A DNA stretch of 42,809 nt, taken from positions 1 to 42,809 of the forward strand of contig JAHJPG010000036.1 in NCBI GenBank assembly GCA_018819925.1. Direction: 5' to 3'. Positions within the stretch are counted from its first letter, which is position 1. The number at the start of each line of letters is the position of its first letter. The notes beneath the pieces are model-generated. The model was not told the DNA's origin. It saw nothing but the letters and a program-made list of their open reading frames with translations, and made no database searches. Shown here piece by piece: positions 1 to 42,809 of this stretch. Position numbers and translations under genes: made by a program. Source of the stretch: Pseudomonadota bacterium. Its GTDB lineage: Bacteria > Desulfobacterota > Desulfarculia > Desulfarculales > Desulfarculaceae.

Positions 1-1
1 C

Positions 2-898
2 TTCTTGTTCATGACCGAAAACACCCTGGTGGCCGCCCGCGATCCCCAGGGATTCCGCCCCCTGTGTCTGGGGGTCTTGGGCGACGCCTACGTGGTGGCC
101 AGCGAAACCTGCGCCCTGGACCTCATCGACGCCCGCTTCATCCGGGAAGTGGAGCCCGGCGAGGTGGTGTTCATCGACAAAAACGGCCTGCGTAGCGTCA
201 AGCCCTTCAAGCAGCAGCGCCACGCCCACTGCATCTTCGAGTTCATCTACTTCGCCCGGCCCGACAGCTATATCTTCGGCCAGACCGTATACGAGGTGCG
301 CAAGCGCCAGGGAGCCCAGCTGGCCCTGGAGTACCCCCACCCCGACGCGGACCTGGTGATGCCCTTCCCCGACAGCGGCAACTACGCCGCCCTGGGTTAT
401 GCCAGCGCGGCCGGGTTGCCTTTTGAGATGGGCATGATCCGCAACCACTACGTGGGGCGCACCTTCATTCAGCCCAGCCAGGACATGCGCGATTTCGGGG
501 TGCGGGTAAAACTCAACCCGGTGCGAGAGCTGATAAAGGGCAAAAAGGTGGTCATAGTGGAGGACTCCATCATCCGGGGCACCACCACCATGGCCCGCGT
601 GCAAAACATCCGCAACGTGGGGGCCGCCGAGGTGCATATGGTTGTGTCCTGCCCGCCCCACCGCTACCCCTGCCATTACGGCATCGACTTCTCCACCAAG
701 GGCGAACTCATCGCCAGCGACCACAAGGTGGAAGAAATTAAAAACATGCTGGGCCTGGACTCGCTGGGCTATCTCTCCATCGACGGCCTCCTGACCGCCA
801 CATCGGTCAGCCGCCAAGGCTTCTGTCTGGCCTGCTTTGACGGCGAGTATCCCGTGCCGGTAGACCAAGGGGCCGGAAAGTACTGCTTGGAGCAATAA
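2..898 (+). CDS. purF: Amidophosphoribosyltransferase PurF, 3' part (5' end outside window)
   Basis: PurF catalyses the first committed step of purine synthesis, making phosphoribosylamine from PRPP and glutamine. The reading frame is open to the window edge, so the N-terminal glutaminase with its catalytic Cys is missing and about 298 residues remain. Counting from the TTG at 5, the PRPP-binding loop VVIVEDSIIRGTTT lies at about residues 182-195. Cysteines at about 76 (HAHCIFEFIYFARPDS), 223, 274 and 277 (FCLACFDGEYP) match the four ligands of the 4Fe-4S cluster of Bacillus subtilis-type PurF, so this is the Fe-S, oxygen-sensitive class. The stop lies 5 nt before kdsD, suggesting co-transcription. 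Confidence 0.95.
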   Translation, partial: FLFMTENTLVAARDPQGFRPLCLGVLGDAYVVASETCALDLIDARFIREVEPGEVVFIDKNGLRSVKPFKQQRHAHCIFEFIYFARPDSYIFGQTVYEVRKRQGAQLALEYPHPDADLVMPFPDSGNYAALGYASAAGLPFEMGMIRNHYVGRTFIQPSQDMRDFGVRVKLNPVRELIKGKKVVIVEDSIIRGTTTMARVQNIRNVGAAEVHMVVSCPPHRYPCHYGIDFSTKGELIASDHKVEEIKNMLGLDSLGYLSIDGLLTATSVSRQGFCLACFDGEYPVPVDQGAGKYCLEQ

Positions 899-903
899 AG
901 CCT

Positions 904-1899
904 TTGTCACAAATACTGAGAATCGCCCGCGAGGTTCTGAGCATCGAGGCTCAGGGCATAGAGCGGCTCAAAAAACGTCTCGGCCCCAGCTTTGAGCAGA
1001 CGGTGGAAATGATTTTGGCCTCGCCGGGCAAGGTGATAACCACCGGCATCGGCAAAAGCGGCATAGTGGCCCGCAAGATAACCGCCACCCTCAGCTCCAC
1101 CGGCACCACCTCCATTTTCCTGCACCCGGTGGAGGCCCTGCACGGCGACCTGGGCATGGTGAGCCCCGGCGACGTGGTCTTGGCCTTGAGCCACAGCGGG
1201 CGCAGCGACGAATTAGTCACCCTGGTGCCCCAGCTCAAGGACCACGGAGCCAAAGTGGTGGCCATGACCGGCGGTCTGGACTCGCCTTTGGCCCTGGCCG
1301 CGGATTTGGTCATCGACTGCGGCGTGGAGCGCGAGGCCTGCCCGCTGGGCCTGGCCCCCACCGCCTCCACCACCGCAGCCCTGGCCATGGGCGACGCCCT
1401 GGCCGTGGTGCTCATCGAAAAGCATCGCTTCCGGGCCGAGGACTTCCGCCGCCACCACCCCGGGGGCAGCCTGGGCCAGCGCCTGTCCCTCAGGGTTCGC
1501 GAGATCATGACCAAGGGCAAGGCCGTGCCGGCGGTGCGCCCGTCCACGCCCATCTCCCAGGCGGTCAAGGTCATGGACCAGGGCGACCTGGGCACGGTGC
1601 TCATCACCAGCCGGGGCCTCTTGAAGGGCATTTTCACCGACGGCGACGTGCGCCGGGCGGTGGTCGCGGGCCTACGCTTGGACAACGCCCCGGTGAGCCA
1701 GTTCATGACCCGGGACCCGCTCACCGTTGGCCCGGAAACCTTGGCCGCCGAGGCCCTGCACACCATAGAGGAAAAGCAAATCACCGCCCTGCCCGTGGTG
1801 GCCCCAACTGGAAAGCTGCTGGGCCTGGTGCATCTGCACGACCTCCTGGGGCGCGGCGCGGTGAGCCTGAACGGTTTGGCTCATCCTCCCCGGGGTTAA
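904..1899 (+). CDS. kdsD: Arabinose-5-phosphate isomerase KdsD/KpsF (SIS + 2 CBS)
   Basis: This enzyme interconverts D-ribulose 5-phosphate and D-arabinose 5-phosphate, the first step toward the LPS sugar KDO; it is cytoplasmic. The 331 residues match the family length. An SIS domain covers about residues 30-175, with GIGKSGIVARK near 48 and EALHGDLGMV near 77-86; H80 corresponds to a conserved family His. A CBS pair follows at about 205-325. The TTG at 904 is chosen because MSQILRIAREVLSIEAQGIE aligns with the usual N-terminus and no ATG fits. It sits 5 nt after purF. The presence of a KDO pathway implies a Gram-negative envelope. Confidence 0.93.
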   Translation: MSQILRIAREVLSIEAQGIERLKKRLGPSFEQTVEMILASPGKVITTGIGKSGIVARKITATLSSTGTTSIFLHPVEALHGDLGMVSPGDVVLALSHSGRSDELVTLVPQLKDHGAKVVAMTGGLDSPLALAADLVIDCGVEREACPLGLAPTASTTAALAMGDALAVVLIEKHRFRAEDFRRHHPGGSLGQRLSLRVREIMTKGKAVPAVRPSTPISQAVKVMDQGDLGTVLITSRGLLKGIFTDGDVRRAVVAGLRLDNAPVSQFMTRDPLTVGPETLAAEALHTIEEKQITALPVVAPTGKLLGLVHLHDLLGRGAVSLNGLAHPPRG

Positions 1900-1982
1900 C
1901 CCCGAGCTGGTTTTCCCTTGACCCGGCCGCACCAATTCCTGGCAAACCCCGGCGCCCCCAACACCCGGGCCGGCGGTTGCCC

Positions 1983-2002
1983 CTACCATAGCCCTATGGT
2001 AG
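1983..2002. promoter_or_regulatory. Perfect 8-bp-arm palindrome upstream of resB
   Basis: CTACCATA-gccc-TATGGTAG is a perfect inverted repeat 44 nt before the resB start. It is AT-containing inside GC-rich surroundings and is not directly followed by a T run, so it fits an operator for a dimeric regulator better than a terminator of kdsD. No regulator in the window can be tied to it. Confidence 0.4.
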
Positions 2003-2045
2003 CTTTACCTCTCAGTTTTTTCGGCAACCTCGCCTAGGAGGCCGC

Positions 2046-3401
2046 GTGAGCCAGGACCAACCGCGAAAACCACCCTTGGAAAAAATCTGGGACTTTTTCG
2101 CTTCGGTGAAGTTGTCCTTTTTTCTGTTGCTGCTCTTGGCCGTGCTTTCCATCGCCGGCACTCTGATTCCCCAAAAAGAGGGCGCCGCCGCCTATGTGCG
2201 CGCCTACGGCGAGGCGGGCTGGCGCTTCATCTCGGCCCTGGGGCTCCAGGACCTTTACCACGCCCCCTGGTTCGTGCTGATAATGGCCCTGCTGGCGGCC
2301 AACTTGGTCATCTGCTCCCTGAACCGGCTCTCGTTGACCCTGCGCATTTTGGGCAAGGACCCGGCCCAGGAGGCGGGGGCCATGCGCAAGGCCAAGGACA
2401 GCTTCAACCTGTCCGGCGAGCCGGGGACCAACCTGGACCGGGCCCGGCGGGTGCTGGAGCGCCTGGTGGGCCCCAGCGCCCAGGCCAAGGACCAGGAGCG
2501 CACCGTGCTTTTCGCCCAGAGAGGCGGCTGGTCCCGCTTCGGGGTCTACGTGGTGCATACCAGCGTGCTGGTGATCATGGCCGGGGCCCTGGTGGGCAAC
2601 TTCTGGGGGTATGCCGGCTTCGTGAACATACCGGTGGGCCAGAGCGTGGACCACATGACCTTGGACAACGGCCAGCCCCGGCCCTTGGGTTTTTCCGTGC
2701 GCCTGGACAAGTTCGACATCTCCTACTACCCCAACGGCATGCCCAGTGAGTATCGCAGCGAGGTCACTTTCATCGACGGGGGCAAGGAGACGCAGAAATC
2801 CAGCCTCATCGTCAACGACCCGGCCGAATATCAGGGCATCGATTTCTACCAGTCCTCCTATGGCAACGACCTCAAGGCCATGGAGGTGGACCTGGTCCGG
2901 GACGGCAAAAAGCAGCGCCTGACCCTTAAGGCCCGGGCGATAAACCAGCTTCCCGGCGGGGCCAAGGCGGCCATCCAGGGCTGGCGCGAACGGGTGGAGA
3001 TGGGGGCCATGTACAACGGCCCGGTGGCCCGGATTCTCTACCAGGAAGCCCAGGGCGAGCCCCAGGCATACACCGCATTCACTCCGGGGGTGAAGATGCC
3101 CCAACCCGGTCCTATCAAGTTTGAGATCGTCAAGCTGCAAACCGAGCCCTACAGCGGCTTGCAGGTCAAATACGACCCCGGCGTGTGGTTCATTTGGGTG
3201 GGCTGCACCATGATGGTCGCCGGTTTTTTCATCGCCTTCTACTTCAGCCACCGCAAGGTGTGGTTGCGCCTGGGCCCCGCCGGTCAGGGCCGCACCCGGG
3301 TGGAGATAGCCGGCGCCACCAACAAGAACCGCCTGGGCCTGACGCGGCTACTGTCCCGCCTGGCCCACGAACTGGGCGGCGGTCCCAAAAAGGCGGAGTG
3401 A
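2046..3401 (+). CDS. resB: ResB/Ccs1-family cytochrome c biogenesis protein
   Basis: ResB (Ccs1) works with CcsA in System II cytochrome c maturation, moving heme across the membrane and ligating it to apocytochromes. In 451 residues I see membrane segments at about 18-36, 75-95, 163-185 and 380-400 with a large extracytoplasmic domain between the last two, as in the family. The GTG start at 2046 is set by AGGAGG at 2036-2041. The stop is 3 nt from the ATG of ccsA, so the two form an operon. The C-terminal cytoplasmic tail after the last membrane segment is about 50 residues and basic. Confidence 0.92.
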   Translation: MSQDQPRKPPLEKIWDFFASVKLSFFLLLLLAVLSIAGTLIPQKEGAAAYVRAYGEAGWRFISALGLQDLYHAPWFVLIMALLAANLVICSLNRLSLTLRILGKDPAQEAGAMRKAKDSFNLSGEPGTNLDRARRVLERLVGPSAQAKDQERTVLFAQRGGWSRFGVYVVHTSVLVIMAGALVGNFWGYAGFVNIPVGQSVDHMTLDNGQPRPLGFSVRLDKFDISYYPNGMPSEYRSEVTFIDGGKETQKSSLIVNDPAEYQGIDFYQSSYGNDLKAMEVDLVRDGKKQRLTLKARAINQLPGGAKAAIQGWRERVEMGAMYNGPVARILYQEAQGEPQAYTAFTPGVKMPQPGPIKFEIVKLQTEPYSGLQVKYDPGVWFIWVGCTMMVAGFFIAFYFSHRKVWLRLGPAGQGRTRVEIAGATNKNRLGLTRLLSRLAHELGGGPKKAE

Positions 3402-3404
3402 TCC

Positions 3405-4232
3405 ATGGAAGCCTTGAGCAATCAAATCCTGGTGGCGGTCACCTTCACCTTCATGGCCGCTTCGGTGTTGTATTTGTGCCATTGGGCCTTCAAGTCCAAG
3501 GTCTTCGGCTGGGCGGCCAGCGGGGTCACCTGGGCGGCCTTCGCGGTGCTGACCTTGGCCATCATCCTGCGCTGGGTGGCCAGTCACCAGATGGGCATAG
3601 GCCACGCGCCGTTTTCCAACCTGTTCGAGTCCCTGGTGTTCTTCGCCTGGACCATCGCGGTGATCTACTTGATCATCGAGTTGGTCACCTGGATGCGCGC
3701 CATCGGGGCCTTCACCATACCCCTGGCCTTCTTGGCCATGCTATACGCCCTGTCCCTGGACCCGGCCATCAAGCCGCTGTTGCCGGCGCTCAAGAGCAAC
3801 TGGCTCATCGCCCATGTCATAACCTGCTTCCTGGGCTATGCCGGCTTCGCCATTTCCGCCGCCCTGGGGGCCATGTACCTGGCCACCGGGCAGGCCAAGG
3901 ACCCGGCCTCGCCCCGGGCCCTGGTCTTGGACAACCTCATCTATCAGACCGTGGTGGTGGGCTTCATCCTGTTGACCGCGGGCATTGTGACCGGCAGCAT
4001 CTGGGCCAACAGCGCCTGGGGCACCTACTGGTCCTGGGACCCCAAGGAGACCTGGTCGCTCATCACCTGGCTGGTCTACGCCTCCCTGCTGCACAGCCGC
4101 TTCATGCGCGGCTGGCAGGGCAAACGCATGGCCGTGTTCTCCTTGGTGGGCTTCGGCTGCGTGCTGTTCACTTACTTCGGGGTGAACCTGCTGCTCTCGG
4201 GCCTGCACTCCTATGCCACGGGCAAGAGCTAG
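3405..4232 (+). CDS. ccsA: CcsA/CcsB-type cytochrome c assembly protein (heme handling)
   Basis: This is the multi-pass heme-handling partner of ResB. The 275-residue protein has about eight hydrophobic segments and the tryptophan-rich family motif WGTYWSWDPKE at residues 205-215. H137 and H230 are good candidates for the conserved heme-ligand histidines on flanking loops. The ATG at 3405 is preceded by AGGCGGAG inside the end of resB. Together with resB it makes a complete two-subunit System II assembly unit, implying that c-type cytochromes are made. No apocytochrome gene is visible here. Confidence 0.93.
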   Translation: MEALSNQILVAVTFTFMAASVLYLCHWAFKSKVFGWAASGVTWAAFAVLTLAIILRWVASHQMGIGHAPFSNLFESLVFFAWTIAVIYLIIELVTWMRAIGAFTIPLAFLAMLYALSLDPAIKPLLPALKSNWLIAHVITCFLGYAGFAISAALGAMYLATGQAKDPASPRALVLDNLIYQTVVVGFILLTAGIVTGSIWANSAWGTYWSWDPKETWSLITWLVYASLLHSRFMRGWQGKRMAVFSLVGFGCVLFTYFGVNLLLSGLHSYATGKS

Positions 4233-4304
4233 ACAATATCCGGGAGTCCAGACGGCTTCTGGTTTGAGCATTTACATTAATGATCCCGGACAGGGGGAGG
4301 ACCC

Positions 4305-4940
4305 ATGAAGGTTATTCAAATGCTGGTGGGGCAGATGCAGGTGTTCGCCTATCTGGTGGGCTGCGAAAAGACCGGCGAGGCGGTGGTAATAGACCCGGCG
4401 GGCAACGAGGAAAAGATCGTGGCCAAAGCCAAGGAAAACGGCCTTAAGATCGTCAAGATCGTCAACACCCACGCCCACCCGGACCACACCTGCGGCAACG
4501 CCAAGCTGAAAAAGCTCACCGGCGCGCCCATCATCATCCACGAAGACGACGCGGCGGCCATGACCAGCGCCCACTCCCTGGATTTCGCCCGCATGCTGGG
4601 CTGCAACGAATTGCCCCCGGCCGACCAGACGGTGACCGACGGCGAGGTTATCACCGCCGGCGATGAAGTGAAGCTCCAGGTGCTCTCCACCCCGGGACAC
4701 AGCGATGGCTGCATCTGCCTGTACACCCCGGGCCACGTATTTACCGGCGACACTCTGTTCGTGAGCGGGGTGGGCCGCACCGACCTGCCCGGCGGCTCCT
4801 GGCCCAAGATGCTGGGCTCCATCAAGAGCCGTGTCCTCACCCTGCCCGACGACACCATCGTGTGGCCCGGCCACCACTATGGCCCCGCGCCCCAGAGCAC
4901 GGTCAAGCGCGAGCGGGAGACCAACGACTTTTTGCGCTAA
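4305..4940 (+). CDS. Metallo-beta-lactamase-fold hydrolase (glyoxalase II-like)
   Basis: A 211-residue cytoplasmic hydrolase of the MBL superfamily, small glyoxalase II-like subgroup. All metal ligands are present: THAHPDH at residues 55-61 (H56, H58, D60, H61), H132 in STPGHSDG, D149 in FTGDTLF, and H190 in WPGHHYG. The motif GVGRTDLPGG near 156-165 is typical of this thioesterase-like subgroup. The ATG is preceded by GGGGGAGG at 4293-4300. It follows ccsA by 72 nt in the same direction. The substrate cannot be read from sequence; hydroxyacylglutathione or another thioester are possibilities. Confidence 0.88.
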   Translation: MKVIQMLVGQMQVFAYLVGCEKTGEAVVIDPAGNEEKIVAKAKENGLKIVKIVNTHAHPDHTCGNAKLKKLTGAPIIIHEDDAAAMTSAHSLDFARMLGCNELPPADQTVTDGEVITAGDEVKLQVLSTPGHSDGCICLYTPGHVFTGDTLFVSGVGRTDLPGGSWPKMLGSIKSRVLTLPDDTIVWPGHHYGPAPQSTVKRERETNDFLR

Positions 4941-4960
4941 ACGCTCCACGCCGAACGACC

Positions 4961-4995
4961 AAGGGCGGGGCCGATGCCCCGCCCCTTCATTTTTC
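4961..4995 (+). terminator. Rho-independent terminator after the MBL hydrolase
   Basis: A GC-rich hairpin pairs AAGGGCGGGGC (4961-4971) with GCCCCGCCCCTT (4976-4987, one bulged C), with a four-base loop, followed by CATTTTTCC. It separates the plus-strand operon from convergent corA. Confidence 0.65.
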
Positions 4996-5013
4996 CGCCC
5001 GCTAGCTGCCCTG

Positions 5014-6096
5014 CTAGCTGCCCGGCCCCAGCCAGCGCTTGCGCCAGAAATAGTAGAGCATGCCAACAGTAACCGCCCCCATCAGTCCCAACACCGCGAA
5101 ATAGGCCCACTTCCACTCAAGTTCAGGCATGTACTTGAAGTTCATGCCGTAGAGCCCGGCGACGAAGGTCAGGGGTATGAACAGGGTGGCGATGATGGTC
5201 AGCACCTTCATGATCTGGTTCATGCGGTTGCTCACCACGCTCAGGTACAGGTCCATGAGGCTGGCTAGGCTGTCGCGCAAGGATTCGGTGGCGTCAATGA
5301 CCTGCACCGTATGGTCGTACACGTCGCGCAGATAGGGCCTCACGCCGTGGTCGATAAACTCGTGCTCGCCCCGCTCCAGCCAGCCGGCCACCTCCCTGAG
5401 CGGCCAAACCGCCTTGCGCAGGCGCAGGCCCTGGCGCTTGAGCTTGTGCAGGGTTTGCAGCACTTTTTGGTCGGCTGCCGTGTCCAGTTCGTCCTCCAGG
5501 GTCTGGGTGCTCTCGGCCAAGCCCTCCAGAACCCCGAAGTAGTGGTCCACCACCGAGTCCAAGAGGGCGTAGGCCAAATAGTCGGACCCCAGGTGCCGGA
5601 TGCGGCCCCGCCCACCGTTGATGCGCCCGGCCACGGCGGCGAAGGGGTCGCGGCCGCCCTCTGTGAAGGAGAGCACCCAGCCCCGGCCCAGGATGACGCT
5701 CACCTGCCGGGACACCACCTCCTGCTCTTCCGGATCGAAGCTGAGATCTTTGAGCACCATGAACAGGTAGTGGTCGTATTCTTCCAGCTTGGGTCGCTGG
5801 TGGGTGTTGACGATGTCCTCCTGCACCAGGGGGTGCAGGCCGAATATCTCCCCCAGGCGGGCGATGACCTCCACCTGATGCACCCCCTCCACCCTGAACC
5901 AGACCACCTGAGGCTCATCCTTCAGGCGGCTCATCTCGCCGGGGTCGGGCTCCTCCAGGATATGCACCCCCTGGGCGTCGTATTCCAACACGGTGATGCG
6001 GATGGGGCCGGCGCCTTCCGCGCCCACATGCACCAGGCTGCCCGGCGGCATGGAATCCTTGGCCGCCTGGCTGGACACCCTTCTAAGCATCAGCAT
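5014..6096 (-). CDS. corA: CorA-family magnesium/divalent-cation channel
   Basis: A pentameric inner-membrane Mg2+ (or Co2+/Ni2+) uptake channel. The 360 residues match the family: an acidic, helical cytoplasmic funnel, then two C-terminal membrane helices. The first ends at the diagnostic YGMNF motif (near residue 315), followed by MPELEW and the second helix, then a basic tail RKRW. The ATG at 6096 lies immediately after AGAGGGG; the in-frame ATG at 6090 has better ribosome-site spacing and may be the true start. It is downstream of, and in the same direction as, the glycosyltransferase, with 17 nt between them. Confidence 0.93.
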   Translation of the reverse strand: MLMLRRVSSQAAKDSMPPGSLVHVGAEGAGPIRITVLEYDAQGVHILEEPDPGEMSRLKDEPQVVWFRVEGVHQVEVIARLGEIFGLHPLVQEDIVNTHQRPKLEEYDHYLFMVLKDLSFDPEEQEVVSRQVSVILGRGWVLSFTEGGRDPFAAVAGRINGGRGRIRHLGSDYLAYALLDSVVDHYFGVLEGLAESTQTLEDELDTAADQKVLQTLHKLKRQGLRLRKAVWPLREVAGWLERGEHEFIDHGVRPYLRDVYDHTVQVIDATESLRDSLASLMDLYLSVVSNRMNQIMKVLTIIATLFIPLTFVAGLYGMNFKYMPELEWKWAYFAVLGLMGAVTVGMLYYFWRKRWLGPGS

Positions 6097-6113
6097 CCCC
6101 TCTCGCTAGCCGT

Positions 6114-7370
6114 TTAACTAAGGCTGGCCTTGCCGGCCCCCCGGCCCCACACCTTGAGCAAATAGTCCTTGTGGTCCTCGAACTGCTGGGCCTGCTCCTC
6201 CACCAGGGCCTCGGCCTCGGTGGAGGTCATGTCCCAGCTCTGGCGCACAAAGCTGGCCACCCGGGCGTAGTACAGCGGAGTGACCAGATCCAACAGCCGC
6301 ATGCGGTGCTGGTCCCAGGCGTGGTAGGTGGCGGCCAGTTCATAGAGTATCTGCACCCAGGCCGAGGTGGGAAGGTTGAAGTTGCCCGCGTCCATGGTGG
6401 AGGCGGTTTCGATGGCCTTGAAGCAATCGCCGCAGAAGATCTCCTTCCACAAGGCGCTGAAGTTCTTGTAGCCGCTCTGGAAGTTCTCGATCATGGCTTC
6501 CAGGTTCACCCGCACCGGCTCGGGCTCGCCCTGCCCTGAGCCGCCGAAGGTCTTCACCGGCTCGGAGCCCTCCACCTTTGTCCACACGCTCTCGTAACGC
6601 TCCATGAGGTTGAACAGGGTCCAGATGACCTGGCGGAACATGGGACCCAGATGAGAGGCCGGGTCCTTGGCGTCGTGCACCTTGAGGCCCAGGTTGGCCT
6701 GGCACACCTTGAATCCCTGGGTGATGGCGCTGGTGGTCATCCAGATGTCGATGCCGAAACGGGCCACCTCGCTCTCCCAGACGTCCTGCTCGGCGTAAAA
6801 CTTGGCCAGGTCCCGGCTTATGGCGAAGTCACCGCCGATGGGCTGGCGCACCCGCTTGCCGTACAGGGCGCGGGTTAGGTTGTAGACGATGTTGTTGGTG
6901 ATGGTGCCGTCGTATTTGTGGCGCAAATACACCGGCGAGACGTACTGGTAGCCTTTGGTCATCACCGGGTCCAGAAGGGCCTTGACCCAGTCGCCGGTGA
7001 TGGAGCGCAGGTCGCTGTCCACCATGGCGCAGGCGGTCACCTTGAGGCGAGCCGCCGCCTCGAACACCGCTCTGAGCGCGCTGCCCTTGCCGGGCAGGCC
7101 GCGGTAGATGCTGACTATCTTCTCCTGCCATGGCTTTATCTCGAATTCCTTGGCCACCTCGCGGGTGTCGTCGGTGGAGCCGCCGTCGGCCACCAGGATC
7201 ACCGCCCGCTTGTCGCCGTAATGGTCGGCCAGGCCGTGGGTGACCATCTGCACCACGTGGGCGATGGTGGTTTCGTTGTTGTAGCAGGGGATGCCCACCA
7301 GTATGTCGGCCTCGGCGATCTCCTCCAGCCGTTTATTGGTGTAGCCTCGCAGGGCGGTGTAGAAGGGCAT
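6114..7370 (-). CDS. GT-A fold glycosyltransferase, mannosylglycerate/glucosylglycerate synthase-like
   Basis: A 418-residue nucleotide-sugar-dependent glycosyltransferase without membrane segments. The N-terminus has a GT-A fold: VGIPCYNNETTI near 26-37, VADGGSTDDT near 62-71, LPGKGSALR near 92-100 and the metal-binding-type acid motif MVDSDLRSI near 116-124. The later QPIGGDFAISRDLAKF and GIDIWMTTSAI segments resemble the QPLGGE and WGID blocks of mannosylglycerate synthase (GT78) and GpgS-like GT81 enzymes. That family link is from memory, so treat the substrate as a suggestion: GDP-mannose or UDP/ADP-glucose, with glycerate or 3-phosphoglycerate as acceptor. The C-terminal 130 residues are helical and unassigned. 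Confidence 0.75.
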   Translation of the reverse strand: MPFYTALRGYTNKRLEEIAEADILVGIPCYNNETTIAHVVQMVTHGLADHYGDKRAVILVADGGSTDDTREVAKEFEIKPWQEKIVSIYRGLPGKGSALRAVFEAAARLKVTACAMVDSDLRSITGDWVKALLDPVMTKGYQYVSPVYLRHKYDGTITNNIVYNLTRALYGKRVRQPIGGDFAISRDLAKFYAEQDVWESEVARFGIDIWMTTSAITQGFKVCQANLGLKVHDAKDPASHLGPMFRQVIWTLFNLMERYESVWTKVEGSEPVKTFGGSGQGEPEPVRVNLEAMIENFQSGYKNFSALWKEIFCGDCFKAIETASTMDAGNFNLPTSAWVQILYELAATYHAWDQHRMRLLDLVTPLYYARVASFVRQSWDMTSTEAEALVEEQAQQFEDHKDYLLKVWGRGAGKASLS

Positions 7371-7439
7371 AAAACTTAATTCTCCCGGTTTTTCTGAGAT
7401 TTGCCGTTGCCTACATGATAGCCGCTCGGGAGGAGAGAC

Positions 7440-8615
7440 TCAAGCCGGGTACAACAGGGCCCCGGCCCGGCGCTCCAGCCAGTCCGCCAGGTCCGCCGAC
7501 CAGCGGGCCTCCAACTCTTCAGCCGTTGCCCCGGCCAGGAGCAAATCCACCGCCGAGGCGTCTCCCAAGAGCAGGTCCAGGGGGCGGCGCTCATGCTCAT
7601 ACTCATAGGGCGGCGGGCGCAGGCCCCACAGGCCGGGCTGGGCCCGGTTGACGGCTCCCAGCAGGGCCAGGGTGGCCCGCACCGGGCGATAGAGCGTGGG
7701 GTCGGCGACATGTATCTGGAAGCCGCCGCATATCTGGCCGGCGAACTTGTGGAAGGTGGGCTCGAAATTGAGCGGGCGCAGGATGGCCCCGTCCATGGCC
7801 CCGGGCTCCAGGGCGGCCAGCACCGCCTGGGGCTCCAGGCCAGGAGCCCCGAATATTTCGAAGGGCCGGGTGGCGCCGCGCCCCTCGCTGAGGGTGGCGC
7901 CCTCCAGAAGCACTTGGCCGGGGTAGACCCTGGCCGTGTCCAGGGTGGGCATGTTGGGCGAGGGCATCACCCAGGGCAACCCGGTGGTGGCGAAGTCGCC
8001 GCCTTGCCATCCGGTGCAGGGGATAACTTCCAGCGCCACATCCAGGCCCCTTTCGTCCACGACCAGGCGGGCCAGCTCCCCCAGGGTGAGGCCGTGGCTC
8101 AGGGGAATGGCGTGGGCCCCCACGAAGCTCATCAACTCCGGGGGCAGCACCGGCCCCTCGCTTCGCCGCCCGATGGGGTTGGGCCGGTCCAGCACCACCA
8201 CCGCCACCCCGGCAGTGGCGCATTCCTCCAGGCAGGCCACCAAGGTGCTGAAAAAAGTGTAGACCCGGCACCCCACGTCCACCAAGTCCACCAACAGGGC
8301 ATCCAAGCCGGTGAGCATCTCCGGGGTTGGGCGGCGGGTCTCGCCATATAGGGAATAGATGGGCGCCCCCAAGCCCGGATGCACGGCGTGATCCGACTCC
8401 ACCATGTTGTCCTGCTTTTCGGCAAAGAAGCCGTGCTGCGGACCGAACAGGGCCTTGATTCCCCGGGGGTAGACTCGCTCCACCATCCGCCAGGCGGGGG
8501 TCAGATCCGGGCCCACCGCCGCCGGATTGGCCAGCAGGCCCAGGGCCGCGCCCCGCAGATTGGGTGGCGGATCGGCGGTGAGGTTCGTCAGGCCGGTGAC
8601 CACTTTTGAACTCAT
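7440..8615 (-). CDS. namZ: DUF1343 protein, exo-beta-N-acetylmuramidase NamZ-like
   Basis: The DUF1343 family includes NamZ, which removes terminal MurNAc from the non-reducing end of peptidoglycan fragments. In 391 residues the family blocks are clear: GLLANPAAV near 28, LFGPQHGFF near 58-66, the SLYGETRRPTPEML segment near 88, DLVDVGCRVYTF near 111-122, LDRPNPIG near 143-150 and the SEGRGATRPFEIFGAP segment near 243. I see no signal peptide or lipobox, so it may act on cytoplasmic muropeptides rather than outside. It is divergent from the asparaginase across 260 nt. Confidence 0.85.
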   Translation of the reverse strand: MSSKVVTGLTNLTADPPPNLRGAALGLLANPAAVGPDLTPAWRMVERVYPRGIKALFGPQHGFFAEKQDNMVESDHAVHPGLGAPIYSLYGETRRPTPEMLTGLDALLVDLVDVGCRVYTFFSTLVACLEECATAGVAVVVLDRPNPIGRRSEGPVLPPELMSFVGAHAIPLSHGLTLGELARLVVDERGLDVALEVIPCTGWQGGDFATTGLPWVMPSPNMPTLDTARVYPGQVLLEGATLSEGRGATRPFEIFGAPGLEPQAVLAALEPGAMDGAILRPLNFEPTFHKFAGQICGGFQIHVADPTLYRPVRATLALLGAVNRAQPGLWGLRPPPYEYEHERRPLDLLLGDASAVDLLLAGATAEELEARWSADLADWLERRAGALLYPA

Positions 8616-8875
8616 GGCTTGACCTCGCGGGAAAAAGACAGAATATTAAGGCAGTATAGAAACGAGGACCCCGGGACACAAGCCCCGAGGTCTTCTGGGA
8701 GGAGGGGAGGAAAGGTTTCCGCTTAATTGTGCCCGGGGGAGAGGGGGTATTCTTACCCCGGCATTTTTGGGCGGTTTACATGCAGTTGGTGCTACTTGGT
8801 TGCACCTTCCCTCTGGGTTTAAAGGTAATGCCAACATTTGTACCTGTCAACTTATATACGAAAAAAGGTATAACC
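8616..8875. other. Divergent intergenic region with several hairpins, upstream of asparaginase and namZ
   Basis: No gene seen. Near namZ a 12-bp imperfect hairpin (arms 8664-8675 and 8684-8695) could form in either transcript. On the asparaginase side, GGGGTA-ttct-TACCCC (8744-8759) and GGTGC/GCACC (8788-8792, 8802-8806) could fold in a leader RNA. From about 8760 the sequence is less GC-rich than the flanking genes. It matches no riboswitch class I recognise. Confidence 0.4.
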
Positions 8876-9979
8876 GTGCAGGAATCTTTCTTAATTTACC
8901 GGCACCATGGTCATCACCATCACGATCACAGCCATGAGCACGCCCGGGGCGGTGGCCCCGGTCCGGGCGAATACGCTCCGGCCCTGGTGGAATTTCGCCG
9001 AAGCGGCCTGACCGAAAGCGTGCACCGGGGGGCCATCGCGGTTTGCACTCCGGACGGGCGGCGCACCCGGGGCCTGGGCCATCCGGCCATGCCCACCTTC
9101 ATGCGCTCTGCGGCCAAGCCCTTGCAGGCCCTGCCCCTCATCACCAGCGGGGCGGCCCGGCGGTACGGGCTCACCCAGGCCGAGTTGGCCGCCACCTGCG
9201 GGTCCCTCAACGGCGAGGATTTCCAGATCCAGGCGGTCAAGAGCATCCTGGGCAAGGCCGGCCTGGAGCCCGACATCCTGGACTGCGGCCCGAGTTGGCC
9301 CCTGCATAAGGCCACCTACAAGGCCATGCAGGCGGCGAGGGAAAAGCCCACCCCCCTGCACAACCCCTGCGCGGGCAAGCACGCGGCCATGCTGGTGCTT
9401 TGCGCCTTCCACGGCTGGCCCACCGAGGACTACCTGACCAACCGCCACCCGGTGCAAAAGCTGATTTTGGACACCGTGGCTGTCATGACCGCCTATCCCC
9501 GGGAGCAGATCGGCGTCGGGGTGGACGGCTGCGGGGCTCCGGTGTTCCGCCTGCCCCTGGTGGCCATGGCCGGGGCCTACGCCCGCCTGGCCGCGCCGGA
9601 CAAATCCGGCCTGGAGCCCGAACTGGCCCAGGCGGCGCGGGAGCTCATGGAGGCCTGCCTGGCCCACCCGGAGATGATCGCGGGCGACGGGCGCATCTGC
9701 ACCCGGATAATGCAGGCCGCGCCAGGAGTGGTCTTGGCCAAGGCCGGCTCCGAGGGCTCCTACGCCCTGGCCCTGCCTGGGCAAGGCCTGGGGGTGGCCC
9801 TGAACATCGAGGACGGCGGGCTCAGGGCCCTGGGCCCGGCGGTCACCGAAACCTTGCACGAACTGGGCATATTGGGCCACGCCGCCCTGGAAGGCCCCTT
9901 GGCCGACCTGCACCGGCCCCAGATCAGCAACCACCGGGGAGACAAGGTCTGCACGTTGCATGCGGTGTTTGGGTTATAA
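8876..9979 (+). CDS. L-asparaginase II (AnsA-like family) with histidine-rich N-terminus
   Basis: The core from about residue 37 (LVEFRRSGLTESVHRGAIAV) matches the Rhizobium etli-type asparaginase II family, cytoplasmic enzymes hydrolysing asparagine to aspartate and ammonia. Family blocks include FMRSAAKPLQALP, ATCGSLNGEDFQI, NPCAGKHAAMLV, GVDGCGAPVFRLPL and GRICTRIMQA. The frame is open back to a GTG at 8729, but the GTG at 8876 with AAAGG just upstream gives a sensible 367-residue protein. Its first 23 residues include nine histidines within 13 positions (HHGHHHHDHSHEH), encoded at 8903-8941. This is unlike the compact N-terminus usual in the family and looks metal-binding. A later GTG near 8986 would exclude it but has no ribosome site. 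Confidence 0.85.
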   Translation: MQESFLIYRHHGHHHHDHSHEHARGGGPGPGEYAPALVEFRRSGLTESVHRGAIAVCTPDGRRTRGLGHPAMPTFMRSAAKPLQALPLITSGAARRYGLTQAELAATCGSLNGEDFQIQAVKSILGKAGLEPDILDCGPSWPLHKATYKAMQAAREKPTPLHNPCAGKHAAMLVLCAFHGWPTEDYLTNRHPVQKLILDTVAVMTAYPREQIGVGVDGCGAPVFRLPLVAMAGAYARLAAPDKSGLEPELAQAARELMEACLAHPEMIAGDGRICTRIMQAAPGVVLAKAGSEGSYALALPGQGLGVALNIEDGGLRALGPAVTETLHELGILGHAALEGPLADLHRPQISNHRGDKVCTLHAVFGL

Positions 9980-10010
9980 TCCCCCTGGCCATGGTAAGGG
10001 AGGAGCCATA

Positions 10011-10607
10011 ATGCTCAAACTCAAACGACTGGATCGCCAGCGGTTTAATTGGGGCTTACTGTTCGGCCTCATGCTTTACGGCCTGTTGGCCCTGGGTTGC
10101 GCTGAAGACGGCGGGAACAAGATCAGCCCCACCCAGGCCGCCTTTAAGACCGAGATGCTGCGGCTTATGCAAGCTGAGTCCAAGGAGTTCCTGCCCCTGC
10201 TCCAGGAGCCAGACCCGGGCCCCAAGCTCCAGGCCAACATCGACCAGCAGTTCGTCGAGGGCATCAAACGAGGCAAACCCTTGGACTACGACTTGGCGGT
10301 GCTGGGGCCGAAAGCCTCCATCCTGGCCTGGCGGGGACCCAACCCCGAAAACCTCAAAGAAACCTACCATGGCTTCATCGGCCAGAACTACTCCAAGTTC
10401 ACCAAGCTTCACCCGGTGTACCAAGACCACAAGATAGCCAGCTTCGAGGTCTACACCCAATATGGCCCGGGTCTGGGGCTGTGCGCCCCCTTGCTCAAAG
10501 ATGGCAAACTGCTGGCCGTGCTGTGCCTGGGCTTTGACGAGGACCTGCTCAAGGAGTACCACCACCTGAACAAAGATCAGTTCCTGGCCATCGACTTCAA
10601 TCAGTAA
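10011..10607 (+). CDS. Small lipoprotein of unknown function, possibly Cache/PAS-like sensor domain
   Basis: The 198-residue product starts at ATG 10011 behind GGGAGGAG. A basic N-terminus, hydrophobic segment and lipobox LLALGC predict a lipoprotein with Cys at residue 28. The remainder is a soluble domain with alternating helix and strand. The segments LAVLGPKASILAWRGP, FEVYTQYGPGLGLCAPLL and KDGKLLAVLCLGFD look like the strands of a Cache or PAS-type periplasmic sensing fold, but I do not recognise the family. There is no attached kinase or cyclase domain. It follows the asparaginase by 31 nt, so the two may share a transcript. Confidence 0.75.
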   Translation: MLKLKRLDRQRFNWGLLFGLMLYGLLALGCAEDGGNKISPTQAAFKTEMLRLMQAESKEFLPLLQEPDPGPKLQANIDQQFVEGIKRGKPLDYDLAVLGPKASILAWRGPNPENLKETYHGFIGQNYSKFTKLHPVYQDHKIASFEVYTQYGPGLGLCAPLLKDGKLLAVLCLGFDEDLLKEYHHLNKDQFLAIDFNQ

Positions 10608-10622
10608 CCTGTGGCCCAAAAC

Positions 10623-10663
10623 AAATAAGAAGGGACGCCCGCTGGGGGCGTCCCTTCTTATTT
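10623..10663. terminator. Bidirectional rho-independent terminator
   Basis: A perfect 18-bp stem pairs AAATAAGAAGGGACGCCC (10623-10640) with GGGCGTCCCTTCTTATTT (10646-10663) around a five-base loop. A/T-rich outer ends give T tracts in both directions. It lies between the convergent lipoprotein gene and fdhA and should serve both. Confidence 0.88.
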
Positions 10664-10677
10664 GCGTTTAGACTGGC

Positions 10678-13371
10678 CTACAGCGGTTCTATCTTCACCG
10701 CGCAGGCCTTGTATTCGGCCGTTTGGGACACGGGGTCGTACACCGGGTTGGTGAGCCAGTTGGCGCAGCCCTCGCGGAAGTGGAAGGCCATCCACACCAT
10801 GCCAGGCGGCACCTCGGGAGTGACGCGAGCAGCCACTTCCACCCGGCCCCGACGAGAGCTGACCGCCACCTTTTGGCCCTGGGAGATGCCCAGGCGCTGG
10901 GCGTCGGCCACGGAAATATCCGCCGTCTCCTGGCCCAGCAGGTCGTTGAGCCCGCCGCTGCGTCCGGTCTGGGTGCGGGTGTGATAGTGGTACAGCCGCC
11001 GGCCGGTGCTGAGCACCAAGGGGAAGTCCTCGTCCGCCACCTCGGCGGGCGGGGTCCACTCCACGGCCTTGAAGTTGCCCAGGCCGCAAGTAAAACAGCC
11101 TTCCTTGTGCAAAAACGGCGTGCCCAGGTGGTTCAGGTCCGGCACCGGCCACTGCAACCCGTCGTGCTCGATACGCTCAAACTTGATGCCGGCCATCTGG
11201 GGGGCCAGCACCGAGATCTCGTTGTCCCATATCTCCTGGCCGCTGTTACTGGCCCAGTCCTGGCCCATGCGTTTGGCGATCTGTTTGAACACCCACCAAT
11301 TGGGCTTGGCCTGGCCGGGCGGGTTGACCGCCTTGCGCACTCGGTTGACCCGGCGCTCGCTGTTGGTGAAGGTGCCGTCGTCTTCGCTCCAGGCCGCAGC
11401 CGGAAAAATGACATCGGCAAAGCGGGTGGTCTCGGTGGGGAAGATGTCGTTGGCTACCACGAACTCGGCCGACTCCAAACAGTGCTCCACGTGGGAGATG
11501 TCCGGCTCGGTGTTGGCCAGGTTCTCGCCGAAGATGTAGAAGGCCTTCACCTGGCCGGTGGGCAGGCCATCCATCATGGCCGGAATCATCAGGCCGATCT
11601 TGTCGTCCAGATCCACCCCCCAGGCCTTTTCGAACTTGGCCTTGGCCGCCGGCTCGTTGACCTTTTGGTAGCCGGGGTACACGTTGGGCAAAGCCCCCAT
11701 GTCGCAAGCACCCTGCACGTTGTTCTGGCCGCGCAAGGGGTTGACCCCGCCGCACTCGAAGCCCACGTTGCCCAGGAGCATCTGCAAGTTGGCGCAGGAT
11801 AGCACGTTGTTAACCCCGCAGGTGTGCTCGGTGATGCCCAGGGTGTAGATGAGCATGGCCGGGCGGTTTGCGGCCAGTAAACGGGCCACCTCAACGATCT
11901 GCTCGACCGGCACCCCGCTGATTTCTTCCGCCCGCTCGGGCGGGTATTTCTCCACTGCGGCCCTAAGTTCTTCAAAGCCCACAGTGCAGTTCTGCACGTA
12001 TTCCTTGGCGTAGAGATCTTCCTTGATCAAGACGTGCATCAGGCCGTTGAGCAGGGCGATGTCGCTGCCCACCTTGAGCGGCAGGTGAATCTTGGCGAAG
12101 TCCGCCAAGGCGGTGCGCCTGGGGTCCACCAGGACCAACTGGGCTCCAGCATTGACGGCATTTTTCACGAAAGAGGCGGCCACGGGATGGGCCTCGGTCA
12201 TGTTGGAGCCGATGACGAAAAACATCTTGGCCTTGTCAAAGTCGGCAAAGCTGTTGGTCATGGCCCCGGAGCCGAAGGATGTCGCCAGACCGGCGACGGT
12301 TGGAGCGTGTCAGGTTCGTGCGCAGTGATCGATATTATTCGTACCGATCACCGCGCGGAAAAGCTTCTGCATCTGATAGGAGTCTTCGTTGGTGCTGCGG
12401 GCGCAGCTTACGCCCGCGATGGCGTCCGGGCCGTGCTTCTGTTTTATCTCCGTAAAGCGCTCGGCCACCAAGTCCAGGGCCTCGTCCCAGGAAGCTTCTT
12501 TAAAGGAGCCGTCGGCCTGCTTGATGAGCGGGGAGGTGAGGCGCTCGGGGCTGTGGATGAAGTCGTATCCGAAGCGGCCCTTGACGCAAAGTCGGCCCCT
12601 ATTGGGCTGGGCGCCTTCCACCCCGGTGACCTTTATCACCTTGCCGCCCTTGACGTGCAGCCAAAGCTGGCAGCCCACCCCGCAGTAGGGGCAGGTGGTG
12701 CGAACCTTCTTGGTCTCCCAGGGGCGGCCCAGGCCCTTGGCCTTTTTCTCGGTGAGGGCCCCGGTGGGACAGACCTGCACGCACTGGCCGCAGAAAACGC
12801 AGTCGCTTTCATCATAGGGCCGGTCGCCGGCGGTGATGATCTTGGCTTCGGCCCCCCGGTAGCCGAACCCAATGGCCCGGTTAACCTGCACCTCGTTGCA
12901 GGCCTGCACGCAGCGGCCGCAGAGGATGCACTTGCTGAAATCGCGGATGATCAGGGGATTTTGGTCCTCGGTGGGGTAGTGCTGGCTGGCCCCCTCGAAG
13001 CGGCCGGCCGACACGCCATACTCGTAGGCCAACTCTTGCAGCTTGCACTCGCCGTTGGCCTCGCACAAAAGGCAGTTGTGCTCGCCGCTGCCCAGCATGA
13101 GTTCCACGGCCAAGCGCCTGGCCCTGTGCACCTTTTCGGTGTCGGTGAACACCTCCATGCCATTGCTGGCGGGGGTGGCGCAGGAAGCCACCAAGGTGCG
13201 CGCCCCGGTAACCTCCACCAGGCAAATGCGGCAGGCCCCGGTGGGGGTGCAGTCCTTTAAATAGCACAAGGTGGGAATTTTCACGCCGTTGCGCCAGGCG
13301 ACCTGTAATATGGTTTCGCCGGGCGTGAATTCCACTTCCTTGCTATTTAGACTCAGCTTGGCAGTTGCCAT
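10678..13371 (-). CDS. fdhA: Formate dehydrogenase catalytic subunit FdhA, selenocysteine protein
   Basis: One 897-residue selenoprotein read through an in-frame TGA (12312-12310, residue 354). An ordinary reading splits it into pieces of 353 and 527 residues. Around the TGA the product reads NNIDHCART-U-HAPTVAGLATSFG, matching the E. coli FdhF active site (CCARV-U-HGPSVAGL). Domains in order: 2Fe-2S ferredoxin (C36, C47, C50, C64); a NuoG-like His-Cys site (H98, C100, C103, C109); two 4Fe-4S motifs (C148/151/154/158 and C191/194/197/201); the molybdopterin 4Fe-4S motif (C227, C230, C234, C262); the bis-MGD catalytic core; and a C-terminal dinucleotide-binding domain. It should oxidise formate to CO2, or the reverse, with Mo or W. 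The ATG at 13371 has GGAG upstream. It is monocistronic, with no electron-partner gene beside it. Confidence 0.95.
12281..12312 (-). promoter_or_regulatory. Selenocysteine UGA codon and bacterial SECIS element in fdhA
   Basis: The UGA codon is at 12312-12310. After 12 nt, a perfect 6-bp stem GUCGCC/GGCGAC (12297-12292 and 12286-12281) closes the loop GGUCU. E. coli fdhF has the same GGUCU apical loop, also 18 nt after its UGA, where SelB binds. Both hairpin and codon environment are read directly from the sequence; the SelB role is known for the family. Confidence 0.93.
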
Positions 13372-13544
13372 ACCACACTCCAGAAGGTTAAAACGAGTCG
13401 GGATTATCGAAAGACATTGTTAGCTTGTGTATTTCATTTTTTGAGCAAAGTCAATGCCCATGCGGCGCCCCGCGCCGGCGGCCCGGGCTTGCCTTGTCCA
13501 ATTATCACTAGTTTTTGGCTAAACACCCTGTATGGAGTTGGGAA

Positions 13545-14561
13545 ATGGACGCCTCCAGCCAGCAATGGTACCTAGCCCTGGGCGGCCAGCCGGCCGGACC
13601 CTATGACCTTAAAAAGCTGCGCGCCCTGGCCAATGAAGGCCGCTTGGGCCCGGACACCCTGGTCTATGGCCAGGGTTTCACCGAATGGACCCCCCTGAAG
13701 GCGGTGGGCGAGTTGGCCGGGTTGCTGGCCTCCCATGCCGCGCCGCCGCCCCCGCTGCCTCAAGGCCGGGCCCTGGCCGACGAGATCGACTACGTCATAG
13801 AGGGCTCGGAGATGCAGTACGTGGAGATCGAGCTGGACCCGGGGGAAAGCGCGGTGGCCGAGGCCGGGGCCATGCTCTACATGAACCAGGGCATCACCAT
13901 GGAAACCATCTTTGGCGACGGCCGACGGGCCCAAACCGGCGGCGGCATCCTGGGTTCCCTGGTGGGGGCGGGCAAGCGCCTGCTCACCGGCGAGAGCCTG
14001 TTCATGACCGTGTTCACCCACAGCGGCCCCACGGGCAAGGCCCGGGTGGCCTTTGCCGCCCCCTACCCCGGCAAGATACTGCCCATGCACCTGGGCGAGC
14101 TGGGCGGGGAGCTTATCTGCCAAAAAGACGCCTTCCTCTGCGCCGCCCGGGGGGTGGCCCTGGAAATAACCTTCCAAAAGAAGATCGGGGTGGGGCTCTT
14201 CGGCGGCGAGGGATTCATCATGCAGCGCCTGGTGGGCGACGGCCTGGCCTTTGTGCATGCCGGGGGCACGGTGGTGGAGATGGACCTGGAACCGGGGCAG
14301 CGCATCCGGGTGGACACCGGCTGCCTGGTGGCCCTGAACCCCTCGGTGAGCTACGACGTGCAGATGGCAGGAGGCATCAAGACCGCCCTTTTCGGCGGCG
14401 AGGGCTTGTTCTTGGCCAACCTCACCGGGCCGGGCCGGGTGTGGCTGCAAAGCCTGCCCTTCAGCCGCCTGGCCGGGCGTATGTACGCCGCCGCGCCCCA
14501 GGGTGGGGGCAAGCAGCGGGGCGAAGGCAGCCTGTTGGGCGGCTTTTTGCGGGATGATTAG
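13545..14561 (+). CDS. AIM24/TIGR00266-family protein with N-terminal GYF_2 domain
   Basis: From ATG 13545 (GGAG at 13534-13537) the product has 338 residues; a TTG at 13515 is a weaker alternative. Residues 5-60 form a GYF_2 domain ([20 protein letters not shown] ... [13 protein letters not shown]). From about 80 on comes the AIM24 (DUF124) beta-sandwich: [63 protein letters not shown]. The family is widespread and poorly understood; the human and yeast homologue acts in mitochondrial membrane organisation. GYF_2 domains are thought to mediate protein contacts. No signal peptide is visible. It is divergent from fdhA. Confidence 0.85.
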
Positions 14562-14566
14562 GCGTC

Positions 14567-14827
14567 CGGCTTCGCCAGTCAGACTGGTGGCATTTGGCTG
14601 GTGAAAAGGAATTGTTGGGTTTCGGGCTACGCCCTCTACACCAACCTACGCGACAGCTCAGAATTTACAGCGAAGTAAGCGTATTTAGATCCTGCGGCAC
14701 AGCCACGCGGCACAGCCGGCCGCCGGCAGACAAGGCGTCTGGCCAAGCGAGGGACGCAGGCGTAGTAGACCTACGCCGAGGACCGAGTGCGGCCAGCAAC
14801 GCAGTATGCCGGTGACTGGCGAAGCCG
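14567..14827. repeat. About 260-bp non-coding element with 14-bp terminal inverted repeats
   Basis: CGGCTTCGCCAGTC at 14567-14580 is exactly the reverse complement of GACTGGCGAAGCCG at 14814-14827. Inside lies GGCGTAG-tagac-CTACGCC (14759-14777) and a GTTGGGTTTCGGG...CACCAACCTACG stretch of the kind seen in dispersed intergenic repeats. There is no credible ORF. It fills almost the whole gap between the AIM24 gene and the convergent prenyltransferase. Only one copy is in the window, so its repetitive nature is an inference. Confidence 0.5.
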
Positions 14828-14853
14828 CCGCCCCCAGCAGCGAAGCCGCCACG

Positions 14854-15759
14854 CTACCTCAGCCAGGCCCCGATCAGCAGCCCCAGCACCATGAGCAAGC
14901 CGGTGCTCAGGTGGGTGGCGATGGTCAGGGCCTGGGCCGGCACCAGGGCGGCGGGGTCATCGTAGCTGCGCCAGGCGATGGCCACCGCCCGCCCCGCCGG
15001 GATCAGGGCGCCCAGGGCCAGGTAGAGCCAAGGGGTCAGCCCCCAGCCATGCACCAGCCATGCCAGGGAGGGGAAAGGGGCCAGCATCAGCCCCGCGTAG
15101 ATTATCCGCGAGGAGGCCAGGCCCAGGCGCACCACCAGGTTGTTCTTGGCCGCGGCCGCGTCGGCGGCCATGTCGGGGAACTGGTTTATCCACAGCACCG
15201 CCGTTATCTGCCAAGCCTGGGGCAGACCCAGCCACCAAGCCACGGCCCAAAACTGCCCGCCCAGGACATAGGCCGCGCCCCAGGTGAGCAGGGGGCCGAA
15301 GAGAATGAAGATGGCCAACTCGCCCAGTCCCAAGGACATCAGGGCCAGGGGGCCGGCGGAGTAGAGCCAGCCGCCGGCCAGGCCCGCCGCGCCCACGGCC
15401 AAGGCCCAGGGCCGGCCCGAGGCGGCCACCATGCCGCCGCACGCCCCGGCCGCCATGAAAAAGGCCACCGCCAAGGCCCCCACCGTCCGGCGGCTCATGC
15501 GGCCATCCTGGATCACCCGGCCGCCGCCGGAAAAAATGGTGGCGTGGCGGTTCAGGGGGTCGCTGCCCACCGCGTCGTAGAAATCGTTGATCAGGTTGGC
15601 CCCGCTTTGCAGGCAACCCACCCCGGCCAAGGTGAGCAGCAACAACTCCCAAGGCATGGGGGCGCGTCCCCAATGCCAGGCGGCGACGACCAGAACCGGC
15701 ACCAGGGAGCCTGTGAGGAACGGCAGGCGCATGGCCTGGACCAACAGCGGCGTGGGCAT
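14854..15759 (-). CDS. UbiA-family prenyltransferase (MenA-like)
   Basis: An integral membrane prenyltransferase of 301 residues with about eight or nine hydrophobic helices. The first Mg-diphosphate motif is NLINDFYDAVGSD near residues 56-68. The second is the NQFPDMAADAAAAKNNLVVR region near 190-209. Such enzymes attach a polyprenyl tail to 1,4-dihydroxy-2-naphthoate (MenA), 4-hydroxybenzoate or related aromatic cores. MenA is the best guess because of the AKNNLVVRLG segment and because anaerobes of this type use menaquinone, but no men genes flank it. ATG 15759 has GGGAGAG upstream. Confidence 0.8.
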   Translation of the reverse strand: MPTPLLVQAMRLPFLTGSLVPVLVVAAWHWGRAPMPWELLLLTLAGVGCLQSGANLINDFYDAVGSDPLNRHATIFSGGGRVIQDGRMSRRTVGALAVAFFMAAGACGGMVAASGRPWALAVGAAGLAGGWLYSAGPLALMSLGLGELAIFILFGPLLTWGAAYVLGGQFWAVAWWLGLPQAWQITAVLWINQFPDMAADAAAAKNNLVVRLGLASSRIIYAGLMLAPFPSLAWLVHGWGLTPWLYLALGALIPAGRAVAIAWRSYDDPAALVPAQALTIATHLSTGLLMVLGLLIGAWLR

Positions 15760-15906
15760 GGGTTCTCTCCCGGGTTAAAAAGGCGGCCACACTTTAGCAC
15801 GTAGACAGGGGGGCGGGCAAAGTTCCATGGCGCACGATAATGCTGTCTCCTGATCGCGAAAGCCTTATAATTATTAAGTCACCCCACCGCTCTGGAGGAG
15901 CTAAAG

Positions 15907-16734
15907 ATGAGTGAAGGGGCCCAACAAGTCGGGCTGGACACCCAACGCCCTTGGTTGCCCCCCAGCCGCATTCCCTTGTCGCGGCGATTGTCGCTGTATT
16001 TCCTCTACGCCGTCTTGGCGCTGTCTTTGTTCGGGGGGCACGTTCACCCCAGCGGGCTACTGATAATCTTGGGTTTCGTGGTGGTGTTCCAGGTGGCCAC
16101 CCGCCCCCTCACTTCCGATTTTCTGGTGCGCTACCCCTCTTACCTGGTGGGGCTGCGGGTTCTGCTGGTGGTGATGTGCGCGGGCCTGGCGGTGGCCTTG
16201 TTGCCTCTCCCGGAATCCTGGGTTTCCATGGAGCACCTTGTCGTCACCATCACGGCCTTGGTGATAACCGCCGGCTGGACGGTGATGGTGATGATCTACC
16301 TGTTCCAGGCCCGGCAGGTGCGCCTGGACACCATCTTCTCCGGAGTGGCCGCCTTTTTCCTGTTGGCCATCACCTGGACCGAGGCCTACAAGGTTATCAC
16401 CTTCTTTGACCTTACCGCTTTCCACCCGCCGCTTCTGGCCACTGGCGGCTGGTCCGACGCCTCCCACCTGCGGGCTCTGTATTACAGCCTTTCCACCATC
16501 ACCACCGTGGGCTTCGGCGACATCCTGCCCCGCAGCGCCACCGCCCAAATTCTATCGGGCCTGGAGGCCTCGGCGGGCCAGCTGTTTTTGGCGGTGTTGA
16601 TCGCCCGCCTGGTTTCCCGCCACTTGAGCGCCACCATAACCCCCCTGACACCGCCAACCACCAGCCCCCCAAAGAAGATCAACGCGGCCCGGCTCTCCAA
16701 CCGCCTGCGCCGGCGCCGGCGCCATTTTCGCTAG
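15907..16734 (+). CDS. Two-pore-motif-family potassium channel (Ion_trans_2)
   Basis: A membrane potassium channel of 275 residues. Six hydrophobic segments are visible. The pore sits late, with selectivity filter TTVGFGD at residues 199-205 in YYSLSTITTVGFGDILP, followed by the inner helix (GQLFLAVLIARLVSRHL). There is no TrkA/RCK regulatory domain; the 35-residue C-terminal tail is basic and proline-rich. There is no arginine-repeat S4 voltage sensor that I can see. ATG 15907 follows GGAGGAG. A TATAAT at 15866-15871 is a likely -10 box, with a poor -35. Confidence 0.87.
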   Translation: MSEGAQQVGLDTQRPWLPPSRIPLSRRLSLYFLYAVLALSLFGGHVHPSGLLIILGFVVVFQVATRPLTSDFLVRYPSYLVGLRVLLVVMCAGLAVALLPLPESWVSMEHLVVTITALVITAGWTVMVMIYLFQARQVRLDTIFSGVAAFFLLAITWTEAYKVITFFDLTAFHPPLLATGGWSDASHLRALYYSLSTITTVGFGDILPRSATAQILSGLEASAGQLFLAVLIARLVSRHLSATITPLTPPTTSPPKKINAARLSNRLRRRRRHFR

Positions 16735-16770
16735 CTCCCAGCCCGGCGAAAAATTTTTGCCCAATAAAGC

Positions 16771-16799
16771 TTGGCCCCTCGGCAGGGCCGTACTAGAAT
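16771..16799 (+). promoter_or_regulatory. Predicted sigma-70 promoter for mscS
   Basis: TTGGCC (16771-16776), a 17-bp spacer and TAGAAT (16794-16799) lie 74 nt before the mscS GTG. The -35 is imperfect; this is inference from match to consensus. Confidence 0.45.
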
Positions 16800-16872
16800 G
16801 GCGGTCAAACGCCTTGCATGCCGCGCCACCCCCGCGGCTTAGAGCCTTCATTATGGACATTGGAGAACTCTC

Positions 16873-17715
16873 GTGACTGGAATACTGGACAACGCGCAGC
16901 TATGGCTGGCCCATTACGGGATGCAGGTGGTGGGCGCGGTCATCATTTTGGTCCTGGGTTTGCTGGCGGCCAAGACTCTCACCAAAATCTTCCGCAAAGT
17001 GCTCCGGCGCGCCAAGGTCGACGAAACCCTGGTGAGCTTCGGCGGCAACATGCTCCAGTTCGTGATGATAATGTTGGTTATCATCGCCGCCCTGTCCCGG
17101 CTTGGTTTCCAAACCAGTTCGCTTATCGCCATGATGGGCGCCGCCGCCCTGGCCGTGGGCCTGTCGCTGCAATCCAATCTCTCCAACCTGGCCGCCGGGG
17201 TGCTCATCCTCATTTTCCGGCCATTTCGCCTGGGTGAAATGGTGGAAATGGGCGGGGTCCTGGGCAAGGTGGAGGAGATCACCATAATGGTGACCAAGCT
17301 CAGGATGGTGGACGGCAAGCTGGCCATCATGCCCAACACCAAGGCCTTCAACGACAAGCTCATCAATTTTACCGCCGCAAAAAAACGGCGGGTGGATCTG
17401 GTGATAGGCATCGGCTACGACGACGACATCAAGAAAGCCAAGGACATCCTGAAACGCTTGGTAGGGGAAGACCCCCGCATCCTCGAAGAGCCCAAGCCAT
17501 CCATCATTGTCTTGAATTTGGGAGATTCCAGCGTGGATATCGGCGTGCGCCCCTGGACTAAAAACACCGACTGGTGGGCGGTCAAGTGCGACCTCACCGA
17601 AAAGATCAAACTCACCTTTGACGAGGAAGGCATCAACATCCCCTACCCTCAACGCGATGTGCATCTGCACCCCGCCGGCGGCTCGGACGCATCCTCCCAG
17701 GGGGTGTCCAAATGA
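16873..17715 (+). CDS. mscS: MscS-family small-conductance mechanosensitive channel
   Basis: A heptameric inner-membrane channel that opens on hypo-osmotic tension. The 280-residue protein is the size of E. coli MscS. Three membrane helices are at about 15-32, 55-75 and 80-110. The pore helix carries the Gly/Ala-rich GAAALAVGLSLQSNLSNLAAG, followed by the beta domain (FRPFRLGEMVEMGGVLGKVEEI) and the alpha/beta vestibule domain, with IPYPQRDVHL near the end. The GTG start at 16873 has GGAG at 16861-16864. Its stop overlaps the ATG of the DUF481 gene (ATGA), indicating translational coupling. Confidence 0.92.
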   Translation: MTGILDNAQLWLAHYGMQVVGAVIILVLGLLAAKTLTKIFRKVLRRAKVDETLVSFGGNMLQFVMIMLVIIAALSRLGFQTSSLIAMMGAAALAVGLSLQSNLSNLAAGVLILIFRPFRLGEMVEMGGVLGKVEEITIMVTKLRMVDGKLAIMPNTKAFNDKLINFTAAKKRRVDLVIGIGYDDDIKKAKDILKRLVGEDPRILEEPKPSIIVLNLGDSSVDIGVRPWTKNTDWWAVKCDLTEKIKLTFDEEGINIPYPQRDVHLHPAGGSDASSQGVSK

Positions 17716-18734
17716 GTTTTGCGGCCAGGACCGGAGCCCTGGTCCTGGCTTGCCTCGGCCTGACCGCAGTGATGTTAATGCCCGCGCCCGCGGCGGCGGA
17801 CGTGCTCTACCTCAAGGGCGGCGACCGCCTCACCGGCAAGGTGGAGGACATGGGCGGCGGCAAGCTCTGTTTCACTACCAGCTACGCCGGCAAGCTGAGA
17901 ATCAAGTGGAGCGAGGTGGAGCGGCTGGTCACCGACGAGCCCATGACCCTGGAGACCACCGAGGGACAAAAGCTGACCGGCAAGGCCCAGGAGGCCGCCC
18001 CGGGCCAGATCAAGCTGGACGGCGGTGAGCCCCTGCCCCTGGCCAAAATCGCGTCCATAAACCCCGAGGACTTGGACCCGCTCAAGATAAGCGGCCAGGT
18101 GAACCTGGGGGTGGACGTAAGCCGGGGCAACACAAACAAGATGTCCGTGGACACCGAGGGCCGGGTGGTGACCACCTGGGGCACCATCAACCGCGCCATC
18201 GGCGGATTCGAGATTCACCGGGCCGAGAGCAAGGGCAAGGACACCAGCGACAACACCCTGGGCTATGTGGAATACAACCGCTTTGTCAGCGACAGGTGGT
18301 ACTGGCTGGCCAACCTGCGGGGCTCCCAGGACACCTTCAAGAACATCGAATACCAAAGCATGGCCGGCGTGGGCATGGGCTATCAGGTCTGGCAAGGCAA
18401 GCTGACCAACCTGGCCTTCGAGCTGGGCCCCAACTACGTGTACCAGGAAGACACCGCAGGCATTTCCAGGGACTGGTTCGCCATGCGCTGGAAGATCAGC
18501 TACGACCGGTGGTTCTTATCCAGGTCGGTGCAGTTCTATCACCGCCAGGAAGGCTTCATGGCCGTGGACGACTCCAACAACTGGATATGGAACACTCGCC
18601 AGGGCCTGAACTTCCCCACGGTGATGGGTTTTGTGCTCACCGCCGCCTACAACCTGGACTATGACAACCAGCCGGAGCCGGGCAAGAGCCGCACCGACAC
18701 CCGCTTCATCATAAGCCTGGGCTACCAGTTCTAG
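17712..18734 (+). CDS. DUF481 outer-membrane beta-barrel protein (YdiY-like)
   Basis: A 340-residue protein with a signal peptide (hydrophobic core ALVLACLGLTAVMLM, cleavage after APAAA near 33). A short domain VLYLKGGDRLTGKVEDM precedes the DUF481 barrel, where VNLGVDVSRGNTNK carries the family's Gly-Asn-Thr block. Amphipathic strands alternate to a C-terminal FIISLGYQF, ending in the aromatic residue expected for outer-membrane insertion. Homologues are described as salt-induced outer-membrane proteins. Coupling to mscS by ATGA overlap supports an osmotic role, though the molecular activity is unknown. It converges with mltF, whose stop is 22 nt away. Confidence 0.86.
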   Translation: MSFAARTGALVLACLGLTAVMLMPAPAAADVLYLKGGDRLTGKVEDMGGGKLCFTTSYAGKLRIKWSEVERLVTDEPMTLETTEGQKLTGKAQEAAPGQIKLDGGEPLPLAKIASINPEDLDPLKISGQVNLGVDVSRGNTNKMSVDTEGRVVTTWGTINRAIGGFEIHRAESKGKDTSDNTLGYVEYNRFVSDRWYWLANLRGSQDTFKNIEYQSMAGVGMGYQVWQGKLTNLAFELGPNYVYQEDTAGISRDWFAMRWKISYDRWFLSRSVQFYHRQEGFMAVDDSNNWIWNTRQGLNFPTVMGFVLTAAYNLDYDNQPEPGKSRTDTRFIISLGYQF

Positions 18735-18755
18735 GCGGGCGGGAAGGGGCCTTGG

Positions 18756-20219
18756 CTACTTGTGCAGAAGCTCGTTGGTCTCTTGCCGCGACTCCTGCTT
18801 GAGGCCCATGGAAAGCTTGTATGACACGTAGTACTTGAGGATGTTGCGCACGTAGCTCACCGGTTCGCTGCCCACCAGATGCAGGGCCCCGTACTCGCAG
18901 TTGAAGAACCACAGGTTGGGGTTGTAGCCCAGGCGTTTGCTCACCCGGCGCACTCGGCTCAGGGCGGTGGGCCCTGCGTTGTAGGCGGCCAGGGAAAAAC
19001 GGGCCCGCACCGGCAGGCTCAGGCCGGGGTCACCGAAGTAATGGTCGCGGATGTGGGCCAGATACTTCACCGCCACGCTCACGTTGTACTCCGGCTCCAG
19101 CAGGCGCTTTATCTCCGCCCGGCGGTTGCCGCCGGTGGGGGGCATCACCTGCATCAGCCCCACCGCCCCGGCCGAGGAGCGGCAGTTGGGGTCCAGGCGC
19201 GATTCCTGAAAGGCCTGGGCCGCCAAGAGCAGCCAGTCAAAGTCGTACTTCTCGCCGTACTTCTTGAACAACGGGGCGAAGCGCGAAAAACGGGAGCGCT
19301 CCTCCAGGTCGTCGGGGTTCTTGAGCCACTGGTTGTTGCTGAAGTAGCGTTTGATGAGCACGTTGCCCACCAGGGTCCCCTGGCGGTGGCTCTTTAAAAA
19401 ATGGTTGAGGCTCTCCAGCAGCTTGGGGGTGTCCCGGCGCACCAGCCAGGCGATGCGCCCTCCCTTGCGCAGGGCCAGCTTGGTATGCACCTTGATGTTC
19501 GGCATCACCTGGGCCCACATGTTCGCCGCCGGGCTGTCCATGACCGTAAGCGGCACCACCCCCGAGTTGACCATATCCAGAATGTCCTCGTCGGTGAGCA
19601 CGTCGGGGGCGTCCAATATCTCAACCGGCTTAAGGCCCCGGGAAGCCAGGTCGCGGTTTAGCTTTTCCAAACTGGCCAGGTAGCTGCTGCCCTTGGCCAC
19701 CAGCACCGGCCGCCCGGACAGGGAGTCCAGGGACGCAATCCCGGTCACCGATTTGTGGGACACCACCACCTCGTCCACCCCGGTGAGGTAGGGGCGGGTG
19801 AAGGTGAGGTGGCGGCTGCGTTCCGGAGTGATGGTTAGCCCGGCCGCGGCCATGTCGCCGTAACCGGCCTCCAACAAGGGCACCAGGCGCTCCAGGGGCA
19901 CGGGTATGAACACCACCTCCATGGGCGGCTGGCCCTTGGCATGGTGACGTTTCAGGCCGTGCTGGTACTCCTCCAACAGGGCGTAGTCCAGGCCGTAGGG
20001 CTGGCCCTGGCGGATGAAAAAATAGCTCTGGGAATATATGGTGAGCACCCTGATGACCCCAAGCTTGCGCAGCTCGGGCAAATCCGCCTTGAAGGGGTGG
20101 CTGATGTCCCTGAGGGAGTTGGGCAGGGGCGCCTTAGGCGGCTGGGGCGGGGAGGCTTGCACGGCTCCCCCCCAAAAAAGAACCGCCAGCAGCGGCCAAA
20201 TGACGAGAACTCTCCTCAT
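18756..20219 (-). CDS. mltF: MltF-like membrane-bound lytic transglycosylase (SBP_bac_3 + SLT)
   Basis: MltF-type enzymes cleave peptidoglycan glycan strands, leaving 1,6-anhydro-MurNAc ends. The chosen ATG at 20219 gives 487 residues with a signal peptide (VLVIWPLLAVLFWGGAVQA). A TTG at 20255 would add 12 poorly hydrophobic residues. Residues about 50-290 form a periplasmic solute-binding fold (LGVIRVLTIYSQSYFFIRQG ... GYGDMAAAGLTIT). The SLT domain follows: AAQAFQESRLDP holds the catalytic Glu, then SSAGAVGLMQVMPPT and SLAAYNAGP. In MltF the binding-fold domain regulates activity by sensing muropeptides. Confidence 0.88.
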   Translation of the reverse strand: MRRVLVIWPLLAVLFWGGAVQASPPQPPKAPLPNSLRDISHPFKADLPELRKLGVIRVLTIYSQSYFFIRQGQPYGLDYALLEEYQHGLKRHHAKGQPPMEVVFIPVPLERLVPLLEAGYGDMAAAGLTITPERSRHLTFTRPYLTGVDEVVVSHKSVTGIASLDSLSGRPVLVAKGSSYLASLEKLNRDLASRGLKPVEILDAPDVLTDEDILDMVNSGVVPLTVMDSPAANMWAQVMPNIKVHTKLALRKGGRIAWLVRRDTPKLLESLNHFLKSHRQGTLVGNVLIKRYFSNNQWLKNPDDLEERSRFSRFAPLFKKYGEKYDFDWLLLAAQAFQESRLDPNCRSSAGAVGLMQVMPPTGGNRRAEIKRLLEPEYNVSVAVKYLAHIRDHYFGDPGLSLPVRARFSLAAYNAGPTALSRVRRVSKRLGYNPNLWFFNCEYGALHLVGSEPVSYVRNILKYYVSYKLSMGLKQESRQETNELLHK

Positions 20220-20260
20220 GTCCCGCATTCTAGGCGACGCGGTGCATCCGGTCAACGTAA

Positions 20261-20298
20261 GACGGCGGCGGCCGGGCTATTTCCCGGCCGCCGCCGTC
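20261..20298 (-). terminator. Strong GC-rich hairpin after cydB
   Basis: A perfect 16-bp stem (20261-20276 with 20283-20298) around a six-base loop lies 24 nt past the cydB stop. There is no T tract on the minus strand, so it may stabilise the cydAB mRNA 3' end or work with Rho rather than terminate alone. Confidence 0.55.
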
Positions 20299-20321
20299 AA
20301 AGGGCTTGACCACCGAGCCTG

Positions 20322-21347
20322 TTAGTAGCCTTCTTCGTAGGCCAGGTCCTCGGGGCTCACTTCGTGACGGAAGATGTGATAGACCCAAATCTGGTAGGCG
20401 ATGACCACCGGCACCATGACCAAGGCCACCCCCAGCATGATCTTGAGGGTCAGGGGGCTGGAGGCGGCGTTGGCGATGGTCAGGCTGGCCTTGGGGTCGA
20501 TGGAACTGGGCAGCAGGTTGGGGTAGAGCCCCGCCACCCCGAACAGGGTGGCCCCCACCACCACCGCCGAGGAGGCGAACCAGCTCCTCCAGGCCGCCCC
20601 CTGTTGCAAAAACAGGCGGGTGGCCAAGAGCCCGGCCACGGCCAGCGCCGGCAGTATCCACAGCACCGGGTAGGCCAGGTAGTTCTGGTACAGGTTGGTG
20701 GCGAACCAGGTGGCCACCAAAAAAGCCACCGCCAGGATCAAAAGCGGCGCCCACAGGGCCTTGGCGCAGCGCCGGGCCCTTTGTTTCAGCTCGCCGCCGG
20801 CCTTGATGCCCAGCCACAATGCGCCGTGGTACAGGAACAGGCACAGAAACAGCAGCCCGCCCAACAGCCCGTAGGGGTTGAGCAGGGTGAACAGGCTGCC
20901 CCGATAGATGCCCTCGGCGTCGATGGGGATGCCCTGGAAGATGTTGGCGAAGGCCACCCCGAACAACAGGGCGGGCAGGGCGCTGGAGATGAACAGCAGC
21001 ATGTCCCAGCCCTCGCGCCAGCCGTGGCCCTCCACCTTGCCGCGGTATTCCAGGGCCACGCCCCGGATGATGAGGCAGAACAGGATGAGCATCAGGGCCG
21101 AGTACAGGGAGCTGAACATCACCGCGTAGGCTGTGGGGAAGGCGGCGAAGGTCACCCCGCCGGCGGTGATGAGCCACACTTCGTTGCCGTCCCAAAAGGG
21201 GCCCATGGAGTGATAGATGGTTCTTTTGTCTTGCTCGTCTTTTGCCAAAAAGGGCAGCAGGGCCCCGGCGCCCAGGTCAAAGCCATCCAGCATGAAATAG
21301 ATGGCCCACAGCAGGCCCCAGAGGGCGAACCAGATAGTTTCCAACAT
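20322..21347 (-). CDS. cydB: Cytochrome bd quinol oxidase subunit II
   Basis: Subunit II of the bd-type terminal oxidase, which reduces O2 to water using quinol. The 341-residue protein shows the N-terminal family signature (WFALWGLLWAIYFMLDGFDLGAG) and about eight or nine membrane helices. GPFWDGNEVWLITAGG near 50-65 is a strongly conserved subunit II block. It lies 15 nt after cydA with GGGGGAGGAG upstream of the start, so the two are one operon. There is no visible cydX-like small subunit or cydDC. Confidence 0.95.
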   Translation of the reverse strand: MLETIWFALWGLLWAIYFMLDGFDLGAGALLPFLAKDEQDKRTIYHSMGPFWDGNEVWLITAGGVTFAAFPTAYAVMFSSLYSALMLILFCLIIRGVALEYRGKVEGHGWREGWDMLLFISSALPALLFGVAFANIFQGIPIDAEGIYRGSLFTLLNPYGLLGGLLFLCLFLYHGALWLGIKAGGELKQRARRCAKALWAPLLILAVAFLVATWFATNLYQNYLAYPVLWILPALAVAGLLATRLFLQQGAAWRSWFASSAVVVGATLFGVAGLYPNLLPSSIDPKASLTIANAASSPLTLKIMLGVALVMVPVVIAYQIWVYHIFRHEVSPEDLAYEEGY

Positions 21348-21362
21348 GGCTAACTCCTCCCC

Positions 21363-22682
21363 CTAGCCTTGGGCCGCCGGTAGGGGCGCGGGGCCCTTCC
21401 TGGCGAAACGGGCCATGAGCCAGAAGGCGACGACTCCCAGCAGGCCGTAGAACAGAATGAAAGCCACCAAGCTGACCGCCACTTGGCTGGCGTCCACCGG
21501 GCTCACCCCGGCGGAGGTGCGCATGAGCCCCCAAACCAGCCAGGGCTGGCGGCCCACCTCGGCCACTATCCAACCCGCCTCGTTGGCTATGTAGGGCAAG
21601 GGGATGGCCAGCATCATGATGCGCAGATACTTGGGATTGTCGGTGAGCTTTTTGCGTATCAAGAAGCCCCATACGGTCAAGAGCACGAAGAGCATGCCCA
21701 GGCCGACCATGGTGCGGAAGGCCACGAAGGTGAGAAAGACCGGGGGCCTGTCCTCGGGCTTGAAGTCGCTGAGGCCCTTGACCTCGGCATTGGGGTCGCC
21801 ATAGGCCAGGATGCTCAACGCGCCGGGTATGGGTATCCACTGGATCAGGTTGCCCTCGCCCGATAGCTTGGGAAGCGCCAAAAGATACATGGGGGCCATC
21901 TTTTCGGTCTTCCAGTGGGACTCCATGGCCGCCAGCTTGCTGGGCTGGGCCGTGGCCACCTCGGCGCCGTTGAAGTGGCCCTGCACCACCTCGAACAGGG
22001 AGAAGATGAGGGCGAAGGCCAGCGCCAGGCGGAAGCTTTTGGTGAAAAAGGAGACCTCGCGCTTCTTGAGCAGGTGGTAGGCGCTGATGCCCATGACGAA
22101 AAAGCCGGCCAGGATGTAGGCCCCGGACACGGTATGCACGAACTCGATCACCGCGAAGCGCTGGGTGATGACCGCGATGAAGTCCGACAGCTCGGCCCGC
22201 CCGTTGCGAATCACGTAACCCACCGGGTGCTGCATCCAGGCGTTGGCCGCGATGATCCAGTAGGCGCTCAGGGTGCCGGCCCCGGCCACCAGCCAGATGG
22301 CCAGGCAGTGCAACTTGGGGGAGATGCGCTCCCAGCCGAAGATCCACACCGCGATGAAGGTGCTCTCCAAGAAGAAGGCCAAGGTGGCCTCGATGGCCAA
22401 AAGCGAACCGAAGATGTCCCCCACATAGGCCGAGTAGCGGGCCCAGTTGGTGCCGAACTGAAACTCCAGGGTTATGCCGGTCACCACCCCCAAGGCGAAG
22501 TTGATGACGAACAGCTTGCCCCAGAACTTGGCCATGCGCTTGTATTGTTCATCGCCGCTCCTGACCCATTTGGTTTCCATTATGGCCACCAGGATGGAAA
22601 GCCCCAGGGTCAGGGGAACGAAAAGGAAGTGGAAGAAAGTGGCCGCCGCGAACTGCAACCGTGACAGGATCAATACCTCCAT
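21363..22682 (-). CDS. cydA: Cytochrome bd quinol oxidase subunit I
   Basis: The heme-bearing subunit I, 439 residues. It has the N-terminal helix with the heme b595 ligand His in RLQFAAATFFHFLFVPLTLG. Quinol- and heme-site blocks follow: GITLEFQFGTNWARYSAYVGDI, HTVSGAYILAGF with the heme b558 His, and a GRQPWLVWG quinol-oxidase block. The hydrophilic loop after the sixth helix is short, so it belongs to the short-Q-loop class. Its presence indicates use or detoxification of oxygen in a genome whose other enzymes here are oxygen-sensitive. Confidence 0.95.
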   Translation of the reverse strand: MEVLILSRLQFAAATFFHFLFVPLTLGLSILVAIMETKWVRSGDEQYKRMAKFWGKLFVINFALGVVTGITLEFQFGTNWARYSAYVGDIFGSLLAIEATLAFFLESTFIAVWIFGWERISPKLHCLAIWLVAGAGTLSAYWIIAANAWMQHPVGYVIRNGRAELSDFIAVITQRFAVIEFVHTVSGAYILAGFFVMGISAYHLLKKREVSFFTKSFRLALAFALIFSLFEVVQGHFNGAEVATAQPSKLAAMESHWKTEKMAPMYLLALPKLSGEGNLIQWIPIPGALSILAYGDPNAEVKGLSDFKPEDRPPVFLTFVAFRTMVGLGMLFVLLTVWGFLIRKKLTDNPKYLRIMMLAIPLPYIANEAGWIVAEVGRQPWLVWGLMRTSAGVSPVDASQVAVSLVAFILFYGLLGVVAFWLMARFARKGPAPLPAAQG

Positions 22683-22725
22683 CGCCCTCCCCCTTTCTTT
22701 TAATAATAATTCCCATTCTCAACTA

Positions 22726-22753
22726 AGTATCAAACGAGCATCTCCCCTGTCAA
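22726..22753 (-). promoter_or_regulatory. Predicted sigma-70 promoter for cydAB
   Basis: On the minus strand a perfect TTGACA (22753-22748), a 16-bp spacer and GATACT (22731-22726) lie about 44 nt upstream of the cydA ATG. The surroundings are AT-rich. Inference by consensus match. Confidence 0.55.
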
Positions 22754-22914
22754 GACTTCTGATCCTTGTTTTTAGTGTAAGGGAACCTCCTGCCCCGAAA
22801 TAGGAATTTTCCCCTGCCAAAAAGGGGGCTATTGTAGGCGAGTGATGCTTTATAATTGCTTTATGGCGACGTTGGATCGCCGAGACGGCCATCTAAAATG
22901 CTGGGAGAAAGCTC

Positions 22915-23565
22915 ATGAGGATCCGGAACTGGATGACCCCCAACCCCTTAACGGTGACCCCCGACGCCTTGCTCATGGATGCCAAGAAGTTGATGGCCAC
23001 CAATAACATCAGGCGTCTGCCCGTGGTGGACAAGAAGGGCCGCCTGGTAGGCCTGTTGACGCGCCACCTTATCATCGAGGCCATGCCCAGCGGGGCCACC
23101 ACCCTCAGCGTGCACGAACTGCACTACCTGCTGGAAAAGCTCACCGTGGGCGAGGTGATGCAAAAGGACCCCATTACCGTTGACCCCGAAGACCTGGTGC
23201 AAAACGTGATCCTTTTGGGCCACAAGAAGGGCATCGGCGCCTTCCCGGTCGTTGAAAACGGCAAGCTGGTGGGCATCGTCACCGAAAGCGAGATATTCAA
23301 CGCGGTGATGAGCCTCCTCGGCCCCCGGGAGGGCACCTGCCTCCTCGTCCTGGAAAACGTGGAATTGAGCAAGGAGGTGGGGGCCACCAGCCGCATCGCC
23401 TCGATCATCGAAAAGCGCGGCGTGCCCGTGGAAGCCATCTTCACCGTGCCCCACCGCACCCGCGCCGGCAACCAGGTTTATATAAGGGCCCGTACTCCCA
23501 ACTCCGGCAACTTGCAGGCCGACCTGGACGCGGCGGGCTTCAAGGTGGTGCCCCTGCCCATCTAA
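22915..23565 (+). CDS. CBS-domain protein with C-terminal ACT-like domain (AcuB-like)
   Basis: A 216-residue cytoplasmic protein. Two CBS domains span about residues 5-60 and 78-135: RIRNWMTPNPLTVTPDALLM ... RRLPVVDKKGRLVGLLT, and VGEVMQKDPITVDPEDLV ... GAFPVVENGKLVGIVTESEI. The last 70 residues (TCLLVLENVELSKEVGATSR ... VYIRARTPNSGNLQADLDAAGF) look like an ACT domain. This CBS-CBS-ACT order is that of AcuB-like regulators, which sense adenine nucleotides or amino acids. The regulated partner is not evident. A TATAAT at 22851-22856 may serve as a -10 box. Confidence 0.85.
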   Translation: MRIRNWMTPNPLTVTPDALLMDAKKLMATNNIRRLPVVDKKGRLVGLLTRHLIIEAMPSGATTLSVHELHYLLEKLTVGEVMQKDPITVDPEDLVQNVILLGHKKGIGAFPVVENGKLVGIVTESEIFNAVMSLLGPREGTCLLVLENVELSKEVGATSRIASIIEKRGVPVEAIFTVPHRTRAGNQVYIRARTPNSGNLQADLDAAGFKVVPLPI

Positions 23566-23592
23566 GCCGGATGTTATTGGCGGAGCGCCCGG

Positions 23593-24297
23593 CTAGAAAG
23601 ATTCCCGCACCGTGAGTTCCAGGAGCCACTGGTGCAGGGGCAGCATGGCGCGGTAGTGGGGCAGACACCAGCCGGGCAGGCCGGCGGTGTAAAGCTCCGG
23701 GGGTATCTCCGCCTCGTAGGCGGCCCAGAGGCCGTCGTGTTTCAAAAGCTCCCCACGGGGGTGCTCCGGGTCAAAACCCCGGGGCACCCTTTTGTATTTC
23801 AGCCCGCCCACGGTGTAGCCGGCCTTGCTCACCTTGGCCACCGCCCTGTCCAGGGCCGCCCCCAGCTCGGGATCGGCCACCGCCTGGCGATAGGGGCCCA
23901 AGAGGAACTTGGGCAGGCAGTAAATGCCCACCCCCAGCATCACCTTGGGCGGGTCCATCTGAAAATAGAACCCCGAGCATTCCATGCGCGGACCGGGGCC
24001 CTCCCAGAACCACAGGCCCAGGTGAGTCTTGTAGGGGCTCTTGTCCTTGGCGAAACGCACGTCGCGGTAAATGCGGAACAGGCTCTTATTTACTCTCGGG
24101 TCGGCGTTGACCAACGGGGCGATCTTTTGCAGGCGCCCGCCCATGGCCGTCACCAAATCCCGGCTGGGGGCCAGCACCTCGCTGTCGTACAGGGCCTTGC
24201 GCTCCTGGAACCAGGACTTGCCGTTGTGCTTTTTCAGGTCACTGAAAAACTTGACCGTCTGGGGGGTGAAACCCTGAAACTCCTCGGCATTGGCCAC
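23593..24297 (-). CDS. DUF2461 (TIGR02453) family protein
   Basis: A conserved protein of unknown biochemical function. The family signature is visible: NGKSWFQERKALYDSEVLAP near 28-47, then FRIYRDVRFAKDKSPYKTHLG and GFYFQMDPPKVMLGVGIY. I start it at GTG 24297 behind GGGAGGG (234 residues). A TTG at 24333 would add 12 residues but sits only 1 nt after a TATAAT promoter box, so it should not be in the transcript's coding part. There is no signal peptide or membrane segment. Confidence 0.82.
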   Translation of the reverse strand: MANAEEFQGFTPQTVKFFSDLKKHNGKSWFQERKALYDSEVLAPSRDLVTAMGGRLQKIAPLVNADPRVNKSLFRIYRDVRFAKDKSPYKTHLGLWFWEGPGPRMECSGFYFQMDPPKVMLGVGIYCLPKFLLGPYRQAVADPELGAALDRAVAKVSKAGYTVGGLKYKRVPRGFDPEHPRGELLKHDGLWAAYEAEIPPELYTAGLPGWCLPHYRAMLPLHQWLLELTVRESF

Positions 24298-24334
24298 GCC
24301 GCCCTCCCGGCTGGGGTGAATCTCCGCTTCCAAG

Positions 24335-24365
24335 ATTATAGCCGTCTCTCCCCGGCGGCTGTCCA
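24335..24365 (-). promoter_or_regulatory. Predicted sigma-70 promoter for the DUF2461 gene
   Basis: Minus strand: TGGACA (24365-24360), a 19-bp spacer and a perfect TATAAT (24340-24335). It implies transcription starting just upstream of the GTG at 24297. The spacer is long, so confidence is moderate. Confidence 0.4.
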
Positions 24366-24390
24366 GGGGAGCGAGGGCCGAACAATGCCC

Positions 24391-25410
24391 CTAGAGGCTG
24401 TCCAGCGGCCCGTGTTTGCGCAACAGTCCCCGGAGCTGGTGGTAGGTGAGCCCCAGGAGGTCCGCCGCCTGGCGCTGATTGAAGCGGGCGGCGATGAGCG
24501 CCTGCTTCAGCAGGCGGCGCTCGTAGGCTTCCACAGCCTCCTTGAAGGGTATGCCGGGGGCCTGGGGAGCCGCCGGGCTGGTTTGATCCTGGGTCCCGGA
24601 GGCGTCTTCCGGCGGCAGAGGGGTAAAGGACGAGGCAAAGGGATCGAAATCAAAAGACGCTATGTCTTGGCCCCCGGAGCGGTAGACCGCCCGTTCCACC
24701 ACGTTCTTGAGCTGGCGCACGTTGCCCGGCCAGGGGTAGCCGGCCAGTTGCTCCCGGGCACGGGGGGAAAAGCCCGGCGGCCCCTCCCAGCCCATCTCGG
24801 AGGCCATGCGGGCGGCGAAGTGCTCGGCCAAAAACAGGGCATCGCCTTCGCGCTCCCGTAGCGGCGGCAGGGTGAGCACCTCGAAGGACAGGCGGTCCAG
24901 AAGGTCCTGCTTGAAGCGTCCCTCCCTGGCCATGGCCGGCAGGTCGGCGTTGGTGGCGCCCACTATGCGCACGTCGACCTCCACCGGCCGGCTGCCCCCC
25001 ACCCTCTCGAAACCGCCGTATTCCACGGTGCGCAAAATCTTCTCCTGCACGGTCAGGGGGATGTTGCCGATCTCGTCTAAAAACAGGGTGCCCTGGTGAG
25101 CGGTCTCGAAACGGCCCATGCGGCGGGAGCCGGCGCCGGTGAAGGCCCCGGCCTCGTGACCGAAAAGCTCGGACTCGATGAGGGTGGGAGTCAGGGCCGC
25201 GCAGTTAAGGGCCACCAGGGGCTCGCCCCAGCGCGGGGAGAGGTAGTGCAACCGGGCGGCGGCCAACTCCTTGCCCGTGCCCCTCTCCCCAACCAAGAGC
25301 ACCGGGCGATCCACCTTGGCCGCCCGGGACAAGGCCTCCTGAAAGGCCAAAAAGTTTTCGCTCTGGCCCAGTGCCTCTCCGGGCGGCAGATTATGTTCGG
25401 ATGAAGCCAT
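24391..25410 (-). CDS. pspF: PspF-like sigma-54 activator of the phage-shock operon
   Basis: A 339-residue bacterial enhancer-binding protein with no N-terminal receiver domain, as in PspF. The AAA+ core has Walker A GERGTGKE (41-48), the sigma-54 contact loop GAFTGA (88-93) and Walker B TLFLDEIG (108-115). A Fis-type helix-turn-helix is at about 305-335 (NQRQAADLLGLTYHQLRGLL). It is divergent from pspA, with a sigma-54 promoter between. In other bacteria PspA binds and inhibits PspF until membrane stress releases it; the arrangement here supports the same circuit. Confidence 0.92.
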   Translation of the reverse strand: MASSEHNLPPGEALGQSENFLAFQEALSRAAKVDRPVLLVGERGTGKELAAARLHYLSPRWGEPLVALNCAALTPTLIESELFGHEAGAFTGAGSRRMGRFETAHQGTLFLDEIGNIPLTVQEKILRTVEYGGFERVGGSRPVEVDVRIVGATNADLPAMAREGRFKQDLLDRLSFEVLTLPPLREREGDALFLAEHFAARMASEMGWEGPPGFSPRAREQLAGYPWPGNVRQLKNVVERAVYRSGGQDIASFDFDPFASSFTPLPPEDASGTQDQTSPAAPQAPGIPFKEAVEAYERRLLKQALIAARFNQRQAADLLGLTYHQLRGLLRKHGPLDSL

Positions 25411-25541
25411 GGTTATTTTTACTATTATTCGGTTTAACTTACCAACTATTATTTATATTAGCCAAGCAACGAGAGAACGCCCTTGACAATCGAGAAAAGC
25501 ATCCCTTTGTTTATATTGCAAATTAGCCGAAAAACCGCCAT

Positions 25542-25556
25542 TGGCCCGTCCTTTGC
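25542..25556 (+). promoter_or_regulatory. Sigma-54 promoter of pspABC
   Basis: TGGCCCG-TCCT-TTGC matches the -24/-12 consensus (TGGCACG-N4-TTGC) at all but one base, with GG at 25543-25544 and GC at 25555-25556. It lies 55 nt before pspA. The AT-rich 25411-25541 stretch upstream is where PspF enhancer sites and possibly an IHF bend would be expected; I cannot define them. Confidence 0.85.
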
Positions 25557-25610
25557 TAAATAGCAGTGGCAACTTGACGGCAACCAGACAGTTTTTCACG
25601 GAGGCAGACC

Positions 25611-26294
25611 ATGGGCGTGTTCAACAGACTGCGTGATATCATAGGATCAAACATCAACGCCATGCTGGACCGGGCCGAAGACCCGCAAAAGCTCATACGG
25701 CTGATGATCGTGGAGATGGAAGATACCTTGGCCGAGGTTAAGGCGGCCTGCGCCGGAGCCATGGCCCAGCGGGCCAAAATGCAGCGGGAGTTGGAGGCGG
25801 TGCGCCAGCGGAGTGCCGCTTGGGGCGAAAAGGCCCAGTTGGCCGTGGACAAGGGCCGCGAAGACCTGGCCCGGGAGGCCCTCAGGGCCCGGCGGGAGTT
25901 CCGCTCCCGGGAGTTGGAGGTGGACCAGGAGTTGGCCGCCCAACAGGCCCTGGTGGAGCAGTATCATGCGGATATCGCCCAGCTGGACCAGAAGCTGGCC
26001 GCAGTGCGCGAGAAGCAGCGCATCCTGCTGGAGCGCCACAAGCTGGCCCGCTACAGCAAGAAGGCCCGGGGAAACTCGGCCCGGGCCGACTCTGCCGAGG
26101 TGATAATGCGTTTCGAGCAGTTCGAAAACCGGGTGGAGCGCCTGGAGGCCGAGGCCGAGATTGCCGGCATGAGCCGCCGCCCCAACTTGGAGCAGGAGTT
26201 CGACCGCCTGGCGGGCGACGATGAGATCGAGGACGAACTGAAGGCTCTCAAGGAGTCCAAGCAGGCGCCAACCCCCAGACCGGAGCAGGGCTAG
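25611..26294 (+). CDS. pspA: Phage-shock protein A
   Basis: PspA is a peripheral inner-membrane protein of the PspA/Vipp1/ESCRT-III superfamily that both inhibits PspF and coats damaged membrane. The 227-residue product begins with the amphipathic helix region MGVFNRLRDIIGSNINAML and the family block DPQKLIRLMIVEMEDTLAEVK. Long coiled-coil helices (about 30-190) follow, then a short Gln/Pro tail. ATG 25611 has GGAGG at 25599-25603. It is the first gene of pspABC. Confidence 0.95.
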   Translation: MGVFNRLRDIIGSNINAMLDRAEDPQKLIRLMIVEMEDTLAEVKAACAGAMAQRAKMQRELEAVRQRSAAWGEKAQLAVDKGREDLAREALRARREFRSRELEVDQELAAQQALVEQYHADIAQLDQKLAAVREKQRILLERHKLARYSKKARGNSARADSAEVIMRFEQFENRVERLEAEAEIAGMSRRPNLEQEFDRLAGDDEIEDELKALKESKQAPTPRPEQG

Positions 26295-26316
26295 CCCCCG
26301 CCCCTAAGGAGCGACA

Positions 26317-26559
26317 GTGCCCGGCGTCATCAGCGCAATTTTGGCCTTCATCCTATTGGCCCTGACCCTGGTGGGCGGGGTAGCGGTGGTAATCGTGCGC
26401 ATCATCAAGGGCTCCAGGGGACGACAAACCGCCCAAGCCGACGAGGAAGAAGCCCGTCTGATCCAGGACCTGCACAAAAGCCTTCAGCGCATGGACCAAC
26501 GCATCGAGGCCCTGGAGACCATACTCTTGGAAAAAGAAATAAAGGAGCCTCCGGCATGA
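26317..26559 (+). CDS. pspB: Phage-shock protein B
   Basis: A small inner-membrane protein of 80 residues. One membrane helix (ISAILAFILLALTLVGGVAVVIVRI, about 5-29) is followed by a charged cytoplasmic coiled coil (ARLIQDLHKSLQRMDQRIEA) that in homologues contacts PspA and PspC. The GTG at 26317 is preceded by AAGGAG at 26306-26311. Its stop overlaps the ATG of pspC, so the two are translationally coupled. Confidence 0.87.
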   Translation: MPGVISAILAFILLALTLVGGVAVVIVRIIKGSRGRQTAQADEEEARLIQDLHKSLQRMDQRIEALETILLEKEIKEPPA

Positions 26560-26945
26560 AGATTTTTACCAATTTTGGCCGACGCGGCCTCTACCGCTCC
26601 CGGCGGGGGGTGTTGTTGGGGGTCTGCCGCGGCTTGGCTGAATACTTCGACTTCTCGGTGGCCTGGGTGCGCATCATCACCGTGGCCGCCTTCATTTTCA
26701 CCGGCTTCTGGCCGGTTGGCATGCTCTACGTAATCCTGGCCCTGGTCATGAAGCCGGCCCCGGTGCTGCCTCCCCAGAGCGAGGACGAGGAGGAGTTTTA
26801 CCACTCCTACGCCGACAGCCGCAAGATGGCCCTGGGCCGCCTGAAGCGCACCTATGACACCATGGAGCGCCGTCTGCGGCGAGTGGAAGACGTGGTCACC
26901 TCCCGCGACTTCGACTGGGAGCAGAGGGCCAAGGGCCGGCCCTAA
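26556..26945 (+). CDS. pspC: Phage-shock protein C
   Basis: PspC is an inner-membrane stress sensor that binds PspA. The PspC domain fills residues 10-70: LYRSRRGVLLGVCRGLAEYF, then a hydrophobic helix (VRIITVAAFIFTGFWPVGMLYVILALVM). The C-terminal 55 residues are charged and coiled-coil-like (LKRTYDTMERRLRRVEDVV), as in proteobacterial PspC. The ATGA overlap with pspB supports coordinated synthesis. Thirteen nucleotides separate its stop from the convergent histidine kinase, with no hairpin seen. Confidence 0.92.
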   Translation: MKIFTNFGRRGLYRSRRGVLLGVCRGLAEYFDFSVAWVRIITVAAFIFTGFWPVGMLYVILALVMKPAPVLPPQSEDEEEFYHSYADSRKMALGRLKRTYDTMERRLRRVEDVVTSRDFDWEQRAKGRP

Positions 26946-26957
26946 ACTCCACCCCCC

Positions 26958-29900
26958 TCATTGGTCCTGGGCCGGCTCTTCTTGGGGCCGGTCCAGAATT
27001 TCGCGCACCGTGCGCAAGAGGGCGTCCAGCCGGTAAGGTTTGGTGATGAAACCCCGGGCTCCGGCGCCAAGCACCTCGCCGCGTTTGTCGCCGCCCGCAT
27101 AGCCGGTGGCCACCATCACGTTGGCGTTGGGGTCCAGCGCAAGCATCCGCTGCAGGCAGCGGTCGCCGCCCATGCCCGGCATGCCCAGGTCCAAGATCAC
27201 CAGATCCACCTTGCCGGGCGTTTGGCTAAACAGCTCCAGGGCCCCCTCCCCGCTGTCGGCGGTGAGCACGCTGTAGCCCTGCTGCTCCAGCACGTCGCGC
27301 ACCACCTCCAAAATCGCCTCTTCGTCATCCACCAACAGGACGGTTTCCCTGCCCCCGGTCACCGGGCCGGCGGCCGGGGCTTCCGCGCTCATGGCCGCGG
27401 CCTTTTCTTCCCGCGAGGGCAGGTAGATGGTGAAGCAGGTGCCCTGGCCCGGGGCGCTGTCGCAGGAGATGTAGCCTCCGTGGCTCTCCACGATGCCGTA
27501 CACCGTAAACAGCCCCAGGCCGGTGCCGGCCCCCACATCCTTGGTGGTATAGAAGGGCTCGAACACGTGGCGCACCGTCTCGTTGTCCATTCCCTGGCCG
27601 TCGTCCTTCACTTCCAGGCGAGCGTAGCGCCCCGGCTCCAGGCCGGGATGGGTGCGGCAGAACTCGGCGTCCAACTCCACATCGGCGGTGGAGATGGCCA
27701 GAACCCCGCCTTGGGGCATGGCGTCGCGGGCGTTGGTGGCCAGGTTCATTAATACCTGCTCCAACTGGTTGGGGTCGCCGCTGATGGCCCTTAGCTCCGG
27801 GGCCAGGGCCACCTCCATCTTGATCATCTTGGGGATGATTCGCTCCAGGATGTTCACCGCCTGGGTCACCTCCCGGTTCAAATCCACCGGCCGCAGCTCG
27901 GTCTCGGCCTTGCGGCCGAAGGTCAACAATCGGCGCACCAACTCCGCCGCCCGGCCCACGGCCGCGTCCACCTCGTTTAGGTACTTGCGGCTGGTGGGGT
28001 CGGGGTCAGGCTTTTGGGCCAAAAGCTGCACGTAGCCGCTGACCCCTTGCAAAATATTGTTGAAGTCGTGGGCGATGCCGCTGGCCAGGTTGCCCACCGC
28101 CTCCATCTTTTGGGCCTGGATCAGGCGATCCTGCAACTCCTTCAGCTCCCGCTCGGCCTCCAGGCGCTGGGTGATCTCCCGGCCGGAACCGCTGACATAG
28201 GGAACGCCGTCCTTGGCCACCAACAGATTGCGGTATTCCACGAAATGGGAGGAGCCGTCCTTGGCCACCAGCAGGGAGACCCCCTCGGCCTGCCCATCCT
28301 GGCGCAACGGCTTCAGGTAATTCTTCTCAAAGTAATAACGGTCCTGGCGGCGAAGAAAATCGCTAATGGGCTGGCCCAGCAGCTCTTCGCGGCTGTAGCC
28401 CAGCAGGCGTACCACCGCCTGATTCACCGAGAGCATTCGGCCCTTTTCATCATGGGTGTAGATAAGGTCGCTGATGCTGTCGAACAGGTGCCTGAAACGT
28501 TCCTCGGACTCCTGCAAGGCGGCCTGGGCCCTTTTGCGTTCCGCGCTTGTTAGCGCCTGGGCCACCTGGTCGGCAATGCCACCCACGAAGGCCAGCTCGT
28601 CCTCGCTCCAGGAATGGGCCCCGCTGGTGTGCTCCAGGCACACCAGGCCCACCATCCTGCCCCTGAGACGAACCGCCGAGCCCAACAAGGCGCCCACCTC
28701 GTTGGGCTCCAGGTAGGAGAAGCGCAGGTCCGCGGTGCGGGCGTCCAGGTACACGTCGTCGGCGTCCACCGCCCGCTCGGCCTCCAAGGCGGCTATGAAC
28801 GAGGGGGCGTCGGACACCGCCATTTCCATGCCGTTCTCGTGGCGGCCCAAGCTGGCCCGGTAGAGGTCGCTGGCCACCAGATGGGTGTGGTTCCGGTTGA
28901 ACAGCCAGATGGCCGACCGATCCACCTCCAGGGCCTCGGTGCATAGCTCGTTTATTCGGCGGGCGGCCTCCTGAAAATCCCCCTCCACAAGGGGAGCCAT
29001 GCTGGCAACCTGGACGATGGCCGCCTGCTGGCGCTCCACCCGGTTCAGACGGGAAGTGCGCTCCTCCTCGGCCTTCTTGCCCTCGGTGATGTCGCGGAAA
29101 AACACCTGCAAGGCCGGCCGGCCCTCCCAGTCCACCACCCGGGTGGCCAACTCCATCCATTTTAGCCGGCCGTCCTTGGTGAAGATGCGATAGGGCAAAA
29201 CCTCCGAGTAGCTCTGGCCGGAGATGCGCCGCTCGTAGCCCTCCATCAGGGTGCTGATGTCCTCGGGATGCACGAACATCTCCGGCTCCCGGCCCACCAC
29301 CTCCTCGGGCTCCCAGCCCAACACGTCCTTGACCGCCGAGTTGGCGAACACGCAGATCTTGTCCTGCAACACCGCTATCAGTTCGGTGGCCTGCTCCACC
29401 AGGTTGCGGTAACGGGCCTCGGAGTGTTGCAGGCGGCTCTGCATGGACTTCTGGTGGGTGAGATCGCTGGCCACCAGGAGCACCCCCCGGGAGGGGTCGC
29501 CCCGCTCCACCGGCGAGCTGCTTATTAACAGGGGAACCTGCCTTTGCTCGCTGTTGGTGATGATCACTTCCTCCCCCTGAACCCGGCCGGCCATCAACTC
29601 GGCCAAAAAGCTGCGCGCGGCGCGGGGGCCCACCAGGAAGGGGCGGAACAGATCCTTCACCTTCAGACCGCACAAGACCGTGGGGTGGGTGTAGCCCAAC
29701 AGGGAGGCCAGGGGAAGGTTGGCCCATGCGATGCGCTCCGCCTGAAGATGGGCCAGGCCCACCGGCACCGCCTGCACCGTGGCCTGGTAGAGGGTGCGCG
29801 GGCTCACCACCTTGCCGTAGCGGCTGGCCCCCCAGTAGAAGGCCAAGGCCATGGGGGCCACCGCCAGGTTGGCCATGGCTGGAAAGCGAGGGCCTTCCAT

Positions 29901-30485
29901 GGCCATGAGCCCCTGGGCCAGGGCCTGCAAGCCCATGGTGACCACCCCCGCCGTCACCAAGAGCTTTTTCTCCGCCTTGGCGTCGGGGTCGTTCTCCTCC
30001 CGGGCATCCCGAGCCAAGTGGACCAGAATCACGGAGAGGAAGATGAAGCTATAGGCCAAAAAGGCCTGGAACCAGGGGTTGAAGTTGGCCGCCCCCTGGG
30101 GAACTCCGTACAGGCGCACGCCTATCCACTGAGGCTCCAGCAGCGCCGCCAGGTAAAAACACAAGGGCGGGCCATAAAGCCACAGGCGGTCGCGCCAGCT
30201 CACCGGCCGTATGAGCACCAGGATGACCTCGCCGACAAAACCGGTGGGCAGCAGAAACAAAAAGCTCAACCAACGGTAAAACTGGAACACCGTGGAGGGG
30301 GCGAAGGTGATGGCCGAGTAGCTGATGAAGACGTCGAAAAAGGCCCAAGCCACGGACCAGATCAGCCAACGCTGGATGGTGCCAGTGCGGGGATTGTCCG
30401 GGGCATGCCGCCCCAGGTAGATGATCAGGGCCAGGCCATAGCCCATGGTGAAGGCAAGGTTGGCCAGGTAGTAAGTTTCGAACAT
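26958..30485 (-). CDS. Membrane hybrid histidine kinase (7TM-PAS-PAS-GAF-PAS-HisKA-HATPase-REC)
   Basis: An 1175-residue hybrid sensor kinase. About seven hydrophobic segments occupy residues 1-225. PAS domains follow at about 235-345 and 365-480 (the latter with an [17 protein letters not shown] end), GAF at about 500-660 and a third PAS at about 670-790. The HisKA domain has its phospho-acceptor in [14 protein letters not shown] near 815. The HATPase domain has [19 protein letters not shown] and [14 protein letters not shown]. The REC domain ([11 protein letters not shown] near 1050) has the phospho-Asp in [11 protein letters not shown]. No response-regulator or output gene is adjacent, so the signal and target are unknown. 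The ribosome site is weak. Confidence 0.88.
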
Positions 30486-30763
30486 CAGCTATCCCGTGCA
30501 GGCCGGTGATCCCGGGCCCCCGGGCGAGGCTGGCTCCCTGGATGGGGCCGGACCCTTATCGCCAAATCTCTACCGAGGGGCAGGCCAAAAGCTGGGCAGC
30601 ATCTTAGCAGGAACCTATTTGCGGGTAAAGCCGCCAGGCAGGGCAACTCGGGCTCCCCGGGCGCGGTGCGCCCCTTGATGGGGTTTGCTTGCAAAACAAG
30701 GCCGCTCCAGGCCGGGCGCGGCCCACAGCCGAATCAACCTCCCGCCGCCGGCCTGGGCGTCAA
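30486..30763. other. Intergenic gap between the hybrid kinase and iorB
   Basis: No credible gene. It is GC-rich with a small hairpin GGCCG-ggcg-CGGCC (30710-30723) that could form beyond the iorB stop. It should contain the kinase promoter; no convincing -35/-10 pair is seen. Confidence 0.4.
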
Positions 30764-31330
30764 TCAAACCTCGGCGGCAGCCTGGGCGCCCAGGGCCAGC
30801 AGCTCGCGGTTGGCACGGGCCCTGGCCGGGGGCTGGCCCTGGCATATGGCCCGCTCCAACTCCCCGGGCCTCACCGGCAGGGCTCCGGCGGCGGCCGCCG
30901 CGCCCAAGAGCACCACGTTGGCTCCCTTGGCGGTGCCGGCCTGGCCGGCCAGGGCCGTGGCCGGCACGGTGAGCACCCGGGCCCCGAAGGAGGCCAGGGC
31001 CTTTTTGGCCTTGGGCGATAGGAAATCCAGGTCCGGGGCGTTGACCACCAGCCAGCCCTTGGGGAGCAGGTAGCCCAGGTTGCGCACCGCCTCGCCGGGG
31101 TCCAGGGCCAAGACCAGATCGGCCTGGCCCTGGCTCACCAGAGGACCGCTGAAGGGCCCAGCCTTGAGGTGGCTGACCACCGCTCCTCCCCGTTGGGCCA
31201 TGCCATGCACCTCGCTGATGAGGATGGCCCCCGCCTTATGCTCCACCGCCGAAGCCAGGGCCCGGCTGACGAACAGCACTCCCTGGCCGCCCACTCCGGC
31301 CACCACCGCCTGCCACTTGAGCCGGCTCAT
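30764..31330 (-). CDS. iorB: Indolepyruvate ferredoxin oxidoreductase, beta subunit
   Basis: The gamma-type small subunit of the 2-oxoacid:ferredoxin oxidoreductase, which with IorA oxidatively decarboxylates aryl pyruvates to aryl-acetyl-CoA. The 188 residues show AGVGGQGVLFVSRALASA near 10-27, EVHGMAQRGGAVVSHL near 43-58 and the C-terminal helical part. ATG 31330 overlaps the iorA stop (ATGA), so translation is coupled to iorA; an in-frame upstream extension to 31399 lies inside iorA and is not used. It is the last gene of the iorAB pair. Confidence 0.93.
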   Translation of the reverse strand: MSRLKWQAVVAGVGGQGVLFVSRALASAVEHKAGAILISEVHGMAQRGGAVVSHLKAGPFSGPLVSQGQADLVLALDPGEAVRNLGYLLPKGWLVVNAPDLDFLSPKAKKALASFGARVLTVPATALAGQAGTAKGANVVLLGAAAAAGALPVRPGELERAICQGQPPARARANRELLALGAQAAAEV

Positions 31331-33411
31331 TTTTGCTCCTCCAGCGGGGCGATGGCCCCCTGGGCGCAGACCTCGACGCACAGGCCGCAGTCCACGCACC
31401 AGCCCCGGTCGATGCTGATGTATCCCTGCGCGTCGCGTGCCAGGGCGGGGCAGGCGAACCAGGTGCTACACAGCCCGCAGGCGGTGCAGGCCCCGGCCGG
31501 CTCCAGAGCCATGGTGCCCGTGGGGCACACCGCCGCGCACAGGCGGCAGCCGGTGCACTTGGCCTCATCAACCTTGATCTTGCCCTTGCCGGTGCGCCTC
31601 AGGGCCCCGGCCGGGCAGATGGCCACGCAGCGGCCGCAGTCGGCGCAGGGGTTTTCCTTGGGCCTAAAGCTGGTCTTCGCCGGCGCGGCCTGGCCCTTGA
31701 CCTCCACCTTGCGGGGGCTGGGCACCGCGTCGGTCGGACGCTGGGCGGCGCAGGCGTGGCGGGCGATGATAACCGCCACCGAGCCCTCGGGCCCCTGACA
31801 CCAGCGCCAGGCCTTTTTCAGGGTCTTTTGCAGCCCCCCCATGTCATAGGGGTCCAGCTCGGTGAGCCAGCGCACCCCGCAGCCCTCCACCAGTTTCTTG
31901 AGCTCCACCGCCTGGCCGGGGTGGCCGTCGGCGGTTAGCCCGCTCTCGGGTGTGGGCTGCATCCCGGTCATGGAGGTTGTCTCGTTGTCCAGGATCACCA
32001 ACACGAAGCGGGCCCCGTTGTACACCGCGTTGATAAGGCCGGTGGTCCCAGAGTGAAAGAAGGTGCTGTCGCCGATGGTGGCCACCACCGGGGTGGCATC
32101 CTTGCCTTGGTTCAGGCCGCGGCTCAGGGCGGAGGCGAAGGTCACCGCCGCGCCCATGTCGTGGCAGGTGTCCACCGCTCCCTGGTTCATGCCCAGGGTG
32201 TAGCAGCCGATGTCGCTGGGATATATCCCGGTGGGCAGGGCCCGGCGCAGGCTGAAAAACACCGCCCGATGGGAGCAGCCGGGGCAGAGGTTGGGGCGGC
32301 GCATGGGCGGCTGGTCGGGCACGGTCAAAACCTTGCCCCTGGGGCGGGGCGCCTTCAGCTTGGCCTGGCCCAGGGCCCTCTCCAGCACCTCGCCCAACAC
32401 TTCGGGGGTCAGTTCCCCGGCGCTGGGCACGTGGCCCGAGGCCCGACCCCACAGCCTGTCCCGGTTGGGAGCCAAAAGCTCCAGCACCGGCTCGGTCTCT
32501 TCCAGAACCAATACATTGCGGCAGCCCGCGATCAGTTCGCTCACCGGACCGATGGGCAGGGGATAGGGCGCGGCGGTCTGCAAAAAGGGCACCTTGCCCT
32601 CGGCCACCGGCAAGCCCAGCTCGTCCAAGACGTCCCGGGCCAAGGCCGCAGCCATCCCGGAGGCCAGGATGCCCAGGGGGGCCCGGGGCCGGAGAGGGGC
32701 GTGCCACTGGTTCAGGCTCTTGCTCTTGCTCACGTAATCCTGAATCTTGGTCAGCTTGGCATTGAGGGCGTGGTGCAGGGCCAGGCGCATCTTGGGGATG
32801 GCCGCCCAGCGGAAGGGGTCACGCCCAAACACCGGGATTCGCTCCAACTCCTTGGGTTCGCGCAGGTTCAGGTTTTGCCGGCCGTGACACACCCTGAGGG
32901 TGGGCCGGATCATCACCGGAATCTGGAAGCGCTCGCTCAGCGCGAAAGCCGGGCCCACCAGGTCCCGGGCCATGGCCGGGCTGTCGGGGTCAAACACCGG
33001 CAGCTTGGCAAAGTGGGCCAGCAGGCGGCTGTCCTGCTCGGTCTGGGAGGAGTGGGGGCCGGGGTCGTCGGCGCTGATGATTATCATGCCCCCGATCACC
33101 CCGATGTAGGCCGCGCTCATCACCGGGTCCAGGGCCACGTTGAGCCCCACCATCTTCATGGCCACGGCGGAGCGCTGGCCGGTGTAGGCCGCAGCCAGGG
33201 CCACCTCCACCGCCACCTTCTCGTTCACCGACCACTCGCAGTAGGGCGGGTGCTGCATCTCGGCCCCGTAGTGGACCACCGAGGGCAATATCTCGCTGCT
33301 GGGGGTGCCGGGATAGGCGGTCATCACCGCCACCCCGTTCTCCACCAGACCCCGTCCCAGGGCCTGGTTGCCCATCAATATCTCTTTGCGCACTTTGGCG
33401 TTGGAACTCAC
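31327..33411 (-). CDS. iorA: Indolepyruvate ferredoxin oxidoreductase, alpha subunit, with four 4Fe-4S motifs
   Basis: The catalytic TPP subunit, 694 residues from GTG 33411, which has AGGA at the right spacing. An ATG at 33438 lacks a ribosome site. The N-terminal pyrimidine domain has AVMTAYPGTPSSEIL near 28-42 and ADDPGPHSSQTEQDSR. The TPP domain has CPGCSHRAVF, GDSTFFHSGTTGLINAVYNG and LDNETTSMTG. The C-terminus has four cysteine motifs: C589/592/595/599, C619/622/625/629, C642/645/648/654 and C672/675/678/682. The last two are the canonical IorA ferredoxin domain; the first two appear to be an added dicluster module of about 45 residues. Confidence 0.93.
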   Translation of the reverse strand: MSSNAKVRKEILMGNQALGRGLVENGVAVMTAYPGTPSSEILPSVVHYGAEMQHPPYCEWSVNEKVAVEVALAAAYTGQRSAVAMKMVGLNVALDPVMSAAYIGVIGGMIIISADDPGPHSSQTEQDSRLLAHFAKLPVFDPDSPAMARDLVGPAFALSERFQIPVMIRPTLRVCHGRQNLNLREPKELERIPVFGRDPFRWAAIPKMRLALHHALNAKLTKIQDYVSKSKSLNQWHAPLRPRAPLGILASGMAAALARDVLDELGLPVAEGKVPFLQTAAPYPLPIGPVSELIAGCRNVLVLEETEPVLELLAPNRDRLWGRASGHVPSAGELTPEVLGEVLERALGQAKLKAPRPRGKVLTVPDQPPMRRPNLCPGCSHRAVFFSLRRALPTGIYPSDIGCYTLGMNQGAVDTCHDMGAAVTFASALSRGLNQGKDATPVVATIGDSTFFHSGTTGLINAVYNGARFVLVILDNETTSMTGMQPTPESGLTADGHPGQAVELKKLVEGCGVRWLTELDPYDMGGLQKTLKKAWRWCQGPEGSVAVIIARHACAAQRPTDAVPSPRKVEVKGQAAPAKTSFRPKENPCADCGRCVAICPAGALRRTGKGKIKVDEAKCTGCRLCAAVCPTGTMALEPAGACTACGLCSTWFACPALARDAQGYISIDRGWCVDCGLCVEVCAQGAIAPLEEQK

Positions 33412-33496
33412 GCGTATCCTCGCTGAGTGGTTTTGCATGCAAGGCCCATAAAATAACCCGGCGCGGGGCCGGGCGCAAGGACATGGGCCGGGGGGT

Positions 33497-35668
33497 TTAT
33501 TTGCTGTCATACACCGCCGAGCCGTCCCAGTCCGGGGGCGGCGGGTCGGCGGCAAAGGCGGCGGTGCGCCGGGCCAGGACCTGGGCCGCCTGGTCCGAGG
33601 GCCGCTCCCCGGCCAGGGCGGCGAAGGCCTGGGCCGCCCCTGGCCAGTCGCGCTCCCGGTACAGGGCGAAAGCCGCCTCCCAGCGATCGCAATATTCCAG
33701 GGCCGCAGGGTCCGGGGCCAGCTCCGGAAGGTCGCCCAGCAGGCCTACCAGCTCGTAGATCAAGGTGGGCTCGCTGGTGCCCTTGGGCTCCACCTGGTCC
33801 ACGGTGCGCCACACGAAGCCCTCCCCGGCCGCCCGGCGCACCGCCTGGCTGGCCAGGATTTGGGTGCCGTAGACCTTGTTTAGCCCCTCCAGGCGCGAGG
33901 CCAGGTTCACCGCCGCGCCCAGGGCGGTGTAGTCCATGCGCTGGGCCGCGCCCACGTTGCCCACGATGACCTCCCCGGTGTGCAGGCCCAGGCGGGTGTG
34001 CATGATGGGCTGGCCCGCCTCCTGCCAAGCCTGGTCCATCTGTTGGCTGTGCCGCCGGCACAAAAGGGCCGCCCGGCAGGCGTGGGCCGCGTGCTCGGCA
34101 TCGGCCAGGGGCGCGTTCCAAAAGGCCATGATGGCGTCGCCGATGAATTTGTCGATGGTGCCCTGGTTGGCCTGTATTTCCTCGCACAGGCCGGAGAAGT
34201 AGGCCGAGGCCTTGAGCATGAGCGCCTCGGGGTCCATGTGCTCGGCCATGTCGGTGAAGTTCGCCACGTCGGAGAACATCAGGGTGAGCACCCGCTTCTC
34301 GCCGCCCAGGCCCTGCTCCTTGCCCGAGAACACCAATTGGCGCACCAGATCCACCGGCACATAGCGGGAAAAAGTCCTGAGGGTGGTCTTCATGGTGGCC
34401 ACGCTCTGGGTGAGGCGGTGGATCTCGCTGATGTGGGAGTCGATGGCCGGGGTGGGCTCCAGTTGCAGGTTGCGCATCGCCTTGGTTTCGGCCACCACCT
34501 GGCCCAGGGGCCGGGAGATGCGCCGGGCGATGATCACCACCAGGGGGACGGACGCAAGCATGATGAGCAGAGAGATAAGAAGGCTGCGCAGGTTGCTCTG
34601 GATGATGGGGCCCATGAGCTCGTCCAGGGGGGTGAGCACGGCCACGTAGTTCCACTGGCCCTGAAAGTCCTTTATCCGCTCCACCCCGGCGGCGTACTCG
34701 CGGCCCTTCACCTCGAAGTTGAGCAACTGCTCCTTGGCCTGGGGATCGAAAAGGCGGCTCAGTTCACCCAACAGGGGATTGCCCAGGTTGTCCAGAGTGG
34801 CCAAGCCCAAGACCTCTTTGCCGTCTTGGCGGGCGACCTTCACGATCTGTTTGGCCTGGGGGTAGGCCACCAGCCTCCGCTGGCTGTCGAAAACCACGGT
34901 AAGGCCCGAGTCGCCTACCTTGTGGGAAGCCGTGAACTCGCACAGGGTGCGGGCGGAGACGTCCACCCCCAGCACTCCTCCCTTCGGGGCGGGAGCGAAG
35001 CGGTAGGCCAGGGTCATTCCCGGCTCCCGCAGGCTGTCGAAGACGTAGTAGTTGGTGCCGTATACCCGTCCCGCCTCCTGGGCCAGCTTGTACCAGGGCC
35101 GCCCCCGGGGGTCGTAGGCGGGGGCGCTCAGGCTCCAGGCTGAGAGCTGCCGCTTTTGCTCGTCCAAAAAGCGCCAGGTCACGATGCGGGGGCCGCCGGG
35201 GTTCTGAATTATGCTGCGCACCCCGTACATGGCCCCCGGCGGGGCCTTTATATCCTCGCGCGCCTTTGGGGCCAGTTGGCCCAGGCGCACCACCTGGAAG
35301 AAATGGCCGTCGTCATAGCCCAGGTAAATGCCGAAAAATTGGGGGTGGCTGGCCAGGGCCTTGATGAACAGGCCCTCGAGGGAGTGGCCTTCATCCACGG
35401 GCGGGTGTTTTATGCCCGGATGTTCGGCCGAAAGGACCACAAAGGAGCGGGCCTTGGAGAAGAATTCGGTCAACTGGCCGGTGAACTGGCCCACGATGTC
35501 GTGCATCAGCCGCCGAGAAGCCATCATGGCCCGGTCACTGCTGGTTCGGTAGTTGTACCAGGTGATGCTCCCGGCCACCGCGATCATGAGCAGCAGGAAT
35601 ATGGTGAGGATGTTCAGGGACAGAGGGTAGCGCCGGCGGCGCTTGGAGGGAGCATCTTGCTGGACCAT
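33497..35668 (-). CDS. Cache-HAMP class III adenylate/guanylate cyclase
   Basis: A 723-residue membrane receptor cyclase. The first membrane helix (about 16-36) and the second (about 360-385) flank a large periplasmic dCache-type sensor with YDPRGRPWYKLAQEAGRVYG near 165-184. A HAMP linker follows (RRISRPLGQVVAETKAMRN). The catalytic domain from about 445 has LTLMFSDVANFTDMAE with the first metal Asp, GDAIMAFWNAP with the second, and GLHTGEVIVGNVG and YTALGAAVNLASRLE. It probably makes cAMP; the substrate-selecting residues were not resolved. ATG 35668 is preferred to GTG 35674 because of GAGAGG spacing. It lies between iorA and livK in the same direction. Confidence 0.9.
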   Translation of the reverse strand: MVQQDAPSKRRRRYPLSLNILTIFLLLMIAVAGSITWYNYRTSSDRAMMASRRLMHDIVGQFTGQLTEFFSKARSFVVLSAEHPGIKHPPVDEGHSLEGLFIKALASHPQFFGIYLGYDDGHFFQVVRLGQLAPKAREDIKAPPGAMYGVRSIIQNPGGPRIVTWRFLDEQKRQLSAWSLSAPAYDPRGRPWYKLAQEAGRVYGTNYYVFDSLREPGMTLAYRFAPAPKGGVLGVDVSARTLCEFTASHKVGDSGLTVVFDSQRRLVAYPQAKQIVKVARQDGKEVLGLATLDNLGNPLLGELSRLFDPQAKEQLLNFEVKGREYAAGVERIKDFQGQWNYVAVLTPLDELMGPIIQSNLRSLLISLLIMLASVPLVVIIARRISRPLGQVVAETKAMRNLQLEPTPAIDSHISEIHRLTQSVATMKTTLRTFSRYVPVDLVRQLVFSGKEQGLGGEKRVLTLMFSDVANFTDMAEHMDPEALMLKASAYFSGLCEEIQANQGTIDKFIGDAIMAFWNAPLADAEHAAHACRAALLCRRHSQQMDQAWQEAGQPIMHTRLGLHTGEVIVGNVGAAQRMDYTALGAAVNLASRLEGLNKVYGTQILASQAVRRAAGEGFVWRTVDQVEPKGTSEPTLIYELVGLLGDLPELAPDPAALEYCDRWEAAFALYRERDWPGAAQAFAALAGERPSDQAAQVLARRTAAFAADPPPPDWDGSAVYDSK

Positions 35669-35741
35669 GGACACCTCTCAGTAACTGCCATGGACCCAAG
35701 ATTAACCCGGCGAACGAGCGGCGGGCAAGCTCTGTAAGGAG

Positions 35742-35778
35742 CCAGGGCGGCGCGGGGAGGCTCCCCGCGCCGCCCTGG
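35742..35778 (-). terminator. GC-rich hairpin ending the liv-paaK operon
   Basis: A perfect 17-bp stem (35742-35758 with 35762-35778) and a minimal loop lie 7 nt beyond the livK stop. No T tract follows on the minus strand, so it may protect the mRNA end as well as terminate. Confidence 0.6.
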
Positions 35779-35784
35779 GGTTAG

Positions 35785-36981
35785 TTACTTGGCGGGAACG
35801 AACTTGCCGTCCTTGACCTGGATCATGACCATGGAGTCCTCCCCCAGGCCGTTGTGGTCCTTGGGGCTCAGGTTGTAGACCCCGCTGACCCCAACGTAGC
35901 CCTTGGTGTTCTCCAGGGCGGCGCGCACCTTGTCCGGGTCGGTGCCGGCCTTCTGCATGGCCCCGGCCAACAGGTACACCGCGTCCCAGGCATAGCCGGA
36001 GTGGGTGTTGATGGGGTATTGCTTGTTGTACTTGTAGACGTCGTTGTACAGGCGCACGAACTCGGCGATCACCTTTTTCTGGGGATCGCTGTCCGGCAGG
36101 CTCTCATAGACCATGAGCTTGGTGGCGGGCATCAGATCGCCCTCGGCCGCCGCCCCGGCCAGCTGCACGTACTTGGGCCCGGGCACGCCGTGGCACTGCA
36201 CCAGGGGAGCCTTGAGCCCCAAGGCGTGGTGGTTCTTGGAGACGATGGCCGCGGCCGGGCCGATGGTCCAGCAGACCACGGCCTGGGGCTTGGCGGCGGC
36301 CAGCTTGGTTAGCTGGCTCTTCATGTCCACGTCCTTGGGGTTGAACTGCTCGGCCCCCACCAGGGTGACCCCGTACTGGGGGGCCAACTTGGCGAACCAG
36401 CGGGCCCCGTCGCGGCCAAAGCCGTCGCTGGCGCTGATGAGTCCCACCTTGGTGAGGTTGTGGGCCTTAAGGTAGCCCAGCACCTTCTTGACCGCGATGG
36501 CCGAGCGCTGGGGCGACTTGAACACGTACTTGGCCGTGCCGAAGTCCATTTTGCCGATCTTGCCTTCCATGATCACCGGGTCGCCGCCCACGGTCATCAC
36601 GGTGGGAATCTTGGCGGTTTCCACCTGCTTCTTCACGGCCATGCCCGTGCCGGTGCGGGTGGGGCCCACCACCGCAGCCACCTTGTCCACGTTCACGAAC
36701 TTCTTGAAGGCCATCACCGCCTTGGTGGGCTCGCCCTCGGTGTCGGCCAAAATCAGCTCGATGGGCCGGCCCTGGATGCCGCCCTCCTTGTTGATCTTGT
36801 CAACCACCATCAGGGCCACCAGCTTGGTGGGCGCGCCGATGGAGGCCGCCGGACCGCTCAGGGCGAAAAAGGCCCCGATCTTCACCGGCTCTTTTTTGTC
36901 GGCGGCCAGCGCCGGCACGGCCAGGGCCAGGGCCAAAAGCAGGCACAGGGCCAACCCGGCCAAAACCTTAAACCTTTTCAT
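35785..36981 (-). CDS. livK: LivK-like periplasmic substrate-binding protein
   Basis: The binding protein of a branched-chain amino acid-type (HAAT) ABC importer. The 398-residue precursor has a signal peptide (FKVLAGLALCLLLALALAVPALA). The mature type I binding fold starts VKIGAFFALSGPAASIGAP, then VAAVVGPTRTGTGMAVKK near 98-115 and VGLISASDGFGRDGARWF. In this operon with paaK the ligand may be an aromatic acid or amino acid rather than leucine; this is inference. ATG 36981 has GGGAGG upstream, and a 9-bp hairpin (37003-37026) precedes it. It is the last gene of livHMGF-paaK-livK. Confidence 0.9.
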   Translation of the reverse strand: MKRFKVLAGLALCLLLALALAVPALAADKKEPVKIGAFFALSGPAASIGAPTKLVALMVVDKINKEGGIQGRPIELILADTEGEPTKAVMAFKKFVNVDKVAAVVGPTRTGTGMAVKKQVETAKIPTVMTVGGDPVIMEGKIGKMDFGTAKYVFKSPQRSAIAVKKVLGYLKAHNLTKVGLISASDGFGRDGARWFAKLAPQYGVTLVGAEQFNPKDVDMKSQLTKLAAAKPQAVVCWTIGPAAAIVSKNHHALGLKAPLVQCHGVPGPKYVQLAGAAAEGDLMPATKLMVYESLPDSDPQKKVIAEFVRLYNDVYKYNKQYPINTHSGYAWDAVYLLAGAMQKAGTDPDKVRAALENTKGYVGVSGVYNLSPKDHNGLGEDSMVMIQVKDGKFVPAK

Positions 36982-37002
36982 CGCTCATCCTCCCTTTTGC
37001 GG

Positions 37003-37026
37003 CCGGCCTCCCTCCCCGGAGGCCGG
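37003..37026 (-). promoter_or_regulatory. Intercistronic hairpin between paaK and livK
   Basis: CCGGCCTCC (37003-37011) pairs with GGAGGCCGG (37018-37026) across a six-base loop, 21 nt upstream of livK. Such hairpins often shield the mRNA of an abundant binding protein; that role is inferred. Confidence 0.45.
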
Positions 37027-37035
37027 GCCCCTTAT

Positions 37036-38322
37036 TTATACCTCTTCGCGGCGGTCGAAAATCCGCTGCGACTTGCGTTCGCTGCGCGGCAGGCTGCCAT
37101 AATCCATAACCTGGATCTCGGCGCTGACCAGGATGTGGGCCTTGACCCCCTTGGAGATGGACGCGGCCACCGCCTGATCGTCGCCGGCGGAGCCCTCGGG
37201 AGCCCGCTCCACCATTATGACCATGTAGTCCCGGCCGTCCTCGCCCCGCCGCAGATGCACCTGGTACTCCGAGCCCACCCCGGGGCTCTGGCTCAACACG
37301 TGGTCGATCTGGCCGGGGTAGATGTTCACCGCCCGGAACTTGATCATGTCGTCGCTGCGCCCCATGATGCGGCCATGCCGGGGAAGGATGTTGCCGCAGG
37401 GGCAGGGCTCGGGCAGGAGGCGGCACAGGTCGCGAGTGCGGTAGCGGATAAGCGGGGCGGCCTCTTTGCACAGGGTGGTCACCACCATCTCGCCAATTTC
37501 GCCCGGAGCCACCGGCTCCAGGCTCACCGGGTCCAGAATCTCCAGAATGTAGTAGTCGGCCCAGTAGTGGATGCCCTGATGCGCCCGGCACTCGATGCCG
37601 GTGCCCGGTCCGTAAAGTTCGGTGAGGCCCGGTATGTCGAAAAGCTCGGCCCCCAAGGCCTGGCTGATGCGCTGGCGCATGGCCTCGCTGGTGCGCTCGC
37701 TGCCGTAGATGAGCTTGTTGATCTTCACCTGATCGCCCAAGCCCCGGCGCTTGATCTCCTCGGCCATCAACAAGGCCATGGAGGAGGTGCTGCACATCAC
37801 CGTGGACTGGAAGTCCACCAGGAACTGCCACTGCATCTCCAGGTTGCCCGGCCCCACGGGCAGGGCCAGGGCCCCGAAGCGCTCGCAACCGGCCTGGAAG
37901 CCCACCCCGGCGGTCCACACCCCATAGCCCACCATTATCTGCACCCGGTCGGCCCGGGTTAGCCCGGCCATCTCGTAGCAGCGGGCGAACATGTGGGCCC
38001 AATCGTCCAGGTCCTTCTGGGTGTAGGCCAACACCTTGCGCTTGCCGGTGGTGCCGCTGGAGGCGTGGACCCGAACCACCTCTTCGATGGGCACCGAGAG
38101 CAGGGGAAAGGGATAGCCGGCGCGCAAGTCGTCGGTCATGGTGAAGGGCAGGCCCCTCAGGTCGTCCAGGCTCTTTATGTCGCCGGGGGTCACCCCCGCC
38201 TCTTGGAGGCGCCGGGCGTAAAAGGGACTGCCCGCCTGGGCGTGGGCCACGGTCCATCGCAGGCCCTTTAGTTGATGAGCCGCCAACTCCTCGGCGCTGT
38301 TGAAATTAGGCATGAAGGTCAT
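37036..38322 (-). CDS. paaK: Phenylacetate-CoA ligase
   Basis: This enzyme converts phenylacetate (or a related aryl acetate), ATP and CoA to the CoA thioester. The 428 residues match PaaK. Seen are the AMP-binding P-loop HASSGTTGKRKV near 92-103, YGSERTSEAMRQRI near 226-239, GLTELYGPGTGIECRAHQG near 253-271, LIRYRTRDLCRLLPEPCPCG and the C-terminal GRSDDMIKFRAVNIYPGQID hinge. Its ATG overlaps the livF stop by 4 nt (ATGA), so it is translationally coupled to the transporter. Other aryl or medium-chain acids cannot be excluded as substrates. Confidence 0.93.
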   Translation of the reverse strand: MTFMPNFNSAEELAAHQLKGLRWTVAHAQAGSPFYARRLQEAGVTPGDIKSLDDLRGLPFTMTDDLRAGYPFPLLSVPIEEVVRVHASSGTTGKRKVLAYTQKDLDDWAHMFARCYEMAGLTRADRVQIMVGYGVWTAGVGFQAGCERFGALALPVGPGNLEMQWQFLVDFQSTVMCSTSSMALLMAEEIKRRGLGDQVKINKLIYGSERTSEAMRQRISQALGAELFDIPGLTELYGPGTGIECRAHQGIHYWADYYILEILDPVSLEPVAPGEIGEMVVTTLCKEAAPLIRYRTRDLCRLLPEPCPCGNILPRHGRIMGRSDDMIKFRAVNIYPGQIDHVLSQSPGVGSEYQVHLRRGEDGRDYMVIMVERAPEGSAGDDQAVAASISKGVKAHILVSAEIQVMDYGSLPRSERKSQRIFDRREEV

Positions 38323-39080
38323 GAGGATTCCTCGGGTTTTTTATCTCCAGGGCCGGCGGAGGCCCGGCGGGGCCCCAAGAAGGCCTCCCGCAGCAACTCG
38401 TCGGCCAGAATTTCCTGGGGCGAGCCGCTTTGGCGGATGCGCCCGCCGGTTATTATATAACCCCGCTGGCTCACGCTGAGGGCGCCCAGGGCGTTTTGCT
38501 CCACCAAAAGCACCGAACATCCCTGGGCGGGCAGGTCGCGCACCACCCCTAAAATCTCGGCGGCCATCTGGGGGGCCAGGCCCAGGCTGGGCTCGTCCAA
38601 CAGCAGCAGGCGGGGCCGGGCCATGAGCCCCCGGGCCATGGCCAGCATCTGCTGTTCGCCGCCGCTCAGGGTGCCCGCCGGCTGCTCCAGGCGCTGGGCC
38701 AACACCGGAAACATGGCCAGGGCCCGCTCCATATCCCGGGCCACGGCCTTGCCCTGGCGCTGGCGCAGGCGCACGTAGGAGCCCAACTCCAGATTTTCCC
38801 GCACGCTCAAGGGGCCGAAGAGTTGGCGCCCCTCGGGCACCTGCACCACCCCGGCCTCCACGATGGCCGAAGGGGCCATGCCGTTGATCTGGCGGTTCTC
38901 AAAGGTCACCCGGCCGCCCTTGGGCTTGAGCAGGCCGGAGATCACCCCCAACATGGTGGTCTTGCCCGCCCCGTTCATGCCCAACAGGCTCACCACCTCG
39001 CCGGGGTTCACCTTGAGGCTCACCTCGCGCAGGGCCGGCTGGCGGCCGTAGGCGAAGGATATGGACTCCACCCTAAGCAA
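38319..39080 (-). CDS. livF: LivF-type ABC transporter ATP-binding protein
   Basis: One of two ATPases energising the HAAT importer. In 253 residues: Walker A LLGMNGAGKTTMLG near 32-45, a Q-loop in VVQVPEGRQLFGPL, the signature LSGGEQQMLAMARGLM near 138-153, Walker B RLLLLDEPSLGL near 157-168 and the switch His region in VLLVEQNALGAL. The EGRQLF segment marks LivF rather than LivG. The start overlaps the livG end by 8 nt, and the stop overlaps the paaK start. Confidence 0.94.
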   Translation of the reverse strand: MLRVESISFAYGRQPALREVSLKVNPGEVVSLLGMNGAGKTTMLGVISGLLKPKGGRVTFENRQINGMAPSAIVEAGVVQVPEGRQLFGPLSVRENLELGSYVRLRQRQGKAVARDMERALAMFPVLAQRLEQPAGTLSGGEQQMLAMARGLMARPRLLLLDEPSLGLAPQMAAEILGVVRDLPAQGCSVLLVEQNALGALSVSQRGYIITGGRIRQSGSPQEILADELLREAFLGPRRASAGPGDKKPEESS

Positions 39081-39855
39081 GCAGCCCGAACTCCTCTCCC
39101 CCGCCCAGGTAGATCCGAATCACCTCGGGGTCTTGCTGAATCTGGGCCGGAGTGCCCCGGGCGATGAGCCGCCCGCCACTGAGCACCGCCACCTGGTCGG
39201 AGATGCGCATCACCAGCCCCATGTCGTGCTCCACCAACACCACCCCGATGCCCTGCTCCTTGATCTTCACGATGAGCCGGCCCAACTCGTGGGTCTCCGC
39301 CGCGTTGAGCCCGGCCACCGGCTCGTCCAGGAGCATGAGGCGGGGCCGCCCGGCCAGGGCCCGGGCCAACTCCAGGCGCTTCTGGTCGCCATAGGCCAAC
39401 TCCTCGGCGGGCTGATGGGCCACCTTGTCCAGGCCGAAGAAGGCAAGCACCTCCTCGGCCCGTGCCCTAATGGCCGCCTCCTGGCGGCGCAGCAGGGGCA
39501 GGCGCAGCATGGCCGCGGCAAATCCGCCCCGGCTGGCGGCATGCATGCCCACCATGACGTTTTCCAGCACGTTCATCAGGCCGAAGACCTGCAAGTTCTG
39601 AAAAGTGCGGGTAAGGCCCAGGCGGGCCAGCTTGTACCCGGCCATGCCCAGCACCGCCCGGCCGTCGAAGCCAACCTGGCCGGAGTTGGGGGCCACCACC
39701 CCGGACACGCAGTTGATGGCCGTGGTCTTGCCCGCCCCGTTGGGGCCGATGAGAGCGGTGATGGCCCCGGCCGGGGCCTCCAGGTCCAACGAGTCCAGGG
39801 CCTGCAAGCCCCCGAAGCGCACCGAAAGGCCCTTTATGGTCAGCAGGGCGGCCAC
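39073..39855 (-). CDS. livG: LivG-type ABC transporter ATP-binding protein
   Basis: The second ATPase of the importer, 260 residues from GTG 39855, which has GGAGGG at the right distance. An upstream extension of the frame overlaps livM and is spurious. Seen are Walker A LIGPNGAGKTTAIN near 36-49, TRTFQNLQVFGLMNVLENV typical of LivG, signature LAYGDQKRLELARAL, Walker B RLMLLDEPVAGLNAAET and VEHDMGLVM with the switch His. The usual Ser-Gly-Gly signature is replaced by AYGDQ, which is normal in LivG. It is 2 nt from livM and overlaps livF. Confidence 0.94.
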   Translation of the reverse strand: MAALLTIKGLSVRFGGLQALDSLDLEAPAGAITALIGPNGAGKTTAINCVSGVVAPNSGQVGFDGRAVLGMAGYKLARLGLTRTFQNLQVFGLMNVLENVMVGMHAASRGGFAAAMLRLPLLRRQEAAIRARAEEVLAFFGLDKVAHQPAEELAYGDQKRLELARALAGRPRLMLLDEPVAGLNAAETHELGRLIVKIKEQGIGVVLVEHDMGLVMRISDQVAVLSGGRLIARGTPAQIQQDPEVIRIYLGGGEEFGLLA

Positions 39856-39857
39856 GG

Positions 39858-40814
39858 TTAGAAGGCCCTCCCTCCGGGTCGCACCCGCTTGCCCTCCAGC
39901 CAGCCCACCAGGCCCTGGGGCAAAAAAATCAACAGCAACAATAAGATGCCGCCGAAGAAGATGTCCTTGTACTCCTCCACCACGGCCAACAGCTGAGGCA
40001 GGGGGGTTAGCAGGGCCGCGCCGAACAGGCCGCCCCACAGCGAGCCCATGCCCCCCACTATGCACATGGTCACCAGTTCCACCGATTTGAATATATCAAA
40101 GGTCTTGGGGGTGATGATGCCGTAGTAGTGGGCGTAGAGGCTGCCGGCCACCGAGGCGTAGACCGCGCTGACCACGAAAACCTTGACCTTGTAGGACTCG
40201 ATGGGCACCCCCGAGGCGGCGGCGGCCAGGGGGGCTTCGTGCAGGGCCTTGAGCCCCCGGCCCACCCGGGAGTGCACCAGATTGCGGGCCAGGAGAAGCC
40301 CCAGGAGCACCGCGCCCCAGGCCAGCCAGTAAAAGGACAAGTCCGTGGCTATGGGCGCGCCGAAAAAGGTGAGCGGCGGGATGCCGGTGTAGCCGCTGGG
40401 CCCGCCGGTGATGTCGTCCAACTGGAGCATCAACACGCTGACGATGAGGTTGAAGCCCAGGGTGGCCATGACCAGATAGTTGCCCTCCAGCCTCAGGGTG
40501 GGCATGCCGATGACAAGCGCCACCAGGGCCACCACCGCCGCGGCCAGCACCAGGGCGGTCCAGGGCTCCCAGCCGTGGGTGCCGGTGAGGATGCCTGAGA
40601 TGTAAGCCCCCAGGCCGAAGAAGGCGGCGTGGCCCAGGCTGATCTGCCCGGCGAAGCCGATGAGCAGATTGAGCCCGGTTACCACCAGCACGTTGAGGGC
40701 CACCACGTTGAGAACGTTGAGGTAATAGGGGTTGGTCACCACCAGGGGCAAGGCGGCCAACACAGCGGCCAGGGCGGCCAGGGCCAGGAAAAAACGTTTG
40801 CCCTGGGTGGTCAT
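39858..40814 (-). CDS. livM: LivM-type ABC transporter permease
   Basis: A membrane permease of 318 residues from ATG 40814, whose ATGA overlaps the livH stop. About nine to ten hydrophobic helices are visible. Family segments are NVLVVTGLNLLIGFAGQISLGHAAFFGLGAY near 43-73, then VGRGLKALHEAPLAAAASGV, the conserved cytoplasmic loop contacting the ATPase, and VGGMGSLWGGLFGAALL. The frame runs open to 41846 but that stretch is the livH shadow. It pairs with LivH to form the channel. Confidence 0.93.
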   Translation of the reverse strand: MTTQGKRFFLALAALAAVLAALPLVVTNPYYLNVLNVVALNVLVVTGLNLLIGFAGQISLGHAAFFGLGAYISGILTGTHGWEPWTALVLAAAVVALVALVIGMPTLRLEGNYLVMATLGFNLIVSVLMLQLDDITGGPSGYTGIPPLTFFGAPIATDLSFYWLAWGAVLLGLLLARNLVHSRVGRGLKALHEAPLAAAASGVPIESYKVKVFVVSAVYASVAGSLYAHYYGIITPKTFDIFKSVELVTMCIVGGMGSLWGGLFGAALLTPLPQLLAVVEEYKDIFFGGILLLLLIFLPQGLVGWLEGKRVRPGGRAF

Positions 40815-41695
40815 ACCCGGTCCCCGCTTTTGACCCCCAGCAGTCCGCCGGGCCGCAAGAACAACACCAAAAGCAGCACCACGAAGGCCACCGCGTCCTT
40901 GTACACGCTGGAGATGAGCCCGGCGGCCAGGCTCTCGATGAGCCCCAGGGCCAGGCCGCCCACCACCGCGCCCAAAAAGCTGCCGTAGCCCCCCAGCACT
41001 GCGGCCGCGAATCCCTTGAGCCCCATGATGACCCCCACCTCGTAGGACAGGCTGGTGATGGGGGTGATGAGCACCCCTGCCAGGGCCCCCAAGGCCCCGG
41101 CCAGGGCGAAGGAATACATGGTCATGCGGTGGGCGTCGATGCCCATGAGGGCGGCGGCGGAGAGGTTGATGGCCGTGGCCCGCATGGCCTTGCCGGTGAG
41201 GGTGCGGTTGAAAAACCACACCAGGGCCACGATGGCCACCAGGGTGATGCCCAGCACCCAGAGGTTTTGGGGGGTGAAGGTGGCCCCCAGCAGATGCATG
41301 GGAGTCTCCGGGCTCAGGGGAGGCAGGGCCAGGGCCTGCTTGCCCCACAGGTGCTTGAACACCCCTCGCATGAGGATGGAGGCCGCGATGGTGATGAAGA
41401 TGAGCACCATCACCTGGCGGCTGCGGGCCGGGCGGATGGCCAGGCGCTCCAACAAGGCCCCCACCAGCGCCACCGAGGCCACGGCCAGGGGAAAGGCCAA
41501 GACCATGGGCAGGCCCGCCCCGCCCAGGAAGGAGTAGGCCATGAGTCCGCCCAGGGAGAGGAAATCGCCCTGGGCGAAGTTGACCACCCTGGTGGCGTTG
41601 TAGATCAGGCAAAAGCCCAGGGCCACCAGGGCGTAGACCGCCCCGGTGGTCAACCCGCTGACAACGTATTGCGCTAGCTGGTCCCCGAAGCTCAC
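40811..41695 (-). CDS. livH: LivH-type ABC transporter permease
   Basis: The first gene of the operon and partner of LivM. GTG 41695, with GAAGG six bases upstream, gives 294 residues beginning MSFGDQLAQYVVSGLTTGAV. Starts further upstream (GTG 41701, ATG 41740) lack a ribosome site. Family features are the early NATRVVNFAQGDFLSLGGL segment near 35-53, the ATPase-contacting loop GKAMRATAINLSAAALMGID and GFAAAVLGGYGSFLGAVVGG. About eight membrane helices are present. A good sigma-70 promoter with a possible operator lies upstream. Confidence 0.92.
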   Translation of the reverse strand: MSFGDQLAQYVVSGLTTGAVYALVALGFCLIYNATRVVNFAQGDFLSLGGLMAYSFLGGAGLPMVLAFPLAVASVALVGALLERLAIRPARSRQVMVLIFITIAASILMRGVFKHLWGKQALALPPLSPETPMHLLGATFTPQNLWVLGITLVAIVALVWFFNRTLTGKAMRATAINLSAAALMGIDAHRMTMYSFALAGALGALAGVLITPITSLSYEVGVIMGLKGFAAAVLGGYGSFLGAVVGGLALGLIESLAAGLISSVYKDAVAFVVLLLVLFLRPGGLLGVKSGDRV

Positions 41696-41747
41696 CGCCA
41701 CACCTTCGCCCGGCCCGGGAACATCCCGAGCCCGAGGCATTGCATAC

Positions 41748-41792
41748 CGTATACGATTTATTGGGTATATCGGGAAAAAAGGGGGTTGTCAA
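41748..41792 (-). promoter_or_regulatory. Sigma-70 promoter of livHMGF-paaK-livK with overlapping palindrome
   Basis: Minus strand: TTGACA (41792-41787), a 17-bp spacer and TATACC (41769-41764). Just past the -10, near the expected start, is the perfect palindrome CGTATACG (41748-41755). ATACC (41744-41748) and GGTAT (41764-41768) form wider arms. The location over the start site suits a repressor. The promoter is predicted by consensus; the operator is inferred. Confidence 0.6.
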
Positions 41793-41898
41793 TGACCGGC
41801 CAGGCCAAAGGCGGCCTTGACAGGACCCGCCCCAACTATCCATCATGTAATACGAAACAACATGCCGGGGTTAACCGGCCAGGATGGAGAAAAGATTA

Positions 41899-42477
41899 AT
41901 GAGCGCGCAAAAGGTACAAACGGGCGGGGGGTTGTTGGCGGACAGCCTGGCTGAATTGCAAAAACATCGCGGCAGCCTGATGGCCGCAGGGATCATCTCC
42001 CTGATTCTGGGCAGCTTCGCCATCCTGGCGCCCCTGGCCGCCACCGTGGCCGTGGTGTGGATCATCGGCGCGGTCATTTTGGTGCAGGGCATTATCCAAC
42101 TGGTGCACTGCTTCAAGTCCGCCCAGTGGAGCGCCTTTGCCTGGAACCTCTTGTGGGCGGTGGTCTATATAATCGCCGGCGGGCTCATCCTGGCCCGGCC
42201 CTTGCTGGGGGCCATCACCCTCACTCTGCTGCTGGCCGCCTTTTTCATCGTGGAAGGCGTGGTGAAGCTGGGCTTGGCCATGAAGATCAAGCCCGCCCCC
42301 CGCTGGGGCTGGGTGCTGTTCTCGGGCATCATGGGCCTGGTGTTGGGGGTCATAATCTTCGCGGGCTGGCCGGGAGACTCCCTGGCCATCATGGGCCTGC
42401 TGCTGGGCATCGACCTGATCTTCGGGGGCTGGTCCATGATCATGCTGGCCTCCGGGGCCAAGGCGGCCAAGGCGTAG
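41899..42477 (+). CDS. hdeD: HdeD-family (DUF308) membrane protein
   Basis: A small integral membrane protein of the HdeD family, members of which contribute to acid resistance in E. coli. ATG 41899 follows GGAG at 41886-41889 with nine bases between; an ATG at 41884 is less well placed. The 192 residues contain six hydrophobic segments in three pairs, for example MAAGIISLILGSFAILAPLA and WVLFSGIMGLVLGVIIFAGW. The repeated turn-and-helix pattern is typical of DUF308. The gene ends 3 nt before a tRNA-like sequence. It is divergent from livH. Confidence 0.87.
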   Translation: MSAQKVQTGGGLLADSLAELQKHRGSLMAAGIISLILGSFAILAPLAATVAVVWIIGAVILVQGIIQLVHCFKSAQWSAFAWNLLWAVVYIIAGGLILARPLLGAITLTLLLAAFFIVEGVVKLGLAMKIKPAPRWGWVLFSGIMGLVLGVIIFAGWPGDSLAIMGLLLGIDLIFGGWSMIMLASGAKAAKA

Positions 42478-42480
42478 GCC

Positions 42481-42508
42481 CCGGGTTCGAACCCCGTTGT
42501 GACCGCCA
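42481..42508 (+). other. tRNA 3'-end remnant (T arm, acceptor strand and CCA)
   Basis: The 28 bases contain a T-loop (GGGTTCGAACCC), then GTTGTGACC, a G in discriminator position and an encoded CCA. The matching 5' acceptor GGTCACA and the D and anticodon arms are absent; upstream is hdeD coding sequence. It is directly followed by a terminator. This is what remains at one end of an element integrated in a tRNA gene, or a decayed tRNA. Confidence 0.55.
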
Positions 42509-42517
42509 AATAATATC

Positions 42518-42553
42518 GGAGGGTTCAGTCATCTGGCTGAACCCTCCTTTTTT
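42518..42553 (+). terminator. Rho-independent terminator after hdeD / tRNA remnant
   Basis: A perfect 11-bp stem GGAGGGTTCAG (42518-42528) and CTGAACCCTCC (42537-42547) with an eight-base loop is followed by a T run. It serves hdeD now and may once have ended a tRNA transcript. Confidence 0.88.
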
Positions 42554-42793
42554 ATAATTTAGATGTAGACGACTTTCTCCCAAAAGCATCTCAAGGCTAC
42601 CCAAGGTGCTATCTAAGTTACCAATTGCCAAAATTTTCTTGGTTTCGGATTGACAGGCTACGAACGCCGGTTAACTCCAACCTGTCGCCGCGTCCCCCCA
42701 TGTTGAAACAAATTAGTGAAGCGCCTCCTTTGTCCGCGGACGCGGGGGCTTCTATCATCGGTTCCATGATTGTTTTCAAGCAAAGGAACCGAT
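42554..42793. other. AT-richer intergenic region before the last gene
   Basis: No gene. The first part, to about 42660, is clearly less GC-rich than the rest of the window. TTGACA at 42650-42655 lacks a good -10. GGTTCC/GGAACC (42760-42765, 42785-42790) is a short inverted repeat covering the putative ribosome site of the next gene. Confidence 0.35.
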
Positions 42794-42809
42794 ATGTCTC
42801 AATCCAGCC
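42794..42809 (+). CDS. Possible start of the next gene (5' end only)
   Basis: ATG 42794 follows AAGGA (42783-42787) with good spacing and begins Met-Ser-Gln-Ser-Ser before the window ends. It is too short to identify. Confidence 0.35.

Follow-up and report, generated by a model that had tools for sequence, protein, structure and literature searches.

A probable orphan 3' fragment of tRNA-Glu(CTC), with its terminator, behind hdeD in a Desulfarculaceae genome

The window analysed in this work (i.e. the whole stretch of 42,809 nucleotides, which is the entire contig C27 of a draft assembly of 4.03 Mb in 145 contigs) carries, directly behind an hdeD-like gene, the last part of a tRNA-Glu(CTC) gene together with the terminator that follows it. 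The reading which we favour, with a probability of roughly 0.7, is that this feature is a decaying orphan fragment of the tRNA gene whose terminator now serves hdeD. The arrangement is a small lineage-specific rearrangement, and not the edge of a resident island. The parts of the locus are as follows.

41884 to 42477, plus strand: hdeD-like gene (DUF308), an open reading frame of 197 aa matching PF03729 (E 6e-22)
42482 to 42508, plus strand: 3' fragment of tRNA-Glu(CTC), nucleotides 50-76 of the tRNA, 25/27 identical
42509 to 42553, plus strand: spacer and intrinsic terminator, homologous to the tRNA-Glu(CTC) terminator, 41/45 identical
42554 to 42694, no strand assigned: remainder of the intergenic DNA, which aligns weakly with the native gap between hdeD and the MSQ-type gene of relatives
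42695 to 42809, plus strand: conserved upstream region and first codons of an MSQ-type gene (ATG at 42795), recognised from the loci of relatives

The fragment begins 4 bp behind the stop codon of hdeD and comprises the greater part of the T arm, the 3' strand of the acceptor stem and GCCA (27 bases). A reading of this DNA made from the sequence alone (hereafter the sequence-only reading) had recognised here a tRNA 3' remnant followed by a terminator, and this identification is borne out, as positions 42482-42551 match the tRNA-Glu(CTC) gene of contig C123 in the same genome, terminator included, with 94% identity over 70 bp (E 2e-24); the next-closest match in this genome, tRNA-Glu(TTC) on contig C8, reaches 80%. 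Judged by this homology, 42482-42508 is the displaced 3' end of a tRNA-Glu(CTC) gene. The remnant had been taken to span 42481-42508, one base too many, as the C at 42481 cannot pair with T65 and lies outside the homology, which begins at 42482, corresponding to nucleotide 50 of the tRNA. The tRNA part is without the 5' half of a tRNA, and one of its two substitutions (viz. G68 to T), both of which lie in the acceptor strand, would disrupt a pair in the acceptor stem of tRNA-Glu(CTC); it can therefore not function as a tRNA. No whole tRNA was found in the window by ARAGORN, an Rfam scan of the window at gathering scores gave no match, and a permissive Rfam scan of 42300-42809 returned only four weak and irrelevant matches. 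Two other explanations for the resemblance were rejected: chance is ruled out by the E value of 2e-24 and by the expectation of zero matches to a 25-mer of the fragment in shuffled windows, and a dispersed family of tRNA-derived repeats is ruled out by the genome-wide matches, which, besides the window, are limited to C123, C8 and two right-flank copies on contig C82.

The bases behind the fragment contain a GC-rich hairpin with a T-run directly behind it (42518-42553), in which the 13-bp stem occupies 42518-42547 and TTTTTT occupies 42548-42553. In its GC-rich stem, its six Ts and its orientation in the direction of hdeD, it resembles an intrinsic (Rho-independent) terminator, but unlike an ordinary terminator of this kind it is derived from the transcription unit of tRNA-Glu. 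The differences from the tRNA-Glu(CTC) locus amount to 2 of the 27 tRNA bases and 4 of the 45 bases that follow, and with rates this similar, the divergence does not show that selection acts on the terminator alone.

The sequence-only reading had further expected an intact tRNA with the acceptor GGTCACA and an integrase adjoining it. A tRNA with this acceptor was not found in the present assembly, where the best match is 25/28; the nearest one, tRNA-Glu(CTC), does adjoin an integrase coding sequence. The exact 14-base end, CGTTGTGACCGCCA, is present in 4 of the 63 genomes of the class, the present genome included, and an intact source tRNA with this acceptor elsewhere in the class was rejected, the three foreign CGTTGTGACCGCCA sites holding no tRNA. 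The attachment sequence was also sought in two scans of viral contigs, which gave no match.

The layout of a tRNA 3' fragment followed by a terminator fits that of an attR site, and the sequence-only reading had placed the inserted DNA to the left of it, ending at hdeD. However, the DNA on this side is core DNA, which is collinear through hdeD in 6 of the 7 relatives from the genus. The HdeD product scores 78.2 bits against PF03729, for which the gathering cut-off is 25; its gene is matched in all seven of the other genus genomes, and by name it is found among relatives in the Desulfarculaceae and in other deltaproteobacterial drafts. The left-flank matches extend over window positions 32345-42471 in G004 (10.1 kb, 88%), 30764-42462 in G005 (11.7 kb, 85%) and 39708-42462 in G007 (86%, on a contig of 5.6 kb), and in G001, G006 and G002 the order of the left flank is kept at 78-83%, with hdeD alone at 70% in G002. 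In the remaining genome, G003, hdeD (68%) lies on a 9.7-kb contig with just one other match, which falls in a remote portion of the window. Among the genes of the left flank are those of a branched-chain amino acid transport cluster and of sensor proteins, and the integrase profile PF00589 has no match on C27 or on C82, the contig which continues the right flank, its matches being confined to contigs C93, C68, C61, C114 and C76. With the right flank native as well, as seen through C82, it is extremely unlikely that a resident island lies on the left with the fragment as its attR. An identical linkage of hdeD and the remnant in all relatives, by which the sequence-only reading would have been refuted, is not observed: the linkage is seen in 0 of 7, a tRNA piece behind hdeD being found in none of these genomes.

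On the right side, contig C82, when reversed, opens with a 95% copy of the last 282 bases of the window (42528-42809) and then continues the order seen in G004, viz. the MSQ-type gene, a SUMF1/PEGA region and a CLC channel gene. From this 282-bp overlap and the synteny, we infer that C27 and C82 join here and that the right flank is the native neighbour of hdeD, with the qualification that the junction between hdeD and the fragment is known from one draft assembly and that the overlap could represent strain variants or a tandem duplicate. The MSQ-type gene stands behind hdeD in G004 and G007, and in G005 only its upstream region is conserved there. This upstream region is confined to the hdeD locus and occurs in 4 of the 8 genus genomes, the downstream module being absent in G001, G002, G003 and G006. 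The ends of the two contigs also bear on whether the feature is an assembly artefact at a contig end, as C27 stops within a repeat, 256 bp to the right of the terminator, and the end of C82 likewise lies inside this terminator. However, both flanks are neighbours in the relatives, the fragment has substitutions of its own that are seen nowhere else in the assembly, and a chance misjoin would take two joins within 80 bp; an artefact is therefore very unlikely.

If, on the other hand, the fragment marked the left boundary of a variable, element-borne insert on the right, then this insert would occupy the interval from hdeD to the CLC gene. Within the genus this interval is of variable length, its extremes being tens of bases in G006 and more than 9 kb in the present genome, and the right side is AT-richer, as had been noted from the sequence alone (GC 45% at 42554-42694 versus 63% in hdeD). 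However, three relatives that lack the tRNA piece have this module beginning at the corresponding position, and, as indicated above, C82 has no PF00589 match, which together make an insert of this kind very unlikely. The interval (C82 about 41260-50571, mostly L011, and L059 10122-14075) holds an array of SUMF1/PEGA proteins, and on C82 extra copies are present inside it; for the MSQ-type and neighbouring proteins encoded there, no Pfam or PADLOC family was matched. A conserved stretch of about 94 bp upstream of MSQ-type genes, in which an imperfect inverted repeat can be discerned by eye, has three copies in the present genome (42695-42809, and C82 44558-44651 and 50290-50571), all at this interval.

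Behind hdeD in G004, G005 and G007 stands a strong native hairpin, after which comes the upstream region that is also present in the window. These native hairpins are the more stable ones (predicted energies of -30.5 to -36.7 kcal/mol), with no more than three Ts adjoining the stem, whereas the imported hairpin, with six Ts, has the energy of the tRNA-Glu terminator (-25.4 kcal/mol). A comparison of these sites suggests that, in all likelihood, a tRNA tail and terminator of 72 bp replaced the hairpin belonging to hdeD in this lineage only, where replacement is judged from the three named relatives, those with the downstream module.

Within the genus, islands have both tRNA-Glu genes as hot spots. 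Behind these genes comes an integrase-like coding sequence and, farther on, a second copy of the tRNA 3' end with a terminator, the reading frames beside the tRNA-Glu genes of the relatives having been called integrases by eye. In G005, a genome in a single contig, such pairs are located at 3473461/3501227 (CTC) and 525927/549329 (TTC). In the present genome, each tRNA-Glu gene precedes the C-terminal remainder of an integrase, truncated at a contig end by one and the same IS3-like transposase sequence (both likewise named by eye), and the cut lies near the same C-terminal motif at L010 1-300 (C123) and at L012 about 5150-6525 (C8). When the island ends of the relatives were intercompared, similarity was found mainly next to the tRNA and within the tandem copies of G005, where a second integrase-like sequence after the first tRNA fragment (L067 about 14220-15000) apparently reflects tandem islands at tRNA-Glu(CTC). 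At another such end, on C35 of G004 (L071 about 6340-6463), the terminator of a tRNA-Glu(TTC) fragment runs into an inverted copy reaching from the tRNA end to the terminator, forming a long palindrome. The chromosomal gene downstream of the present genome's own tRNA-Glu(CTC) island could not be located through the HdrA-like family, which has at least 25 matches per genome.

Because both tRNA-Glu genes are hot spots of this kind, a carrier element is conceivable for the fragment behind hdeD. If a tRNA-Glu island had integrated at the 3' end of hdeD as a secondary site and was subsequently lost, then the tRNA end and terminator would remain as its scar. The duplicated 3' ends at the hot spots, the integrase coding remains adjoining both tRNA-Glu genes of the present genome, and a 7-base match (TCGAACC) in the native site of G005 are consistent with this course of events. 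However, the window copy starts at nucleotide 50 of the tRNA, whereas the start is at nucleotides 30-45 in all 12 of the other fragments compared (11 partial copies in genomes G001-G007 of the genus plus one in G013, exclusive of the whole tRNAs G003 C569, G006 441833 and G013 122036, of weaker partial matches in more distant genomes and of G005 3148982). Further, the loss of the native hairpin is unexplained by simple excision, and the microhomology is not significant (P about 0.05 for the 7 bases in G005 and 0.22 for 6 bases in G004; none in G007, 0.99). With neither C27 nor C82 showing a match to PF00589, such a scar is tenable but doubtful. Both anticodon-type and T-region-type crossovers are among those described for tRNA-integrated islands in the Islander paper (PMC4383910), and an element with a T-region crossover, from outside the set seen here, may have been the source.

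As far as the description in that paper extends, the locus resembles an Islander-type attR (PMC4383910) in carrying the 3' end of a tRNA gene whose remaining part is missing and in deriving from a tRNA that is used by islands of the genus. The fragment also corresponds to an intact tRNA gene of the same genome, tRNA-Glu(CTC) on C123, to which it is similar (25/27) but not identical, the two lying on separate contigs. However, unlike such a site, no adjoining island was found and there is no match to the integrase profile PF00589 in the interval; the genes on both sides are native neighbours in G004, G005 and G007, and the start at nucleotide 50 falls outside the crossover region of the genus elements. 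The sequence-only reading is upheld in its displaced tRNA 3' end and in the integrase expected next to the parent gene, itself a hot spot, but not in placing inserted DNA to the left, ending at hdeD. The locus is also like the partial tRNA genes arising from mobile elements or rearrangement, in the form in which these are treated in PMC9897764, as here too a non-functional partial tRNA lies in an otherwise ordinary locus; it differs from these in bringing along the tRNA terminator and in standing at the position of a protein gene's native hairpin.

Under the favoured interpretation of an orphan fragment, the last 27 bases of tRNA-Glu(CTC) and the terminator would have come to lie, in the lineage of this species, between hdeD and the gene that ordinarily follows it, most likely by short ectopic copying or illegitimate recombination from a tRNA-Glu locus or from an island end. 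Transcripts of hdeD would now end at the imported terminator, and the tRNA part, being presumably functionless, would be drifting. A less likely route is the integration at hdeD of an element specific for tRNA-Glu, followed by its deletion. Copying or recombination of this kind needs no extra assumptions about an element; integration at a secondary site and subsequent loss is possible because tRNA-Glu elements are frequent in the genus. A broader and unlikely proposal is that the hairpins behind protein genes occasionally serve as secondary sites for elements targeting tRNA-Glu, so that island traffic would bring tRNA terminators to such genes as a by-product ("terminator capture").

The wider relevance of this finding is limited. 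A tRNA 3' fragment with a terminator which looks like an island end, but lies between two native neighbours, gives a false positive where islands are inferred solely from tRNA fragments. Further, if the predicted terminator works, then the locus would illustrate, on a small scale, how the terminator of a tRNA gene can be acquired by a protein gene.
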